A stretch of DNA of 64,000 bases, from positions 1-64,000 of the forward strand of contig CALKDK010000009.1 of assembly GCA_938084055.1 (NCBI GenBank). Reading direction: 5' to 3'. The position numbers were made by a program, and so were the translations under genes. The DNA comes from an uncultured Luminiphilus sp. (GTDB lineage: Bacteria > Pseudomonadota > Gammaproteobacteria > Pseudomonadales > Halieaceae). Position 1 is the stretch's first letter. The number at the start of each line of letters is the position of its first letter. The notes below the pieces were generated by a model. That model made no database searches, had not been told where the DNA came from, and was given only the letters and a program-made list of their open reading frames with translations. Below, one piece after another: positions 1 through 64,000 of the stretch.

Positions 1-203
1 CTGTCCTCGTCCGCCACGTTGGCGACGAACGTTGCGACTTCAACGCCCGACTCACGAAGGCTGGCCGCAGCCTGATCGAGAGGCTCTGCATTTAAATCAA
101 TCAGGGCGAGGTGCGCACCACGCTCAGCAATCTTACTGGCCATGGCAAAACCAAGCCCCTGCGCGCCGCCCGTAATGGCAACAACCTTATTGTTCAGATC
201 CAC
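1..203 (-). CDS. Short-chain dehydrogenase/reductase (SDR), N-terminal fragment
   Basis: Only the first 67 codons or so lie in the window; the gene runs off the left edge. The reverse complement reads from a GTG at 201-203, preceded by a GGAG ribosome site about seven bases upstream. The start of the protein has the SDR dinucleotide-binding motif TGGAQGLG (TGxxxGxG) after a short beta strand, and an acidic residue in LIDLN at the end of the second strand, which in this family favours NAD(H). The family oxidises or reduces alcohols and ketones in the cytoplasm; the substrate cannot be told from this fragment. Family assignment is firm, function is open. Confidence 0.85.
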   Translation of the reverse strand, partial: MDLNNKVVAITGGAQGLGFAMASKIAERGAHLALIDLNAEPLDQAAASLRESGVEVATFVANVADED

Positions 204-286
204 AGAACCGCTCCTATCTCACGCCAGGTCGCGGATTGTACCCGAAGCGGCCAGGTTTGGCTGGATTCGCCGGAAACCCGACGAGC

Positions 287-508
287 TCAACGATTGCCGC
301 GGGGACCGTCGCGCACTTCTTCCTGCTTGCACTCGCGCTTATCCTTGCCCACACGACCCTCATCCTGTCGACAGTCACGGCGATCCTGGCGTTCATCAGA
401 CCGACCGCGCTCATCCCGGCGATCCTCTCGATCGTCACGATCAGCAAGAATCATCTGGCTGCCCATGAGCAGCATGAAGCCCATTACCGCTACCATTATG
501 TTGCGCAT
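287..508 (-). CDS. Small exported Arg/Asp/Glu-rich protein
   Basis: A 73-residue reading frame that starts at an ATG with a strong AAGGAG ribosome site six bases upstream. The first 22 residues look like a signal peptide (MRNIMVAVMGFMLLMGSQ then ILA). The rest is almost entirely charged, with repeated R-D-D-R-E-D-R and D-E-R-Q-D-R-R patterns, two cysteines and hardly any hydrophobic residue, so the mature part is probably disordered. A longer frame begins upstream at 604 but lacks the ribosome site and the signal peptide start. I do not recognise a family. The ribosome site and signal peptide argue that it is real; the low complexity keeps the confidence moderate. Confidence 0.55.
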   Translation of the reverse strand: MRNIMVAVMGFMLLMGSQMILADRDDREDRRDERGRSDERQDRRDCRQDEGRVGKDKRECKQEEVRDGPRGNR

Positions 509-609
509 TACCCTCTCCTTCACGGCTAAATCACCTGACCGCGATCGTGGCAGAAATTCCCAACCAACGGCAATCACGTCCGCATCATTTAGTGACAGGC
601 TCATGCCAG

Positions 610-1068
610 TCAGGACAAATCAAGGCTGTACTTCAGAAACACCTCGTCGCAGACATAACCCAGGCTTTGGTAAAGGCTTTGGCCCGGAAAATTGTCCCGG
701 GCGGTCTCCAGGTCGAGGCGGGCAGCACCGGAGGCTCTGGCATGTTCCTCGGCTGCGCACATGAGGCCCCTGCCGAGGCCCCTGCGACGCGCCGACTGAT
801 CCACATACAGATCATAGAGGACGTAATAAAAGACCAAATCGACAGAGCACAGCGCCGGATAGAGCTGGGTAAATCCCAGCAGTTCCGAGTCATCACGCTC
901 GGCGACCAGAATGATCGACCGGCCCTGGTTTAAATTGGTCGACAGCCACGACCGCGCAGCCTCGAGGTCAGACGCACATTCATAAAATTGTCGATAGGCA
1001 TCAAAGAGCGCGGTCAGTTTCGGCACATCTGCAGATGTTGCGATTCGATAACTGGGTTGCTTGAGCAT
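610..1068 (-). CDS. GNAT-family N-acetyltransferase
   Basis: A 152-residue single-domain GNAT protein, the usual family length. The acetyl-CoA binding loop is visible as RRRGLGRGL near residues 94-102, following the beta-4 strand YYVLYDLYVD, and the C-terminal SLYQSLGYV segment is the typical GNAT motif B. Members move an acetyl group from acetyl-CoA to a primary amine of a small molecule, peptide or protein. The frame is open further upstream to 1347, but the ATG at 1068 begins where the conserved fold begins and has an AAGGGG stretch about ten bases before it. Substrate unknown. It is not obviously linked to its neighbours. Confidence 0.82.
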   Translation of the reverse strand: MLKQPSYRIATSADVPKLTALFDAYRQFYECASDLEAARSWLSTNLNQGRSIILVAERDDSELLGFTQLYPALCSVDLVFYYVLYDLYVDQSARRRGLGRGLMCAAEEHARASGAARLDLETARDNFPGQSLYQSLGYVCDEVFLKYSLDLS

Positions 1069-1559
1069 TGCCGCATTTACCCCTTTTGAGATCAGGCTTG
1101 AAGTCACCGTTGTACCACAGCGCAGTTCATACGACCGCACCCACTTTAACTGGCCCGGGAGGGGTACGGGCGAACTGGAAAGTATCGGCGGACACCAAAG
1201 GGTGGCCACTGGAAGGTAATAGGTGATGTTAAAACCCAGACCCGCCAGACACGGCCTGGCGTTACTCTTGGGGGCGCGGCGTGAAAAGTTGATAGATATA
1301 ACTACCCGGCCTAATCGAGGTAAAGAATCGAACGCTGGATGAGCCATGCCACCCTGCCCGCCGTTACCTGCAGCTTTATTGAACGGTCGGGGGGGAATGG
1401 CGCTCTCGAGCCCTGACAGTCAAGGCCAGTTGGGGCGAAGCCACCGGCTACAGGCGCCTGGTGCATGGGTGAACAAACTGATAAAGCTGGTATAACGGAT
1501 ACATGATCGGCCAGCACCGATTTAGCCGATAAAACCGTGATGCAAAAAGGAGTAGTCTC
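1069..1559. other. Intergenic stretch without a recognisable gene
   Basis: About 490 bases between the divergent GNAT and zinc-ribbon genes. The GNAT frame stays open through part of it but shows no domain-like sequence. A TATAAC at 1491-1496 could be a -10 element for the zinc-ribbon gene, but no matching -35 is clear. No RNA gene, repeat or hairpin with a T-run was seen. Confidence 0.4.
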
Positions 1560-1871
1560 ATGTCATTGTTTGCCAAAAAATGTGATCGCTGTGGAGAGAG
1601 AACCCGCAACGAGGAAGAGGGCAAGCCTGTTTGCGATTCCTGTGTGCAAGAAATGCAGTTGATGCTTGAAGCGGGGAAGGAAAATATCCGTCACTGCCCC
1701 GTCGACAACGCAGCCATGCAGAAGGAAGTCGCGCATATGATTCTCGTGGACCGCTGCCCTGAGTGCCGTGGGGTCTGGCTGGATGGCGGCGAGCTGGAAA
1801 AGCTGCGCGACGACCTCCAGACCGACGCTGTGATGGCGATGACTCGCGGCTTCACGGTGGGCATGTACTGA
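1560..1871 (+). CDS. Zinc-ribbon protein of the zf-TFIIB type
   Basis: A 103-residue protein with two cysteine clusters. The first pairs C8/C11 and C25/C28 form a four-cysteine zinc ribbon; the second is the zf-TFIIB type pattern HCPVD (C46) followed by CPECRGVWLDGGELEKL (C66/C69). Proteins with this CPxC-GxWLDxGE pattern are common small bacterial zinc proteins of unknown role. The start is supported by an AAGGAG seven bases upstream of the ATG. It stands alone, with no operon partner. The fold is confident; no function is claimed. Confidence 0.85.
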   Translation: MSLFAKKCDRCGERTRNEEEGKPVCDSCVQEMQLMLEAGKENIRHCPVDNAAMQKEVAHMILVDRCPECRGVWLDGGELEKLRDDLQTDAVMAMTRGFTVGMY

Positions 1872-2190
1872 CCTTAATGGCCAGACAACGAGCAACCGAG
1901 CCCTAGCCCCTCATAATCCTCAGCGCTGCCCACACGGTGCCCTGCGTTGCAGGGCAGGTTACTGAGGATGCGCGGCATCTGAATGGACGGCACTGAGAGA
2001 AGGTGCAGAGGATACCAATTACATTTGGGCGGCAATGGTGTGGGCTTTGGGAATACTTCCCGGGCAGCGGCAGCCGAGGCAGCACACCGGGGTTCTACCC
2101 CGTTCTTCCGGACACTTTTGCCCGAACGAAGCCAACATCCAGACCGAAACCCAGTGTTTGCAACGGTTTCAGAGGGATCAAAAAAGAGAA
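1872..2190. other. Intergenic stretch downstream of tRNA-Thr
   Basis: About 320 bases. In many gammaproteobacteria birA-coaX is followed by tRNA-Tyr, tRNA-Gly, tRNA-Thr and tuf. I looked for further tRNA cloverleafs on the minus strand here and found none. Short frames exist but none has a ribosome site or domain-like sequence. Confidence 0.4.
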
Positions 2191-2266
2191 TGGAGCTGGC
2201 GAGAGGAATCGAACCCCCGACCGCCTGATTACAAATCAGATGCTCTACCTACTGAGCTACGCCAGC
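2191..2266 (-). tRNA. tRNA-Thr (anticodon TGT)
   Basis: A 76-nt cloverleaf on the minus strand. The acceptor arms GCTGGCG and CGCCAGC pair perfectly and CCA is encoded at the 3' end. The D arm (GCTC/GAGC), anticodon stem TCTGA/TCAGG (one T-G pair) and the T loop TTCGATT are present. The anticodon loop is TTTGTAA, giving TGT, which reads threonine ACN codons. It lies directly downstream of coaX on the same strand, the position where gammaproteobacterial genomes carry a tRNA cluster near birA-coaX; here only the Thr gene is present. Confidence 0.96.
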
Positions 2267-2332
2267 CAGATTGACATAAAGTGCCGTCTCTTAGACGGCG
2301 GAGGCCGATTGTCCCGATAGCGACCCCTCGGG

Positions 2333-3076
2333 TCAAGTGACAACCTCAAAACCATCACGGCGAGCACGCCGTGCGAGTCCCTCGAGTACCAAATTTGGCC
2401 GCCATTCTCCAGCGATGCCCAGTGCCATCAGGGTAGCCGCATCACCACCGGTGAGTATCAGGCTGTGTTCCAAATGGCGCCTGCGGACTTCGGCGATTGC
2501 GCCCACAGCCGCGCACAAAATGCCAGCGACGACACAGGCTGCAGTCGTGTTTCCGGGAGCAAGTGACGGCGCTGTTTTGTCATCGTAACGAACCCGCTGT
2601 GTCCGGGCCTGCAGGCTGGACTCCATCATGTCGAGTCCCGGCAAAATATAGCCGCCCAGATGCCTGCCATCGCCAGCCACAAGATCGCAGGTAAGCGCGC
2701 TACCAGCATCCACTACCAACAGGGGACCCTGTGCGCTGCACCAGGCGCCCAGCATCGCAAACCAGCGATCGACCCCCATCCGCTCTGGCTCTGGGTAACT
2801 GTTGACCAAGCCATCTTCACGGGCCGGCGCGGCGCAGAACTGCACTTGCGAAAATCCCGCTTCCGTCAGCGCGGCCTGCAACACGCCGTCGGTCTGATCA
2901 CCGGCAACGCTGGAAACCCAAACAGGCACGTCACTGCCAGCCGACCGCCAGATCTCATCAGACACGGCCCGCCTGTCGAGACTGTCGGGGACGAAGCGAT
3001 AGGGATCGAGCTCGGCGCCATCCAGAAGCGCCCACTTGATGGCGCTGTTGCCCACATCGATAACGACGCCCCTCAT
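2333..3076 (-). CDS. coaX: Type III pantothenate kinase
   Basis: Catalyses ATP-dependent phosphorylation of pantothenate, the first step of coenzyme A synthesis, in the cytoplasm. The 247-residue length fits the type III (CoaX) family. Visible ASKHA-fold signatures are the N-terminal phosphate loop DVGNSAIKWA (D7), the ERMGVDRW segment around residue 100, the second phosphate loop VDAGSALTCD near 122-131, and GGYILPG. The start overlaps the birA stop by four bases, so the two are translationally coupled; birA-coaX is a common gammaproteobacterial pair joining biotin-protein ligation and CoA synthesis. Confidence 0.96.
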   Translation of the reverse strand: MRGVVIDVGNSAIKWALLDGAELDPYRFVPDSLDRRAVSDEIWRSAGSDVPVWVSSVAGDQTDGVLQAALTEAGFSQVQFCAAPAREDGLVNSYPEPERMGVDRWFAMLGAWCSAQGPLLVVDAGSALTCDLVAGDGRHLGGYILPGLDMMESSLQARTQRVRYDDKTAPSLAPGNTTAACVVAGILCAAVGAIAEVRRRHLEHSLILTGGDAATLMALGIAGEWRPNLVLEGLARRARRDGFEVVT

Positions 3077-3903
3077 GGTGCCACTCCGCGAAGCATTGAT
3101 GCCTCTCCTGCATGCACACTTACCGTGCCCAGATCTGTCTCGATAGACAATGCTCCCGTGCCATCGACTCCCGTAGCACGGCCCCTGATTGTGTTGCCTG
3201 CCTGTTGAACTGTCACCTCGTGCCCCTTGAGAAAATCACGCCGCTGCCAGCAGGCCTGCCAGGCGCTGAAGGGGTGCGCCTGCCACCCGGACAGCACCCT
3301 TACCAGCGCGGCGAGCACATCAGCCGCCACCGCATCCCGCGAGGGCGCTGCGGGAAGGTGTGATGCGAGGTCCGTCCAGGGCTGGTCGATGCCATGGGAG
3401 TCCTCCATCGGCATCGCCACGTTGAGTCCAATGCCAATGATGGCGACCCAACCATCCGTCGGCGACGGAACGAGATCGATCAACACGCCGCCACACTTGC
3501 GACTATCAAGATACAAATCATTGGGCCACTTCAGCATCATGTGCACTCCGAAGGAGGACTCCAACTGCTCTGCTACAGCACAACCGACTGCAAGACTCAG
3601 TCCAGCCAATCCCGACACGTCATAGTTGAACCGCCACCCCAGTGACAGGTAAAGGTTACTGCCAGGCGGGCTGATCCAGGACCTTCCCAGCCGACCCCGC
3701 CCCGCCGTCTGCTGCTCAGCCAGCAGGGCTAACCAATGAATATCTTCTGTGCTACTGCGCCGCTTCAGCGTCTCATTAGTCGAGTCGAGCTGTGGCTCTA
3801 TTTCCAGCCTCAGGCCCTTGGGCACATCGCCACCCACGGCATCAAGTATCCTGGCAACCTGGAGCGTCCGGGGACTGGTGGATTGCGGTATAGAGGGCAT
3901 CAC
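3073..3903 (-). CDS. birA: Biotin-[acetyl-CoA-carboxylase] ligase lacking the repressor domain
   Basis: Joins biotin via biotinyl-AMP to the biotin carrier protein of acetyl-CoA carboxylase. The catalytic core is complete: DSTNETL near 40-46, the biotinyl-AMP loop GRGRLGRSW (68-76), LKWPNDLYL near 123-131 and GGVLIDL, then the C-terminal SH3-like domain. E. coli BirA is 321 residues with an N-terminal winged helix that represses the bio operon; here only about 35 residues precede the core, and they align with the linker rather than a helix-turn-helix. So this is probably a class I ligase without repressor activity. Upstream in-frame sequence up to the divergent neighbour is only about 60 bases, so a missed start does not explain it. 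Confidence 0.94.
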   Translation of the reverse strand: MMPSIPQSTSPRTLQVARILDAVGGDVPKGLRLEIEPQLDSTNETLKRRSSTEDIHWLALLAEQQTAGRGRLGRSWISPPGSNLYLSLGWRFNYDVSGLAGLSLAVGCAVAEQLESSFGVHMMLKWPNDLYLDSRKCGGVLIDLVPSPTDGWVAIIGIGLNVAMPMEDSHGIDQPWTDLASHLPAAPSRDAVAADVLAALVRVLSGWQAHPFSAWQACWQRRDFLKGHEVTVQQAGNTIRGRATGVDGTGALSIETDLGTVSVHAGEASMLRGVAP

Positions 3904-3963
3904 GTGTCACCTTTACCAAATTGAGGACTGACGAAACGACCAAGTCAGTCTAAGCTAGTCGCC

Positions 3964-4365
3964 ATGCACAACGCCAAACCTGAATTCCTACCCGACCGCG
4001 CTGTGGGCGACCCCGAAGGACCCGGCAGGACCATAGACCTGGGTTTTGGTCAGGTAGCAAGACATGGCGCGACACTTCTCGCCTCTCTCGCTGGCACGCT
4101 GGCCATTGCAAATCTTTGGTTGCTGCCGCTTACAGAGCAGACCCTATTGACCGCTGGTCGCGGGGTCGTCTTGCTGTTGCTGGCCATTGGCCTGATGGGT
4201 ACCGCGCGCCTCAGTTTATTCCTGACCCTTATCGTGGCATTGACCGGGCTGGACCTGGCAACCCCGAGCGCGGACGGCACGGTACTCATCGCCATTCTTG
4301 AGGTTTGCCTGGCGGGCAGTGCGGCACTCGCCCTGCTCAGCCCAAGAATCCGGTCTGTGAGCTAG
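3964..4365 (+). CDS. Small membrane protein of unknown function
   Basis: A 133-residue protein with a hydrophilic N-terminus (about 35 residues) and three to four hydrophobic segments: around 38-58 (ATLLASLAGTLAIANLWLL), 65-85 (GRGVVLLLLAIGLMG), 85-98 and 105-125. I do not recognise the family. It ends four bases before the start of the Kef-type antiporter and so is probably cotranscribed, hinting at a role in the same membrane process. It is divergent from birA, sharing a roughly 60-base promoter region. Function is not claimed. Confidence 0.6.
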   Translation: MHNAKPEFLPDRAVGDPEGPGRTIDLGFGQVARHGATLLASLAGTLAIANLWLLPLTEQTLLTAGRGVVLLLLAIGLMGTARLSLFLTLIVALTGLDLATPSADGTVLIAILEVCLAGSAALALLSPRIRSVS

Positions 4366-4369
4366 ATCG

Positions 4370-5953
4370 TTGGCAGATTTTTCCCAACCGTTAATCCTAT
4401 TGATCGCCCTGCTTTGCGGCATGGCGAGCCGGGCAGTTGGGCTGCCCGCTCTGATTGGCTACCTGACCGCGGGTTTCGTACTGCATGAACTGGGCACCAT
4501 TGCAGGACCCTGGCTAGCCAATCTGGCAGATTTGGGCATCACTTTGCTGCTGTTCAGCATTGGATTGAAACTGGACGCACGCAAGCTGCTTGAACAAAAA
4601 GTCTGGGGAACCACCCTGATACACATGCTGGTGTCCCAGGGCTTGATGATGGCGTTTCTGCTGGCCATATCCCTCCTGCTACCCGGCCTGGGTCTATCGC
4701 TCGTCGGCGCAGCCGTAATCGCCTTCGCACTGACCTTTTCCAGCACCGTCTTTGTGATACAAACCATGCAGGAACGGGGTGAACTCCAGTCCAATCACGC
4801 CGTACTGGCGGTGGGCATTCTCATTGTGCAGGACCTGGTGGCTGTCGGGTTTCTCGCGCTCACTGCCGGGAAAGTACCTACAGCATATGCCCTGCTCTTA
4901 CTGCTGATCATCCCGGCTCGACCGCTGATACTCAAGCTGCTGTCAATTTGTGGTTACGGGGAATTACTGACCTTGCTGGGTCTGGCCCTCGCGATTGGCG
5001 CTGCCGAGCTGTCCGAACTGGTCGGACTCAAGGGAGATCTGGGCGCATTGCTCGCCGGCGCCATACTGGCAGGGCAACCCAAGACCAAAGCCATGGCTGA
5101 AAACCTTATTCAGCTGAAGGATCTCTTTCTTGTGGGATTTTTCCTGTCCATAGGGCTCGGTGGCTGGCCCCCCGCCCTGTTGATTGGGGTGGCGGTGATG
5201 CTTGGGCTGGCCGCTGCAGGCAAGCCCCTGCTGTATTTCTTCCTGATGACGCGCCTGCACACCACACCCCGCACCGCGGTTCTGTCGGCGGGCGCTCTGG
5301 CGAATCACAGCGAATTCGGACTGATCGTGATTTCGGTGGCTGCCACGGTGGGTTGGGTCGCCCCGGATTGGAGCGCGGCCCTGTCCATAGCACTGGCGAT
5401 CAGCTTTCTGCTGGCAGCCCCTATCAGCAAGGCCTCCCACGGATTTTACAGGAATAACCGCGATCGCCTGCTGGCGCATCGCTCCGACCAACTCCTGGGC
5501 ACCTACGAGCCCACGGACAATGTCAGGATTGTTATTCTCGGTATGGGCCGGGTCGGCACAGGCGCCTACGAGGCCCTTGCCCCTGAATGGGGGCGCGACA
5601 TTCTGGGCGTTGAAACCTCCAGCGAAAAGGTGGCCACCCACCGCAACGAGCAGCGCAGGATTATCTGTGCTGATGCCTCCGATCCCGACTTCTGGGTGAG
5701 AATCAACCTGGGAGAAGTCAGGCTCATCATGCTGGCCCTCACCAATCACCCCGAAAATCTGCTAACGGCCGATTTGATAACGTCCATGGGGTACACCGGT
5801 GAAATAGCATCGGTGGTCAGACATGAGGAACATGCAGATGAGTTACGGGCAAAAAATATCTCTGCATTTAACCTCTACGGCCAGGCAGGCACTGGCTTTG
5901 CGTCCCATGCGAGGGATTTAATCGATGCCAGCGCTACGCGGCCATCGCCATGA
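4370..5953 (+). CDS. Kef-type monovalent cation:proton antiporter (CPA2) with RCK domain
   Basis: A 527-residue CPA2-family transporter. Residues 1 to about 370 hold a dozen hydrophobic helices typical of the Na+/H+ exchanger fold, including GLPALIGYLTAGFV and LGALLAGAILAGQP. After a short linker, a cytoplasmic TrkA-N/RCK nucleotide-binding domain begins with VILGMGRVGTGAYEAL near 388-405. Such proteins expel K+ or Na+ in exchange for H+ under nucleotide or thiol-adduct control. Unlike E. coli KefB/KefC (about 600 residues) the C-terminus is short. The start is TTG, four bases after the upstream gene; the next internal ATG would lose the first helix. Exact ion is inferred only. Confidence 0.88.
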   Translation: MADFSQPLILLIALLCGMASRAVGLPALIGYLTAGFVLHELGTIAGPWLANLADLGITLLLFSIGLKLDARKLLEQKVWGTTLIHMLVSQGLMMAFLLAISLLLPGLGLSLVGAAVIAFALTFSSTVFVIQTMQERGELQSNHAVLAVGILIVQDLVAVGFLALTAGKVPTAYALLLLLIIPARPLILKLLSICGYGELLTLLGLALAIGAAELSELVGLKGDLGALLAGAILAGQPKTKAMAENLIQLKDLFLVGFFLSIGLGGWPPALLIGVAVMLGLAAAGKPLLYFFLMTRLHTTPRTAVLSAGALANHSEFGLIVISVAATVGWVAPDWSAALSIALAISFLLAAPISKASHGFYRNNRDRLLAHRSDQLLGTYEPTDNVRIVILGMGRVGTGAYEALAPEWGRDILGVETSSEKVATHRNEQRRIICADASDPDFWVRINLGEVRLIMLALTNHPENLLTADLITSMGYTGEIASVVRHEEHADELRAKNISAFNLYGQAGTGFASHARDLIDASATRPSP

Positions 5954-6459
5954 ATCGGCGGACCCCTTTCAGTATGCGCCTACACAGCCCGCTGGGCATC
6001 CTGCTGCTGCAGGGCACCTCCACGGCCATAACACGCGTGGGGTGGGTGTCGGCCGACAGTCCACCCGAATCCCTGGCGAGCGAACACTGCGCCCTTCTCG
6101 AGGATTGCGCCGCCCAACTATTGACGTACTTCGATGGCAGCCGCACTCAATTTGACCTTCCGCTTGCGCCCCAGGGCACTTCCTTTCAGGAACGGGTTTG
6201 GCGTCAGCTGCACTTCATCTCTCACGGGGAAACCTGCAGCTACAGTGCTCTCGCGACACGACTTGGGTCACCGGGCAGCGCCCGAGCCGTGGGCAGCGCA
6301 GTAAGAAGCAACCCGCTCCTGATTCTCCAGCCCTGCCACAGGGTCGTAGGAGCCGATGGCAGCATGACCGGGTACTCCGGTGGCCTGCCACGCAAGGAAT
6401 GGCTGCTGGCACATGAGGGGGCGCTGCCAGAGCACCCGAAATCGGTTTCAGGCATTTAG
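5950..6459 (+). CDS. ogt: Methylated-DNA--[protein]-cysteine S-methyltransferase
   Basis: Repairs O6-alkylguanine (and O4-alkylthymine) in DNA by transferring the alkyl group irreversibly to an active-site cysteine. At 169 residues it has the standard length of the Ogt type without an AdaA domain. The active-site motif PCHRVV is visible with C129, preceded by the helix-turn-helix with the arginine finger ARAVGSAVRSNP, and followed by GYSGGLPRKEWLLAHEG. It overlaps the antiporter stop by four bases (ATGA), so translation is coupled. Chemical and sequence evidence is strong. Confidence 0.95.
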   Translation: MNRRTPFSMRLHSPLGILLLQGTSTAITRVGWVSADSPPESLASEHCALLEDCAAQLLTYFDGSRTQFDLPLAPQGTSFQERVWRQLHFISHGETCSYSALATRLGSPGSARAVGSAVRSNPLLILQPCHRVVGADGSMTGYSGGLPRKEWLLAHEGALPEHPKSVSGI

Positions 6460-6675
6460 ATCAGGGATCATTTCATCCTTGACGCGCTCAATAACATCGC
6501 GCAACCGCAGCTTCTCTTTCTTCAGCCGCTGTATCAATAATTGGTTGTGATAGGGCTGGATCTGGAGTTCCTGTATCTTTTGGTCAAGGGCGCGGTGCTT
6601 ACCCTGCAGGGTCATAAGACGCATCGCTGGCGTCATATCTTCGTTGGCGGCATCCGCGTCGTTGCCATCACCCAT
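6448..6675 (-). CDS. YdcH-like small coiled-coil protein (DUF465)
   Basis: A 75-residue protein whose body is one predicted helical hairpin: MTLQGKHRALDQKIQELQ, then QLLIQRLKKEKLRLRDVIERV, the pattern of the DUF465/YdcH family, whose function is unknown. The chosen ATG at 6675 has GGGGAG about ten bases upstream and overlaps the end of cysQ by eight bases, suggesting coupling to cysQ. An ATG further upstream at 6702 has no ribosome site. The 3' end overlaps the end of the convergent ogt gene by 12 bases. Confidence 0.8.
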   Translation of the reverse strand: MGDGNDADAANEDMTPAMRLMTLQGKHRALDQKIQELQIQPYHNQLLIQRLKKEKLRLRDVIERVKDEMIPDLNA

Positions 6676-7630
6676 TGACTGACTTCTCCCCAATCGCTTC
6701 ATCACCGGCTCTGGCCGGGGTAAACAGGTTGTGAACCCCGGACAAAAGAGGCAGCAAAGCCATCCCCGAGGGCGCAGCCGCGACAAAATAATCAACCAGT
6801 AACCCAGGGCGCATATTGTACGCCATAGGTACGTCCTCCTCAGTAAGAATCACACCCCCGATGGCCCGCACAAGGGCGTCCCCGGCAGCAACATCCCATT
6901 CATAACAGGGTGAGCTGCGCGGGTAAATATCACCACGACCGTCTACCAGTGCACAAAACTTGAGGGCGCTCCCCGCATTGACGCGTTCAACGGGCCTACC
7001 CGAGTTTGCCAAACGAGCGACCAGAGTCGCCACCCGCTTTGCGCTGTGTCGCTGACTCGCCAGCAAACGAATGACTCCCTGGCTATCCCACTCGGGTGTC
7101 AGAATAGACAACTGGCCAAAACCGTCACCCTGACATTGCCAAAGGCCTTGTCCCGGAATACCGAGATAGCACAGGCCCATCATAGGCACTGCAATGGCAC
7201 CCAGCACCGGGACATGATCGACGACTAGTGCAACGTTGACGGTGAATTCCCCGGTCCGGTCAATAAATTCCCTCGTACCATCGAGGGGGTCTACCATCCA
7301 ACACATCCGCCAAGCACGCCGATTGCTGATGTCCTCCGGCGCCGACTCCTCGGACACCAGGGGGATATGGGGTGTCAGGGACGCCAGCCCGGTGGCGAGT
7401 TGTTCATGGGCATTTTGATCCGCATCGGTGACCGGACTTTGATCAGCCTTCCGATCCACCGTAAGAGGCTGGCTCTGCTCGTAGTGACGTGTCAGGGTAT
7501 CTGATGTATCTGCAAGCAGCCGCAGCAATCCGGGGATCAAACCCTCAGGCAAACTGCCATAGGCTTTGGGCAGGATTGGCGGACTCGGCGGAGGGAAGTA
7601 AGCTTCAGTCATTGGTATCGAGGGTAACAC
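6668..7630 (-). CDS. cysQ: 3'(2'),5'-bisphosphate nucleotidase
   Basis: Hydrolyses 3'-phosphoadenosine 5'-phosphate to AMP and so recycles the by-product of sulfate assimilation. The lithium-sensitive phosphatase signatures are present: SEES at 93-96, DPLDGTREF at 114-122, and WDVAAGDAL near 254-262 (WDxAA metal site). The protein is 320 residues against about 250 for E. coli CysQ, with a proline-rich N-terminal extension and a roughly 20-residue C-terminal tail. The listed start is GTG at 7630; the ATG at 7612 is as likely and leaves room for promoters, since the divergent yrfG frame opens only four bases away. In many relatives nudE sits between cysQ and yrfG; it is absent here. Confidence 0.93.
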   Translation of the reverse strand: MLPSIPMTEAYFPPPSPPILPKAYGSLPEGLIPGLLRLLADTSDTLTRHYEQSQPLTVDRKADQSPVTDADQNAHEQLATGLASLTPHIPLVSEESAPEDISNRRAWRMCWMVDPLDGTREFIDRTGEFTVNVALVVDHVPVLGAIAVPMMGLCYLGIPGQGLWQCQGDGFGQLSILTPEWDSQGVIRLLASQRHSAKRVATLVARLANSGRPVERVNAGSALKFCALVDGRGDIYPRSSPCYEWDVAAGDALVRAIGGVILTEEDVPMAYNMRPGLLVDYFVAAAPSGMALLPLLSGVHNLFTPARAGDEAIGEKSVNG

Positions 7631-7634
7631 TGCT

Positions 7635-8339
7635 ATGGCATTAAGCGTGCACAGCGACGGATCTGTTTTGGGCGTGGATTGGTCAAAAATTCAAACGGTT
7701 CTGCTTGATATGGATGGCACGCTGCTCGATTTACGATTTGATACCGAATTCTGGACCCAAACGGTCCCCGCCCGCTACGCAGCAGAGCAAGGTATCACTT
7801 TTGACTGCGCCAGAGATCGCCTTGACCCCATCCACAAGCGAGAGAGTGGCCACCTCAACTGGTACTGCCTTGATTTTTGGTCTGAGACCGTCGGATTTGA
7901 TGTGGCTGAGCTGAAACGCCAACACTGTGCAGGCATTGCCTGGCGCCCCCAGGCGGAAAACTTCCTGCGTCGGCTGCGGGCCAGTCACTGCCGTGCAGTA
8001 CTGGTCACCAATGCACACCCCGAAACCCTGAACATCAAGCTAGAGCAGATTGGCCTGGCCGGCTGGCTGGATGAGATCCACAGCTCACATACTTTCAGCG
8101 CGCCCAAGGAGTATCAGTCCTTCTGGGAGCAACTGCAGGTGAGCTGTTCTTTCGATCCCAAACAAACACTGTTTATCGATGATTCAGAATCTGTTCTGGC
8201 TTCAGCCGAAACATACGGCGTGTCCTTCCTGGTGACCATGCGACAGCCCGACAGCAGCCAAGCAGCGCGCGGGCACACGACCTACCCCGCTGTCCTGCAC
8301 TTTGACGAACTTTTCCAGGGGCTGCCCCATGGTAACTGA
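7635..8339 (+). CDS. yrfG: HAD-family nucleotidase, GMP/IMP-specific type
   Basis: A 234-residue HAD hydrolase. Motif I is LLDMDGTLLDL with nucleophile D25 and D27, motif II is VTNAH, and motif IV is FIDDSE. The spacing and the start TVLLDMDGTLLDLRFDTEFW resemble E. coli YrfG, a purine nucleoside monophosphate phosphatase. Its place between cysQ and hslR matches the usual gammaproteobacterial order, supporting the assignment. The true start may be the GTG at 7674 (matching the length of E. coli YrfG), as the first 13 residues are not conserved-looking. Confidence 0.88.
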   Translation: MALSVHSDGSVLGVDWSKIQTVLLDMDGTLLDLRFDTEFWTQTVPARYAAEQGITFDCARDRLDPIHKRESGHLNWYCLDFWSETVGFDVAELKRQHCAGIAWRPQAENFLRRLRASHCRAVLVTNAHPETLNIKLEQIGLAGWLDEIHSSHTFSAPKEYQSFWEQLQVSCSFDPKQTLFIDDSESVLASAETYGVSFLVTMRQPDSSQAARGHTTYPAVLHFDELFQGLPHGN

Positions 8340-8748
8340 AGCCACCGAGCCGGGACGGAAAGTGCGGGTCGATAAGTGGCTTTGGGCAGCTCGCTTCTTC
8401 AAAACAAGAAGCCTCGCCAAGGCCGCCATTGAGGGAGGCAAAATTCAACTACAGGGACAGCGCGTCAAAGTCAGCAAAGAAATTGCTGTTGGTGATCGAT
8501 TGCTCATCCGCCAGGGGTGGGATGAAAAAGAGGTTATCGTTCGAGCGCTTAGCGAGCGGCGTGGCCCCGCACCGGTGGCCCGGGAGCTGTATGAAGAATC
8601 AGCCCAGAGTGCTGCGAGACGACAACATGAGGCAGAGCTGCGACGAGCCGCTGGCAGCAACACGCCCACGCATCGGCCCGATAAACATGAAAGAAAGCTA
8701 TTGAACAGACTGCGCAGGGGAGGTAGACCTTTACTGGAGGATGACTAG
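8329..8748 (+). CDS. hslR: Ribosome-associated heat shock protein Hsp15 (S4 domain)
   Basis: A 139-residue RNA-binding protein. It opens with the S4 domain pattern VRVDKWLWAARFFKTRSLA and GGKIQLQGQRVK, and ends in a basic, helical tail, as in E. coli Hsp15, which binds 50S subunits carrying a nascent chain and recycles them after heat stress. The ATG at 8329 has a CCAGGGG ribosome site and overlaps yrfG by 11 bases. A longer frame starts at 8302, but that extra part is not S4-like. The stop overlaps by four bases with the convergent diguanylate cyclase. Confidence 0.92.
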   Translation: MVTEATEPGRKVRVDKWLWAARFFKTRSLAKAAIEGGKIQLQGQRVKVSKEIAVGDRLLIRQGWDEKEVIVRALSERRGPAPVARELYEESAQSAARRQHEAELRRAAGSNTPTHRPDKHERKLLNRLRRGGRPLLEDD

Positions 8749-9956
8749 GCCCTGAAGGCTGACAGGGTCACCCCATTTCGGCCACCTTCCTTGCTGGCAT
8801 ACAGCGCTTGATCCGCGGCCTCAAGCAATTGCTTGAATTCAGTGCTCATTGACGGAATGCTCGCCACCACTCCCTGGGATACCGTGACGACGTTCGCCAC
8901 ACCGGATGCCGAGTGCTCAATTTGCAGGTCAGTAATACGCGCCCGTATTTTTTCTGCGGACGCCATCGCCTCAGCCTGACTGGTACCGGGTAAAAGCAGG
9001 AGAAACTCTTCTCCCCCCATGCGAATCGCAAGTTCCCCCGCGCGCGAAGTCACCGATCGCAGGACACCTGCAATCTGCTTGAGCACGTCGTCGCCGGCGG
9101 GATGACCGTAGGTGTCGTTGTAGGCCTTGAAATAATCAACGTCGATCATAATGACGCCCAGCGAAGTACCGGCTCGCTGGGCCCGGCTAACCTCCAGCTC
9201 AAAGGCCTTATCAGCACCCCGACGGTTTCTCAGCCCGGTCAGCTCATCAAGCTTCGCCAGGTCTGCCAACTGTTTGCGCGCCTCCTGCAACTGCAGGTTT
9301 TTTGCCCTCAGCGTATCCGATACCCCCGACAGGTCCTTCGCCATTGCCTCCCGCTCCAGCCCCGACTCCACCATTTGGGAAAAAGACCGGCTGATACCCT
9401 CAGTCAGCAAAGCCATCAGCATGGCAAGCCCGGTCAATATCATCGCGAATGTCAGGTTGAATGGGCGCACATCATGCTGCCAGCCCAGATAGGAAGCCAC
9501 GGGAATGAGCGTCGCGCAGATCCAGATCAGGTAGAATTCCCGCACCACCGCAGTGGCAGCCACAGTGGTAACGGTCATGATGACCATGACCATAATCAAC
9601 GCGTAGAGGACATCATCAGATAGCTGTTGCCCCATCCAGATAACCGTTGCCGCCCAGGCCAAACCACCAACGAGCGAAGAGAGCATGATTTCCCTGAGCA
9701 CTCCTCCGGGATTCTGAATGTGTCTCTGTTTTTCCAGCGCATAGCCCATGTGGATGGACTGGAGAAAAGATAGCAGCAGCATGCCAATACCCCATGCGGG
9801 AATTGGCAGCGGGGAGTACTGGAACCAAAGCAAAAACATGGCACTGAGGACGCCCAGCGTCTGGGCCCCTGCCATCACATACCGGGCGTTCTGCAGCTGG
9901 AATGCCAATTTCGCCGATAGGGCATCGCCGCGGGAAATTTTTCTTTGGTATAGCAT
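8745..9956 (-). CDS. Membrane diguanylate cyclase (GGDEF domain)
   Basis: A 403-residue protein. Residues about 18-185 hold six or so hydrophobic segments forming an integral membrane sensor of MASE-like appearance. A short coiled segment (LRAKNLQLQEARKQLADLA) leads to a GGDEF domain starting LDELTGLRNRRGADKAF. The active-site motif is GGEEF, which is catalytically competent in this family, so it should make cyclic di-GMP from GTP. The inhibitory I-site RxxD five residues before is RAGE here, so product feedback may be weakened. No EAL domain. It is a single-gene unit. Confidence 0.92.
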   Translation of the reverse strand: MLYQRKISRGDALSAKLAFQLQNARYVMAGAQTLGVLSAMFLLWFQYSPLPIPAWGIGMLLLSFLQSIHMGYALEKQRHIQNPGGVLREIMLSSLVGGLAWAATVIWMGQQLSDDVLYALIMVMVIMTVTTVAATAVVREFYLIWICATLIPVASYLGWQHDVRPFNLTFAMILTGLAMLMALLTEGISRSFSQMVESGLEREAMAKDLSGVSDTLRAKNLQLQEARKQLADLAKLDELTGLRNRRGADKAFELEVSRAQRAGTSLGVIMIDVDYFKAYNDTYGHPAGDDVLKQIAGVLRSVTSRAGELAIRMGGEEFLLLLPGTSQAEAMASAEKIRARITDLQIEHSASGVANVVTVSQGVVASIPSMSTEFKQLLEAADQALYASKEGGRNGVTLSAFRA

Positions 9957-10072
9957 GTTAAAACTGTAGCGCAGGTCTGGGCAGGATTGTAAAAAAAATG
10001 GCAGAATTGCGGCCTGAGTAGTAGCTTTTTAGCCTTCCTAGAGGCAGAGGAAGCAGAAAAGCAGGGGTTGCA

Positions 10073-10795
10073 ATGAATAAACACAAAGATACCCAGAGCG
10101 AATCTCGCCGCATCATCTGGCTCCTGATGCCCGTTTTACTCGTGCCCCTCGTCGCAACCGGCGTCAGCATATCACTCGATTTTGGGTCCCCGCTGGATAC
10201 CTCCTGTGAATCCATCAGGACATTCCTCGAGGAAACCGATCAGATCAGGGTTACCAAGGATGCCAACGTCCTGATCCTTGGTGGTGCAACCTTCACACAG
10301 TGGAAGTTCAGGTCTGCTCGGGACAAAATGACGCCCCAGCAACTCCGCGTGAAGGCCTCTCCCCTTATCGGGCCTCACACCGTTGCCCGCTGTTTCGAGC
10401 GCACAGTAGCTCACTACCAACCAATGACCACAGTGCTTTTCCTGGACCCCGAGGATGGTTTAGCAGGGGCCGAGGCCACTCTGAACGCCCTTGACGAGAT
10501 AGTACAGAAGCGAACCTACTGGAGCGTGTCCCCGGGCTTGGTGGTGGTGCCGCCCACCGTCACGCCATCCCTCCAGGGTAAGGCTGTGCAGCTTGCGGAC
10601 TTTGAAACCCGGGTGCAGAACTGGGCCGCAGATAAAGTGGGCGTGGAAACATTCGATACCGCTATCTTGCTTTCTGATGCATCCGGACGGGTCGACCCCC
10701 GGCTGTTCTGGCCAGACGGCTCGACCCTTGGCAAAGAGGGGTGTGATCGACTGAGGGCCAGAATGCTTATGTATGCAGGCCTCAGCGATTCGTAA
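10073..10795 (+). CDS. Membrane-anchored protein with degenerate SGNH-like features
   Basis: A 240-residue protein with one N-terminal membrane segment (IIWLLMPVLLVPLVATGVSI), so the body is probably periplasmic. I do not recognise a clear family. The layout beta-strand VLILGGATFTQW near 60 and LFWPDGSTLGKEGCDRL near the C-terminus resembles blocks I and V of SGNH/GDSL esterases, but the catalytic serine of GDS is replaced in GGAT and the His of DxxHL is replaced in DGSTL. If related, it is probably not catalytic. It lies just upstream of dxs with 33 bases between, but a metabolic link is not evident. Confidence 0.55.
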   Translation: MNKHKDTQSESRRIIWLLMPVLLVPLVATGVSISLDFGSPLDTSCESIRTFLEETDQIRVTKDANVLILGGATFTQWKFRSARDKMTPQQLRVKASPLIGPHTVARCFERTVAHYQPMTTVLFLDPEDGLAGAEATLNALDEIVQKRTYWSVSPGLVVVPPTVTPSLQGKAVQLADFETRVQNWAADKVGVETFDTAILLSDASGRVDPRLFWPDGSTLGKEGCDRLRARMLMYAGLSDS

Positions 10796-10828
10796 CGTCC
10801 CGCCCATCAGATAAGGTATTATCAGCCC

Positions 10829-12733
10829 ATGACGGTGCAATTCCCCACGGTACAACCTGACACACCGGTGCTGGATCAGGTCCAGGCGGATCTGGCGTGC
10901 CTGCGTGCGCTGTCGGAACAAGACCTGCTGACACTGGCGACTGAGGTCCGGGATTTCATGCTCTACAGTGTCAGCAAAACCGGGGGACATTTTGGTGCCG
11001 GGCTGGGCGTTGTGGAATTGTCGATCGCCCTGCATCACGTACTCAACACGCCCGAAGATCGCATTGTCTGGGACGTGGGCCACCAGACCTACCCGCATAA
11101 AATACTGACCGGTCGGATGGACAGGCTGGCCACTATTCGACAGGCCGGGGGGCTATCGGGCTTTCCCAAGCGCACCGAGAGCCCCTTTGATACCTTCGGC
11201 GTTGGCCACAGCTCAACCAGTATTTCTGCGGCGATGGGAATGGCGGTGGCCGCCGGACGCCAGGGTGTCGATCGTAAGGTCGTCGCAGTGATTGGTGATG
11301 GCGCAATCACTGGAGGAATGGCCTTTGAGGCACTCGCCCATGCCGGCCACGTCCGGCCTAACATGCTGGTCATTCTCAATGACAACCAAATGTCGATTGG
11401 CCACAACACGGGCGGTCTTGCGACCTACTTTGCCAAAATCTGGGCCAGCCCGACCTATATCGCCCTGCGAGAGGGCTCCAAGCGCATCCTCGAGCATGTA
11501 CGTACAGCCTGGGACCTAGCCAAAAAGACCGAGGAGCAGATGAAGAGTCTTGTTGCCCCCGGTATGTTGTTTGAGGAGCTCGGGTTCAACTACGTGGGAC
11601 CCCTGGACGGTCACGACCTGCCACAGCTGGTACAAACCCTCGAGGCGATGGTAGATCTGAAAGGGCCGCAGCTGCTGCACATTCGCACGGTCAAGGGCAA
11701 AGGATTCAGCCCAGCGGAAAGCGACCCGGTGGGCTATCACGCGATCAATAAGATTGAAGCGGCACCCGCAGCCACCGAGGTCAAAAAAGCATCTCCCCCC
11801 AAGTACCAGGATGTTTTTGGCGCGTGGCTGTGCGACATGGCAGCCGAGGACGAACGCCTGGTGGGAATCACCCCTGCCATGTGTGAGGGTTCGGGTATGG
11901 TTCGCTTCTCCCGGGAGTATCCGGAGCGTTACCATGACGTGGCTATAGCTGAACAGCATGCCGTCACGCTCGCTGCGGGAATGGCGTGCGATGGGGTAAA
12001 GCCGGTTGTGGCCATATACTCAACATTCCTGCAGCGGGCCTACGACCAGCTCATTCACGATGTCGCACTGCAGAACCTGGACGTCACCTTCGCCATTGAT
12101 CGCGGTGGGCTGGTTGGACAGGACGGTGCGACCCACCACGGGGTTTTCGATCTAAGCTATCTACGCTGTGTCCCCAATATGGTGGTGGCCTGTCCCTCCG
12201 ACGAAAATGAGTGCCGCCAATTGCTGTACTCCGCATACCAGCACACCGGACCGGCGGCGGTGCGCTATCCGCGTGGCGCCGGTACGGGGGTAGTGGTTGA
12301 GACCACAATGACTGCTATGCCGATCGGCAAGGCGGTTACCCTGAGGACCGGAAAACATATCGCCATACTGAACTTTGGTGTTTTGCTGGAAGAGGCTGCG
12401 GCAGCAGCCGAAACGCTCGATGCGACTCTGGTGGATATGCGCTGGGTCAAGCCGCTCGACGAGGCACTGCTGATGAAAATGGCGGCTAGCCACGAGCGCT
12501 TTATCACCGTAGAGGAAAACATGCTGGCCGGCGGAGCTGGCAGTGCCGTTGCCGAATTTCTGTCCCGTGCCGGGGCTAGGCTGGAAATCCACCACGTTGC
12601 CATTCCAGATACCTTTATCCACCATGGCAGCCAAAAGGAAAACCGCGAAGCGGCGGGGCTCACAAGGGCGGCAATCGTTGACGCCGGGGGCCGACCTGAT
12701 GCGGTAGATGCGGTGGTAAGCAGTATTATTTAG
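10829..12733 (+). CDS. dxs: 1-deoxy-D-xylulose-5-phosphate synthase
   Basis: Condenses pyruvate and glyceraldehyde 3-phosphate to DXP, the entry step of the MEP isoprenoid pathway and also a source of thiamine and pyridoxal precursors. The 634-residue length matches the family. Visible motifs include the thiamine diphosphate site [14 protein letters not shown] with LNDNQMSI, the SHxxK-like [11 protein letters not shown] region with catalytic histidines ([18 protein letters not shown]), and [12 protein letters not shown] in the pyrimidine domain. It is followed at once by xseB and ispA, so DXP synthesis and prenyl chain assembly are in one operon. Confidence 0.97.
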
Positions 12734-12786
12734 ACCAATACTTGACGACGCCGGACAACAAACCGGACGGTAACCAGGAGACTGCT

Positions 12787-13020
12787 TTGCCCAAGAAGCA
12801 AGAGGACAGCGCGACACACCCACCGCTCAAAGAGCAGATGGAGGCGCTGGCACACATCGTTGAGAAGCTTGAAGATCCTGACGTTGACCTGGAAGAGTCC
12901 CTGGCGCTGTATGAGCAGGGCATGGCATTGGTTGCCACGGCAGGTAAAGTACTGGAAGCGGCTGAACAACGGGTCGCCATGGTAACCGGTGACGGTGAGG
13001 TGCAGGCGATCGACCCATGA
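12787..13020 (+). CDS. xseB: Exodeoxyribonuclease VII small subunit
   Basis: A 77-residue partner of XseA in the ATP-independent single-strand exonuclease VII. The family pattern is clear: LKEQMEALAHIVEKLEDPD then DLEESLALYEQGMAL and a helical C-terminus. I chose the TTG at 12787 because AGGAG lies six bases upstream and it gives the usual length near 80 residues; the frame is open from another TTG at 12742 with no ribosome site. It overlaps ispA by four bases. xseB-ispA-dxs clustering is common in gammaproteobacteria; here dxs is first. Confidence 0.93.
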   Translation: MPKKQEDSATHPPLKEQMEALAHIVEKLEDPDVDLEESLALYEQGMALVATAGKVLEAAEQRVAMVTGDGEVQAIDP

Positions 13021-13859
13021 CGCCGGCAGATTTGCAGGCTGCGATGCTGGCGTGTACCGACTCACGCCTTAACGCCGCCCTTCAATATGTCCTTAAAACG
13101 CCGGGCAAGCAGTTACGAGCCCGCCTTGTTGATGCCAGCTTTCAGATGTTCAGCCAGCGCCCCTGCGAAGCGGTGGTATCGGTGGCAACGGCTATTGAGT
13201 GGCTTCATACCTATTCCCTGGTTCATGACGATTTACCCGCTATGGACAACGATCCCCTGCGTCGGGGAAAACCTACCGTCCACACGGTCTACGATGATGC
13301 GACGGCCATCCTGGTTGGCGATGGCCTTCAGGCGGCGGCCTTTGGTCTCATCAGTCGGGAATGCGGGCTATCGGCCGAGATACGCATCAAATTGCTGGCG
13401 GTCGTTACCGAGGCAGTGGGGTTTGCTGGCATGGTGGGTGGGCAGGCGCTCGATATGGCTGCAGAGGGCGCGTCGCTCACCATTGAGGAACTGGGGCAAA
13501 TCCACCGCCAGAAAACCGGCGCACTGATCAGGGCCGCCATACTGTCAGGGGCCCTTTGCGCCGACGCAGATGCTACCGATATCGCCCACCTCGATCGTTT
13601 TGCCGGCGCCATAGGTCTGGCGTTTCAGGTGGCCGATGACATTCTTGACGTGACACAGAGCAGTTCAACGCTGGGGAAAACGGCGGGTAAGGATCTGGCC
13701 GTAGAGAAGTGCACCTATGTGCGACATCTGGGCCTGGAGGGCGCGCAAGCCGAAGCAGAAAGATTATTGGCTGAAGCCCTGGACTCACTCAGCCGCTACG
13801 GCGACAGGGCGGCGGCACTGGCTGATCTGGCTGTTGCCATGGTACGCCGAGAAACCTGA
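13017..13859 (+). CDS. ispA: Farnesyl diphosphate synthase (geranyltranstransferase)
   Basis: Adds isopentenyl diphosphate to dimethylallyl and geranyl diphosphate to make C15 farnesyl diphosphate for quinones and undecaprenyl phosphate. The first aspartate-rich motif DDLPAMD is at 71-77 and the second, DDILD, near 206-210, both intact; LRRGKPTVH and GGQALDM are also typical. The usual GGKRLRP near the N-terminus reads PGKQLRA, keeping the Lys and the last Arg. Length 280 is slightly under the E. coli enzyme (299). It overlaps xseB by four bases and ends one base from the convergent pgpA. Confidence 0.95.
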   Translation: MTPADLQAAMLACTDSRLNAALQYVLKTPGKQLRARLVDASFQMFSQRPCEAVVSVATAIEWLHTYSLVHDDLPAMDNDPLRRGKPTVHTVYDDATAILVGDGLQAAAFGLISRECGLSAEIRIKLLAVVTEAVGFAGMVGGQALDMAAEGASLTIEELGQIHRQKTGALIRAAILSGALCADADATDIAHLDRFAGAIGLAFQVADDILDVTQSSSTLGKTAGKDLAVEKCTYVRHLGLEGAQAEAERLLAEALDSLSRYGDRAAALADLAVAMVRRET

Positions 13860-13860
13860 G

Positions 13861-14391
13861 TCACAGCAAGGCAAGCCCCCAGAGCAGCGGAATGGCCAGC
13901 AGCCCAGCCCAAATACCCGCGGCCACATCATCGAGCATCACGCCCCAGGCCGTCTTCATCCTCTGGTCAAAATAACTGGCGGGCCAGGGCTTGCTGATGT
14001 CAAAGAGCCGAAAGAGCGCAAACCCGACAATCCAGAATTCGAGTCCTGCCCCCCGGTATCCGATCACGTAATAAGGTAGCGCAACAGCCAGCAATTGTCC
14101 GAGCACCTCATCGATCACAATGGCACCGTGATCGACCTGTCCCCAGGCGTCACCGGCGATTCTCGCAGACCAGACTCCCACGGCAACCAGCAAGCCCATG
14201 ACCCCACAGACAGCCCAGAGGGGGAGATACAAGAGACAAACAGCGCAGAAAGGTAAAGCAGCGAGGCTACCAATTGTCCCCGGGGCCCAGGGTGACAGAC
14301 CCGTACCCCACCAACTCGCCAGGAGGAGCGCCGGCGATCTCAGTACCCTCGCGAGTTGCGGTGATTTTTTATTCGCCAGTATGTCGCTCAT
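13861..14391 (-). CDS. pgpA: Phosphatidylglycerophosphatase A
   Basis: Removes the phosphate from phosphatidylglycerol phosphate to give phosphatidylglycerol at the inner membrane. The 176-residue protein has several hydrophobic segments and the family signature GTGLSPWAPGTIGSLAALP, the acidic VIDEVLGQL loop and FRLFDISKPWPASYFDQ with KTAWGVMLDDVAAGIWAG. It directly abuts the thiL stop with no gap, as the last gene of the ribD-to-pgpA operon. Confidence 0.95.
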   Translation of the reverse strand: MSDILANKKSPQLARVLRSPALLLASWWGTGLSPWAPGTIGSLAALPFCAVCLLYLPLWAVCGVMGLLVAVGVWSARIAGDAWGQVDHGAIVIDEVLGQLLAVALPYYVIGYRGAGLEFWIVGFALFRLFDISKPWPASYFDQRMKTAWGVMLDDVAAGIWAGLLAIPLLWGLALL

Positions 14392-15324
14392 CTAAATACC
14401 AAAGTGATCATAGCCCGTAAGGCCATCAGGGATATAATCGCACGCTACGCCTGCACCGCTGACAAATTCCCCCACCTGGGTAAGATTTTCCGGCAGGTCC
14501 ACGGCAGGCGGAACGGCGACAGCGAGTTCATAGTCGTCGCCTCCCGCAAGCGCCCAGGTCAAACGCTGCGTTTTCTCAACAGATGCCAGGGCTGAGGACA
14601 GAGGCAACCGCCCACTGTCTATGCGGCAGCCAACCCCTGAAGCGCTCGACAGGTGGCCCGCGTCCGCGAGGAGACCGTCAGAAATGTCGATCGCTGCGTG
14701 GGCGTTGTCCCTCAACCACCCAACCCAATCGAGGCGGGCGGTAGGCTGGTAAAAGCGATCCTCAAGAAATAACGCCTCATCGGGTGTCAGCGCCTCAAGG
14801 GATTTTAGATGGCCAGAGACTACCGCCAGGCCCGCAGCAGCATCCCCCAGGGTATGGGTGACACAAAGACGATCGCCGGGCCGAGCCCCAGTGCGACACA
14901 GTGCGCGGCCATGGGGGACCGTACCGATCACCGTCACCGTGACGCTCAACGGACCACGGGTCAGGTCGCCACCCACCAGCGGCAGCGCAAATTGTTTCAC
15001 GACTCTAGCCAAACCCTCGCTGAAGCTGTGCAACCAGAGATCATCGGCGGCGGGCAGGGTCAGGGCAAGGGTCATGGCCAGCGGTTCAGCGGCCATTGCG
15101 GCAAGGTCGCTGGCCGCTGCTGCAACGGCTCGAGTCGCAACGTATTCAGGCAGCGTCAATTCAGGAAAATGCGTCCCCTCCACCAGGGTATCGGTGGATA
15201 CCACCAGCTCGGTATCGGGGGGGAGTGCAAGAACGGCGCCATCATCACCGACGCCAACCCGCACCTGGGGTGCTGCTCCAAAAAGCGCGAGGTGACGCTG
15301 GATGAGTTGAAACTCCCTACCCAT
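14392..15324 (-). CDS. thiL: Thiamine-monophosphate kinase
   Basis: Phosphorylates thiamine monophosphate to the active cofactor thiamine diphosphate, using ATP. The 310-residue protein has the family motifs GVGDDGAVLALP near 22-33, STDTLVEGTHF, GGDLTRGP, and AIDISDGLLADAGHL in the AIRS-like fold, with GGDDYELAVAV late in the chain. It follows nusB closely and is contiguous with pgpA, the standard gammaproteobacterial order nusB-thiL-pgpA. Its product also feeds the Dxs enzyme encoded nearby. Confidence 0.96.
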   Translation of the reverse strand: MGREFQLIQRHLALFGAAPQVRVGVGDDGAVLALPPDTELVVSTDTLVEGTHFPELTLPEYVATRAVAAAASDLAAMAAEPLAMTLALTLPAADDLWLHSFSEGLARVVKQFALPLVGGDLTRGPLSVTVTVIGTVPHGRALCRTGARPGDRLCVTHTLGDAAAGLAVVSGHLKSLEALTPDEALFLEDRFYQPTARLDWVGWLRDNAHAAIDISDGLLADAGHLSSASGVGCRIDSGRLPLSSALASVEKTQRLTWALAGGDDYELAVAVPPAVDLPENLTQVGEFVSGAGVACDYIPDGLTGYDHFGI

Positions 15325-15337
15325 GGCAGGTCACCGA

Positions 15338-15784
15338 TCAGGCCTCGGCCGTAATTTCAACCTGGCGATACTGGCGGGCCAGCTTATCGAGAACACCATT
15401 CACATAACGATAGCTGTCCGTAGCACCAAATTTTTTTGCCAGTGCAACGGCTTCATTGATCACCACCTTATAGGGCACATCAATGCGTTCCCGGAGTTCG
15501 AAAGCACCCAGGCGCAGCAGGGCGCGCTCAACGGGATCCAGGTCGTCCAGCGGCCTATCGAGAAGCTCAGCGAAACTACTGTCCAAGGCCTCCGCGTCCT
15601 GTGTGACACCCGTCAGCAGTGCGCGGTAGTAATCGCCGTCGACATGGGAAAAATCGTTGTCGATCCTGAACTCGGCCTCTATTTCAGCGAGGTTTGCGCG
15701 CGTCATTGACCACTGGTAAAGCCCCTGAAGGGCAAAGTGCCTCGCCCTTCTTCGCTGTGCTGCCAGCGTGTTGACCCCCGACAT
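15338..15784 (-). CDS. nusB: Transcription antitermination factor NusB
   Basis: Binds boxA RNA with NusE (S10) and supports antitermination of rRNA transcription. The all-helical 148-residue protein shows RRRARHFALQGLYQWSMT near the N-terminus and the later LDPVERALLRLGAFELRERIDVPYKV split by conserved positions, ending with VNGVLDKLAR. It sits four bases downstream of ribH, the usual neighbour in gammaproteobacteria. Confidence 0.96.
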   Translation of the reverse strand: MSGVNTLAAQRRRARHFALQGLYQWSMTRANLAEIEAEFRIDNDFSHVDGDYYRALLTGVTQDAEALDSSFAELLDRPLDDLDPVERALLRLGAFELRERIDVPYKVVINEAVALAKKFGATDSYRYVNGVLDKLARQYRQVEITAEA

Positions 15785-15788
15785 GGCG

Positions 15789-16271
15789 TCAGGAATCCAG
15801 GGCCGTGCCCAAACTCACCATTTCCAGGGCGCTGAGTGCCGCTTCCGCACCTTTGTTGCCTGCCTTGGTACCCGCACGCTCGACCGCCTGTTCTATCGAA
15901 TCAACCGTCAGCACGCCAAAGGCTATTGGCTTACCACTCTCCATCTGCACCTGGGCAATCCCTTTGGTGCATTCGCCAGCCACATGCTCAAAGTGGGGAG
16001 TGCCGCCACGAATAACAGCACCCAGGGCAATGATCGCGTCGCAATCCTCCCGCCGGGCAATTTTCTGGCACGCCACCGGGATCTCAAAAGCACCCGGGAC
16101 GCGCACAATATGCATCTGGTCATCGGCAATACCGTGACGGCGCAGTGCATCAACGGCCCCCTCGAGGAGATGCTCGACGACAAAACTATTCCAACGTGCC
16201 ACCACCAGCACGTAGCGGCCGCTGTTCGGCCCCAATGTGCCTTCAGTTGTCCGAATTCCCTGGCTACTCAT
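15789..16271 (-). CDS. ribH: 6,7-dimethyl-8-ribityllumazine synthase
   Basis: Condenses 5-amino-6-ribitylaminouracil with 3,4-dihydroxy-2-butanone 4-phosphate, the next-to-last step of riboflavin synthesis, as a large cytoplasmic oligomer. The 160-residue protein has [20 protein letters not shown], the VPGAFEIPV substrate loop, [19 protein letters not shown] with the proposed general-base histidine, and [17 protein letters not shown]. All expected positions are intact, in contrast to the RibB-like protein encoded upstream. It is within the rib operon, 25 bases after that gene. Confidence 0.96.
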
Positions 16272-16296
16272 GATGCTCTCCTAAAATTTCTGCCTG

Positions 16297-17412
16297 TTAG
16301 CGGGGTGCGACAAAATTAACCACTTCAAGTCCAAAGCCCGCCAGTGCATTGTACTTCAGCGGTGCTCCCAAGAGTTCAATCCTTCCCACGCCGAGATCAT
16401 TGAGAATCTGGGCCCCTAGCCCGATGGATGCGTAGCCAGCCTGGGGACCCTTTGCTTCTGCGATCGGCAAGCCCAGAAGGCGGTCGACGCTCGCCAGTAG
16501 CTCTTCTGGAGTCTCCGGCCGTGAGATAAGCACCAGGACCCCTCGATCCGAGGCCGCAACTTCTGCCAAGCTGCTATCAAAGCGCCAGGTTGGATGCCCC
16601 TCGAGGGTGGTGCCCACCAGATCACGAAGAGCCGAGGTCACGTGCACCCTGACCACGGTCACTTCCTGCTGCTGCAGGGCACCATGGCTGAGGGCCATAT
16701 GCAGTGATCCTTCGTTTGTCTCCCGATAGATTGTCAGGTCAAACTCGCCGTGGTCTGTGTGCACCTTACCCTGACGCACTCGCTCTATGGTGCCTTCGGT
16801 TGTCAGCCGATGGTGGATCAGCTCCGAGACGCGTCCAACGGGTAAGTCATGTACCTTGGCGAAGCGCTGCAGGGCATCCTCCCGGGCGAGGTTACCGCTT
16901 TCGTCCAAAACTTCGGTGAACACTGCCGCGGGAAACAGACCCGCTAGTCCCGCCAGATCGGTGGTCGCCTCCGCACGGTCGACACGGCTCAACAATCCAC
17001 CCGCCTCGGCAGCAATGGGAAATATATGGCCGGGTTGGACAAGGTCGGTGGCACCCGTCTGGGGTGCAACGGCGACCCTTACTGTATGTGCGCGGTCTTT
17101 GGCTGAAATTCCGGTTTCGATGCCCTCCGCGGCTTCAATAGACAGGGTGAAGGGCGCAGCGTCACCTTTACCCTCGACCATGAGGGGTAGGTGCAGGTCG
17201 TCGCAGCGCTCCCGCGTCAGTCCGAGACAGATTAGTCCCCTCGCCTGACGCGCCATAAAGGTGATGTGATGGTCTTCACAAAGCTCGGCGGCAACGGTCA
17301 CGATCCCGGTCACCCCGCCGCCACTGTCCTCGAGCAGCAGCAACACCATGTGGCCATGGCGAAGGTCGCTGATAAGACCTGCCGGGTCTCGATAGTTAGG
17401 CAACTCAGTCAT
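16297..17412 (-). CDS. RibB/RibA-like fusion protein with both active sites degenerate
   Basis: By position and overall fold this is the 3,4-dihydroxy-2-butanone-4-phosphate synthase/GTP cyclohydrolase II-type fusion (371 residues) expected between ribE and ribH. In the RibB half, ARGLICLGL, FTLSIEAAEG, TGISAKDRAHT and PGHIFPI are kept, but the catalytic acidic loop DxxRENEGD is replaced by LEDSGGGVTGI, and GGHTEA is replaced by RVDRAEA, removing metal and catalytic residues. In the C-terminal RibA half the zinc cysteines (CxxGDxxGSxxCxC) and the RxGEG-type GTP-binding loop are missing. Loss in the RibA half is known for RibBX-type proteins; loss in both halves is not usual. It may be a non-catalytic regulator or scaffold, or an enzyme with a changed role. 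It overlaps ribE by eight bases. Confidence 0.85.
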   Translation of the reverse strand: MTELPNYRDPAGLISDLRHGHMVLLLLEDSGGGVTGIVTVAAELCEDHHITFMARQARGLICLGLTRERCDDLHLPLMVEGKGDAAPFTLSIEAAEGIETGISAKDRAHTVRVAVAPQTGATDLVQPGHIFPIAAEAGGLLSRVDRAEATTDLAGLAGLFPAAVFTEVLDESGNLAREDALQRFAKVHDLPVGRVSELIHHRLTTEGTIERVRQGKVHTDHGEFDLTIYRETNEGSLHMALSHGALQQQEVTVVRVHVTSALRDLVGTTLEGHPTWRFDSSLAEVAASDRGVLVLISRPETPEELLASVDRLLGLPIAEAKGPQAGYASIGLGAQILNDLGVGRIELLGAPLKYNALAGFGLEVVNFVAPR

Positions 17413-18061
17413 GGATAAAACCCGACCCGCGGAGCGTGTCCATGGATACCCCAGCCGTCTCCGCCGCTCGATCTCCCTGCAACAAGCGCTCCAGATAGCG
17501 CGCTATGACATCGACCTCAAGATTGACACGTGTTCCCTCGGCGTACTCCCCAAATACCGTTTCATCGAATGTCTGGGGGATTATATTGAGTTCAAACTCC
17601 CGGCCCCGCACCACGTTCACGGTGAGACTGGTTCCGTCTACAGTAATGCTGCCCTTATGGGCGATGTAGCGCGCCAGATCCACCGGCGCCGATATCACAT
17701 AGCGCCACGACCGACCCTCCTGGGTGACAGAGCAAACCGTACCCACACCATCGACATGGCCGCTGACAATATGACCTCCGAGCCGGGAGGTGGGCGTCAA
17801 CGATTTCTCCAGGTTGACACGATCACCGGGTTTACGATCTCCCAGCGTCGTCAGGCTCAGTGACTCCAGAGAAACGTCAGCCCAATAGCCATCGCCGGGC
17901 AGGCCCGTCACAGTCAGGCAAACACCGCTGGTCGCAATACTGTCGCCCAGCTGGACATCGTCAAGGTCAAGCTTTCCTGTGCGAACACGCAGGCGCAGGT
18001 CACCCCCCCGGGGCTCCATGGCCGCTATCTCACCGATTGCCTGAATGATTCCTGTGAACAC
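17405..18061 (-). CDS. ribE: Riboflavin synthase (alpha chain)
   Basis: Dismutates two 6,7-dimethyl-8-ribityllumazine molecules to riboflavin. The 218-residue chain begins MFTGIIQAIGEI, the standard N-terminus, and holds two tandem lumazine-binding barrels. Each carries the typical motif: SIATSGVCLTV in the first, SITVDGTSLTVN in the second, plus GGHIVSGHVDG. It follows ribD after three bases and overlaps the RibB-like gene by eight, so the rib genes are tightly coupled. Confidence 0.96.
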   Translation of the reverse strand: MFTGIIQAIGEIAAMEPRGGDLRLRVRTGKLDLDDVQLGDSIATSGVCLTVTGLPGDGYWADVSLESLSLTTLGDRKPGDRVNLEKSLTPTSRLGGHIVSGHVDGVGTVCSVTQEGRSWRYVISAPVDLARYIAHKGSITVDGTSLTVNVVRGREFELNIIPQTFDETVFGEYAEGTRVNLEVDVIARYLERLLQGDRAAETAGVSMDTLRGSGFIHD

Positions 18062-18064
18062 TTT

Positions 18065-19183
18065 TTACCTTCCTGACTGCAGGGTCGCCATGATACGCAG
18101 GTCAGGTCCAATAGGACTCACCTCCGTATAAGCCAATTGGATGCCCTGAGCGAGCTCAGCCATGACAATATCCATCAGGGGCTGTGCGGTTTTTCCCAGC
18201 AACAGCGGCGCCTGGTAGATCACCAGCTCATCCACCAGCCCCAATCGTATGAATGCGCCCGCCAAGGTCTGGCCCGCCTCGATCAAGATCTCATTGGCAC
18301 CATCCTGCCCCAAAACCCGCAACACCTCGGGAAGATCCAAGCCATCCTCACTATGGGCCACCACCGCGTGCTCTGCACCCGCTGGTACGGTATGCCCTGC
18401 AGAGGTAAACACGGTGGTTTTCGCATCCGAGGTCAGAATTCTGGCACCCGAGGGCGTGCGTCCCCTGCTATCCAACACAGCTCTGGCCGGGACTCGGCGC
18501 AGGGCACGCGACTGCTCATCATCGAGGAGTCCCAATTCATCAGGGCGGACCGTCAGGGCGCAATCATCGGCAAGCACGGTTCCAATGCCAGTTAGGATGA
18601 CGGAACTGGCGGCTCGGAGTTGCTGTGCATCCCGACGTGCCTCTGGACTGGTTATCCACTGACTCTCCCCCGAGGCCATTGCGGTCCGTCCATCCAGGGA
18701 GCAGGCAAGTTTCAACCGAACCCGCCCCCAGCCCCGCTGCATGCGGAGCAGGAAACCCTTCAGTTGCCGGCTGGCAGCCTCGGCGCAGACGCCCACATGC
18801 ACGTCGATGCCAGCCTCACGGAGCCTTTCGATGCCGCGACCGGCCACGCGGGGATCAGGATCTTCCACTGCCACAACCACCCGCTTGACGCCAGCTGCGA
18901 CCAGAGCGTCCGCACAGGGTCCGGTCTGGCCATAGTGGGCACAGGGTTCCAGCGTTACGTAAGCCGTCGCGCCACGGGGGTTGGCACAATTGGCCAGTGC
19001 CACAATCTCGGCGTGAGCCTCGCCAGCGGGCTGGGTAAAGCCCCGGGATACTACCTTGTGGTTTGAAACAATGATGCAACCCACATGGGGGTTGGGTGAT
19101 GCCCAGAACCGCCCCTTCCCTGCCTCGACGAGCGCCTCTCGCATGAAGACCTCATCCTTCGAGGTGGACGATGCGCCGGTCAC
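18065..19183 (-). CDS. ribD: Bifunctional riboflavin deaminase/reductase
   Basis: The N-terminal half deaminates the pyrimidine ring of the GTP cyclohydrolase II product; the C-terminal half reduces the ribosyl chain with NADPH. Deaminase zinc motifs are HAEIVAL and [11 protein letters not shown] near 52 and 80; substrate-contact residues precede at SPNPHVGC. The reductase half starts about residue 148 with [14 protein letters not shown] and has the [11 protein letters not shown] segment. Length 372 matches the family. The start is GTG and overlaps nrdR by four bases. Confidence 0.96.
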
Positions 19184-19647
19184 ACCTCTGCGGGGGGTTC
19201 CGCCTCCAGGCTCTCGATCGCATCCCTGAACTCCGCCAAATCCTGAAAGCTTCGGTAGACAGACGCAAAACGCACATAAGCCACCTGATCCATAGCCTTC
19301 AGAGCTTCCATAACATGGCTTCCCACCTCGCTGGAAGGCAATTCCCGCTCACCGGTGGCACGCAGCTGATGCTTGATATGGGTTATCCATTTTTCAATTT
19401 CTTCAACGGAAACGGGGCGCTTTTCCAATGCCCGGAGAAACCCCCCCCGCAGTTTTTCTTCGTCGAAAGGCTCACGACTGCCGTTCTGCTTGATGATCCG
19501 CGGCATTACCAATTCGGCGAGCTCGTAGGTGGTAAAACGCTCCTTGCAGCCCAGACATTCCCGGCGACGGCGCACCTGATTGCCGTCTGCCACAAGGCGG
19601 GAGTCGATCACCTTGGTCTCGTCGATGGCGCAGAACGGGCAGTGCAC
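19180..19647 (-). CDS. nrdR: Transcriptional repressor NrdR
   Basis: Zinc-ribbon and ATP-cone repressor of ribonucleotide reductase genes, sensing dATP/ATP. The 155-residue protein starts MHCPFC and contains the second cysteine pair CLGC, giving the four-cysteine ribbon with DSRLV and RRRREC between. The ATP cone begins around residue 50 with [20 protein letters not shown]. It is between glyA and ribD, the usual gammaproteobacterial place. Its targets (NrdR boxes) are not in this window as far as I can see. Confidence 0.97.
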
Positions 19648-19656
19648 GGATACGGC

Positions 19657-20955
19657 CTAGCGCACGTAAACCGGCAGGCGGCTACAGATTTCCAGGACCT
19701 TTGCGCGCACGGCGGGAATGACCGTTTCTCCGGCACCCTCCTCCAGCGCCGCCAGCACATCACAGATCCAATGGGTAAGGTCCCTTGTGTCGGCCTCCAA
19801 AAACCCACGTGTTGTAATGGCCGGCGTGCCCAGACGAAGTCCCGACGTGACAAAGGGAGATCTCGGGTCGTTGGGTACGGCGTTTTTATTGACGGTGATG
19901 TAGGCTTCCCCCAACGCTGCATCTGCATCCTTGCCGGTGTAGGACCTGCCAATTAAATCCAGCAACATCAGGTGATTGTCGGTGCCACCAGAGACGATCC
20001 TGTGGCCCCGGTTAACAAACGTGTCCGCCATAGCCTGGGCGTTTTTCACGACCTGCTTCTGGTAGTCAACGAACTCGGGCTCCATGGCCTCCTTGAAGGC
20101 AACGGCCTTCGCGGCAATGACGTGCATCAGTGGACCACCCTGGGCCCCTGGGAACACGGCGCTATTCAGTTTCTTGTGCAGGGTCTCGTCACCGTTGGCC
20201 AGAATGATGCCACTACGCGGGCCACGGAGGGTTTTATGCGTGGTGGAAGTGACCACATCCGCGTGGGCCATGGGTGACGGATAAACTCCCGCAGCGACCA
20301 GACCCGCGACGTGGGCCATATCAACGAGTAGGTAGGCGCCGACACTATCGGCGATGTCGCGGAACTTGGACCAATCCATGATGCGGCTGTAGGCTGAAAA
20401 ACCACCGATGATCATGCGCGGACGGTGCGCCTTTGCCAGGGTCATCAGTTCGTCGTAGTCAATCAACCCGGTATCATGATTGATACCGTACTGAACCGCC
20501 TTGTAGATCTTTCCCGAAAAATTTACCGAGGCACCATGAGTCAGGTGTCCCCCGTCGGCCAGGCTCATACCCATCACCGTATCGCCGGGTTCCAGAAGCG
20601 CGTGGTACACCGCAATGTTGGCGCTTGAGCCCGAATGTGGCTGGACGTTGGCATAGGCCGCGCCAAAAAGCTGTTTGGCCCGCTCGATGGCAAGGGTCTC
20701 AGCCACATCCACAAACTCACACCCGCCATAGTACCGCTTACCGGGGTAGCCCTCGGCGTATTTGTTGGTCAGCACCGACCCCTGGGCCTCCAGGACACGG
20801 GGGCTGGCGTAGTTTTCTGAAGCAATCAATTCGATGTGCTGCTCCTGTCGCTGGCTCTCGGCGCTCATGGCCTGCCAGAGATCGGGGTCAAAGGTCGCAA
20901 TTGACTGGGCGCCCTGGGCCAAAAGGCCTGTAGGCTGCGGTGCCGCTTGATTCAT
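19657..20955 (-). CDS. glyA: Serine hydroxymethyltransferase
   Basis: PLP enzyme that interconverts serine and glycine, loading tetrahydrofolate with a one-carbon unit. The 432-residue protein has the full family pattern: [57 protein letters not shown] and the PLP lysine in [14 protein letters not shown]. Slightly longer than the common 417 residues because of about 15 extra N-terminal residues. It is the first gene of the minus-strand operon that continues with nrdR and the rib genes; a 196-base gap separates it from the glycan locus. Confidence 0.97.
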
Positions 20956-21151
20956 GATCGTTGTCCTGGGTTGAGAAGTCTGTAAAACGTCAAAAATTTG
21001 CCTGGCCGGCCGGCAAGTTTACCCTACGTGGCGCAAGACGGGCAGTCGGGAACCTGGCCAGTTCATTACCGCCCAACCAGTAACCGGGTAGACGCGTAAT
21101 CGAAGATGAAGGCCGAGGCATCCAGAGCCTGCCGGGGCGGCGACCGAACCC

Positions 21152-21991
21152 TTAGGGTGCCATGCACTCCAGATCATGGACTTTTACCCAATCAACCCAC
21201 ATCGTAGCTGGCAGATCCGCCACTTGCACGTCGCCTCCCAGCGTGCCACCCACAGCGACATTGAGTATCAAATAGAAAGGCGCATCGGCGAAAACCCAGG
21301 GATGGGGCGCGACGTCAGCGGGCGTCATGGTTCCATGGATTCGCCCATCAACCTCCCATTGGATAGAATCCGGCCGCCATTCCACCGCAAATTCATGCCA
21401 GTCACTATCCCAGCGCCGGGGTAGCAGAAGGGTTTCGCTGTAGTGGACATTCTGGGGAGGCAGCGGGCCGAAGTGTGCCGCACCGATCAGCCGATTGGGC
21501 TCGTTACCGGTCCATTCCATGATGTCGATCTCACCGGCCAACGGCCAGGGACTGTCGGTCTGGGGCATCATCCAAAAGGCAGGCCACAGACCCCGTCCGG
21601 TGGGCAGCTTGATGCGAGCTGCAAAGCGCCCGTAGCGCTGGTAAAACAGATCCTCGCTCACCAGCTTACCCGAGGTGATAAGCCCGTCGGCCGCAGTGAC
21701 GGTCAACCCAAGAGTGCCATCCTCGACAGCGATAGCGTGGGGAGCGTAGTGCTGGAGCTCATTGTTGCCCCAGCCACACAGACCCACATCGCAGCCATTC
21801 CCTTCGACAACGCGCCAGACGGATGGATCCAGTACACCATCAAAATCATCCACCCATGTTGGAGAACAGCGCTCCGTAGTTGCCGACAGTATCGGGGCTA
21901 GCAGCAGCGCAGCGATAAAGACCAAGGCGTGGCAACGAGGTTGCAACGCCAGAGCAGCTGATTTCAGAAACTCATCACCACCAGACTGCAT
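21152..21991 (-). CDS. Secreted GH16 beta-glucanase (laminarinase type)
   Basis: A 279-residue glycoside hydrolase family 16 protein. A hydrophobic export segment (HALVFIAALLLAPILSA) is near 21-37, preceded by an unusually long N-region. The GH16 catalytic motif EIDIME lies at 154-159, giving nucleophile E154 and acid/base E159, within GRGLWPAFWMMPQ...GEIDIMEW. This EIDIxE form with the beta-bulge methionine is typical of endo-beta-1,3-glucanases. It cleaves exposed beta-glucan outside or in the periplasm. It is the last gene of the glycan locus and overlaps the symporter gene by 17 bases. Beta-1,3 specificity is inferred from motif and neighbours. Confidence 0.9.
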   Translation of the reverse strand: MQSGGDEFLKSAALALQPRCHALVFIAALLLAPILSATTERCSPTWVDDFDGVLDPSVWRVVEGNGCDVGLCGWGNNELQHYAPHAIAVEDGTLGLTVTAADGLITSGKLVSEDLFYQRYGRFAARIKLPTGRGLWPAFWMMPQTDSPWPLAGEIDIMEWTGNEPNRLIGAAHFGPLPPQNVHYSETLLLPRRWDSDWHEFAVEWRPDSIQWEVDGRIHGTMTPADVAPHPWVFADAPFYLILNVAVGGTLGGDVQVADLPATMWVDWVKVHDLECMAP

Positions 21992-23534
21992 AGAAAAAGA
22001 CCAGCAGGCAGGTCACTACCACGGCCGCGGCATTGAAGCCTGTTGATGTGGCGAAACTGACGCCGGAGGGCTGTATATAACCGGGCTGGCTCTGGGGGCG
22101 TGCCAGAGACCAGACGACCGCGATGGCAAGACAGGAGAGGAAGACCAGGCCGACACGGTCAATGAACGGTAGCGCGGGCAGCAGTAGTTTCATCCCAAGT
22201 GACAATACCGCGGAACCCACTGCGGCCAGCAGTGCACCGGTAGCCGTCGTCTTTTCCCAGAACATGCCCAGCAAAAAGATAGCAACGATACCGGGGGTGA
22301 AGAATCCCGTGAACTCCTGAATATACTGAAACGCCTGGTCGAAATTACCCAACAGTGGCCTCGCTGCCAACATCGCCACCAGCATGGCCACGAGGGCGGT
22401 CACACGACCGCTGAACACCCTGTTACGCTCCAGCCAGTCAGACGACACCATTGACGGCAGCAGATCGACCGTGAAAATCGTTGAAATGCTGTTACACATC
22501 GAGGCCAGCGAGGAGACGATGGCAGCGAGCAGGGCGGCGAACACCAGGCCCTTGATACCCGACGGGAGTAATGCCATGGCCGAGGGGTAGGCCTGATCGG
22601 GAGTCGCCAGATCCGCGTTGAGAGCAAACATGGCAATCCCGGGCAGGACCACAATGAGCGGCATGAGCAGCTTCAGAAAAGCTGCAAAAGCAATGCCTTT
22701 CTGCGCCTCTCCAACGCTCTTGGCGGCCAGCGCACGCTGGATAATGTACTGGTTGAAGCCCCAGTAGGACACATTCATCACCCACATGCCGCCAATGAGT
22801 ACCGATAGGCCCGGCAGGCTCATGTAATGGGGGTGTTCCTTGGCGAGAATCATATCGAATCGGTCTGGAACCGTGTCCATGAGCGTGACGAAACCACTGA
22901 CCACCCCCGACCCGCCGGAAATCTTTTCCAACAGTATCGCTGCAATCATCAGTCCGCCCGCCACGAGCAGAATGACCTGGATAATGTCGGTCAGGGCCAC
23001 AGCCTTGAGACCTCCATATAGCGAGTAGGACACCGCAAAAGCGCCAAGCAGCCACAGAGCGACCGTGAGATCCACACCCGCTACGGTGTTGGTCGCAAGG
23101 GCGCCCAGCCACAGAATGGAAGTCAGGTTGACGAACACATAAACACCCAGCCAAAAGCAGGCCATCACAATACGGACGCGATGGTCATAACGCTGCTCAA
23201 GGAATTGGGGCATCGTGTAGATGCCGGTTTTCAAAAAGACCGGCAGAAGAAACTTACCCACCAGAATCAGGGTAATAGCCGCCATCCACTCATAGGACGC
23301 AATCGCAAGACCGATGGCGTAACCCGATCCCGACATACCAATGATCTGTTCTGCTGAGATATTGGCTGCAATCAGGGAGGCGCCTATCGCCCACCAAGGC
23401 AACGCTTTACCCGCGAGAAAATAGTCGGCAGCATTTTTTTCATGCCCGGGCTTTTCACGGGACACCCACTGGGCGAGGGCGAACAGTGCGAAGGCATACA
23501 GAGCGACGATAGTAATATCGAGTGTTGATAACAT
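21975..23534 (-). CDS. Sodium:solute symporter (SSS family), sugar type
   Basis: A 519-residue inner membrane protein with about 13-14 hydrophobic segments and the SSS/SGLT family pattern, including AANISAEQIIGMSGSGYAIG, which is the SGLT-type sodium-site helix region, and the later FTGFFTPGIVAIFLLGMFW. Proteins with this signature take up hexoses with Na+. Placed between GH3 and GH16, it probably imports glucose released in the periplasm. A GC-free AGGGGGG ribosome site precedes the ATG; it starts three bases after the GH3 gene. Substrate is inferred from context. Confidence 0.93.
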   Translation of the reverse strand: MLSTLDITIVALYAFALFALAQWVSREKPGHEKNAADYFLAGKALPWWAIGASLIAANISAEQIIGMSGSGYAIGLAIASYEWMAAITLILVGKFLLPVFLKTGIYTMPQFLEQRYDHRVRIVMACFWLGVYVFVNLTSILWLGALATNTVAGVDLTVALWLLGAFAVSYSLYGGLKAVALTDIIQVILLVAGGLMIAAILLEKISGGSGVVSGFVTLMDTVPDRFDMILAKEHPHYMSLPGLSVLIGGMWVMNVSYWGFNQYIIQRALAAKSVGEAQKGIAFAAFLKLLMPLIVVLPGIAMFALNADLATPDQAYPSAMALLPSGIKGLVFAALLAAIVSSLASMCNSISTIFTVDLLPSMVSSDWLERNRVFSGRVTALVAMLVAMLAARPLLGNFDQAFQYIQEFTGFFTPGIVAIFLLGMFWEKTTATGALLAAVGSAVLSLGMKLLLPALPFIDRVGLVFLSCLAIAVVWSLARPQSQPGYIQPSGVSFATSTGFNAAAVVVTCLLVFFYAVWW

Positions 23535-23537
23535 GGG

Positions 23538-26048
23538 CTATAGCCCCCCTGGGACAATACCGGCCAGATTTTCCGCGGGACAGCGCATGACCTGCGCGTT
23601 ACCTGCGGCCTCAGCAATGGTGACTTCCGCCAAATCCACTGAAAACAGACCCGCCGTGCTCACCAAAAAAGGCACATCAACCGACCCAAGATTCGTGCCA
23701 GCAGCCTCGAAACACGCCAGCGGTACCGCCAGACGGTGCCAAGTATTCAACTCAAGCTGTTTGATTTGATCGGTCACATCAATGGCACCGCTACAGGGCC
23801 AGGTGCAGTCCATGCGCAAGGTCACCGCACTACCCGGAGCCTGGCCCAGGCGGACCTCCATAACAATAACACCGCCCTTGTCCGCCATTTCCGTGAGATC
23901 TATGGAGTCATCTGAGCGGAAGTAAACCTGCCCCGGGCGACTGCCGTCACCAGACCAGGAAAGGCGTCTGGCATCCTCCTGAACGCGGTAATCAATTACA
24001 GAGATAGCCAGCTGTTCATCCCGGGTCACGCCCCCTCTCGGACCGCTTGCTACAGCCCAGTCGAGCTCGTTGCCCAAATACAGCTGCCAGGGACCGCGGG
24101 GGCCTCCGGCAAAGACGGGACGATCTTCATTGATGGGCTCTCCCAAAGTCTCCTCGTGGAGGGCTGACATCGTCACGTCACTTTGTGAGTCGAGGCCATA
24201 CCCCACGGGAAACACGGTGGTGGCCACCGGGAGTTGACGGTCCTGAGGATTAATATCATTTGCCGGCCAGGCCATGGGAAGCCGCCCCTTGAACTCGTGC
24301 TGCACGGCACCGTCGGCAGTCCGCAGGAGAACATCCGCCACGCCTGCGCCCTCACTCCCCGGCAGCCAGGCAGCGACAAACGCCGTTGAGGCGTTCATCT
24401 CCCGGTTGACCCACAGCGGCCTTCCCGATAACAGGACGGACACGACGGGCAGCCCCTGGTCCCGGTACTCCCGCAGCGTAGCCAGGTCCTCAAACCCGGG
24501 CTGTTGCCACGCCAGGGTCGATATATCGCCCTGCATTTCGGCATAGGGCGATTCACCGTATACGGCTATCACGGCATCAATAGTCGTGCCCTCAGGTACC
24601 GACCCGGCAGTAAACACGCTGCCGCCGGCCGCCTCGATCTGTGCCCGAAGGCCCGCGTAAATTGATGTGCCCCCGGGGAAATCTGAATTGTTGTTACCGG
24701 TCCCCTGCCAACTGATGGTCCACCCACCGGACTGCATCCCGATGTTGTCAGCGCCCCCACCCACGATGAGAAAATTGCCGGCCGGATGCAATGGCAAGAG
24801 TTGCTCGTCGTTTTTCAAAAGCACCAGTGATCGCCGCACCGCGTCACGGGCGAGGGCTCGATGATCAACACTGCCAATCTGATCCTCGTAACCGAGGGCT
24901 ACTTTTGAGGGCAGTCCCCGATTCATGAGACCCGAGGCAAATTTAATCGTGAGAATGCGCAAAACTGCCTCGTCAATACGGGCCTCGGACACAACACCCG
25001 ACCTGACCTGGGCAACCAGGTTTTGAAGTGCCGCCCGCCAGTCCTCGGGGACCATGACCATATCAATACCGGCGTTTATGGCCTGCGGGCAACTATCGTC
25101 AGTACATCCCGCAACCTCACCGATACCGTTCCAGTCACTGACGACGAAACCTTCGAACCCAAGTTGACCGCGCAGCACATCGGTCAGCAAGAATTTATTA
25201 CCGTGCACCTTTTCACCATTCCAGCGATTGAACGATGCCATAACGGTCATGACACCGGCATCGATGGCCGGCCCATAGCCAGCCCCGTGTTCGTTGAGCA
25301 GGGTATCCAAAGGCAGACGGGTATCACCTCGATCTTCACCCGTGTGAGTACCCCCGTCGCCAACAAAGTGCTTGGCGGTGGCAACGATGCCTTCGGCTTG
25401 CATGGCTTTCACCATACCCCCTGAGTAGGAGGCAACCAGCGTCTCGTCAGAACTGTAGGATTCGTAGGTGCGGCCCCAGCGATAGTCTCTTGCCACGGCC
25501 ACCGTCGGCGCAAAAATCCAGTCGATCCCAGTCGCCTTGACTTCCCTTGCCGTGGCGCCGCTGATCGCGGCGACCAACGCGGGATCCCGGGCAGCACCCA
25601 AACCAATGTTGTGGGGAAAGATGGTCGCCCCGAGCACATTGTTATGCCCATGCACCGCGTCCGTCCCCCATATGACGGGTATACCCGCATTCCCTGCACT
25701 GGTATCGATGGAAGCGACGTAGTAGTCATCGGCCACCTTAAGCCAATCGGCAATAGTCGCGTGTTTGTCAGCGCTGGGGAATGATCCGCCGCCATTCAAG
25801 ACGCTGCCCAAACCGTAACGGCGCAGGTCATCTGGGGTAACCTCCGAGATCTCGCCTTGAATCATCTGGCCCACTTTTTGTTCCAGGGTCAGGGTCTTCA
25901 GCAGATCGGCAGCCGCCTGCTCAGGACTCATTGTTGTTGGCGCCGGATTGGCGCTGGCTGGTCCGGACTCTGAACAGGCCGAGAGACCCATGCCCACAAC
26001 AACAAATGAGGCGGCGGCAAACACTGCAGCGCGCGGTATCTTAATCAT
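23538..26048 (-). CDS. GH3 exo-beta-glucosidase lipoprotein
   Basis: An 836-residue glycoside hydrolase family 3 enzyme. The N-terminus is a lipoprotein signal with lipobox GLSAC near residue 24, so it is membrane anchored. The catalytic (beta/alpha)8 domain includes KHFVGDGGTHTGEDRGDT and the nucleophile motif VVSDWNG with D305. An alpha/beta sandwich domain follows, then a C-terminal jelly-roll-like region of about 200 residues, an ExoP-like layout used on beta-1,3/1,4-glucan oligomers in marine bacteria. I prefer the ATG at 26048, with TAGGT eight bases upstream, over the GTG two codons earlier. It releases glucose for the adjacent symporter. Confidence 0.93.
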   Translation of the reverse strand: MIKIPRAAVFAAASFVVVGMGLSACSESGPASANPAPTTMSPEQAAADLLKTLTLEQKVGQMIQGEISEVTPDDLRRYGLGSVLNGGGSFPSADKHATIADWLKVADDYYVASIDTSAGNAGIPVIWGTDAVHGHNNVLGATIFPHNIGLGAARDPALVAAISGATAREVKATGIDWIFAPTVAVARDYRWGRTYESYSSDETLVASYSGGMVKAMQAEGIVATAKHFVGDGGTHTGEDRGDTRLPLDTLLNEHGAGYGPAIDAGVMTVMASFNRWNGEKVHGNKFLLTDVLRGQLGFEGFVVSDWNGIGEVAGCTDDSCPQAINAGIDMVMVPEDWRAALQNLVAQVRSGVVSEARIDEAVLRILTIKFASGLMNRGLPSKVALGYEDQIGSVDHRALARDAVRRSLVLLKNDEQLLPLHPAGNFLIVGGGADNIGMQSGGWTISWQGTGNNNSDFPGGTSIYAGLRAQIEAAGGSVFTAGSVPEGTTIDAVIAVYGESPYAEMQGDISTLAWQQPGFEDLATLREYRDQGLPVVSVLLSGRPLWVNREMNASTAFVAAWLPGSEGAGVADVLLRTADGAVQHEFKGRLPMAWPANDINPQDRQLPVATTVFPVGYGLDSQSDVTMSALHEETLGEPINEDRPVFAGGPRGPWQLYLGNELDWAVASGPRGGVTRDEQLAISVIDYRVQEDARRLSWSGDGSRPGQVYFRSDDSIDLTEMADKGGVIVMEVRLGQAPGSAVTLRMDCTWPCSGAIDVTDQIKQLELNTWHRLAVPLACFEAAGTNLGSVDVPFLVSTAGLFSVDLAEVTIAEAAGNAQVMRCPAENLAGIVPGGL

Positions 26049-26180
26049 CAGCACTACCTATTAATTATGCTTTGTAACGGCCTTTTCGCGGCGCTACCCT
26101 GCCATGAGACTATTTCCGTGCCCTCCTTTCGCCTACCCAGATGCGACGAGAGGGATAAAAGCCACGGCAAACCGGATTGG

Positions 26181-27668
26181 TTATCGCGCCTCTTGGCAAT
26201 AGTGATCAATGAATCGCTGATGGTCTGGTAACTGGCTGACCAAGCGCTCCACGGAGCCATGTATTCCACCCAGAAAATCGCGTAGCTCCTGCTCATCCAT
26301 CATATTCACAATGGGATGATACTGCTCGGGGTGCAGCCCCTGGCCCAGCATCACCTGTGTCCAGGAGTTCTCACCGAATAACTCAGTGGGCACCTTGAAA
26401 ACCCGGCCAGTTTCCTTGAACAGGTCGATGCGATGCTGGAGCGAATCGGGAATATCCATTGTTCTGCAATGACGCCAGAAGGGTGTGTCAGTCCGCTCGG
26501 TGACGTGGTAATGAAGGATGATGAAATCACGGATATTCTCGATCTCAAACTTCATCTGGCTGTTGAATTCATCGATATCGGGCTGTCGAACCCCATCGTA
26601 GGGGAACATCTGCATGAAGCGCACAACGCTGCGTTGTATAAGGTGGATGCTTGTGGATTCCAACGGCTCCATGAAGCCACTTGAGAGACCAACCGCCACA
26701 CAATTTTTAACCCAGTGGCGGCGACGGGTTCCCGTTTGGAATTTTATGGGGCGCGGCTCGGTGACCAACTCACCCTCTAAATTGTTGCGAAGCTTTTCCT
26801 CTGCCTCGTCCCGTGACCAGAATTTGCTGCAATACACCATGCCATTTCCGGTGCGGTGCTGCAGGGGAATGCGCCACTGCCAGCCCGCTTCGTGGGCAAT
26901 CGACCGTGTGTAGGGAATCGGCGGCTGCACGTTTTCCGTCTGCACGGCGAGGGCGCTGTCACAGGGCAGCCAATGCTGCCAATCGTCGTAGCCGGCGTGC
27001 AGGGTTTGCTCTATCAAAAGCCCCCTGAATCCAGTGCAATCAACAAAGAAATCACCGTCTATTTGCTGGCCACTCTCCAGGCGCAGCCCTGAAATAAAGC
27101 CACTTTCCTCGTTCTGGAGTACAGCGGCTATTTTGCCCTCTATCCGAACCGCCCCATGCTCCTCGGCAATATCGCGCAGAAACACGGCGTAACGTGCGGA
27201 ATCGAAGTGGTAGGCGTAATTGAGGTTTTGGTTGGGCAGCACTGCGAAGCGGTTGTGCTTCGCTGCCATCCACTCATTGCAGTATTCGCCAAACTCCTTA
27301 CTGATCCCCAACTGCTTTCCCTTCAGCCAGAAATGCTGAAAGCCGGCGGCCCAGCAGTCTTTGCCTGTGAAGCCAAATGAATGGATATAGTCTTTACCCA
27401 CATCGTGCCAATTCTCAAAAGAAATCCCCAGCTTGAAGGTGCCCCCCACAGCTGAAATGAAATCCTGCTCCTTGATCTTCAGCAATTCATGCAGCGTGAG
27501 TAGGGTTGGGATGGTGGCCTCACCCACGCCCACCGTGCCTATCTCTTCAGACTCCACCAGCGATACCTTGACCGTTTTACCCAGCAATTTGGCAACCGCC
27601 GCCGCGGCCATCCATCCTGCGGTTCCACCCCCCGCAATCACGACATGTCTGATCTTCTGGCGTTCCAT
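26181..27668 (-). CDS. Flavin-dependent tryptophan-halogenase-like protein (copy 1)
   Basis: A 495-residue member of the flavin-dependent halogenase family. It has the FAD-binding GGGTAGWMAAAAVA at the N-terminus, the conserved lysine in TFKLGISF, the halogenase motif WxWxIP as WQWRIP, and the catalytic glutamate region GFMEPLEST. All residues that PrnA uses (Lys79- and Glu346-type) appear kept. Members next to TonB receptors are widespread in marine bacteria and usually annotated as tryptophan 7-halogenase, but no reductase partner or indole pathway is nearby, so the real substrate is unknown. It is followed by a 126-base gap before the GH3 gene. Confidence 0.9.
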   Translation of the reverse strand: MERQKIRHVVIAGGGTAGWMAAAAVAKLLGKTVKVSLVESEEIGTVGVGEATIPTLLTLHELLKIKEQDFISAVGGTFKLGISFENWHDVGKDYIHSFGFTGKDCWAAGFQHFWLKGKQLGISKEFGEYCNEWMAAKHNRFAVLPNQNLNYAYHFDSARYAVFLRDIAEEHGAVRIEGKIAAVLQNEESGFISGLRLESGQQIDGDFFVDCTGFRGLLIEQTLHAGYDDWQHWLPCDSALAVQTENVQPPIPYTRSIAHEAGWQWRIPLQHRTGNGMVYCSKFWSRDEAEEKLRNNLEGELVTEPRPIKFQTGTRRRHWVKNCVAVGLSSGFMEPLESTSIHLIQRSVVRFMQMFPYDGVRQPDIDEFNSQMKFEIENIRDFIILHYHVTERTDTPFWRHCRTMDIPDSLQHRIDLFKETGRVFKVPTELFGENSWTQVMLGQGLHPEQYHPIVNMMDEQELRDFLGGIHGSVERLVSQLPDHQRFIDHYCQEAR

Positions 27669-27699
27669 AAGCCTTACTCCAAGGGCCCTCTGAGAGAGC

Positions 27700-28713
27700 T
27701 CAAACCTTTAACCTGTTCAACAATTCTTCCCGCAGACGTTGCGCCTCCTGCTGATCCATATCCCCCAGGCAACCCTGGGCATGAACCGGAATATGCGGCG
27801 TCGCTGCAGCGTCAAATACATAAAAATTCATCAGTGTCTGCCAGGCCCGGCGTTGTTCCTCCGGCAGATGGCGTATGGACAGGATGCCATGCAGAAGCAC
27901 ATTAAACGGCGAGCCAAAATGCTGCCCGTGATCCAACCACCAGTAATTCACCAATAAATTGCAATCGGACAGGGCTTGTACGTGATGCCACCACATGCTG
28001 GGAATAAAAATAGCATCACCCGGACCCAGCTCACACCCCTGTGAGACCGCTATGGCGTTGCGGAAACGCGGGAATTCCTGAAAATCCGGGTCTTCAAAAT
28101 CAACGAGGCTGATCGGCTGCCCGGAGGGGGTTCGATCGACGGGACCCACATACAGATTATCTATTTGATCGGTGGGAAAAAGCGTAAACCGGCGACGCCC
28201 GTAGACCACGCAGGCTACGTTGCTGGGAAAGTCATAATGGGCTGAGACCGTGGTTCGATTACCCAGCCAAAAATTAACCAGGGGATCTCCTGGAATGGCC
28301 AGGGAGTTGGCCTTGTCGAAACCGGGCAGCCAGCCATCAACCGGTGTGGATCCGACATAAATGGCCAGGGGGCTGCCATCCGGCGGCGCCTGCTGTTCCC
28401 GCAACCGGTTCACAATATCGACCAGAGGCGCACTGCCGCTGCGGAAATTGAAGCCATTGAAGGCTGTGTTGTAACCAAATCTACCGCTGGCATCCTCCGA
28501 CGCAACGTAGGCCGTCACCGGCTTGGCTGTCCAGAACTTGGAGAGGTAGCGTTCCAGCTGGTCGAGATCACCCTCGCCTTCGGGGATTGCCGGCCAATCG
28601 GCGACAAGACCCCGGAGCACCAAGGGCTCCTCGCGCTCGAAAACCCACGCGGGGATGGCGTCCGGTGCCACCCCGTCGATTTCCTCAACCGGCTTGGCCG
28701 CTGCCAGACTCAA
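27700..28713 (-). CDS. Cupin-like/JmjC-type Fe(II)/2-oxoglutarate hydroxylase
   Basis: A 337-residue cupin_8/JmjC-like protein. The double-stranded beta-helix iron site is visible as HYD (H159, D161) in TVSAHYDFPSN and a distal histidine in MWWHHVQAL (243 or 244); YGRRRFTLFP carries likely 2-oxoglutarate contacts. Relatives such as FIH hydroxylate side chains of proteins. In marine glycan loci this family occurs with SapC and halogenase-like genes, as it does here. It overlaps the sapC gene by four bases. Substrate is unknown; a protein target such as the TonB receptor or a partner is conceivable but unproven. Confidence 0.87.
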   Translation of the reverse strand: MSLAAAKPVEEIDGVAPDAIPAWVFEREEPLVLRGLVADWPAIPEGEGDLDQLERYLSKFWTAKPVTAYVASEDASGRFGYNTAFNGFNFRSGSAPLVDIVNRLREQQAPPDGSPLAIYVGSTPVDGWLPGFDKANSLAIPGDPLVNFWLGNRTTVSAHYDFPSNVACVVYGRRRFTLFPTDQIDNLYVGPVDRTPSGQPISLVDFEDPDFQEFPRFRNAIAVSQGCELGPGDAIFIPSMWWHHVQALSDCNLLVNYWWLDHGQHFGSPFNVLLHGILSIRHLPEEQRRAWQTLMNFYVFDAAATPHIPVHAQGCLGDMDQQEAQRLREELLNRLKV

Positions 28714-29435
28714 GAGGGGGAGACCCGGGCCTGCTCTTTGAGCTGAACCAGCCGACCCACGTTGGACAGCGAGGACAGCATCATGAACAGGGGCATTAAA
28801 AACCCCTTGGCGGATAAATCTCCCAGCACGTCACCCGGAAGCGCCCGGAAACGATCCTCATTGATTGCGGAAAAACCCAGCAACTGGTTTTTGGAGCCAT
28901 CCCGCAGGGTGATATCCATGGTAATAGACTCGACGAGCTCCAAATCCGCCAGTGCGGCAGTGAAGCGACGGGTGTGCTCTGCGCCCTCATGAATCTGCTC
29001 GAGGAGGTCGGCGGTGCGCTCCAAATACTCGGTCCTGCCTCCCAGAGGCTGAAAAACAGCCTCTCCCGACCCCTCATCTGTCACGCGGGGGTGCGACAGG
29101 TCAACACTCAGCAACCGGACCTCTTCACCATTGTCTGCCTGGTGCTGGCCAATCAGGAAGGGACCTTTACGCAGGAAGGCCGGGCGGCTCAGGGCAGTCC
29201 AGGTCGCGTCCTCAAGGAACAGGTTTTCGCCCGCCTCAAACCCCAGCAGGGCCACGGGAATCAGTCCGTCCTGCTCGGTAGCCTGCAGCAAAATGGGGAA
29301 ATCCGCCTGTAAGTCGCGAAACTCAAAAGTGTATGCAGGACAATTGTGAATCGCGTCTCCGAATTCGGCGCCATGGGCCTGGATAACGCGAAGGTCTTTG
29401 TGGTCAATATTGTTCAGAATCTGGAAATCACTCAT
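28710..29435 (-). CDS. SapC family protein
   Basis: A 241-residue cytoplasmic-looking protein (no signal peptide) that matches the SapC family pattern: YTFEFRDLQADFPILLQ near 38-54, LIPVALLGFEAGENLFL, RPAFLRKGPFLIG and a late GFSAINEDRFRALP. The name comes from Campylobacter S-layer gene clusters, but the biochemical role is not known. SapC genes in marine proteobacteria are almost always next to TonB receptors, cupin-like and halogenase-like genes; this locus keeps that set. It overlaps both neighbours by four bases, showing tight coupling. Confidence 0.88.
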   Translation of the reverse strand: MSDFQILNNIDHKDLRVIQAHGAEFGDAIHNCPAYTFEFRDLQADFPILLQATEQDGLIPVALLGFEAGENLFLEDATWTALSRPAFLRKGPFLIGQHQADNGEEVRLLSVDLSHPRVTDEGSGEAVFQPLGGRTEYLERTADLLEQIHEGAEHTRRFTAALADLELVESITMDITLRDGSKNQLLGFSAINEDRFRALPGDVLGDLSAKGFLMPLFMMLSSLSNVGRLVQLKEQARVSPS

Positions 29436-31018
29436 GCCGTCACCATTGCCGATTCATTATTGATACGCAGTGCGTTGAGCAATTGCCGATTCCCCGGCAT
29501 TGTGCGCTGCAACTTCAGCGCGCGCTCCCTGACACTGAACAGGATAGGATCGAGCTCTTTCAGAACTTCGTCACGGGTGGTACCACTGCCCAAACCCTGG
29601 GACTGCAAATGCCCGTTCATTCCCAGCCAAACATACTGATAGCTGGCCGCCGGAAATAATTCGTCGATCCTGGGAGTATCAAGGTGCCAAGGCGCCCTGA
29701 CCTGCCATAGGGCCAGTTTGTCACTCAACAATTGACTGATGCTATCGACGCTGCTGGCCGCACGCCAATACGCCGTGTCATGTCGCTCGCTGAGTACGTA
29801 GTGCAGTTGCAAAAACTCCTGAATACTGTCCCAGTGGCCCCGCATTTTTCTGTTGAATGCACGGGAACAGGGACCCATCAATGCGCGGCCCACGGGGAAG
29901 GAGTCTACCAGCGACGCAGCGGCCTGTTCGACCATGGCCAGGGCCGACGCTTCCAGAGGCTCGATAAACCCTGCTGACAGTCCCACGGCAACGCAATTAT
30001 TGATCCAAGGTGTAGTCCGGAATCCCGGCTTGAAGTTTAAGGTGCGAAAGGACAAGTCCGCTGCCCGCTCGGCACCGATATTTCCCGCCGCGTATTGCCT
30101 GAGACACTCGGTGGCGTCCTCTTCAGAAACAAAATCTGCGCAATGCACATAACCCACGCCACGCCGAGACTGAAGACCAATGTCCCAGATCCAACCAGCA
30201 GATTGCGCTGTGGATTGGGTGCAGGAATGAATCTCCTCGTCGGGTTCCCGGTACGGTATTTGTGTGACCACCGCACGATTATTTGGCAGTACGGCGGCCG
30301 CGTCGTGTAAGGGTGCACCAAGGTGCTCGCCAATCAGAAGTGCCCTGTGCCCCGAGCAGTCTATAAAGAAATCCCCGGACAACCGTTCGCCCGTGTCCAG
30401 CACGACAGCAGTCAGAAAACCATCGTCGCCGCATGAAACCCCCGTTACGTGGGCCTCTCTGTGACAGACGTTAAAGCGGGTGATACTGTGCTGCCGCAGC
30501 AAAGCAGCAAACTTCACCGCATCGACGTGATAACCATAATTGAGGGCAAACGCATAGTCAGGAGTGTCGTGGGTCTTCGGAGCCTGATAGCCACTCGCTA
30601 TCAGACCCTGTGGCGTCACCATTTCGTGAAAAGGCTTTTCGATACCACCCCGACGCCAGCATTCAGCAAGGTTTTTTGACGCATATTCTGGCGGCAGGCT
30701 GAAAGGATGCAGATACACATCATCGTCATTTCCAGTGCGCCACCCGCGAAAAAGGGTCCCCTGTTTCAGGCTCGCGTCACATTCCGCCAATAATTGGCGC
30801 TCACTCAGTCCGATAGCCTGAAGCGTGGCCTTCATTGAGGGCCAGGTTCCCTCGCCAACACCGACGGTAGGCACAGCGGGCGACTCCACCAACGTAATGT
30901 CGAAACTGCGGTCGGCCATGGCACCCAGTCGGGCGGCCATCAGCCACCCTGCAGTACCGCCACCCACAATCACAATGTGTCGGGTCTCCATCATCAGATC
31001 GCTGCTCTTGAGCTCCAT
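29432..31018 (-). CDS. Flavin-dependent tryptophan-halogenase-like protein (copy 2)
   Basis: A 528-residue paralogue of the other halogenase-like protein in this locus. FAD-binding GGGTAGWLMAARLGA, VPTVGVGEGTWPS and GFIEPLEASA are present, and a lysine occurs in SLKQGTLFRGW at the expected place. The signature WxWxIP, however, is WIWDIG, with Pro replaced by Gly, so activity or access to the flavin tunnel may differ. The frame starts with MELKSSDLM; the ATG at residue 10 (METRHIV) is an equally likely start. It sits just after the terminator hairpin that follows the TonB receptor and overlaps sapC by four bases. Confidence 0.88.
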   Translation of the reverse strand: MELKSSDLMMETRHIVIVGGGTAGWLMAARLGAMADRSFDITLVESPAVPTVGVGEGTWPSMKATLQAIGLSERQLLAECDASLKQGTLFRGWRTGNDDDVYLHPFSLPPEYASKNLAECWRRGGIEKPFHEMVTPQGLIASGYQAPKTHDTPDYAFALNYGYHVDAVKFAALLRQHSITRFNVCHREAHVTGVSCGDDGFLTAVVLDTGERLSGDFFIDCSGHRALLIGEHLGAPLHDAAAVLPNNRAVVTQIPYREPDEEIHSCTQSTAQSAGWIWDIGLQSRRGVGYVHCADFVSEEDATECLRQYAAGNIGAERAADLSFRTLNFKPGFRTTPWINNCVAVGLSAGFIEPLEASALAMVEQAAASLVDSFPVGRALMGPCSRAFNRKMRGHWDSIQEFLQLHYVLSERHDTAYWRAASSVDSISQLLSDKLALWQVRAPWHLDTPRIDELFPAASYQYVWLGMNGHLQSQGLGSGTTRDEVLKELDPILFSVRERALKLQRTMPGNRQLLNALRINNESAMVTA

Positions 31019-31052
31019 ATTAACCGTTGGATTTTAACGCTCTTTAAACGAC

Positions 31053-31078
31053 AAAAAGCTGCCCTGAGGCAGCTTTTT
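31053..31078. terminator. Bidirectional intrinsic terminator downstream of the TonB receptor gene
   Basis: A perfect 11-bp inverted repeat, AAAAAGCTGCC / GGCAGCTTTTT, around the tetraloop CTGA. The A-run on one side becomes a T-run on either strand. It lies between the receptor stop (31098) and the next gene of the same strand (starts 31018), so it should end most receptor transcripts and let only partial read-through into halogenase, sapC and cupin genes. Confidence 0.88.
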
Positions 31079-31097
31079 GGCGTGTTCCCATCCTGTA

Positions 31098-34085
31098 TCA
31101 GAAGGTATAACGCACACCTACATTGTAGCGAGCACCCTGCTGACCGACAAACAGGGGCTGGGATTTGCTCCTGCCGTAGACATAGGTCGTCTCGTCTGTG
31201 ATGTTAATGGCATCTGCAAAGATAATCAGGTTATCCGTGGCGTTGAATTGCGCGCCAATATCCCACTGCTCATACTCAGCAACGAAGGTCGGTGGTATGC
31301 CACCGACATTAGCTTGCCCAGTGCCAGCCAGGAAATCATCCCGCCAGTTGTAGGCCACACGGATCGAGAATCGATCATTCTCATAGAAACCAATGAGGTT
31401 CGCAGAGTCGCCGATACCTGACACGACAAACTGCTGGGTCAGGTCGGTCACGTCATAATCCGTGTCCGATTCCACCAGGGTAGCGTTGGCGATAAAACCG
31501 AAGCCGGTTTGACCGAAGGTGTGCTGGAGGTTGACCTCCCAGCCATCAACGGTGTCGTCGTCCTGGTTGATGGGCGCTATCACGGCAAAGTTTGCCAGCG
31601 CATCGCCGGACTGGCCCGTGATCGTGCCATTGGCAGCGTCAACACCGGGTGAGCCCGCCTTGTTCTCAAGAATCCAGTCATAGAGCTCACCCGAGGTAGC
31701 CGCCGACCCCAGCGCCGCACGCGCCTCGTCGGCATAAGCACCCTGACCCGGGTGGGGCAGGTCAAACAGAGTCTCGTTGAACTCGGCAAAACTGATGAAG
31801 TTCGTGACGTCCTTGGTGAAATAGCCAACCGAGAAATAGCTGGCCTCGGCGTAGTACCACTCGAAGGAGAGGTCGATATTGTCCGACTCAAAAGGCTTCA
31901 GATTGGGGTTGCCACGAGAACCATTACCCCCATCGATCCGCAGTAGCTGATCAATGGTCTGGCCACCCTGAATATCCCTGTAATTGGGCCGGGTCATCGT
32001 CTTACTGTATGAAAAGCGAGCTACGATATCGTCAGTCAAGCCCAGCTTAACATCGAGGTTTGGCAGGACATTGTCATAACTTCCGGATAACTCGGTGAAA
32101 TCACCGGAACCGGGTACTGCACTGAACTCGTTGCCACCGACCCAATCGACACGCTCGTAACTTGGCGCCAGTGCCTGGGAATCCACATCGGTCTCTTCGT
32201 AGCGCACTCCAAGCCGGATATCGACGGGCATCGCGCCGAGATCGAAGCCCATATTGACCTGAAGATAAGCCGCAAGCTGTTCCTCGGTCGTGCGACGGTC
32301 AGCGCTGTAATTGCTGGACGCACACAGCCCAGTGCCGCAATCACCCATATCAGGGACGAAGAACGTATCAGCCTCACCACTGGCCATCAGCTGCTCAGTG
32401 CGCGCAATGAGCGCTGGCATGTCATAGGCGTAATAGCTGGTCACAAGATCCGGGTCATTGCCGCCGGAAACGTCATCGAAGCGCCCTGCGGCGGAGACCT
32501 CGGTCATGAGGTCGGCAATGGCGCCCGGCTGGGAGACCCCACCCCAGGCGTCTCGCTGGACGACCGAACTGGCAGAGCGGTTGTTGACCTCGGTAAACTC
32601 CACGCCAAAGTCAATGCTTTTGACCACGCCTTCCGGATTGAAATCAAAGCTTCCAGCCAGTCGTGCCTGCTCGATCTCCATCCTGGCGTAGTCATTGGCA
32701 AAGACACTACCCGTGACGATCATATCGTCGGGGGTCAGCGGGTTGGAAAGATCCAGCGCAAGTACCGGCAGCTCTCCGCGATCAAAGAAGGTGGTGGTCT
32801 TGTCACGGGAAAATGCGGCGATAGACAGCAGGGAGGAGCTTCCGAACTCGCTGTCGGGACGCTGCTCTGCACTGGAGTCATGATAATCAAACATCAGGGA
32901 CAGGCGATCTGTCACATCCCAAACCAGGTTGAAACCCAGCGATTTGTTTTCGGCAACAGTGGCATCACTTCCGGCACCCATGGCGAAATCACCGCCTCCG
33001 CCATTGTATTCAGCATAGGTTGTCGGCGAGGCATTACTGTTGTTGCCGTCCCAGACGGTTTCCTGGCCGCCAAAGTTGTACCACGCCGAATAGTTTGTGA
33101 AGGTCCGCTCCAGCTCCACCTCCGAGTAGGTGTAATCGACCGTCGCCGTGATGCGTTCAGAGGGCGCCCACTGCATGGTGAGCTGGCCATTGGTGCGCAC
33201 GCGGTCCCACTCGGCAAACTCGTATCCGGTGTTCTGTGGCACCGAGTAACGCTCGTCAGAACTGGTGGGTCGGTTCTGCTGGGTGGTTAGGTCATAAGGA
33301 ATACCACCCCATTCCGAGGGCCGCGCACTGCACCAGCAGTTGTCGACGTCTCCGGCAAAGCTGCGCCAACCGCCCACCGAGGCAGTGGCAGCGCCATTGT
33401 TACGCTCCTGGCGAACGGCGCTAAGCGAAATGCCTACGGTGTCATCCAAAAACGTATTGGAAACCAGCAGCGAGACTTCCGGGGTAAAATCGTCTCCCTC
33501 CTCGGTCGACGTGTCATGCATCGCGGACGCAGCTACCGTAGCGTTGAAACCCGGGCTCTCAAGTGGACGCGTTGTTACAATATTGATGGTGGAACCAATG
33601 CCGCCGGTGGGCACATCTGCCTTGCCGCTCTTGTACACCTCAACCCTGGACACACCTTCAACGGCAAGATTGCTGAAATCGAAAGATCGGCTATCGCCCC
33701 CGGTAGTGGGCATTTGGCGCCCGTTCAGGGTCACCAGGTTGAATGCCGGGCCAAAGCCGCGCACCGTAACGTACTGGCCCTCACCTCGGGTCCTGTCAAT
33801 CGCGACCCCGGTGACACGCTGCAGGGCTTCAGCCAGGTTGGTATCGGGAAATGCCCCGATATCCTCAGCGGTAATGGCATCGACAACGCCGGCGTTGTCG
33901 CGCTTGATGTCTGCGGATTTTTGCAGACTCTGGCGAATTCCGGTGACAATCACTTCCTCCATCCCGGATGCAGACTCATTACTGGAAATTTGATCGGGTT
34001 CTGTTTGCGCGACGCTCAGCTGGGAGGATATGGCTAGGGCGACACCCATAGCCATGGGTGCTTTCAAGAAGGCTCGAGTCTTCAT
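31098..34085 (-). CDS. TonB-dependent outer membrane receptor
   Basis: A 995-residue outer membrane transporter. A signal peptide (residues 1 to about 26, ending SVAQ) is followed by the plug domain with EEVIVTGIRQSLQKSADIK, AITAEDIGAFPDTNLAEAL and VRGFGPAFNLVTLNGRQMP, the pattern of the Xanthomonas/Caulobacter TonB receptor group used for sugars. The chain ends in an aromatic beta-strand (YNVGVRYTF), as barrel proteins do. It is the first gene of the glycan locus and probably imports beta-glucan oligosaccharides. No SusD partner is present, as expected in proteobacteria. An AGGGAAA ribosome site precedes the ATG. Confidence 0.95.
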   Translation of the reverse strand: MKTRAFLKAPMAMGVALAISSQLSVAQTEPDQISSNESASGMEEVIVTGIRQSLQKSADIKRDNAGVVDAITAEDIGAFPDTNLAEALQRVTGVAIDRTRGEGQYVTVRGFGPAFNLVTLNGRQMPTTGGDSRSFDFSNLAVEGVSRVEVYKSGKADVPTGGIGSTINIVTTRPLESPGFNATVAASAMHDTSTEEGDDFTPEVSLLVSNTFLDDTVGISLSAVRQERNNGAATASVGGWRSFAGDVDNCWCSARPSEWGGIPYDLTTQQNRPTSSDERYSVPQNTGYEFAEWDRVRTNGQLTMQWAPSERITATVDYTYSEVELERTFTNYSAWYNFGGQETVWDGNNSNASPTTYAEYNGGGGDFAMGAGSDATVAENKSLGFNLVWDVTDRLSLMFDYHDSSAEQRPDSEFGSSSLLSIAAFSRDKTTTFFDRGELPVLALDLSNPLTPDDMIVTGSVFANDYARMEIEQARLAGSFDFNPEGVVKSIDFGVEFTEVNNRSASSVVQRDAWGGVSQPGAIADLMTEVSAAGRFDDVSGGNDPDLVTSYYAYDMPALIARTEQLMASGEADTFFVPDMGDCGTGLCASSNYSADRRTTEEQLAAYLQVNMGFDLGAMPVDIRLGVRYEETDVDSQALAPSYERVDWVGGNEFSAVPGSGDFTELSGSYDNVLPNLDVKLGLTDDIVARFSYSKTMTRPNYRDIQGGQTIDQLLRIDGGNGSRGNPNLKPFESDNIDLSFEWYYAEASYFSVGYFTKDVTNFISFAEFNETLFDLPHPGQGAYADEARAALGSAATSGELYDWILENKAGSPGVDAANGTITGQSGDALANFAVIAPINQDDDTVDGWEVNLQHTFGQTGFGFIANATLVESDTDYDVTDLTQQFVVSGIGDSANLIGFYENDRFSIRVAYNWRDDFLAGTGQANVGGIPPTFVAEYEQWDIGAQFNATDNLIIFADAINITDETTYVYGRSKSQPLFVGQQGARYNVGVRYTF

Positions 34086-34388
34086 AGTGTTTTAAAGTTT
34101 CCCTGATATGGATTATTTTTAATTTCTATGTAACTAAACTACACCCGCGCCGCGCCTCTGCAACGGCGTATACGATGAGTGGGACTGGACAGGGGATAAA
34201 GCGGTCGCCGCGCAGCCGAGGCTGGTTTTCAACCGAGCGAGCGTCAGGGACCTCGGCGAGACAAGGCCTTGAATCCACATCTGCCCCGGTGCTGGAATGC
34301 CCGACAGGCTGGCTCGACGGGCACACTCCGCGCCGAGGAGGCACAACCGGCTAGCTGAAGGGGCTGTTACCCCCGGGTAGCTGGTCCG
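34086..34388. promoter_or_regulatory. Leader and probable promoter region of the TonB receptor gene
   Basis: About 300 bases between the receptor start and the upstream membrane protein gene. The final 80 bases before the receptor are AT-rich in a GC-rich setting (34086-34140), the likely place for its promoter. I see no clear -35/-10 pair, riboswitch or operator, and no open frame with a ribosome site. Confidence 0.4.
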
Positions 34389-35366
34389 TCAGGTTTTTTT
34401 GAAAATTTCTCCATACATCACCGTGTCCAAAGGGATTCGAGCGCTGAGGACATGGAGCGTTATAAAGTGCACCAGTGGATTACCGGTGACCACCGTGAAG
34501 GTAGCCTTGCCCATGCCCACCAATGTTTGTGTCATGACGATGTAGGTAAAGCTGAGCCCACCCAGCTCCCAGTTCCTGTAATCCACACCGGGGTCAAACA
34601 GGCTAAACAGAGCATAAAAAAGGCCTGCCAGTAGTATGACCGTGAGCTTGTTCTCAAAGAGAATCATCAGGCGTGGAATCAGCATGACATGCATCAACAC
34701 CACGACGGGCAAGCCGGCGCCCAGTGTATTCACCAGTATGCCGCTCGGGATACCCACCCAATAGGTTTCCGGAGGCAGGCCAATGAAATTGGCACCCGTC
34801 GCTATAGGGCCAAAAAAGTCGATGCACCAATAGGCAACAATGATCCAGAGGTCGCGCCGCCACTGGAGAGAGCCCAGCAGCCTCGACCACGTAAAGGAAC
34901 TCCGCGCCAACCAGATCGACGGGGCCACGATGTAGAGGATTGCGTTCGTGCCCACCCAATACCAAACGTCGGCCACACCCTGCGGCCCACTCTCATAGGT
35001 ATCAGGACCGGGGAAGTGCAACCCCATGCCGCCAAAATGACCCACCAACCACTGGGTTGCGATGAGGTAGACAAAAAGACAGACAACCTCCCGACCCGCA
35101 CGGTCTTCGCGCACCCCATAGATTTCCCGCCAGGCGATCGGAGCACGATTGCGGGTGAGGTAGCCCAGCAGAAACACCGACACCATGAGCACCGGCAGGT
35201 ACATGGTAACCAGGCTGGTCAGGGCATTGACCGCAATGGGCGGGGTATCAGCGGCGTCCAGTTCCAGCCAGAAAAACACACCTGTGCAGGCGCACCAGAT
35301 CAGGCCGCCAACAAGGAGCCACAGCGACGCTGCGGGCGCCAGGGGATTGACGAGATTTGGCCTCAT
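34389..35366 (-). CDS. Polytopic membrane protein, possibly CPBP-like
   Basis: A 325-residue inner membrane protein with about eight hydrophobic helices (near 12-35, 45-68, 93-112, 132-152, 172-195, 205-238, 245-262 and 275-312). The ending GNPLVHFITLHVLSARIPLDT recalls the last motif of CPBP intramembrane protease-like proteins, but the EExxxR motif that marks active CPBP members is not visible. I do not assign a function. It begins 14 bases after the MarR-type gene and is likely cotranscribed with it, so it could be the regulated target. Confidence 0.6.
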   Translation of the reverse strand: MRPNLVNPLAPAASLWLLVGGLIWCACTGVFFWLELDAADTPPIAVNALTSLVTMYLPVLMVSVFLLGYLTRNRAPIAWREIYGVREDRAGREVVCLFVYLIATQWLVGHFGGMGLHFPGPDTYESGPQGVADVWYWVGTNAILYIVAPSIWLARSSFTWSRLLGSLQWRRDLWIIVAYWCIDFFGPIATGANFIGLPPETYWVGIPSGILVNTLGAGLPVVVLMHVMLIPRLMILFENKLTVILLAGLFYALFSLFDPGVDYRNWELGGLSFTYIVMTQTLVGMGKATFTVVTGNPLVHFITLHVLSARIPLDTVMYGEIFKKT

Positions 35367-35380
35367 TCACGGCTACTCTG

Positions 35381-35836
35381 TTATGAAATCGGCAGGCACG
35401 CCTGTACCGTAGCCAGGTCTCTGAGAAGCCGGGTAACCCCCGTCCCGCCCAGGGCTTCCTGAATAGGCCGGAGGGCAGGCTCAAGGGCCCGCATTTTTGC
35501 TTCGAACAACTCGGTCCCCTGCACCGTCAGCCCAATCGATTTTGAGCGGGCATCCTCCTGCAGGGTAGCCACCTGAACCAGCCCGGCCAGCCTCAGCCTC
35601 GCAATCATCTGGCTCATGGAGGGTGCAGACACAGAAAAAGCATGCATCAGCTGGGAGGCCGTTTGCGGGCCAAGGAAATGCAGTCGGTTTATAACGGCAA
35701 ACTGCTGTGGGGTGACTGACTGCTTGGTTTCGTCGATTAAATACTTCGCGAGTCCGCGCTGCGCATTCTCACTGATCATCCAGATAAGGCGCATGACCTT
35801 GTAGGCATCTTCATGGTTCGTTGCTTGTCCCCGCAT
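35381..35836 (-). CDS. MarR-family transcriptional regulator
   Basis: A 151-residue winged-helix regulator of typical MarR length. Dimerisation helix MRLIWMISENAQRGLAKYL is at the N-terminus; the recognition region FLGPQTASQLMHAFSVSAPSMSQM then IARLRLAGLV is followed by a wing containing ATLQEDARSKSIGLT with the conserved Asp-x-Arg. Such proteins repress nearby genes and are released by small phenolic or stress ligands. A perfect palindrome lies five bases upstream of its ATG, suggesting autoregulation. It is cotranscribed with the membrane protein gene and divergent from ettA. Confidence 0.92.
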   Translation of the reverse strand: MRGQATNHEDAYKVMRLIWMISENAQRGLAKYLIDETKQSVTPQQFAVINRLHFLGPQTASQLMHAFSVSAPSMSQMIARLRLAGLVQVATLQEDARSKSIGLTVQGTELFEAKMRALEPALRPIQEALGGTGVTRLLRDLATVQACLPIS

Positions 35837-35840
35837 TTAC

Positions 35841-35853
35841 TTAGGCTGCCTAA
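35841..35853. promoter_or_regulatory. Palindromic operator-like site, probable MarR-type binding site
   Basis: TTAGGCTGCCTAA is a perfect 13-bp palindrome (TTAGGC, T, GCCTAA) just upstream of the MarR-type start codon and within the divergent marR/ettA promoter region. TTAG-N-CTAA palindromes of this kind are common MarR-family operators. Binding here would block translation or transcription of the regulator itself. Confidence 0.65.
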
Positions 35854-35912
35854 CAAAATTGCAAAAATCAACCCTCAGTATTCTGCATACTGGCACCGGT
35901 AGTGGTTTAGAA

Positions 35913-35942
35913 TTGTGGCAACCCGGCACGCGTCGATATTTT
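35913..35942 (+). promoter_or_regulatory. Possible sigma-70 promoter of ettA
   Basis: TTGTGG at 35913-35918 and TATTTT at 35937-35942, 18 bases apart, upstream of the ettA start codon at 35970. Both boxes have three or four matches to the sigma-70 consensus, so this is only a suggestion. Confidence 0.3.
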
Positions 35943-35969
35943 TCTTTAATTGGTACCGTTGGTAGCTTT

Positions 35970-37640
35970 ATGTGCGCTCAATACGTCTACACGATGAACC
36001 GCGTGGGCAAAATCGTCCCGCCCAAACGCGAGATCCTCAAGGATATTTCCCTGTCATTTTTCCCGGGGGCCAAGATTGGCGTACTGGGGCTCAATGGGGC
36101 CGGTAAATCCACGCTACTCAAGATAATGGCGGGGATCGATACCGACATCCATGGAGAGGCACGCCCACAACCCGGCATCAATATTGGCTACCTGCCCCAG
36201 GAGCCACAGTTAAATGCTGACAAAGATGTCAGGGGTAATGTTGAAGAAGGCGTACAGGAAGCCATCGATGCGCTGCAGGGTCTGGATGCAGTGTACGCAG
36301 CCTATGCCGAACCCGATGCCGACTTTGACGAACTCGCCAAGCAGCAGGCTCGGTTTGAGGATGTGATCCAGGCCATGGATGCCCACAACCTCGACACCCG
36401 ACTCGATATCGCCGCCAACGCACTGAGGCTCCCACCCTGGGAGGCCGATGTCACGACCCTGTCCGGCGGGGAGCGCCGGCGGGTCGCGCTGTGTCGACTG
36501 CTGCTATCCGAGCCGGATATGTTGCTGCTTGATGAGCCCACCAACCACCTCGACGCAGAGTCAGTCGCCTGGCTCGAGCGCTTTCTGGAGAGCTTCTCCG
36601 GGACAGTCGTGGCTATAACCCACGACCGCTACTTTTTGGACAACGCCGCGGGCTGGATTCTGGAACTTGATCGAGGGCGGGGTATTCCCTACGAGGGCAA
36701 CTACTCTAACTGGCTGGAGGCCAAGGAGACCCGCCTGGAGCAGGAACAGCGCACCGAAGCGGCGCACCAAAAGGCCATAAAAGCTGAATTGGAATGGGTG
36801 CGCTCCAACCCCAAGGGCCGACAGGCGAAAAATAAAGCCCGACTGGCTCGCTTCGACGAACTGAACTCCCAGGAATTCCAGACCCGCAACGAGACCAATG
36901 AGATTTACATTCCTCCGGGCCCCCGGCTGGGCGACAAGGTTATTGAGGTACGCAATTTACGCAAGACATTTGGCGACAGGCTGCTCTTTGACGACGTCAG
37001 TTTTACCGTTCCCAAAGGGAGTATTGTTGGCATTATCGGTGCCAATGGCATGGGTAAATCAACGCTGTTCAAGCTGTTGATGGGTATTGAGACGCCTGAC
37101 GGCGGTGAGGTCGAACTGGGTGAAACAGTCCAGTTATCCTACGTAGACCAATCGCGTGATGACCTCGACGGCAGCAAAACCGTATGGGAGGAAATATCCG
37201 ACAGCCACGACATCATGCGCATTGGCAGCTACGAAATTCCCTCACGCTCGTATGTGGGGCGGTTCAACTTCAAAGGCTCTGACCAGCAAAAGTTCGTCAA
37301 GGATCTGTCCGGCGGAGAGCGGAATCGACTCCATTTGGCCAAACTACTCAAGCAGGGTGGCAATGTGCTGCTGCTGGATGAGCCCACGAATGACCTCGAT
37401 ATCGAAACACTGAGGGCCCTCGAGGATGCCATTCTCGCTTTCCCCGGTTCAGCCCTCGTCATATCCCATGACCGCTGGTTCCTCGATCGTATCGCGACCC
37501 ACATACTCGCCTACGAAGACGGTGGCGACGTCGTCTTTCATGAGGGCAACTTTAGTGAGTACGAGCAAGACCGCATCGCCCGTCTGGGTAAGGAAGCCAA
37601 CACCCCTAGCCGTGTCAAACACCGCAAACTTATGAACTGA
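35970..37640 (+). CDS. ettA: Energy-dependent translational throttle protein EttA (ABC-F)
   Basis: A 556-residue cytoplasmic ABC-F ATPase that binds the ribosomal E site and gates the first elongation step according to the ATP/ADP ratio. Two ATPase cassettes are complete: Walker A GLNGAGKST and GANGMGKST, signatures LSGGERRR and LSGGERNR, with LLLDEPTNHLD and LLLDEPTNDLD. The start MCAQYVYTMNRVGKIVPPKR matches the E. coli protein (555 residues), so I discard the extra 37 codons upstream. It is a single gene facing radA. Confidence 0.96.
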   Translation: MCAQYVYTMNRVGKIVPPKREILKDISLSFFPGAKIGVLGLNGAGKSTLLKIMAGIDTDIHGEARPQPGINIGYLPQEPQLNADKDVRGNVEEGVQEAIDALQGLDAVYAAYAEPDADFDELAKQQARFEDVIQAMDAHNLDTRLDIAANALRLPPWEADVTTLSGGERRRVALCRLLLSEPDMLLLDEPTNHLDAESVAWLERFLESFSGTVVAITHDRYFLDNAAGWILELDRGRGIPYEGNYSNWLEAKETRLEQEQRTEAAHQKAIKAELEWVRSNPKGRQAKNKARLARFDELNSQEFQTRNETNEIYIPPGPRLGDKVIEVRNLRKTFGDRLLFDDVSFTVPKGSIVGIIGANGMGKSTLFKLLMGIETPDGGEVELGETVQLSYVDQSRDDLDGSKTVWEEISDSHDIMRIGSYEIPSRSYVGRFNFKGSDQQKFVKDLSGGERNRLHLAKLLKQGGNVLLLDEPTNDLDIETLRALEDAILAFPGSALVISHDRWFLDRIATHILAYEDGGDVVFHEGNFSEYEQDRIARLGKEANTPSRVKHRKLMN

Positions 37641-37649
37641 GGACGAATG

Positions 37650-37694
37650 GGGTGGGCAATATCCACCCTGCGGTACCGTAACCGAGACGGTGCC
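37650..37694. terminator. Two adjacent hairpins between convergent ettA and radA
   Basis: GGGTGG/CCACCC with a seven-base loop (37650-37668) and GGTACCGT/ACGGTGCC with one wobble pair (37672-37694) fill the 58-base gap between the two stop codons. Neither has a clear T-run, so they may act as weak terminators or as 3'-end protection. Confidence 0.4.
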
Positions 37695-37698
37695 CGTG

Positions 37699-39069
37699 CT
37701 AAAAAAGCGCTTGCAGAACGTCGGCGAGTCGGCCAACACCCACAACGTCCAATCCGTCTATGGGCTGCTTGGGCATATTGGCACGGGGCACGATAGCCCG
37801 TCGGAAGCCATGTTTGGCGGCCTCACCGAGCCGCTCCTGGCCCGACGGCACCGGGCGTATTTCTCCTGACAGCCCGACCTCGCCAAACACCACCAGGTCC
37901 CGGGCCAATACCCTGTTTTTCAAACTGGACACGACGGCAACCAGTAGCGCCAGGTCGGCACTGGTTTCCGTAACCCGGACACCGCCCACGACATTGGCAA
38001 AAACATCCTGGTCTCCCACCATAATGCCACCGTGACGATGGAGTACGGCCAGCAACATGGCGAGGCGATTTTGTTCAAAGCCAACGGCGACGCGCCTGGG
38101 ATTGCCCAGAGAGCTGTCGTCCACCAGTGCCTGAATCTCCACCAGCAGGGGACGAGTTCCCTCCCATACCACCATGACGGTTGTCCCCGGGGCAGGATCC
38201 TCAGCCCGGTCAAGGAAAATAGCCGACGGGTTTTTGACCTCACGCATTCCCCTGTCCGTCATGGCGAAGACCCCGAGCTCGTTAACGGCTCCAAATCTGT
38301 TTTTGCTGCTGCGCAGTGTCCTGAAACGTGAATCCTGATCGCCCTCAAGCAGTATCGAACAGTCGATCATGTGCTCCAGCACCTTGGGGCCCGCCAGGCT
38401 GCCATCCTTGGTCACATGGCCCACCAGAATGAGAACAACCCCAGACTGTTTGGCGTATCGGGTTAACTGTGCCGCACAGTCCCGCACCTGGGAGACACTG
38501 CCCGGCGCGGAGGTGATGCCCTCGGAGTGCATCACCTGTATCGAATCAACAACCAATACCCTCGGACGCTTCTCCTCTGCCGCACTGATAATGGCGTCCA
38601 CTTCTGTCTCAGCCATCAACTGCAACTTATCGACGGGCAAACCCAGCCGATCAGCGCGCATCGCCACCTGCTGTGGGCTCTCCTCCCCCGTCACATAAAG
38701 GGCTGCCCCCCCAACGGCGAGATGGCAGAGCGCCTGGAGCAGTAATGTACTTTTACCCGCCCCCGGATGACCGCCGATCAAAATGGCGGACCCGGGGACC
38801 AGGCCACCCCCAAGCACCCGATCGAGCTCTGCAAACCCGCTGCCGAAACGGGGCACCTGCACAAGATCGATATCTTTCAGCACGCGAATCTCTGCCCGTG
38901 AGCCCGCATAGCCCTCTCGAGCGCTGCGGCGGCCGCGAGCGGTCGCAGCAGGACCCAATCTAATTTCGGTCACTGTGTTCCAGGCTGAACACTCGGTGCA
39001 TTGACCCTGCCACTTACCGTAGTCAGCACCGCAGTCATTACACACAAAAGCGATTTTTGATTTTGCCAT
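37699..39069 (-). CDS. radA: DNA repair protein RadA (branch-migration ATPase)
   Basis: RecA-like helicase that extends heteroduplex DNA in recombination and repair. The 456-residue protein has the N-terminal zinc finger CNDCGADYGKWQGQCTEC, Walker A GGHPGAGKST near 97-106, the RadA-specific KNRFG motif, and a C-terminal Lon-like domain with GEVGLSGEIRPV. All elements expected of an active RadA are kept. It is divergent from the DnaT-repeat gene and lies near dnaB, a grouping that links recombination and replication restart genes. Confidence 0.96.
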   Translation of the reverse strand: MAKSKIAFVCNDCGADYGKWQGQCTECSAWNTVTEIRLGPAATARGRRSAREGYAGSRAEIRVLKDIDLVQVPRFGSGFAELDRVLGGGLVPGSAILIGGHPGAGKSTLLLQALCHLAVGGAALYVTGEESPQQVAMRADRLGLPVDKLQLMAETEVDAIISAAEEKRPRVLVVDSIQVMHSEGITSAPGSVSQVRDCAAQLTRYAKQSGVVLILVGHVTKDGSLAGPKVLEHMIDCSILLEGDQDSRFRTLRSSKNRFGAVNELGVFAMTDRGMREVKNPSAIFLDRAEDPAPGTTVMVVWEGTRPLLVEIQALVDDSSLGNPRRVAVGFEQNRLAMLLAVLHRHGGIMVGDQDVFANVVGGVRVTETSADLALLVAVVSSLKNRVLARDLVVFGEVGLSGEIRPVPSGQERLGEAAKHGFRRAIVPRANMPKQPIDGLDVVGVGRLADVLQALF

Positions 39070-39163
39070 CGGCGAATCCAGAGTAAAGATTGGTCAGGAA
39101 GAGGTGCACGCATAGCCCCCTCGGCGGTATGCTATCAGGCCCAGCTAAAAAAACCGCCATCCC

Positions 39164-40234
39164 ATGCCTCCAGCTTCCCTCATCCCAGATCGACAGTTGA
39201 CGTTCTCTCCCGATCTGGCGTCAACCATTGGCCTGGAGGAGGCGATCCTGCTGCAAGGGCTCGGCAATATGCTGGCGGGCAAGGCCGCATTGAAACAGCA
39301 TGTCATGCTCACCGACCTTGAGCGAACCTTTCCTTTTTGGCAGCCCCGCCAGATTCATGACATCTTACGGCGACTGGCCGGTCTCGGCATTATTGATATA
39401 GAGGAGACGGGGGATCACGACGTTTTACATATCGCCACGTCAGCCCCTGAACCCGCCACCGTGGTGGGCAAGCGCGCGGTCAATCCCGAGCCCCCTCGCC
39501 GCTGGCAACCCTCGGAAGACCTGCTGGACCTACTGCATTTAAACCATGGGATCGATCGACAGTTTGCCCTGGCGCAGCTTGGGGAGTTTCCCGAAGCGGA
39601 TGGTAACTCCCAAACAGACAGCCGGTATCGACAGCACGTATTGGCCGCCTGGCGACGCAGTCAGCAGCAACATGCCGCCTTTGAAATTAAGTCACCACCG
39701 GTTTTTGACCAGAATTGGCTGCCCAGTGAGGATGCACTCGATATCATGGGGACCAGCGGTGTCGACCCCGAGTTTATCGATTCAGTGAGGCCCGAGTTCA
39801 TTCTTTACTGGCGTGAGCGCGGCGGTCCCCCGCGGGAGGTCAACAGCAAATTTATTGGCTGGGTGCGACAACGCTGGGTCCGCTTTCAGGCTGGGCTGGG
39901 CCACAGCCCCGAACCACAGCCAATGACTCAAGACTGGCAGCCCAGCGAGCAGGTTTACGAGGTGCTGTCGCTGTCGGGGATAGACGCGGCTTATGCCGAG
40001 GGACGCCTGGGCGAGTTCCGGGTCTTCTGGTGCGATTCGGGAGAACTGCAAACTTCATGGAATAGCAAATTTCTACAGCACGTCAAGCACCAGTGGCGGT
40101 GGGAGCAGGGGCAGTTAACAAAGCAGGGAACAGATCATGGCGGAGAGCAAGGACGTGGGCAGTCTGGCGGAGAGCATCGTACACGGGACAGATCGCTCGC
40201 CGATGACCTCAGCGACACCAGCTGGGCCAATTGA
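39164..40234 (+). CDS. Winged-helix protein with three DnaT-type repeats
   Basis: A 356-residue protein. Residues 1 to about 95 look like a winged helix of the phage replication initiator/DnaD kind (SPDLASTIGLEEAILLQGL, LTDLERTFPFW, ILRRLAGLGII). Three repeats of a DnaT-like single-strand-binding domain follow, each starting W-x-P-S-E (WQPSEDLLDLL near 110, WLPSEDALDIM near 185, WQPSEQVYEVL near 256) and ending in a conserved tryptophan-rich helix such as KFIGWVRQRWVRF. DnaT in E. coli helps PriA/PriB restart replication with one such domain. The downstream gene overlaps by 98 bases and resembles phage lambda P. The role is probably primosome assembly; this is inference. Confidence 0.83.
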   Translation: MPPASLIPDRQLTFSPDLASTIGLEEAILLQGLGNMLAGKAALKQHVMLTDLERTFPFWQPRQIHDILRRLAGLGIIDIEETGDHDVLHIATSAPEPATVVGKRAVNPEPPRRWQPSEDLLDLLHLNHGIDRQFALAQLGEFPEADGNSQTDSRYRQHVLAAWRRSQQQHAAFEIKSPPVFDQNWLPSEDALDIMGTSGVDPEFIDSVRPEFILYWRERGGPPREVNSKFIGWVRQRWVRFQAGLGHSPEPQPMTQDWQPSEQVYEVLSLSGIDAAYAEGRLGEFRVFWCDSGELQTSWNSKFLQHVKHQWRWEQGQLTKQGTDHGGEQGRGQSGGEHRTRDRSLADDLSDTSWAN

Positions 40235-40808
40235 CAATAGCACTCGGGACGATCTCGCCGATACCCTGAATCAGGTCTTTGCACTCTTCAGGCTCAATTA
40301 CCACAACCAGTTTTACGCAGCCTACGCCGATACCACTCAGCTCAATCAGATCAAGCGGCTCTGGCTCGATGCCTTGTCTGGATTTACGCCAGAAACCATC
40401 TTATCCGGAGCCAAACAGGCCATTGAGAACTGTGAATACCTGCCCAGCTTGAAGCGAATGCTCGATTGCTGTCACGACGCGATGGCCCGCCATGGCATTC
40501 CCGATGTCCGGGCAGCCTTCCTTGAGGCCTGCGAACGCGGCTCGCCCAAACTCGAGCAACCGTGGACACATCCGGTGGTCTATCTGGCTGGCAAGGACAG
40601 TGACTGGTTCTTCCTGGCCAATAATCCCGAGCGGTCTACCTTTCCCGTTTTCGAGAAGCACTACAGCCGCTGGGTAGACCGCATAAGCAGGGGCGAACAA
40701 GTACAATTACCGCCCCTGCCCGAGCTACCGGGACCGACCCAGATGAACATGAGTGCTGCAGAGCGCCAAGCAGCCCTGCGGCGACTAAGGTCTGAGCTGG
40801 ATCTCTAG
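40137..40808 (+). CDS. Phage lambda P-like replicative helicase loader
   Basis: A 223-residue protein that lines up by eye with lambda replication protein P over most of its length: LADTLNQVFALF, LNQIKRLWLDALSGFTPETI, EYLPSLKRMLDCC, GIPDVRAAFLEAC, DSDWFFLANN, and WVDRISRGEQVQLPPLP, which matches lambda's RINRGEAIPEPVKQLP. Lambda P binds DnaB and opens its ring for loading. Here no phage genes are around: it is downstream of the DnaT-repeat gene and converges on the host dnaB. So a chromosomal DnaB loader is likely. The ATG at 40137 has AGGGA about eight bases upstream; a second ATG at 40203 is possible. Family call is by eye. Confidence 0.78.
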   Translation: MAESKDVGSLAESIVHGTDRSPMTSATPAGPIDNSTRDDLADTLNQVFALFRLNYHNQFYAAYADTTQLNQIKRLWLDALSGFTPETILSGAKQAIENCEYLPSLKRMLDCCHDAMARHGIPDVRAAFLEACERGSPKLEQPWTHPVVYLAGKDSDWFFLANNPERSTFPVFEKHYSRWVDRISRGEQVQLPPLPELPGPTQMNMSAAERQAALRRLRSELDL

Positions 40809-40947
40809 CCGAACGGTGACGCGCTGCCCGAAGGCCAGAAGAACAACACCTGCGGGTCTATAGTCAGCGCCCGGACGAACGCTCCAGTACCTGTGCTGCC
40901 AGGGGGTCACGTACCGAATGCAGAGGGTGAAAATCGTGGCTGCCGAC

Positions 40948-42348
40948 TCACCCGTAACCGCTGTAATCGCCCCGGGCAAGATTCTCAAATCGCGTGAACT
41001 CCCCCTGAAACGCCAGCCGACAGGTGCCGATGGGGCCATTACGCTGCTTACCAATGATGATTTCCGCCGTACCTTTGTCCAGCGAGTCCTCGTGATAGAC
41101 CTCATCACGGTAGATGAACATAATCACATCGGCATCCTGCTCGATCGCACCCGACTCGCGCAGATCAGAATTGACGGGGCGTTTGTTTGGGCGCTGTTCC
41201 AGCGCCCTATTGAGCTGGGAAAGGGCAACCATTGGGCAGCTGAACTCTTTGGCGATGGCCTTCAGGGTACGGGAAATTTCTGAAATTTCAGCTGTACGAC
41301 CGTCATTTGAGCCTGCGACCCGCATCAACTGCAGGTAGTCCACCATGATCATGCCGAGCGAACCGTGCTCCCGGGCAACCCGGCGGGCCCGAGACCGCAC
41401 CTCCGTCGGCGTCAGGGCCGGTGTGTCATCAATAAAAATCCGTGCTTCTTTAAGCTTGGTCATAGCCGCTGATAACTTTGGCCAATCGTCCTGCTCGAGC
41501 TTACCGGTTCGAACGCGCGTTTGATCGATCTTCCCCAGTGAGGACATCATCCTGATGACAAGCTGCTCCGCGGGCATCTCCATTGAGAACACCAGAATGG
41601 GTTTCTCGGTATGAGAGGCCGCATTTTCCACCAGATTCATGGCGAAAGACGTCTTACCCATCGATGGGCGCCCGGCCACAATTACCAGATCAGAATCCTG
41701 CAGGCCCGAGGTCATACGATCCAGGTCAATGAACCCCGTGGTAAGCCCGGTGATGTCACCACCGCTCTGAAAGAGTTCTTCAATCCGCTCCAGAGCGCCC
41801 TGCAGCAGTGGCTCCATGGCCCTGGCGCCCCCGGTTTTGGGCCCGTCCTCAGAGATCTGCATAATGCGCCTCTCGGCTTCATCGAGCAGTTCTTCTGCCG
41901 TTCTCCCCTCGGGATGAAAGCCGGTGGTAGCGATATCCTGAGCGGCTTCAATCAGCTTCCTCAGCACCGCGCGCTCGTGAACGGCCTTGGCATAGGCGCG
42001 AATGTTGGCCGCAGTGGGGGTTGTTTCAGCCAGCTCCGCCAGATAGGTATGGCCTCCTGACGCCTCAAGTTCACCTGTGGCGAGCAGTCGATCCGCCACC
42101 GTGATGACATCAATTGGCTGTCCCAGGTCAACCAGCTTGGCAATCTGCCGGAAAATAGCCCGATGCTCTGGCCGATAAAAATCTTCGGCAACAACGAGTT
42201 CTGCTATGGCGTCCCAGCCCTCGGATGACAGCAGCAATCCCCCGATGACCGACCGCTCGGCCTCGATGGACTGGGGTTGCATGCGAATGCGCTCCAGATC
42301 TGCATCGGTTACCGGGAGCGAGTACGGCGGGGATGTGGACTGGTTCAT
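40948..42348 (-). CDS. dnaB: Replicative DNA helicase DnaB
   Basis: Hexameric 5'-3' helicase at the replication fork. The 466-residue chain has the N-terminal DnaG-binding domain (PQSIEAERSVIGGLL and FYRPEHRAIFRQI) and a RecA-like C-terminal half with Walker A GRPSMGKTSFAMN, FSMEMPAEQLVIR and DYLQLM. A frame 11 codons longer starts at 42381; I prefer the ATG at 42348 because it matches family length and neither has a clear ribosome site. It converges with the lambda P-like gene, 139 bases away, a striking pairing of helicase and putative loader. Confidence 0.96.
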   Translation of the reverse strand: MNQSTSPPYSLPVTDADLERIRMQPQSIEAERSVIGGLLLSSEGWDAIAELVVAEDFYRPEHRAIFRQIAKLVDLGQPIDVITVADRLLATGELEASGGHTYLAELAETTPTAANIRAYAKAVHERAVLRKLIEAAQDIATTGFHPEGRTAEELLDEAERRIMQISEDGPKTGGARAMEPLLQGALERIEELFQSGGDITGLTTGFIDLDRMTSGLQDSDLVIVAGRPSMGKTSFAMNLVENAASHTEKPILVFSMEMPAEQLVIRMMSSLGKIDQTRVRTGKLEQDDWPKLSAAMTKLKEARIFIDDTPALTPTEVRSRARRVAREHGSLGMIMVDYLQLMRVAGSNDGRTAEISEISRTLKAIAKEFSCPMVALSQLNRALEQRPNKRPVNSDLRESGAIEQDADVIMFIYRDEVYHEDSLDKGTAEIIIGKQRNGPIGTCRLAFQGEFTRFENLARGDYSGYG

Positions 42349-42470
42349 GGGGCGACTTTCTGGCGACCGGCCGTCCAGCATAACCCATGGACAGCCCTAC
42401 GTGACCCTTCTGGTGACCTCAGAACGCCCGCGAGTTGCAAAAATACGCGTCGGGCACCCGGAAGGTGGTG

Positions 42471-42920
42471 TCAGGCCTGGACTACAGCCACAGCGATGCT
42501 GGTCGCAACGCTGCCATGGAGTTGCAGCATGACCTCGTAATCGCCGAGCTCTCGAATCACGCCCTCGGGCAAGCGCACTTCAGACTTATCTATGTCAACC
42601 CCTGCAGCGGTGATCGCCTCCGAGATGTCCCGGGTACCCACTGAACCAAACAGCTTACCTTCCTCACCGGCGGTGGCTTCAATGGACACTCTGGCCAGCT
42701 CCACAACCGCTGCGGCGCGTTGCTCTGCTGCTGCCAGGGCGGCCTGGGCCGCCGACTCCAGCTCGGCTCGACGTGCCTCAAACTTCGCCACGTTTTCCTC
42801 CGTGGCCGGCACCGCTTTGCCCTGGGGGATCAGGAAATTCCGCCCGTAACCCGACTTGACATCAACCTTGTCGCCCAGGCTACCGAGATTTCCAACGTTC
42901 TCCAGTAAAATAACTTCCAT
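42471..42920 (-). CDS. rplI: 50S ribosomal protein L9
   Basis: A 149-residue L9, the normal length. It starts [13 protein letters not shown] and has the N-domain [14 protein letters not shown], a long central helix and a C-domain ending in [19 protein letters not shown] and [10 protein letters not shown]. The ATG at 42920 has a GAGGAA ribosome site; the frame is open eight codons further but that part is not conserved. It belongs to the rpsF-rpsR-DUF2232-rplI ribosomal operon. Confidence 0.97.
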
Positions 42921-42976
42921 CTTCAGTTCCTCGCAGTCGGCCATTACCGACGTGGTTCCTACAAATCACAACAGTT

Positions 42977-43849
42977 TCAGGCATCACCTTCCGTTGACCC
43001 GCCAGACCATCGACGCCTGAAATCCAGCAGGGCATCGGCCATAACCAAGCCCATCAGCAATCCCTTAACAGGATCGAAAAACAGCCACATGACATAAAAC
43101 ATTGCGAGGCTGCCATTACCCCGGTGGGTCGCCGCTACCCACGCATGCACCAAGGCAAACCCGGCAAACATAAGGGGCACAGCCCAAACCATGGCCCAAC
43201 CGCTGATCCAGGGCGCCTGCAGCCAAAAGACTACGGCCACACCGCCCAGAACCAGGGTCGCAGCTACCGGCAGGCGCAGCTTGTGAAACTCCGCCTTGAA
43301 CCCCCCCGGGTTGTACAGCGCCGCCTGCCAGTACCGTGCCAACAACAAGCTCAGTACCGCCGTAACGGCATTTCCCGCCGCCAGGATTCCGGCGACCTGA
43401 CCTGAAGTCGGACGGTCAAGCGTGATGACTTCACCATTCGCCGCCAGGTTGGTTTCCACGTTTCCGATCAAATCGGAAAATATAACCACCAGCTGTTCCA
43501 AAAACTCACCGCTGAGCAGCATCAGTGCCGAACCGCCCACCGCGCCCAGTGCCACGCTGGCCAGCACTGCCAGAGCCAGACTCACGGTCAGGCGCAAAAC
43601 CACCGCCAGAGCGAAGGTGCCGACCAGCAGCACCACGCTGCCAATATCGCCACTCATCCAGGCCGCCAGCACGGCGGGTAACAATGCCCAGAAAACCAGC
43701 CATGCACCGTCCGCCACACCCTTGCGGAGCGTTACCAGCGCCACGGCTGCTGCACTCAGCCAGCCAAACAGCAGGCTGCCGGCGCCCAGAACAACCACCG
43801 CCAGCGCCTGCCAGCGACCGCGCATAATGAACTCAGCGAGGCCGCGCAT
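42977..43849 (-). CDS. DUF2232 family membrane protein
   Basis: A 290-residue protein with about eight hydrophobic helices and few loops, located between rpsR and rplI where gammaproteobacteria often carry a DUF2232 (YybS-like) membrane gene. The C-terminal FALVHAWVAATHRGNGSLAMFYVMW segment and FDPVKGLLMGLVMADALLDFRRRW fit that family. Function is unknown, and it has no enzyme motif. It starts 12 bases after the rpsR stop and is surely cotranscribed with it. Confidence 0.8.
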   Translation of the reverse strand: MRGLAEFIMRGRWQALAVVVLGAGSLLFGWLSAAAVALVTLRKGVADGAWLVFWALLPAVLAAWMSGDIGSVVLLVGTFALAVVLRLTVSLALAVLASVALGAVGGSALMLLSGEFLEQLVVIFSDLIGNVETNLAANGEVITLDRPTSGQVAGILAAGNAVTAVLSLLLARYWQAALYNPGGFKAEFHKLRLPVAATLVLGGVAVVFWLQAPWISGWAMVWAVPLMFAGFALVHAWVAATHRGNGSLAMFYVMWLFFDPVKGLLMGLVMADALLDFRRRWSGGSTEGDA

Positions 43850-43861
43850 CAGTTCAACGCC

Positions 43862-44089
43862 CTACTGGTGCGCGTCGGTATAGGGCAGTAGCGCCAGGAA
43901 ACGGGCCCGCTTGACAGCCGTGGCCAGCTGCCGCTGGTACTTCGCCTTGGTACCCGTAATTCTGCTGGGTACGATCTTGCCCGTCTCGGTGATGTACTGC
44001 TTCAGGGTTTCGAGATCCTTGTAATCGATCTCCTTGACGCCTTCTGCCGTGAATTTACAAAACTTGCGTCGACGAAAAAAACGGGACAT
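43862..44089 (-). CDS. rpsR: 30S ribosomal protein S18
   Basis: A 75-residue S18. [26 protein letters not shown] and [15 protein letters not shown] split across conserved positions; the tail [16 protein letters not shown] is typical. It forms a pair with S6 on the central domain of the 30S. It starts three bases after the rpsF stop. Confidence 0.98.
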
Positions 44090-44092
44090 TGC

Positions 44093-44548
44093 TCAATCCT
44101 CGCTGCTGTCTGATTCGGTATCACTGCCGTCATCGGCAGGGGCTTCTTCGTCATCTGCCGCCGCTTCCGGGGGCTTGGCTTCTGCAGCCTGCCGGTCCTG
44201 GTAACGAGACTTCCGCTCACGATCTTCCTTCTCGGCTTTCATGATTAACGACTCCTCCGTCACGGACTCATCGCGGCGAATGACAAGATTTCGGATGACG
44301 GCATCGTTGTAGCGGAAGGTTGTCGTCAACTCTTCCATGGCCTCGTTCGAAGCCTCCACATTCATGAGAATGTAGTGCGCTTTGTGGACTTTGTTGATGT
44401 GGTATGCCAGCTGACGCCGACCCCAGTCTTCCAGACGATGAACCGTACCGCCGTCTTTGGTAATAACGGCTGAATACCGCTCGATCATGCCAGGAACCTG
44501 TTCGGACTGGTCCGGATGAACCATGAACACAACTTCGTAGTGTCGCAC
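44093..44548 (-). CDS. rpsF: 30S ribosomal protein S6
   Basis: A 151-residue S6 beginning with GTG ([20 protein letters not shown]). The core ends about residue 100 ([17 protein letters not shown]); the remaining 50 residues are a charged, glutamate/aspartate-rich tail ending DSESDSSED-like. E. coli S6 also has an acidic tail to which RimK adds glutamates, so length here is generous but not unusual. An AAGGAG ribosome site is eight bases upstream, after the hairpin described separately. Confidence 0.96.
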
Positions 44549-44570
44549 TCGATCACTCCTTTCGGATTAC

Positions 44571-44593
44571 GCCACCCGACTGATCGGTGTGGC
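44571..44593 (-). promoter_or_regulatory. Leader hairpin of rpsF, candidate S6:S18 autoregulatory element
   Basis: On the minus strand the leader folds as GCCAC, bulged A, CCGA, loop TCAG, TCGG, GTGGC, immediately before the AAGGAG of rpsF. Many bacteria repress this operon through an S6:S18-binding leader stem. The hairpin fits that location; the specific S6:S18 consensus was not confirmed. Confidence 0.5.
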
Positions 44594-44636
44594 AAGGAGA
44601 AGGGGCGTGAACCCCACCTATTTTTGTGAGGCGCGG

Positions 44637-44665
44637 AGCATACCGAGCGAACCGCAAGAATGCAA
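44637..44665 (-). promoter_or_regulatory. Sigma-70 promoter of the rpsF operon
   Basis: Minus-strand -35 TTGCAT (44660-44665) and -10 TATGCT (44637-44642) with the ideal 17-base spacing. It predicts a leader of about 80 bases ahead of the rpsF GTG at 44548. It serves rpsF, rpsR, the DUF2232 gene and rplI. Confidence 0.65.
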
Positions 44666-44673
44666 CGGGGGGG

Positions 44674-45417
44674 TCAGGCCGACCTTCGCTGCCGCAGGGC
44701 CTCGTACAGACAGATACCTGTTGCCACAGATACGTTGAGGCTGGAGACACTGCCGAGCATGGGCAGGCTGACCAAAAAATCACAGTGCTCCGCAGTTAGA
44801 CGCCGCATGCCACAGCCCTCGGCCCCCATCACAATGCCTGTAGCTCCCGTAAAATCCTGCTCATAGAGTGTCACCGAAGCGGTGTCAGAGGTCCCGACAA
44901 GCCAGACCCCCTCCGCCTGAAGGGCGCGCAGTGTTCGAGCGAGATTCGTCACCCGCACAAAAGGCACGGTCTCCGCTGCACCACAGGCAACCTTGCGAGC
45001 GACGGCGGTCAGGCCCACCGCGCCGTCCTGGGGCACCACGACCGCCGTCACGCCCGCAGCATCTGCAGTCCGCAAGCAGGCACCGAGATTGTGAGGGTCA
45101 GTGATCTCATCAAGAATCAAGAGCAGCGGCGCCTCGGAACGCTGCACCAAAGCCATCAAACCTGCCTCATCGGCTGCAGCCATGCCCCTGTCGGCATCCA
45201 GTTGGGCAGCAACCCCCTGGTGCCGGCCCCCGATCTGCTCATCGAGAACCTCCCGGGTCACACGCTCTATGGTGATACCCTGGTCTCTGGCCAATCGCTC
45301 GATAGCCTGCAGGCGCTTGTTCTGCCGCGTAGAGTCCAGGCACAGTCGGGTTACCGCCCGCGGCTCCCTGCGAACCAAAGCCTCCACCGCATGAAAGCCA
45401 TAGGCCCAGTCACTCAT
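44674..45417 (-). CDS. rlmB: 23S rRNA (guanosine(2251)-2'-O)-methyltransferase
   Basis: SpoU-class knotted methyltransferase that modifies G2251 in the peptidyl-transferase P loop using S-adenosylmethionine. The 247-residue protein has the N-terminal YGFHAVEALV RNA-binding part, ILDEITDPHNLGACLRTADA motif 1, VMGAEGCGMRRL motif 2 and SLNVSVATGICLYEA motif 3. It overlaps rnr by four bases, the normal rnr-rlmB pair of gammaproteobacteria. Confidence 0.96.
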   Translation of the reverse strand: MSDWAYGFHAVEALVRREPRAVTRLCLDSTRQNKRLQAIERLARDQGITIERVTREVLDEQIGGRHQGVAAQLDADRGMAAADEAGLMALVQRSEAPLLLILDEITDPHNLGACLRTADAAGVTAVVVPQDGAVGLTAVARKVACGAAETVPFVRVTNLARTLRALQAEGVWLVGTSDTASVTLYEQDFTGATGIVMGAEGCGMRRLTAEHCDFLVSLPMLGSVSSLNVSVATGICLYEALRQRRSA

Positions 45418-47867
45418 TGTTGCGTCTGCCCTCGCCCGGACTTTTTGCTGGAACCCTTGGTACTTTTTTTCTGCTTTGCCGGGACCTGCCCCCGCCCCTC
45501 ACGGCCGGCACCCTTCGCTGCCGCCGGCTTGGCTTTTTTGTCTTTGGTTCGCTTTCGGGCCCCAGCCCCACCTGCACCCTTCGTGCTCCCCTTACGGCCC
45601 TTTCGTGGGGACGAAGTTTGGTCATGACCCACCATTTCCAGGTCAATCTTGCGCTCATCAAGGTCAACCCGCGCCACACTGACCTGCGCCGAGTCACCCA
45701 ACTGGAAGGTTCGACGCGTGCGCTCACCCACCAGGCGCTGCCGCGGGGCATCAAAATGATAGTAGTCCCCGGGTAATGCACTGATATGCACCAATCCCTC
45801 GATATACAAATCCTGTAATTCAACAAAGACGCCAAATGCCGTAACCGCGACGATGACCCCCGTAAATTCTTCCCCTACCCTGTCCTTCAGGAACTCACAC
45901 TTCAGCCAGGCCTCGACCTCCCGGGTAGCATCATCGGCCCGGCGCTCGGTGAACGAACAGCGCTCCCCGAGGGCGGCGACAGCGCCGGTGTCGTAGGGAT
46001 AGCCTGCTCCCGTCCTGCGCTTGGATGCGCCCTCTGTTGAGCGCGTGTTTTGGGGAAATTTGCCTCCTCGGATAAGACTTCGAATCGCCCGATGCACCAG
46101 AAGATCAGGATAACGACGAATCGGGGATGTAAAGTGAGCGTAAGCCGGATAGTGCAAACCGAAATGCCCTTTATTCTCCGGCTGGTATACCGCCTGGCTC
46201 AGCGACCGCAACAGCATGGTCTGTATAACAGAGGCATCATCCCGGCCGGCCACTGTCGCCAGTAGCCGCTGGTAGTCGTCGGGTGTCGGTTGCTCTCCAC
46301 CGCCCAGGTCGAGTGCCAGTTCGCCCAGGAATTCCCGCACATTAGCCAGTCGTTCAGCACTCGGGCCCTCATGTACCCGGAACAGCACCGGATACCCTGA
46401 GGACTCCAGGAGTTGAGCCGTGGCGACATTCGCTGCCAGCATGCACTCCTCAATCAGTTTGTGCGCATCATTGCGCTGCACGGGAATAATAGCCTCGATT
46501 TTGCGCGTTTCATTGAAGATGATCCGGGTCTCCACCGTCTCGAAATCAATGGCACCCCGTCGTTCCCGGGCGCTGCGGAGGCAGACATACAGTGCCTGCA
46601 GATTGACGAGGTCCGGGTAGCGCTCAGCTGGCACCGCCTCATGGAAACCCTCCTCGAGCACCTCGGCAACCTGCGTGTAGGTAAGGCGGGCGTGGGAGTG
46701 TATGACGGCTTCGTAAAAGACGCTCTCTGTCACCATGCCATTGCCCCCAATGACCATCTCACACACCATGGCCAGGCGATCTACGGCGGGCTTCAGGGAG
46801 CAGAGGCCGTTGGACAGCACCTCTGGAAACATCGGTACCACCCGCTCGGGGAAGTAGACCGAGTTACCCCGCTCAACCGCCTCCTCATCGAGCGCGGATC
46901 CCGGTGCCACATAGTGGGAGACATCGGCAATGGCGACCCATAAACGAAACCCCGCGCCCTCGGGACGGCAGTAGACCGCATCGTCAAAATCACGGGCATC
47001 CTCGCCGTCTATGGTGACAAAGGGTTTTTCCCGAAGGTCAATCCGCGCTCGCTTATCGGCTGAGTCAGGCTCCTTACCCAGGGCAGCGGCCTCTGCGAGC
47101 GCAGCATCAGGCCACTGCCACGGTATTTGGTGCGCGCGGATGGCGATATCAATTTCCAATCCGGGGTCAAGATGATCACCCAGAATCTCTTCCACCGTAC
47201 CCTTGGCACCCAAAACCTGCGTTGGGTAATCGGTAATGCGGACCGATACCATCTGCCCGGGTACCGCACCCTGCTTTTTGTTGGGTGGAATGAGTATGTG
47301 CTGAGTCACCCGGGTGTTGTAGGGCAGCAGAAAACCGATGCCACTCTCCTCCATATAGCGCCCGGGGAGCGTTGTGATCGCCCGTTCAAGTACCTCTACA
47401 ACCTTTCCTTCGCGGCGACCCCGGGCGTCAGTACCCACCGCTGCCACCAGCGTGCGGTCCCCGTCAAAGACCTTTTGCATCTCCCGGCTGCTCAGATAAA
47501 GGTCGTCACCACCCTCTACCGGCGAGGCGAAACCATAGCCGTCGCGATGTCCAATGATCCGGCAGGCCTCTAGGTCAAGCCGCTCGCTCAAGCCAATCTG
47601 ACCCCTGCGATCGAGGTGCAGCTGACCATCTCGACACATCGCTTTGACACGCCGCCGCAGTGCCTCGAGCTCCTGTTCACCAGACAGGCCCAGGGCCGCC
47701 GCCAGAGCAGATAGCTTGAAGAGTTCACCGGATTCTTCGAGCAGGTGCAGAATGACCTCGCGACTGGCGATGGGATTTTCATAACGATCCGCCTCCCGCG
47801 CTGCATTTGGGTCCTTGGGCTTACGGATTTTTTTTGGCTGCCCGGCTGGCGGCTTGCGATTTTTCAA
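45414..47867 (-). CDS. rnr: Ribonuclease R
   Basis: 3'-5' exoribonuclease for structured RNA, important in rRNA decay, trans-translation and cold. The 817-residue chain has an N-terminal helix-turn-helix, two cold-shock-like barrels (GYGFASPVEGGDDLYLS), the RNB catalytic domain with VTIDGEDARDFDDAVY carrying the metal-binding aspartates, an S1 domain near 640-720, and a lysine/glycine-rich tail of about 70 residues that binds structured RNA. The start is TTG at 47867, with no nearby ATG that keeps the basic N-terminus. It is the first gene of the rnr-rlmB pair. Confidence 0.96.
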   Translation of the reverse strand: MKNRKPPAGQPKKIRKPKDPNAAREADRYENPIASREVILHLLEESGELFKLSALAAALGLSGEQELEALRRRVKAMCRDGQLHLDRRGQIGLSERLDLEACRIIGHRDGYGFASPVEGGDDLYLSSREMQKVFDGDRTLVAAVGTDARGRREGKVVEVLERAITTLPGRYMEESGIGFLLPYNTRVTQHILIPPNKKQGAVPGQMVSVRITDYPTQVLGAKGTVEEILGDHLDPGLEIDIAIRAHQIPWQWPDAALAEAAALGKEPDSADKRARIDLREKPFVTIDGEDARDFDDAVYCRPEGAGFRLWVAIADVSHYVAPGSALDEEAVERGNSVYFPERVVPMFPEVLSNGLCSLKPAVDRLAMVCEMVIGGNGMVTESVFYEAVIHSHARLTYTQVAEVLEEGFHEAVPAERYPDLVNLQALYVCLRSARERRGAIDFETVETRIIFNETRKIEAIIPVQRNDAHKLIEECMLAANVATAQLLESSGYPVLFRVHEGPSAERLANVREFLGELALDLGGGEQPTPDDYQRLLATVAGRDDASVIQTMLLRSLSQAVYQPENKGHFGLHYPAYAHFTSPIRRYPDLLVHRAIRSLIRGGKFPQNTRSTEGASKRRTGAGYPYDTGAVAALGERCSFTERRADDATREVEAWLKCEFLKDRVGEEFTGVIVAVTAFGVFVELQDLYIEGLVHISALPGDYYHFDAPRQRLVGERTRRTFQLGDSAQVSVARVDLDERKIDLEMVGHDQTSSPRKGRKGSTKGAGGAGARKRTKDKKAKPAAAKGAGREGRGQVPAKQKKSTKGSSKKSGRGQTQQ

Positions 47868-48266
47868 GTCAATTACAGGTCTCGTGCTGGAAAATGCGGC
47901 GCCTCAGTTTTGCGCGGCGGGGAAACATATTTATCTGGCTACGTCCGGGGTGTAGGTTAACAGTTCGACTGCGACAAATCCCCGTGCCTTGATCAAGCGG
48001 CGCGAGCTCCCCCAGGGGCGGTTTGACCGGCCTGTCTACTGGTGAGATCTCATCCTGACCGACCCCCCTGCAGGAGACCGCGACCAGCAACCCGATCCAC
48101 CGGCATTTCAATGTGACTGGCAGCGCAGGCGGTTGTTCAGGAAGAATCTGTCGCGATTGGACAGATTATAGAGGTCGTAGCATTTGAGAAGATGACCGAC
48201 CATTGCTAAGTTAAAGATCCTGAGAATAAACCATTCGCAGACTCATAGCCCAGAGAGGGGAATACC
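47868..48266. other. Divergent intergenic region between rnr and a secreted protein gene
   Basis: About 400 bases. Some gammaproteobacteria have a tRNA upstream of rnr; I found no cloverleaf here. Promoters for both directions must lie within it, but no -35/-10 pair stands out. No repeat or coding frame with a ribosome site was seen. Confidence 0.4.
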
Positions 48267-48647
48267 ATGAAAAAAATCGTTGCGGCCGCCATTGCCGCGT
48301 TTTCGCTGGCCGCTGTACAGGCCCTGGCCGGCAGCCCTGTTCAGGTCTGGAAGTGTCAGATCAATGACGAAATGGGCGAGGAAGAGCTAGTCAAATACTC
48401 GGGCCAATGGGCCGAGGCTGCCAGCAAGGTACCCGGCGGCGAAAGCATGAGCAACCAGGTTTACTTCCCGGTTGCGGTAGGGGCAGACGGCAACGGCACG
48501 GACCTGCTATTCATCTCCTCCTGGCCCAATTTCGAGGATTATGGGAAATTCTGGGACGCCTATCCAGACTCGGACGCGGCAGCCATGGAAGGTGGGGCCA
48601 TGTCCTGTCACGGCAGCCAACTCTGGGAAGATATGTCCATCAAGTGA
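48267..48647 (+). CDS. Small secreted protein, single-domain relative of the 61.7-kb lipoprotein
   Basis: A 126-residue protein with a clean signal peptide (MKKIVAAAIAAFSLAAVQALA) and two further cysteines (WKCQIN and MSCHGS) that could form a disulfide. The body pattern, VWKC then LLFISSWPNFEDYGKFW and a final SQLWEDMSI, resembles each half of the lipoprotein encoded at 61670-62449, so I regard them as sharing a domain, perhaps of the dimeric alpha/beta barrel type. No function is known to me. A GAGAGGGG ribosome site precedes the ATG, and a strong terminator follows. Confidence 0.8.
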   Translation: MKKIVAAAIAAFSLAAVQALAGSPVQVWKCQINDEMGEEELVKYSGQWAEAASKVPGGESMSNQVYFPVAVGADGNGTDLLFISSWPNFEDYGKFWDAYPDSDAAAMEGGAMSCHGSQLWEDMSIK

Positions 48648-48667
48648 TCATTGCAGCCGCGAAATAG

Positions 48668-48692
48668 AAAGCCGCCCATGGGCGGCTTTTTT
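48668..48692 (+). terminator. Intrinsic terminator after the small secreted protein gene
   Basis: AAAGCCGCC, loop CATG, GGCGGCTTT followed by three more T residues. A strong hairpin with T-run 21 bases after the stop. It insulates the amidinotransferase gene, which starts at 48757, leaving only about 65 bases for a promoter of the biosynthetic genes. Confidence 0.9.
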
Positions 48693-48756
48693 ATGTGGCA
48701 CAGTGTGGCACGGCCGGCTTGTACTGCCACCCGGTGGAACACTGCAACAGGAGATT

Positions 48757-49824
48757 ATGGGCGTGTCTATGGTATGGAGTTGTAACGAGTGGGATCCGCT
48801 TGAGGAAGTCGTGGTCGGCACCGCCCTGGGGGCCAGATTTCCCCATGCTGACCCGAGTACCCGACTGGCGGAGTACCCTGGTCGGTCGCTCAATGACATT
48901 CCCCAGGGACCTTTCCCGGCCGACCTCATCGAAGAGGCCGAGGAGGACCTCGAGACGTTCGTGGCGGTGCTGGAGCGAGCAGGTGTTTCGGTCCGCAGGC
49001 CGTCGCTCTGGGAGCACGACCGGGTTTTCAGCACCGTACACTGGTCCACCCCGGGCTACTATAACTACTGCCCTCGGGATATCTTGCTCACCGTTGGGGA
49101 CCAGATCATTGAAACACCCAACGTGATCCGCGGTCGCAGCCAGGAAACCTTCAGTTATCGAGAGCTGCTGCTCGAGTACATGGCGTCAGGGGCACGCTGG
49201 TACAGCGCCCCACGCCCGATGCTACGCGATGCGCTTTTTGATGCAGACCCCCAAAAACCCACGCCGCGGAACATCGAGCCCGCATTTGACGCAGCGAACA
49301 TACTGCGTTTTGGCAGGGACCTACTGTATCTGGTGAGCGCGACGGGCAACGAGATGGGAGGCCACTGGCTGCAGTCTATTCTCGGCGATAGCTACCGGGT
49401 CCACTTTATGCAGGATGTCTACTTTGGTAGCCATATTGACTCCACACTGGTCGCCCTGCGCCCAGGACTTGTACTTGCCAATCCAGAGCGCCTGAACGAC
49501 GCCAGCTTGCCGGAATTTCTGAAAGAGTGGGAGGTGATTTACAGCCCGCCAATGGAGAACCAGGCACGACACTCTGCGGATTACCTGGAGCGCGCCATCG
49601 GCAGCGAATGGATCGATATGAATCTGTTCAGTATCGATCCGGAAACCGTTGTGGTGGATAGTGACCAGAGCCAGCTGATCCGGCTTCTGGAGAGCAAGGG
49701 ACTCAATGTCGTGCCAATCAAGCTTCGCCATTCACGAATGCTCGGTGGCGGATTCCACTGCGTAACCCTAGACGTACGGCGCCGGGGAACCCTTGAAGGC
49801 TACTTCAAGGGATCGCCGCACTAG
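48757..49824 (+). CDS. Amidinotransferase (arginine:amine type)
   Basis: A 355-residue enzyme of the glycine/inosamine amidinotransferase family, which moves the amidino group of arginine to an amine to make a guanidino compound. The catalytic triad is visible: Asp in FDAANILRFGRDLLY, His in GSHIDSTLVALRPG and nucleophile Cys335 in GGGFHCVTLD. AGGAG sits just before the start; ATG at 48757 (spacing three), GTG at 48763 and ATG at 48769 are all possible. It is the first gene of a plus-strand set with the NRPS (12 bases downstream) and PPTase. The acceptor may be diaminopropionate or its polymer, which is inference. Confidence 0.87.
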   Translation: MGVSMVWSCNEWDPLEEVVVGTALGARFPHADPSTRLAEYPGRSLNDIPQGPFPADLIEEAEEDLETFVAVLERAGVSVRRPSLWEHDRVFSTVHWSTPGYYNYCPRDILLTVGDQIIETPNVIRGRSQETFSYRELLLEYMASGARWYSAPRPMLRDALFDADPQKPTPRNIEPAFDAANILRFGRDLLYLVSATGNEMGGHWLQSILGDSYRVHFMQDVYFGSHIDSTLVALRPGLVLANPERLNDASLPEFLKEWEVIYSPPMENQARHSADYLERAIGSEWIDMNLFSIDPETVVVDSDQSQLIRLLESKGLNVVPIKLRHSRMLGGGFHCVTLDVRRRGTLEGYFKGSPH

Positions 49825-49836
49825 CGAATCGGTCAT

Positions 49837-52800
49837 ATGCTCTGGCTGACCATGGTCACGCTGTGTGTACTGGGTCTGACAACCCTGGCCTGGTGGCGCT
49901 ACTGCCACGTCCTGACAACTTCAACAGCGAACCTGCCAACAGACCCACTCAGCCTGAAGAGCCCGCCCGGTAGAGACCCATGGATCCGCGCGCAGCACCA
50001 AAAGGGCGTGACCTGGTTGCACGAAATTTTTGAACGCAGTGCTGCACGCTACCCGGGCCACACCGCCCTGCAAGTCCCGACTTCCGGGGAGGTGCTGACC
50101 TACCGGGAGCTCAACACGCGGGCAGAGCAGCTGGCAGCTGAGATTTCCCGCCACCTCACCGGACCCGATCAGGTCGTGGCGGTATCACTGGAGCAAAACC
50201 AGGCGGAAATCGTTGCGGTTCACCTCGCCATCCTGAAGGCCGGCGCAACACAGCTTTTTCTCGATCCCGCCGCACCCCCGGGCATGCACCAGCATATGTT
50301 GCAAGACGCCGATCCCGTCCTGATCATTCACGATGAAGGCACCCAGGTACCGGCCAACCTGACGGCGCTCAATGTCCGGAACGTCGCCGCCACGGCTTCC
50401 CTGTCGAGGACGCCACCCGTCTGGCTGGATGAGCCCCAGGAGCGCCTCGCGGCCCTGTTTTACACCAGCGGCACAACAGGGCGACCTAAGGGGGTGGAGT
50501 GCGCCCACGCGGGCTACACCAATCTGGCACGCAGCTACGCCAGCTACTTCGATTTCACAGCCGGCGCAGATGCAACCTCCCTCACCTCATCGCTGGGCTA
50601 TGACGGTAGTATCTCCGAGTTATACAGCGCCTGGGTGTTCGGCGCTGCCGTAGTTTTGCTGACCAAGGAAGAGGTGCGCTCGGGTCCCGACCTCCTGCCC
50701 ATCCTGCGCAGGGAAGAGGTCACCGCGCTTTTTTGTCCACCGGTGCTGTTAAGCACGCTGTCAGACCAGCCGGAAGAAGATCTGCCCTATCCTATCTGCC
50801 GGTACGTTATACCGGCAGGCGAGGCCTTCCCGGCCAATCTCGTGGAGCCCTGGTCAAGGGCACGCCGACAGATCGTCAACACATACGGCCCGACCGAAGC
50901 CAGTACCGACACCAGCCGCCAACTGCTGGTACCGGGCAAGCCCGTCACTATCGGTACGCCATTTCCCGGGGTCGAGTACGTCATCCTGCAACCCGAAACC
51001 CTCACCGCCCTCGCCAGAGGGGCCGCGGGTGAGCTGTGTATCGGCGGGTGTCATCTGGCGCGAGGCTACCGAAACCAGCCACAGTCCACTGCGGATCGAT
51101 TTGTGGAACACCCTGAGTATGGACGACTTTACCGCACAGGAGATCGTTGCCGAATCAACCCAGTGTCCGGGCAGGTGGAGTTTGAGGGTCGCCTTGACGC
51201 ACAGTTGAAAGTGCGGGGTCATCGTGTTGAGGCGCAGGGCATTGAATCGTTTCTGCAGGACTCAATCGAAGACATCGAATCCGCTGTTCTCGCTTATCGA
51301 AACGACGAACTGGTGGCATTTGTGCTTGCCCCCGAGCGCGGGGCATTCGTACCAGGGGACGCGCCTGTCAAAATGGCGCCTGTAGATTGGGTGCAGCCCA
51401 TACAGTTCCAGCTCAGGCAACAGTTCCCGGAACACGCGGTGCCCTCCCGCCTGTTTCTGGTCCCTGAATTCCCCCTGAAGCCCCTGTCGGGCAAAATCGA
51501 TCGGGACAACTTGCCCGAACTCCCAACAGCCCATACCCCACCGGTCAATGTGCAACCACCGGGAGCAGAAGCCGCCCATCCAACTACAGGCGAACACCCC
51601 CACGTACTGCCCATCTGCCAGAGCATCTTGGGCGAGGGACTGAACTGGGACGATGACTTTGTCGAATGGGGAGCCCATTCCATAGCCATGGCAAAGCTGA
51701 CTCAGGCGCTCAGGGGTGCGGGGTACAAAGTCTCCGTACGTGACCTGCTGACTGATTTCAGAACACCACGACGAGTCACCTTGCTGCCCATGGCCCCGCC
51801 CGCCCCCAGCCAAAAAAATGCCGGCGCGGGCGCACCTGGGAGACACCCGGCAGCGGTAACTGATGCCCATCTGCCCACCTTGGAACCCCGGGTGTTTGCG
51901 CTACTGCAGGCTCTCGCAGTCCTGCTGCTCCACCTGCCAACCCTGTTGATAATCATTGTCCTGATCGCACTGGGCGATCCCCAGGACGCCTATATCACTG
52001 GCGATGTGGCCACCATCCTCGGCCTTACCTTCGTTGCCTATCTCGCTTACCTGAGTACCCCCTTTTTAAACCTGGCCTGGGTATTGATCCTGAGAACCCT
52101 GGGGGATTCAGGAAGCTTGAGCTGTGGAACCTATTGCCAATGGAGCCGCCAACACCTGCAGGCCTGGTGGCAGGACCGACAGCAGCGGTCGGTACTGCAG
52201 CCCATGAACACGTGGCTGCGAGCGCCAGGGATTTACTCATGGCTGCTGCGCATGCTGGGCGCTGACGTTGGTCGCGGCACCCATATCTCCCAGAGTGCAG
52301 AATTTCTCGGGCCGCTGTCGCAGGTGAAGCTTGATGACCATGTAGTCGTGCAAAGCGGCGTCCAGATTAGTAGTCAGCATTGGCGAGATGGCCAATTCAC
52401 CATCGCCACAGTGTCGGTGGGCCCCAGAAGCAAATTGGGACAACGGTCATTCCTGGGCCCGGGTTCCACGATGGGCGCAGACTGCTGGCTAACGCCCCTC
52501 AGCTCCATGAAGCAAGGTAGCGAAGTCGACGACGGTCGAATGATCGACGGCGTGCATTGCGACCCTGTGGGCAGACATACAGCCTTGCAGCGACTCCGCG
52601 GAAAGCAGCCTTTGTCCACCGGACGCCTCTGGCTTGAAATCCGAAGCATTGCCCTTCAGTTCCTGATCGAAAGCCTGCTTTTTGTCCTGCCAGCGGCATT
52701 AATTTTCAGTGGAATTTCACAGCTACTGATGCCGGAACACAACGCCACCCCGGTGCAGGCCGCCTTCGTCACCATCAAGGACCAGGTGGCTGATTTTTTC

Positions 52801-54048
52801 ATCAGCGCTGTTGTCGCAGCATGGCTGACACTGCTGACCACATCCCTTCTAACCTGTACTTTTGTGAGACTTACGGCTTTCGGTCCCGGTCTGCTCTGGG
52901 GCCCCAGCCTCCGGGGCACCTTGCTGCGCTTTCGCCAGGAAAAAATGAATCAGATCCAGAGGATCTGGACCTGGACTCTAACGGGCCAGTATTTAAGGCG
53001 ACTGGCTGGCGTCAGCTATGGCAAGACCGGAGCCAGTGAGTGCGATGCCATGCTCAACCTGGTCCCGGAGATGGTCGGGACAGCCCCCAATATTTTCATG
53101 GCAAACAGTTGCCGTGCGAATGTTTTGGATGACGAAGGCGAGTGGATCTACCTCCGACCACTCCAACTCGGTGACAACTGTTTCCTCGGCAATAACAGCG
53201 TGGCGGAATCCGGTGATTTACCCGACAACCTTTTGCTTGGGGTCAGCACGCCGATCGGTGATCATCGCGTCCGAAGATCCGCCGCTAATACCACCCAAAC
53301 ACCTCTCGTGCTGGCGGGGAGCCCACCGCTGGAGTTTGCAGCTCCCGAGGGGCAAACCCCGGGTGACGAGAAGCCCTCATGGCTGCTGTTTATTATCCGA
53401 GTGCTGGTGGGTGACCTGCTCGGCATTGCCCTGGTACCGGCCATGCCTGTATTTGTGCTCGGGATGCTGCTTCTGATTATGCAGGGCTTTAACATTCCCC
53501 CAATGCTATCCGCTGTGCTGGCAGTTACCCTCTCGGCCTTCGTCCTGCAGCTGTTGGCCTTAGTCGTCAAGTTATGCCTGGTACAGGGACGTTGGGGAGA
53601 AGACCACCAGACGCCTTTCTGGTCAGTGCGGCACTTTACCTATTTTCTGGCACAGGACTGTTTTTTCAGATGGGCCGGACCGGTACTCAGGCAGCTGGGT
53701 GGGACAACGCTGGCCAGCTCACTGCTCAGGTCATTTGGCTGTCGAATCGGCCGGGGCAGTATCCTGCAGGAACCCCTTCAAGCCTTTGACTGGCACGCGG
53801 TAGACATCGGCGACCATTGCATGATTCAGGGTCAGATGCAGCTGCACAGCTTTGAACATCGCCTGCTCACCGTACGTCGTACGCAGATCGAATCCCACAG
53901 CACCGTAAATTTTGGTGCGACCATTATGGGGGGAGCCTCCCTCGCGCGACATACGACCGTGGACGGGCTGGGGTTGGTGATGAAAGGCATGGTGTTGTCG
54001 CCAGGCCTGCACGCCGGCAGCCCGGTTAATCTGGAGCAGCCACTGTGA
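49837..54048 (+). CDS. Pls-like single-module NRPS: adenylation, carrier and membrane terminal domain
   Basis: A 1403-residue synthetase. Residues 5-25 form an N-terminal membrane anchor. The adenylation domain (about 60-560) has YTSGTTGRPKG, NTYGPTEAS, YRTGDRC and PLSGKIDR with the catalytic Lys. A carrier domain follows with phosphopantetheine Ser615 in WGAHSIAM. There is no condensation or thioesterase domain. The rest has six hydrophobic segments (about 686-712, 724-755, 937-965, 986-1015, 1182-1218, 1225-1250) that bracket three hexapeptide-like beta-helix modules (812-900, 1060-1150, 1300-1400). This is the layout of epsilon-poly-lysine synthetase Pls, whose tail polymerises amino acids iteratively. 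The pocket residues I read by eye are D, G, S, F, I, A, T, T, D, with an acidic last residue. Diaminopropionate is the likely monomer given sbnA/sbnB. Confidence 0.88.
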   Translation: MLWLTMVTLCVLGLTTLAWWRYCHVLTTSTANLPTDPLSLKSPPGRDPWIRAQHQKGVTWLHEIFERSAARYPGHTALQVPTSGEVLTYRELNTRAEQLAAEISRHLTGPDQVVAVSLEQNQAEIVAVHLAILKAGATQLFLDPAAPPGMHQHMLQDADPVLIIHDEGTQVPANLTALNVRNVAATASLSRTPPVWLDEPQERLAALFYTSGTTGRPKGVECAHAGYTNLARSYASYFDFTAGADATSLTSSLGYDGSISELYSAWVFGAAVVLLTKEEVRSGPDLLPILRREEVTALFCPPVLLSTLSDQPEEDLPYPICRYVIPAGEAFPANLVEPWSRARRQIVNTYGPTEASTDTSRQLLVPGKPVTIGTPFPGVEYVILQPETLTALARGAAGELCIGGCHLARGYRNQPQSTADRFVEHPEYGRLYRTGDRCRINPVSGQVEFEGRLDAQLKVRGHRVEAQGIESFLQDSIEDIESAVLAYRNDELVAFVLAPERGAFVPGDAPVKMAPVDWVQPIQFQLRQQFPEHAVPSRLFLVPEFPLKPLSGKIDRDNLPELPTAHTPPVNVQPPGAEAAHPTTGEHPHVLPICQSILGEGLNWDDDFVEWGAHSIAMAKLTQALRGAGYKVSVRDLLTDFRTPRRVTLLPMAPPAPSQKNAGAGAPGRHPAAVTDAHLPTLEPRVFALLQALAVLLLHLPTLLIIIVLIALGDPQDAYITGDVATILGLTFVAYLAYLSTPFLNLAWVLILRTLGDSGSLSCGTYCQWSRQHLQAWWQDRQQRSVLQPMNTWLRAPGIYSWLLRMLGADVGRGTHISQSAEFLGPLSQVKLDDHVVVQSGVQISSQHWRDGQFTIATVSVGPRSKLGQRSFLGPGSTMGADCWLTPLSSMKQGSEVDDGRMIDGVHCDPVGRHTALQRLRGKQPLSTGRLWLEIRSIALQFLIESLLFVLPAALIFSGISQLLMPEHNATPVQAAFVTIKDQVADFFISAVVAAWLTLLTTSLLTCTFVRLTAFGPGLLWGPSLRGTLLRFRQEKMNQIQRIWTWTLTGQYLRRLAGVSYGKTGASECDAMLNLVPEMVGTAPNIFMANSCRANVLDDEGEWIYLRPLQLGDNCFLGNNSVAESGDLPDNLLLGVSTPIGDHRVRRSAANTTQTPLVLAGSPPLEFAAPEGQTPGDEKPSWLLFIIRVLVGDLLGIALVPAMPVFVLGMLLLIMQGFNIPPMLSAVLAVTLSAFVLQLLALVVKLCLVQGRWGEDHQTPFWSVRHFTYFLAQDCFFRWAGPVLRQLGGTTLASSLLRSFGCRIGRGSILQEPLQAFDWHAVDIGDHCMIQGQMQLHSFEHRLLTVRRTQIESHSTVNFGATIMGGASLARHTTVDGLGLVMKGMVLSPGLHAGSPVNLEQPL

Positions 54049-54932
54049 GCAAAATGAGCCAGCTAATTCACCGTGAATTCCAGAGCGATTGCCGTGCCCA
54101 GTGTTTTCAGGCCGGGGGCACGCACATCATGGTCTACGCCTGGCTCTACCGGGATGACCCTGAATTTACCTCGGCCTGCGAGGTCTCATTAGACGCTGCT
54201 GAACACTACCGCGCCAGCCGCCTTCAGGCACCGGGATCCCGACCCGCCTTCGTACAGCGCCGAGCATTCCTGCGGTGGCTGCACCGGGATCAGTCGTGGG
54301 ACGCGTCGGAGCCGCCGGGCCCAGGGGCGCAGCCGAGAGAGAATCCTCAGGCCCTGAGTGTCACCTCCACTGCCGCCATGGCCCTCGCGGCCGTCGGCCC
54401 GGTTTGCGCGCTTGGAATTGATGCCGAGCCAGCCGACCATGACACTGACATACACGCCCTGGCCGGGGGACTGTTCGCGCAGAGCGAATGTCTCGACCTG
54501 GGCAAGGCCGCTGCGGGTGACGCCCACAGACTGTTTTACAGGCTGTGGCGCCTCAAAGAAGCCGGGCTAAAATACCGGGGCCAGGGTCTTGCCAAGGACC
54601 TCAACGGCGCTGTTTTTACGGTGCTTGCCGATGGTGGTCTCGGCGTGGCGCGTCGACCGACTCCCGGCGTGACAATGCGTGGGGCCATACCCGGGTTTTT
54701 TGAATGCCAATTTAGCGGCGTTGACCTGGCGCTGACCGTGCCAGCAAAACCGGGAGGCGCAGGTCTGTGGCGAGTCGCCAAAGCCATTCCAGTGGACCCA
54801 TACGAAAGTAACGCAGCCAACAATGTGCGAAAGCCATTTGCACAGGGAAAATCACCAGCGCCAGGACCGATACCGCCACGGGACCCAGCTCGTAGGCCCA
54901 GCCCAGTCCGTAACCATAGAACAGCGTGGTAA
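54045..54932 (+). CDS. 4'-phosphopantetheinyl transferase (Sfp type)
   Basis: Transfers the phosphopantetheine arm from coenzyme A to a carrier protein serine, here most likely Ser615 of the adjacent NRPS. The Sfp-type motifs are LGIDAEP (Mg-binding) near 124-130 and FYRLWRLKEAGLKY near 164-177. The frame is 295 residues, but family members end around residue 240; the last 50 or so residues, proline and arginine rich, lie antisense to the 3' end of the DUF418 gene and are unlikely to be structured. It overlaps the NRPS stop by four bases. The 221-base overlap with a convergent gene is unusual. Confidence 0.86.
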   Translation: MSKMSQLIHREFQSDCRAQCFQAGGTHIMVYAWLYRDDPEFTSACEVSLDAAEHYRASRLQAPGSRPAFVQRRAFLRWLHRDQSWDASEPPGPGAQPRENPQALSVTSTAAMALAAVGPVCALGIDAEPADHDTDIHALAGGLFAQSECLDLGKAAAGDAHRLFYRLWRLKEAGLKYRGQGLAKDLNGAVFTVLADGGLGVARRPTPGVTMRGAIPGFFECQFSGVDLALTVPAKPGGAGLWRVAKAIPVDPYESNAANNVRKPFAQGKSPAPGPIPPRDPARRPSPVRNHRTAW

Positions 54933-55923
54933 AAATTAACGTTTGGCAGAGGTACGTCGTCAGACTCATCCGGCCCACGGCCTCGAACATGACAACGGGC
55001 AGGCTCGCCCTGTACCGCACGGCCACACCCAGCGCCAGGCAAAACCAGGCTGCCGTTAGGGTCAGGGTACCCGCCAAAAACACCAGATCGCCGGTTAGCT
55101 GGCGCGCCGGGCTGGACAGGGCGGTGCCATAAACCTGAAAACCCCAGTGTGCGGCAAGGGCTCGCTCTAACCCCATCCAACAAAGACCACACGCGCCGAC
55201 GGCCGCGCCCCAGCGTAACGTCCGGGCCGGATCCCGGGCGATGCGATCGAGCAAACCATTGCGCCCGATGCAATAACCCACCAAAAACAACCCAAGGACT
55301 GCCCAGCCGGAATCGGGCCATTGGTAATCCTGCCAGGGAAGCTCGGGCAGGTAATCTGCGTGTTCAGCAACAATGTCCCCAAGCGAACCGGTGCTGTAAA
55401 GTCCGGATTCCCGGTCCTCCAACAACCATTCCCCTGCCTCGGCGCGATCGCCGGCAAAGTCACTGCCGCCACGATCGGGCTGGTACCAGTGCGCCAGGGG
55501 AAAAATCAGTAATAAAAGGAGAGCCAGGGGTAGCAGAAGTCGACTGGGCAAATAATGCAACAGCAGCAGCAGTATTCCCAACTCTGCATAGAGCATTAGG
55601 ATGTCGCCTTCAAACAGGAGCGCGTTGGTCAGCCCAAACGCCATCAGCGCCGTGAAACGACGCAGCATTTGCCAAACCCGCGTTGCCTGCTGGTTTTGAA
55701 GCCAAAATGAGATGCCAAACAGCAGGCTGAACAGCCCCCAGAATTTTGACTCGAAAAGCACGTGTTTGATCTGCCAGAAAACTCGATCAGCCGCGCTGTC
55801 CCAGGCCAGGGAGTCAGCGCCAAACCCGTACAGATTGACAAGTAATACGCCAAACAGGGCAAAGCCGCGCAGCGCATCGATTTCCCGATAGCGTCTGCGA
55901 CCAGTCAAAGCAGGACGTCCCAC
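54712..55923 (-). CDS. DUF418 family membrane protein (YeiB-like)
   Basis: A 403-residue polytopic protein with about ten hydrophobic helices. It opens with REIDALRGFALFGVLLVNL, the family start, contains LFGISFWLQNQ and GRMSLTTYLCQTLI, and ends near GPLEWLWR, the family's C-terminal signature, followed by about 20 extra residues. DUF418 proteins are related to membrane acyltransferases; substrates are unknown. It is the third gene after sbnA and sbnB, overlapping sbnB by 19 bases. It could acylate or export the product, which is a guess from context. Confidence 0.87.
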   Translation of the reverse strand: MGRPALTGRRRYREIDALRGFALFGVLLVNLYGFGADSLAWDSAADRVFWQIKHVLFESKFWGLFSLLFGISFWLQNQQATRVWQMLRRFTALMAFGLTNALLFEGDILMLYAELGILLLLLHYLPSRLLLPLALLLLLIFPLAHWYQPDRGGSDFAGDRAEAGEWLLEDRESGLYSTGSLGDIVAEHADYLPELPWQDYQWPDSGWAVLGLFLVGYCIGRNGLLDRIARDPARTLRWGAAVGACGLCWMGLERALAAHWGFQVYGTALSSPARQLTGDLVFLAGTLTLTAAWFCLALGVAVRYRASLPVVMFEAVGRMSLTTYLCQTLIFTTLFYGYGLGWAYELGPVAVSVLALVIFPVQMAFAHCWLRYFRMGPLEWLWRLATDLRLPVLLARSAPGQRR

Positions 55924-56930
55924 TCCCTGTCAACAAGCTCAATATCGGTGCCCAGCCCCTGTTCCAGGGCGCGGTCATACACCGTCTTGGCCACCGCAAG
56001 GTCCTCGATCGCCAGCCCAAAGGGATTGAAGAAAATGCGCTCGTCTTCATTCTCCCGTCCCGCTTTCTGGCCGGTAATGATCTCGCCGAACTCGGCATGT
56101 ATGGATCCGCGATCTACTAAGCCCGCCCGATGCATCCGGGCCAACACACGATCAGAATGCACGCACTGCTCCCAGTCATCCACGACAATCTTGTCCGCGA
56201 GGGCCACCGTCTCAAAAAGGGGGTCCATAAGTGAAATATTGAGGAACAGCGACCCGGCCTTGAAGCAGCTCGGTGTTGCCCAGGGGTCGTAGGCGGTTGT
56301 CGCCGTCAGGGCAATATCAGCATCACCCAGGGCGGCCTGAAAATGTCCCACGGGTAGCGCTGGAATTCCCAATGCCTCCAGATGCCGGCAGCAGGCAGCT
56401 GCCCGGTCGGGGCACAGATCGAAGACCCGAACCTGTTCAAGGCCGGGGAACCACTGATAAATGGCCCACACGGACAGTGCGCCAATTCTGCCACCGCCAA
56501 CCAACCCCAGAACGCGTGCGTCGGGTCGGGCGAGATAGCGTGCCGCAAGCGCCTGGACAACCGCTGTGCGCATGGCACTGATCAATCCCCCCTCCATAAT
56601 CGCCAGAGGCAGCCGGGTATCGGGGTCATTGAGGACGATGACCGCATTGGCCCGGGGCAAGCCACGCTCTGGGTTTTGCGCGGCACTGGCCACCCACTTG
56701 AGACCCTCTATATCGAAGGCGCCGCCGAGGTGACCGGCAAGCCCAATGATTCTATCGGCCACATGGGGGCATTCCGGGCGCTTGAGAAAACTACTTGGGG
56801 GCGCCGTGAACTGACCTGCAGCATGGGCCACAAAGCAAGCCTCGAGCGCCGCGCCGACGACGTCGATGTCTGACGCACCGCAGCTCTGCACATCAGCCTG
56901 TGTGAGCAGCCGTGTCGGGGTTGGGCTCAA
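55905..56930 (-). CDS. sbnB: SbnB-type N-(2-amino-2-carboxyethyl)-L-glutamate dehydrogenase
   Basis: A 341-residue member of the ornithine cyclodeaminase/mu-crystallin family. In staphyloferrin B synthesis SbnB oxidises the SbnA product ACEGA with NAD+ to give L-2,3-diaminopropionate and 2-oxoglutarate. Family signatures seen are FLKRPECPHVADRIIGLAG, the substrate loop MEGGLISAMRTAVVQALAAR and a Rossmann site LGLVGGGRIGALSVWA near 160-175; VVDDWEQCVHSD and FGEI are typical of SbnB. Adjacency to SbnA makes the assignment strong. It overlaps sbnA by four bases. Confidence 0.9.
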   Translation of the reverse strand: MSPTPTRLLTQADVQSCGASDIDVVGAALEACFVAHAAGQFTAPPSSFLKRPECPHVADRIIGLAGHLGGAFDIEGLKWVASAAQNPERGLPRANAVIVLNDPDTRLPLAIMEGGLISAMRTAVVQALAARYLARPDARVLGLVGGGRIGALSVWAIYQWFPGLEQVRVFDLCPDRAAACCRHLEALGIPALPVGHFQAALGDADIALTATTAYDPWATPSCFKAGSLFLNISLMDPLFETVALADKIVVDDWEQCVHSDRVLARMHRAGLVDRGSIHAEFGEIITGQKAGRENEDERIFFNPFGLAIEDLAVAKTVYDRALEQGLGTDIELVDREWDVLL

Positions 56931-57937
56931 ATTTCCTCATCCACATTAAAAATCTCGGGTACGTTGATACCCCGGGCAGCGAGCCAGTCTGGATCAAACT
57001 GGGTTTCTGTATACCGGCTACCGTGATCAGGCAACAAGGCGACAAGATTATCCTCGGGTCCGTAGTGTTGCGCAGCCAGATTACGCATCACGTGCACCGC
57101 GGCGCCGCCGGAACCACCGACCAGGATGCCCTCTGCTCTGGCCAACGCAATGGCGGCCCTGATGCTCTCTTCCGCCTGCACATAGACAATGTGGTCGACA
57201 AATTCGTCAAATTCAGCTGATGCGTAGTTGGCCGGGGCAATGCTGGTACCCATACCATTGAGGTGGCGCGGCGCCGCGCCCGCGTTGCCCGGCAGCGCCA
57301 GGGAACCCTTCTCGTCTACCAACCATATATCGGTGCCGGGCGATTGAGATTTTAAGAAACGGGCCACGCCCATGGAGCTGCCCCCGGTGCCGGCCACCAT
57401 CACGACGGCACGCACCCGTCCCTCGAGGGCCTTGAGTATTTCCGGACCGGTCGAAGCGGTATGGGCCGCCACGGCGGCTGGACTGTTGTACTGGTCGAGA
57501 TAAATGGCGCCGGGATATTCCGCCAAAAGCGACTCCAGCCGGGCGAGGCGCGTGAGATGATAGCCCCCCGTTTCGTCCCGTTGATACACCTTGACGACCT
57601 CAGCGCCCAGTACGCGCAGACAGCGCTCGGTTGCGGGGTTTATTTTGGCATCGACCAGGCACATAAGCTGGTAACCCTTGACGGCACAGACCATGGCCAT
57701 CCCAACGCCCATGTTGCCAGAGGTACACACTATAATTCGTGCACCACGCTGCAGGTTGTGCTCGCGCTCCGCCCAATCGATCATGCCCCGCGCCGCGCGA
57801 TCCTTCATACTGCCGCCGGGATTCGTGCATTCGAGCTTCCCGAAAAGCGCTGGCACCACCCCGCGCCCAAACGCCCGCAGGGACACCATGGGTGTCCCTC
57901 CAATCGCGTCTAAAACCGTGGCACAAACGTCAGTCAT
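56927..57937 (-). CDS. sbnA: SbnA-type N-(2-amino-2-carboxyethyl)-L-glutamate synthase
   Basis: A 336-residue PLP enzyme of the cysteine synthase fold. SbnA condenses O-phospho-L-serine with L-glutamate to give ACEGA, the precursor of L-2,3-diaminopropionate. The PLP lysine is K45 in NPGGSMKDRAA, the phosphate-binding turn is AGTGGSSMG, and the substrate loop TSGNMG replaces the TSGNTG of cysteine synthase, a difference seen in SbnA-type proteins. No ribosome site of note precedes the start. It heads a minus-strand operon sbnA-sbnB-DUF418 that converges on the NRPS genes. Confidence 0.91.
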   Translation of the reverse strand: MTDVCATVLDAIGGTPMVSLRAFGRGVVPALFGKLECTNPGGSMKDRAARGMIDWAEREHNLQRGARIIVCTSGNMGVGMAMVCAVKGYQLMCLVDAKINPATERCLRVLGAEVVKVYQRDETGGYHLTRLARLESLLAEYPGAIYLDQYNSPAAVAAHTASTGPEILKALEGRVRAVVMVAGTGGSSMGVARFLKSQSPGTDIWLVDEKGSLALPGNAGAAPRHLNGMGTSIAPANYASAEFDEFVDHIVYVQAEESIRAAIALARAEGILVGGSGGAAVHVMRNLAAQHYGPEDNLVALLPDHGSRYTETQFDPDWLAARGINVPEIFNVDEEI

Positions 57938-58124
57938 GGTGGTGGTGTGGCAGTTCCGTCATCCAACCCCCACCCTAGAGCGGCTGGGCACCTGCTGCAC
58001 GTTCAAATGAGGACAGAGTACAAAGCCAACGCACAGGGTGTCCCCAAGGCAACCAGCTGCCCGCGTTGACAGCACAACCCCCGCAGATTAATCTCCGCGA
58101 CCTTGGTTTTTGCGTTTCCCCGCT

Positions 58125-58211
58125 GCCCAGGTGGTGAAATTGGTAGACACGCTAGCTTCAGGTGCTAGTGCTCGCAAGGGCGTGGAGGTTCAAGTCCTCT
58201 CCTGGGCACCA
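58125..58211 (+). tRNA. tRNA-Leu (anticodon CAG)
   Basis: An 87-nt class II tRNA. Acceptor arms GCCCAGG and CCTGGGC pair fully and the 3' CCA is encoded. The anticodon stem CTAGC/GCTAG flanks the loop TTCAGGT, anticodon CAG for leucine CUG. A variable arm (TGCTCGCAAGGGCG) is present, as expected for Leu, and the T loop is TTCAAGT. tRNA-Leu genes are common integration sites for mobile elements, which makes the unusual downstream spacer worth noting. Confidence 0.97.
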
Positions 58212-58216
58212 AAAAT

Positions 58217-58324
58217 TTCGCACAAGTTAATCCAACCTCACACTTATCTTGCTGTTTTTTTAAAGGGTTTTCGTACCCTCGATAAGTGTCGGGCAGCAAC
58301 CCTTCGCACACGTTAATCCGGCCT
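58217..58324. repeat. Direct repeats flanking a palindromic element after tRNA-Leu
   Basis: Two 22-bp imperfect copies, TTCGCACAAGTTAATCCAAC.. at 58217 and TTCGCACACGTTAATCCGGC.. at 58303, three mismatches, 86 bases apart. Between them lies an inverted repeat ACACTTATC (58240-58248) / GATAAGTGT (58281-58289) enclosing a small GGGT/ACCC hairpin (58265-58278) and a T7 run. It may terminate the tRNA transcript or be the trace of a small mobile or integrated element. Confidence 0.6.
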
Positions 58325-58905
58325 AGTATTGCCTCACACGCCGTACTTCGCGCCGTACAGTCACTGTGCAAGAGGATACAAAATGTCCGATATGCACCTG
58401 TCCAAATTCCGAGCAACACTTAGCACCCGCCGCGAAGACGGGGTAGAACCCCGCCGTCAGGGCCTTGCAAGTGGCTGGTCCGGGAGGTGCCGCATTCCCG
58501 ACAATTTCGTGACCGCCACTATCGCCGTTATGACGCCTTCTCAAAACTCGGAGTCAAGGGTACTTTCATTGGCTCGAAGGAAACTATTTTGCATGTCCAG
58601 GATGGCGATAAGCACCGACGCCACACATGGAAACTTGCCCGCATGGGGAAGTGGTGAAGGACTCGTCGTTGCTCAACACCAAGCGTCGACGGTGCCGCGA
58701 CCCGCGGCTGGGCGCAACGCCAAGACCGGACTCGAAGCCAACCCACCGGGCCGGGTGAACGGCCCGCAAATAACCCGCGCCAGAACTGCGTCGGTATTTG
58801 TTTACCAACGGCGCAGCACCGACTAAGACTACGTGAATCACCCGTGTGACGAAGACTCGGGGCTACTCTGCAGATACGGACACCGAGCTAAGAGCACGGC
58901 TGCCG
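58325..58905. other. Spacer without a recognisable intact gene; possible small or decayed frame
   Basis: About 580 bases. A minus-strand pLGIC gene ends at 58906. A 56-codon plus-strand frame from GTG 58487 to the stop at 58657 reads MPHSRQFRDRHYRRYDAF and ends WKLARMGKW, basic and aromatic rich, protein-like in composition, but its frame is open without a start upstream to 58393 and I know no family. It may be a gene remnant. Confidence 0.3.
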
Positions 58906-60045
58906 CTAGTAAGTGGACATCCAGGTGACGAGCGCCACAGCGGAAAAACCGGCCACGGAGACACACTGGAAAATAAAATCCACCCGGTCGATGCGCGCCA
59001 TGGCCTCCTCTTTCTCGCCATCGTTGGCTTTGGTGTACACGTTGGTACCCCAGGTGAACAGGGCAAATAGCCCCATTGCGATCATGTAAGAGCAGGCAAA
59101 CAGCTGGTCAAGAAAGGTAAGGTAGGGCAGTGACGGCAGGTCATCATGGTAAGCCTGCTGTAGAAAAATCAGGGTAAGCAGGGCGGTAGAGGGAATCGCC
59201 AGGCGGACATCACCCAGCGACCCGGCCACCGCCGGCGAGAGGAGCACCACTGACATGACAATAATCAGGGGCAGGACCCAATTGACGAAGGCACTCCAGT
59301 AATCTGACTGGTAGATAATTTCCAGCCTCGCCTGACTCTGCACGGGCTGGTACCAGGAACCGAATCGCGACGGGTAGGTGTGCAGGTAACTACTCAATAC
59401 CGCACCCTTCAATTGGTAACCACTCAGGTCGCCCGAAAGGCCCAAAAAGCCATTCTGGTGGTGGTGGGGATAAAGCAGTGTCTGCTGATACTTATTCGAC
59501 ATCGCGTCGGGTGCAATTTCGGTCACGATAGGGAGAATCAGCGAATCAAACGGATCCCTGTGAAAATTTATCGCATCGTCGTAGAAGCGACTCGAGAACC
59601 GATAGCGCTGGTAGTACCTACCCGCAGACAGGGCAATCGGTTGATCAGTAATGGGTACAAAGGTGGAGTCCCAGCTCTCGATCTGGTTGACCAGCCTGAT
59701 GAGCTCGTCGGGTGAAATATTCTTCTCTGCCATCAGCTGCTGGGTCTGTGCAGCCCATTCAACCCAGACATAGCCATCCGCCGAAAAGGTCCTCGATTGG
59801 CGCGACAGCTCGTACACTTTATCGACGTGTATTCCGTAATACATGATCTGCTGATCTTCGCGGACCTGTGAGATATCGGGTTGCGGTTCGATCGCCTCGG
59901 CCTGGTCATTGAACATTTCTACCCGACTCTCAATTGGGACCTGCTGCGGATCGCCACCCAGCCACAACCCGACAACAGCCACCCCGATCAGGAGGATGGG
60001 GAGCAAACGCCGAGCCGTAGCGGCGCTCAGGCGGATTGCCCTCAC
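58906..60045 (-). CDS. Pentameric ligand-gated ion channel homologue (Cys-less pLGIC)
   Basis: A 379-residue member of the prokaryotic pLGIC family. A signal/anchor segment (LLPILLIGVAVVGLWLGG) is followed by a beta-sandwich extracellular (periplasmic) domain with YYGIHVDKVYELSRQSRTF and GYVWVEW, then four membrane helices: about 243-264, 277-300 (pore helix, RLAIPSTALLTLIFLQQAY), 313-338 and 357-376. DDLPSLPYLTFLDQ between helices 2 and 3 matches the proline-rich TM2-TM3 loop of GLIC-type channels. Like other bacterial members it lacks the Cys-loop pair. It starts with GTG overlapping the stop of the binding-lipoprotein gene by four bases. Ligand and ion selectivity are unknown. Confidence 0.87.
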   Translation of the reverse strand: MRAIRLSAATARRLLPILLIGVAVVGLWLGGDPQQVPIESRVEMFNDQAEAIEPQPDISQVREDQQIMYYGIHVDKVYELSRQSRTFSADGYVWVEWAAQTQQLMAEKNISPDELIRLVNQIESWDSTFVPITDQPIALSAGRYYQRYRFSSRFYDDAINFHRDPFDSLILPIVTEIAPDAMSNKYQQTLLYPHHHQNGFLGLSGDLSGYQLKGAVLSSYLHTYPSRFGSWYQPVQSQARLEIIYQSDYWSAFVNWVLPLIIVMSVVLLSPAVAGSLGDVRLAIPSTALLTLIFLQQAYHDDLPSLPYLTFLDQLFACSYMIAMGLFALFTWGTNVYTKANDGEKEEAMARIDRVDFIFQCVSVAGFSAVALVTWMSTY

Positions 60046-61331
60046 GACTGATCCCCCGGGGGGGCCACGAAAAACCTCGAGGCGTCCGTCCTGGTCTGCG
60101 TCCAGTCACAGCGATAGCCCTCATTTTCTGGCAACAGCTGCGACCAGGCGCTCGGCTCCACCAGACCTCCATCTGAAACAATCCGGAACTGGCCATCAGA
60201 ACCCACCTCCCCGATATACACATGCTTGCGCAGATGATGGTTTTCCCTCACCACCACGCGCCCCTGGGGCGCATCGAAGGCCGTACCTATCAAGGCGCTC
60301 CGGACGCGCGCGGGGGCGGTGCTGTTTGCTTTGGCCGCCGCCAAAGCCCAGAGATGTACCATGCTATAAGCCGCCTCGGCCGGGTCGGTCGTCACCCTGT
60401 GCACTCCGTGCATGTCCTTGAAGTTCTCCGTGAACTGCCGAGATGCCGCTGAATCGATGGCCTGAAAGAAATTCCACGCCGCAAACGTGCCCTTGAGGTA
60501 CTTCGGGCCGATTGCGCTCACCTCCTCCTCCGACACCGAAAAACTCATAATCGCGTAGTTGTTTTCGGCTGTAAGTCCCCGCGCAAAAGCCTCCTTGAAA
60601 AATGCCACGTTGGAGTCGCCGTTGATGGTATTGATGATGATTCCACCTGAAGGCATGGCGGACCTGATGGTCGCCACCGTATCGGCAAGCGACTGATCCC
60701 CCATTGCAATGTAACGTTCGCCCACCACGGCCGCCCCAGCCTCTGTGATCTGGCGGCTGACGATCTTATTCGCAGTTCGCGGATAGACATAATCTGATCC
60801 CACCAGAAAAAATTGGTTTCCCTTGTTTTCCAGGAGCCAGCTAACGGCTGGTCCCGCCTGCTGGTTGGGTGTTGCTCCCGCGTAGAAAACGAACTCAGAA
60901 CACTCTTCTCCCTCATACTGCAGGGGATAGAACAGCAGGTGTCGACGCTCCTCAATAACCGGCAGCATCGCCTTGCGGCTGCTTGACGTCCAGCCGCCAA
61001 AAATCACCTCAACACCGCTGACATCAATGAGTTTTGCTGCCCTTTTCGCAAACACCTTGGGGTCCGACTGGCCGTCCTCTTCAACGGGTATCAGGCGCAG
61101 GCGTTTGCCGTCGATTATCAGGCCACCCGAGGCATTGATTTCAGCAATGGCAAGTAACTCGGCCTCTGCTACGGTGTGCTCGGAAATCGCAAGCGTTCCT
61201 GTACGGGAGTGCAGCAAGCCCACGGCCACTTCCCCATCAAAGACTGTGCGGACCGATTCAGGGTCCTCGCAGCCGTAGGCGAACAGGAATAAAGTAGCGA
61301 TAAGTAAAGGTCGTGCCATCAGTGAAAGCAT
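60042..61331 (-). CDS. UrtA/AmiC-like periplasmic binding lipoprotein
   Basis: A 429-residue type I periplasmic binding protein. The start at 61331 gives a lipoprotein signal with lipobox FAYGC (C21), so it is lipid-anchored. The fold begins VAVGLLHSRTGTLAISE, with LAIAEINASGGL, VFGGWTSSSRKAMLPV (near 120) and FYPLQYEGEECSE, closely matching urea/short-chain amide binding proteins (UrtA, AmiC, FmdD type). Urt ABC permease and ATPase genes are absent; instead the gene is translationally coupled to the pLGIC. So it may present a ligand to the channel. The longer frame upstream to 61475 has no export features. Confidence 0.87.
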   Translation of the reverse strand: MLSLMARPLLIATLFLFAYGCEDPESVRTVFDGEVAVGLLHSRTGTLAISEHTVAEAELLAIAEINASGGLIIDGKRLRLIPVEEDGQSDPKVFAKRAAKLIDVSGVEVIFGGWTSSSRKAMLPVIEERRHLLFYPLQYEGEECSEFVFYAGATPNQQAGPAVSWLLENKGNQFFLVGSDYVYPRTANKIVSRQITEAGAAVVGERYIAMGDQSLADTVATIRSAMPSGGIIINTINGDSNVAFFKEAFARGLTAENNYAIMSFSVSEEEVSAIGPKYLKGTFAAWNFFQAIDSAASRQFTENFKDMHGVHRVTTDPAEAAYSMVHLWALAAAKANSTAPARVRSALIGTAFDAPQGRVVVRENHHLRKHVYIGEVGSDGQFRIVSDGGLVEPSAWSQLLPENEGYRCDWTQTRTDASRFFVAPPGDQS

Positions 61332-61669
61332 CTTAATCAGCCATCCAAGGCGGATACCCTGTGCACGGCGGCAGTCAGCAAGATACTGCTGGCAGGGAAA
61401 CCGTCTGTTCCTCCAGCTGCGAAGCGGCAATCCCAACAGGTTAAACGCAGACCCATCAATACTGAACCCACTCACCCTGGCTACTACCCGCTCGCAGTCT
61501 TTATGGGCGTCCTTGCCGTGGGACTGTAGATAACATGAATCCTGTTTCAGCGCACACCTGTTTCGCAGCAGGGCTTATCATTTTTCAAGCATGCGTTCTT
61601 GGTCTGGTGTCGGCCTGGGACATTAACCTGGCACTAAGTTGACCTCGAGGACTGACGCTGTGACGCTGT
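61332..61669. other. Intergenic region upstream of the binding-lipoprotein gene
   Basis: About 340 bases between two minus-strand genes; the binding-protein frame is open through part of it without domain-like sequence. It should contain the promoter of the binding protein-pLGIC pair, but no clear boxes, hairpin or RNA gene were seen. Confidence 0.35.
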
Positions 61670-62449
61670 CTAACTGCGAATTTTCATACCCTCAAACCGA
61701 TACTCCTCACAGGCAGCCATGACGTTCCACGGTGAACCGGTGGCGTCATCCCTCCTGCTGCCTGATACGGTCTCGCGGGCTTCAACACTGCCAAAAATAT
61801 CCAACCAGACAAAATCCGCTGTGCCCATCTCAAAGCGGGGCTCGAGTATCAGGTAACCGTAATCAACCGCCGCTTTCCCAGAGATCCAGTCGTTGTACTC
61901 CTGCTGAAATGCCGGGAGCGCCTCACTGTCGAGACCGCTGTGATAACGGCAAAAATTGAACCCTGAAAAAAAATTATCGCCAGCGCGCAGCGTCAGCTCG
62001 GGGCTGCTGTAGCCCCACCGGGGGAGAAAGGCAAAGTGCTGCTTAGGAGGATGCTCCAGAATTCCTTTGGTAGCCGCCCGCCAGGCCTCAGCATGGTCGC
62101 GCTTCCATTGAGACCAACCCGCATCCCGAGCGGCCTGGGACGGCCAGAGCAGCACCCAGACGAGGTCAAAATCTGTGGTCTCAAATTCGGGCTTGAGAAT
62201 GTTTGCTGTGATGACCTCGTAGTCACCGCCATCCACCCGCCGATTCCACTCGGTGGCAAGAACGCTGAGTTTGTCCTCAGTGAATCCAGCTTCCGTGGCG
62301 TACCACAGGTACTCCAGCACCGGCTCAGCGCCTGCCGCTTTCGGCGCAGGCGCGGCCGGTCCGCTGCCGTCAGTGGCCCCAGTTTCGGATGCATGCAAAC
62401 AACCAGCCATCAGGCACATCCATAGGGTGCTTGCCGGTCGCACTGTCAT
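61670..62449 (-). CDS. Lipoprotein with two copies of a small alpha/beta domain
   Basis: A 259-residue protein. The N-terminus is a lipoprotein signal with lipobox LMAGC (C17), followed by an Ala/Pro/Gly-rich linker. Residues about 45-130 and 155-258 look like tandem copies of one domain: each has an opening strand (VLEYLWYATEAGF; GFNFCRYHSG), a helix with a W, then a strand pattern DFDLVWVLLW or ADFVWLDIF and a helix. The second copy ends in CEEYRFEGMKIR, like the end of the 126-residue secreted protein at 48.3 kb. No function is known to me. It is not overlapping its neighbours. Confidence 0.75.
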   Translation of the reverse strand: MTVRPASTLWMCLMAGCLHASETGATDGSGPAAPAPKAAGAEPVLEYLWYATEAGFTEDKLSVLATEWNRRVDGGDYEVITANILKPEFETTDFDLVWVLLWPSQAARDAGWSQWKRDHAEAWRAATKGILEHPPKQHFAFLPRWGYSSPELTLRAGDNFFSGFNFCRYHSGLDSEALPAFQQEYNDWISGKAAVDYGYLILEPRFEMGTADFVWLDIFGSVEARETVSGSRRDDATGSPWNVMAACEEYRFEGMKIRS

Positions 62450-62651
62450 TTCAAGGCGCCTGAATCAAAGGCGGTTTTTTTCGAGGTTCGATGTGCACGC
62501 TGATCGAGCCCTGGGCACCCAGGCTCGGATGCGGCCCACCCATTTGGACGAACTATCGCGAGGCATTGGCTGGGTGCTGGTGCTGGGATCAATTGCCCAC
62601 CGTCAGCCACTCCCGGTAAGGACAGCCCAATGTACGGGCGCCTGGCTGCCG

Positions 62652-64000
62652 TCAGCATTTGATCCGCTGCATGGTCGGGTCCAGCAGAGGCCGCAGGGAG
62701 GCATCAGCGGGATAGCGCACCCCGGCGACGTCGATTTCCCACGTATCGCCGGCGATCTGGTCGGCGGTGATGGGTCCATCAGATTCGATAAAGCCCAGAC
62801 CCACTGCGCCCCCGAGGGTAAAGCCATAAGCCCCCGCACGAATGTACCCGGCGGGCTGTCCGTTTCGATACACTGTCTCGGCGTGATGCAACAGAGGCTG
62901 TGCGTCCTGAAGCCTGAATTGCAGCAATCGACGGTTGTAGCCACCCTCCTGCTTCTGCCGTGCCAATGCATCCTGACCCATAAATCCACCGGGCTTATCC
63001 AGTTTGACCGCAAAACCCAAGCCAGCCTCCAGAGGCGTGTCCATATTGTCGATATCGTGGCCGTAGTCCCGGTACCCCTTTTCCAGCCGCAGGCTGTTCA
63101 GCGCCTGCAGGCCAGCATGCCGCAGCCCGTGAGCAGCTCCCTGCTCAACGATCCGATCATAGACCTGTAGCGCGTGTTCAGTCGGAACGTAGAGCTCCCA
63201 GCCGAGCTCCCCAACGTAGGTTACACGAACCGCCAGCACCCGGGCGTAGTCAATCTCTATCTCGCGCGCGTGCAGGTAGGGAAAAGCCGCATTGGAAACG
63301 TCCGCTGTCGTCAGTGACGTGAGCAGCCCCCGGGCGCGGGGACCGTGAATATTTAACTGGGTGTAGGCCGAGGTGACGTCCGTCACAAAGGCATGGCAGT
63401 CATCGGGAAGATGACGCTCCAGCCACATCTTGACGTGGCCGTGGGCCGTATCCGAGCAGACCACCAAAAAACTATCCCTCGACAGCCGTGTCACCGTGAG
63501 ATCAGCCTCTATGCCGCCCGCAGCGTTGGTCCATGGCGTATAGACAATGCGCCCAGGCGGTACCGAAATATCGTTGCAACACAGCTGATTGAGTACGGAT
63601 TCTGCATCCCGTCCCTGAACCAGGAACTTCCCCATAAACGACATATCCATGAGCACCACGTGCTCGCGACAGGCCCTGTGTTCCGCCTCGTGATAGCCAA
63701 ACCAATTCTGCCTACCCCAGCTATATCGCTCCACGTCCGGAGTCTCTCCTGGCGGCGCGAACCAATCGGCTATTTCCCAGGCAGCACTCTCGACAAAATG
63801 GGCGCCCGCGTTTGCCAGTCGCTCATGAAGTACGGATCGTTTAACACCCCGGGCAGACCCCATCCCCAGGTTGGGGTAGTGTGGCTCATACATTTTCCCC
63901 AGAACCTCAACAACGCGATCACCAAGATAGCGCCGGTTGGCCTGGCAGGGATGAAAACGGTTTACGTTGATCCCGGTCACATCAACATCGGGCCGCCCAT
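62652..64000 (-). CDS. Dimethylglycine/sarcosine dehydrogenase-type protein, C-terminal part
   Basis: The frame is open through the right edge, so the FAD-binding N-terminus is outside the window. About 449 residues are seen. They begin RPDVDVTGINVNRFHP and EVLGKMYEPHYPN, the linker typical of FAD oxidoreductases joined to a GcvT-like folate domain, and continue with GRQNWFGYHEAEHRA, VLMDMSFMGKFLVQG, CCNDISVPPGRIVYTPWTN, YVGELGWELYVP and RLEKGYRDYGHDID, the aminomethyltransferase domain pattern. Such enzymes demethylate dimethylglycine or sarcosine and pass the one-carbon unit to tetrahydrofolate. An internal GTG at 63980 is not the true start. Confidence 0.88.
   Translation of the reverse strand, partial: GRPDVDVTGINVNRFHPCQANRRYLGDRVVEVLGKMYEPHYPNLGMGSARGVKRSVLHERLANAGAHFVESAAWEIADWFAPPGETPDVERYSWGRQNWFGYHEAEHRACREHVVLMDMSFMGKFLVQGRDAESVLNQLCCNDISVPPGRIVYTPWTNAAGGIEADLTVTRLSRDSFLVVCSDTAHGHVKMWLERHLPDDCHAFVTDVTSAYTQLNIHGPRARGLLTSLTTADVSNAAFPYLHAREIEIDYARVLAVRVTYVGELGWELYVPTEHALQVYDRIVEQGAAHGLRHAGLQALNSLRLEKGYRDYGHDIDNMDTPLEAGLGFAVKLDKPGGFMGQDALARQKQEGGYNRRLLQFRLQDAQPLLHHAETVYRNGQPAGYIRAGAYGFTLGGAVGLGFIESDGPITADQIAGDTWEIDVAGVRYPADASLRPLLDPTMQRIKC

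Follow-up and report, generated by a model that had tools for sequence, protein, structure and literature searches.

Patel and Gulick count six natural cationic homopolymers, and before PosA none had been reported outside Actinomycetes, according to their paper (PMC10522769). It also states that the synthetases of these polymers conserve an Asp and a Glu, at positions 1 and 3 of the adenylation pocket code, and that residue 2 tracks chain length, being Phe in the synthetase of poly-diaminopropionate (PDAP).

The window analysed here is a 64,000-nucleotide stretch from an uncultured Luminiphilus sp. (Luminiphilus/HTCC2080 group), whose genome assembly has 79 contigs and is 82.75% complete. An earlier note had proposed a convergent six-gene island at 48757–57937. 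All six genes were found intact there by an open reading frame check, and Pfam, NCBIfam and phmmer searches supported the names given to them. On the forward strand lie an amidinotransferase of the StrB1/AGAT superfamily (AT, 48757–49824), a non-ribosomal peptide synthetase of Pls architecture (NRPS, 49837–54048) and a 4′-phosphopantetheinyl transferase (PPTase, 54045–54932). Convergent to them, on the reverse strand, are a DUF418 membrane protein (54712–55923), an SbnB-type dehydrogenase (55905–56930) and an SbnA-type PLP enzyme (56927–57937), the latter two for the second and first steps, respectively, of L-2,3-diaminopropionate synthesis. Junction sequences revealed stop/start overlaps between NRPS and PPTase and likewise between SbnA and SbnB. 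Upstream of the AT, up126 (48267–48647, forward strand) encodes a small protein with an N-terminal, signal-like hydrophobic stretch (residues 3–25), and a hairpin followed by a T run was seen by eye between up126 and the AT. Since the same gene set recurred in many genomes, near and distant, it is not a chance assembly, and the locus almost certainly encodes a real, conserved and dedicated pathway. No earlier description of the cluster was found in a literature search that took in few subscription papers.

Pfam matched AMP-binding (214 bits), carrier (30.9 bits) and hexapeptide families in the NRPS, and neither a condensation nor a thioesterase domain, in agreement with the Pls-like architecture read previously. 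The adenylation (A) domain spans residues ~61–560, the carrier domain ~593–647 (Ser615) and the membrane tail ~700–1400. Within the tail, His1337 and Glu1340 are conserved. In a predicted model (pLDDT 79.5) the tail showed long helices in three pairs together with three beta-helix regions, whose folds matched left-handed beta-helix proteins, mostly acyltransferases; with the tail taken from this model, the enzyme has the Pls/PosA layout of A domain, carrier, six transmembrane helices and three tandem beta-helix domains. The tail had been expected to match TIGR02353, which was borne out in coverage (positions 36–684 of 695) but not in score, about 134–140 bits (139.8) against a cut-off of 423.1; the best E-value among 28 family members was 1.1e-54. 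In an unrooted tree the family did not fall in the canonical clade, with a split support of 0.996 on the tail and just 0.587 on A plus carrier. Judged by its sequence, this NRPS stands apart from ordinary Pls/PosA enzymes. The gene was split over two frames in one near relative (L045, genome G002) and in pieces in a distant locus (L126), possibly through decay or assembly error. A second adenylation domain was present elsewhere in the source genome (G000:C19:30718–32160, in an open frame of 1834 aa).

The NRPS tail was detected in 27 of 146 related genomes, the window's own counted. Scanning of named genomes with a profile made from 17 tails gave 63 loci, 28 near and 35 distant, the distant tails being 34 to 41% identical. 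Named strains carrying the cluster NRPS were HTCC2080, HTCC2148, Zhengella mangrovi X9-2-2 and NaphS2. Distant loci were titled Alpha-, Gamma- and Deltaproteobacteria, Acidobacteria, Thermoanaerobaculia, Verrucomicrobiota and Planctomycetaceae, and three (L093, L095 and L129), close to the family of the window, bore the titles Halioglobus or Haliea; because most distant loci are metagenome bins, these taxon labels carry some risk. As a control, 26 canonical Pls/PosA enzymes were collected: a set of 398 genomes of the phylum yielded 25 that exceeded the TIGR02353 cut-off, and one more (L155) fell below it. In the 2.6 to 9.7 kb flanks of 12 of the 26 canonical loci, no homologues of AT, SbnA, SbnB, PPTase, DUF418, TraX, up126, S41 or DUF4344 proteins were found at E 1e-4. 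Six of the 26 canonical genomes had an AT, all 39 to 43% identical.

The earlier note knew of no description of an AT combined with such an NRPS; the linkage proved real. An AT was seen in 45 of the 63 loci, every time 5′ of the NRPS and on its strand, with at least 66.7% identity to the window AT. Fourteen of the 18 loci lacking it had less than 50 bases upstream of the NRPS match. Among the related genomes the AT matched in 29 of 146 (the copies in G013 and G091 were just 37% and 35% identical) and was present in 26 of the 27 near genomes with the NRPS, as judged by comparing the lists by eye; in the exception, G023, the contig began inside the NRPS (L080). Of 23 distant loci with 1.5 kb or more of upstream sequence, 19 had the AT, the misses being L097, L109, L117 and L126. 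Thirteen distant genomes had a cut locus or no AT there: seven of these gave an AT match genome-wide (the copy in G156 being 41% identical), and six gave none, namely those of L097 and L109, with a full upstream flank, and of the cut loci L098, L100, L106 and L113. AT and NRPS are a conserved pair, new here.

The best match of the window AT was 1bwd, inosamine-phosphate amidinotransferase (StrB1; phmmer, 380 bits, 8e-113), followed by other amidinotransferases; neither Pfam nor NCBIfam gave a match at E 0.001. The seven positions of the proposed Cys/His/Asp active site were invariant in 19 of 19 aligned members. The enzyme forms its own subfamily: beyond the 45 loci, the identities seen were at most 43% save in three plasmid copies, one 63% and two near 49% identical, among the 15 plasmid relatives listed of 45. 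No AT above 43% identity besides the window's own was found in the 398 genomes of the phylum. The 63% copy lies on Robbsia andropogonis plasmid p3 (NZ_CP139167.1, L176), where the stretch 2337–13041 also holds a PGM1-related peptide ligase adjoining the AT, an SDR, an aldehyde dehydrogenase and, on the opposite strand, ectB and a phosphoribosylglycinamide-synthetase C-domain protein.

To read the adenylation pocket, its positions were located through core motifs, with a residue numbering that we take to be the usual one. The code DGSF(V/I)ATTDK occurred in 23 of 24 distinct near genes, the remaining one being split over frames and unreadable; of the 35 distant loci, 29 hold the region and all 29 had this code. 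One gene (L056/L093) was counted in both sets. The canonical enzymes, with codes such as DFEALGTVTK, DMEHNGTVSK and DLEDLGTVVK, had Glu at position 3 in 26 of 26 cases, against Ser in every readable member of this family. DGSF(V/I)ATTDK was found neither among these 26 nor among the polymer codes of the main text of PMC10522769. The diaminopropionate specificity anticipated earlier was not borne out, as the code fits no diaminopropionate, ornithine or lysine polymer code described or seen; as far as sequence can tell, it is new, invariant and not decodable to a substrate. Our guess is that a short cationic side chain could be held by Asp331, Thr322, Thr330 and Ser239, with Phe278 stacking a guanidinium.

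The SbnA/SbnB naming held up: window SbnB matched 4m54 and scored 351.1 bits against the TIGR03944 cut-off of 326.9, and window SbnA, though below the cut-off of TIGR03945 (273.2 against 349.95 bits), had this as its best NCBIfam match and S. aureus SbnA (5d87) as its best solved structure. SbnB was present in 18 of the 146 related genomes, the window's own counted, and lay on the contig of the NRPS tail in 15 of them. In the other three (G037, G042 and G043) it lay between SbnA and a partial DUF418 gene near a contig end; G037 and G042 had no NRPS tail, and in G043 the NRPS was on a separate contig. Thus, as far as contigs show, every SbnB in the related genomes sits at this locus, and the scattering of SbnB independently of the NRPS that the earlier note had allowed for was not seen. 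Conversely, 16 of the 27 near NRPS genomes had SbnB and 11 had none detectable (lists compared by eye): these 11, 65 to 97% complete (G004, 97%), gave no TIGR03944 match over the cut-off, the one match reaching 18.5 bits. Some of this absence could be missing sequence, because the contigs of G031, G025, G041 and G011 end before the expected place of SbnB; in G022, G032, G038 and G040 other genes follow DUF418. All 11 keep the same pocket code.

In the distant set SbnA–SbnB preceded the AT in 11 of 20 loci with at least 4 kb upstream. Both distant SbnB proteins scanned were over the TIGR03944 cut-off, and two of three SbnA proteins passed that of TIGR03945 (385.2 and 363.7 bits; the third had 342.3). 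Five loci with an AT (L094, L102, L112, L120 and L124) had no SbnA/SbnB in at least 4 kb upstream and no TIGR03944 match over the cut-off genome-wide, and in four of the five the few neighbours scanned included no obvious substitute gene. Two arrangements were seen, one 5′ of the AT on the same strand (distant loci) and one convergent and downstream (Luminiphilus type), the latter also in L118, Deltaproteobacteria by title. Distant pairs were 27–36% identical to the Luminiphilus type. This does not have to reflect separate recruitments, since distant SbnA proteins differ from one another (down to 28% identity) as much as they do from the Luminiphilus SbnA (30–36%). That the pair recurs in several phyla and in both arrangements nevertheless speaks for a functional link.

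The PPTase (PF01648, 41.3 bits) was present in 21 of the 29 distant loci whose downstream sequence reached 1.5 kb or more. The DUF418 protein (114 bits), given no role in the earlier note and listed by Pfam as a family of unknown function, has a membrane acetyltransferase fold in its predicted model, that of the transmembrane N-acetyltransferase HGSNAT. Among the 29 distant loci that had DUF418 or TraX (a pilin-acetylase family), or whose downstream sequence reached 2.5 kb or more, ten had DUF418 and nine TraX, 19 in all and never both. TraX lay inside the NRPS reading frame, at the C-terminal end (~1700 aa), in L099, L101, L110 and L115; these loci were titled Acidobacteria, Chloracidobacterium and Blastocatellia. 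In the window the PPTase and DUF418 genes share 221 bp at their 3′ ends (54712–54932), and overlaps were seen in near relatives also (e.g. L037 and L043). up126, an orphan family without a Pfam or NCBIfam match, was conserved 5′ of the AT in near relatives and was found in 10 of the 35 distant loci by clustering and in 14 by tblastn, at varying positions. An S41-family peptidase lay near the cluster in eight distant loci (L091, L099, L101 and L112 among them) and a putative DUF4344 metallopeptidase in five (L094, L117 and L124 among them).

We propose the following pathway. SbnA and SbnB, by family, would make L-2,3-diaminopropionate, and the AT would transfer the amidino group of arginine, the probable donor, to an acceptor amine, most likely that of diaminopropionate, giving a guanidino building block. 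The PPTase would arm the carrier domain, and the A domain with the new invariant pocket would load a short cationic amino acid. The tail, by its model a three-in-one beta-helix acyltransferase fold, would link the units through amide bonds, in the manner of poly-lysine synthetase. With its side-chain amine capped, diaminopropionate could not form the isopeptide bond that known homopolymer synthetases use, so the AT may act before or after the NRPS. DUF418, or elsewhere TraX, would, from the modelled fold of the former, acylate a product amine across the membrane, and the resulting polyamide may be short and rich in guanidine, and either secreted or located at the cell surface. A guanidinylated oligomer or polymer of diaminopropionate type, acylated at the membrane, is thus our tentative prediction, to which we give somewhat less than an even chance because the pocket code has not been deciphered and many of the genomes lack SbnB. 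The oligo- or poly-diaminopropionate with later guanidinylation put forward in the earlier note stands as one option among several; a simple diaminopropionate homopolymer is not established, because 11 of 27 near genomes keep NRPS, AT and code with no detectable SbnB, and the pocket is unlike known codes.

An unlikely reading, though one to be taken seriously, is that the monomer is one of the common cationic amino acids, arginine for example, or else a guanidino acid that the AT forms from a common amine, with SbnA/SbnB supplying an optional second unit. The constant core of AT and NRPS, together with the absence of SbnB from those 11 near genomes and several distant loci, would fit it, as would the occurrence of Asp331 in arginine codes (in the text of PMC12283262), but the placing of SbnA–SbnB directly 5′ of the AT in distant loci, and beside DUF418 in Luminiphilus, speaks against it. 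PGM1-type peptides carry an alpha-guanidino (N-amidino) unit, and such a unit, made by the AT, might cap or start a chain to which the tail joins further units. We regard this as quite improbable: the closest plasmid relative of the AT among the matches listed does adjoin a PGM1-related ligase, with ectB nearby, but no Pls-type NRPS is annotated in that Robbsia stretch, and the A domain retains Asp235, presumably the usual contact of the alpha-amine. Plain PDAP as in Streptomyces albulus PD-1, with the AT capping ends or serving another pathway, is suggested by the shared SbnA/SbnB-like pair beside a Pls-type enzyme (main text of PMC4668381), but is very doubtful given the Phe and Glu at positions 2 and 3 of the PDAP pocket (main text of PMC10522769) and the tight linkage of an AT that is nearly always present.

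On the preferred reading of a guanidinylated, acylated diaminopropionate-type product, the cluster looks built for making a positively charged, guanidine-bearing small polymer by an unusual membrane-bound peptide-making enzyme in several bacterial phyla. The broader view, that this is a hitherto undescribed class of bacterial polyguanidine natural products with its own membrane acylation, whose dedicated synthetase family, apart from poly-lysine synthetases, polymerises a guanidino amino acid from a companion AT in several phyla, is rather unlikely as it stands, if conceivable. A second family of synthetases, tied to an AT and having a pocket that is invariant and still unread, occurs in named strains and so opens the way to what may be a new class of guanidine-rich polymers, and through the pocket to a new adenylation code; DUF418 gains a testable role beside a synthetase.

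Compared with known systems, the NRPS shares with Pls, PosA and PDAP synthetase (TIGR02353) the A domain, carrier and membrane tail with three transmembrane-helix pairs and three beta-helix regions, the lack of condensation and thioesterase domains (main text of PMC10522769) and the QxHxxE motif, but differs in ~20% tail identity, a separate clade, a score below the TIGR02353 cut-off, Ser for Glu in the pocket and other partner genes. The PDAP cluster of S. albulus PD-1 resembles it in having a cysteine-synthase-like and an ornithine-cyclodeaminase-like enzyme that feed a Pls-type NRPS, but has another pocket, and the word "amidino" does not occur in the main text of PMC4668381. StrB1 is the best solved relative of the AT, with active-site residues kept, but no aminocyclitol gene was recognised in the island and the window AT belongs to a separate subfamily. 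At the membrane step, DUF418 resembles HGSNAT in its modelled fold, and TraX stands in for it in nine distant loci.
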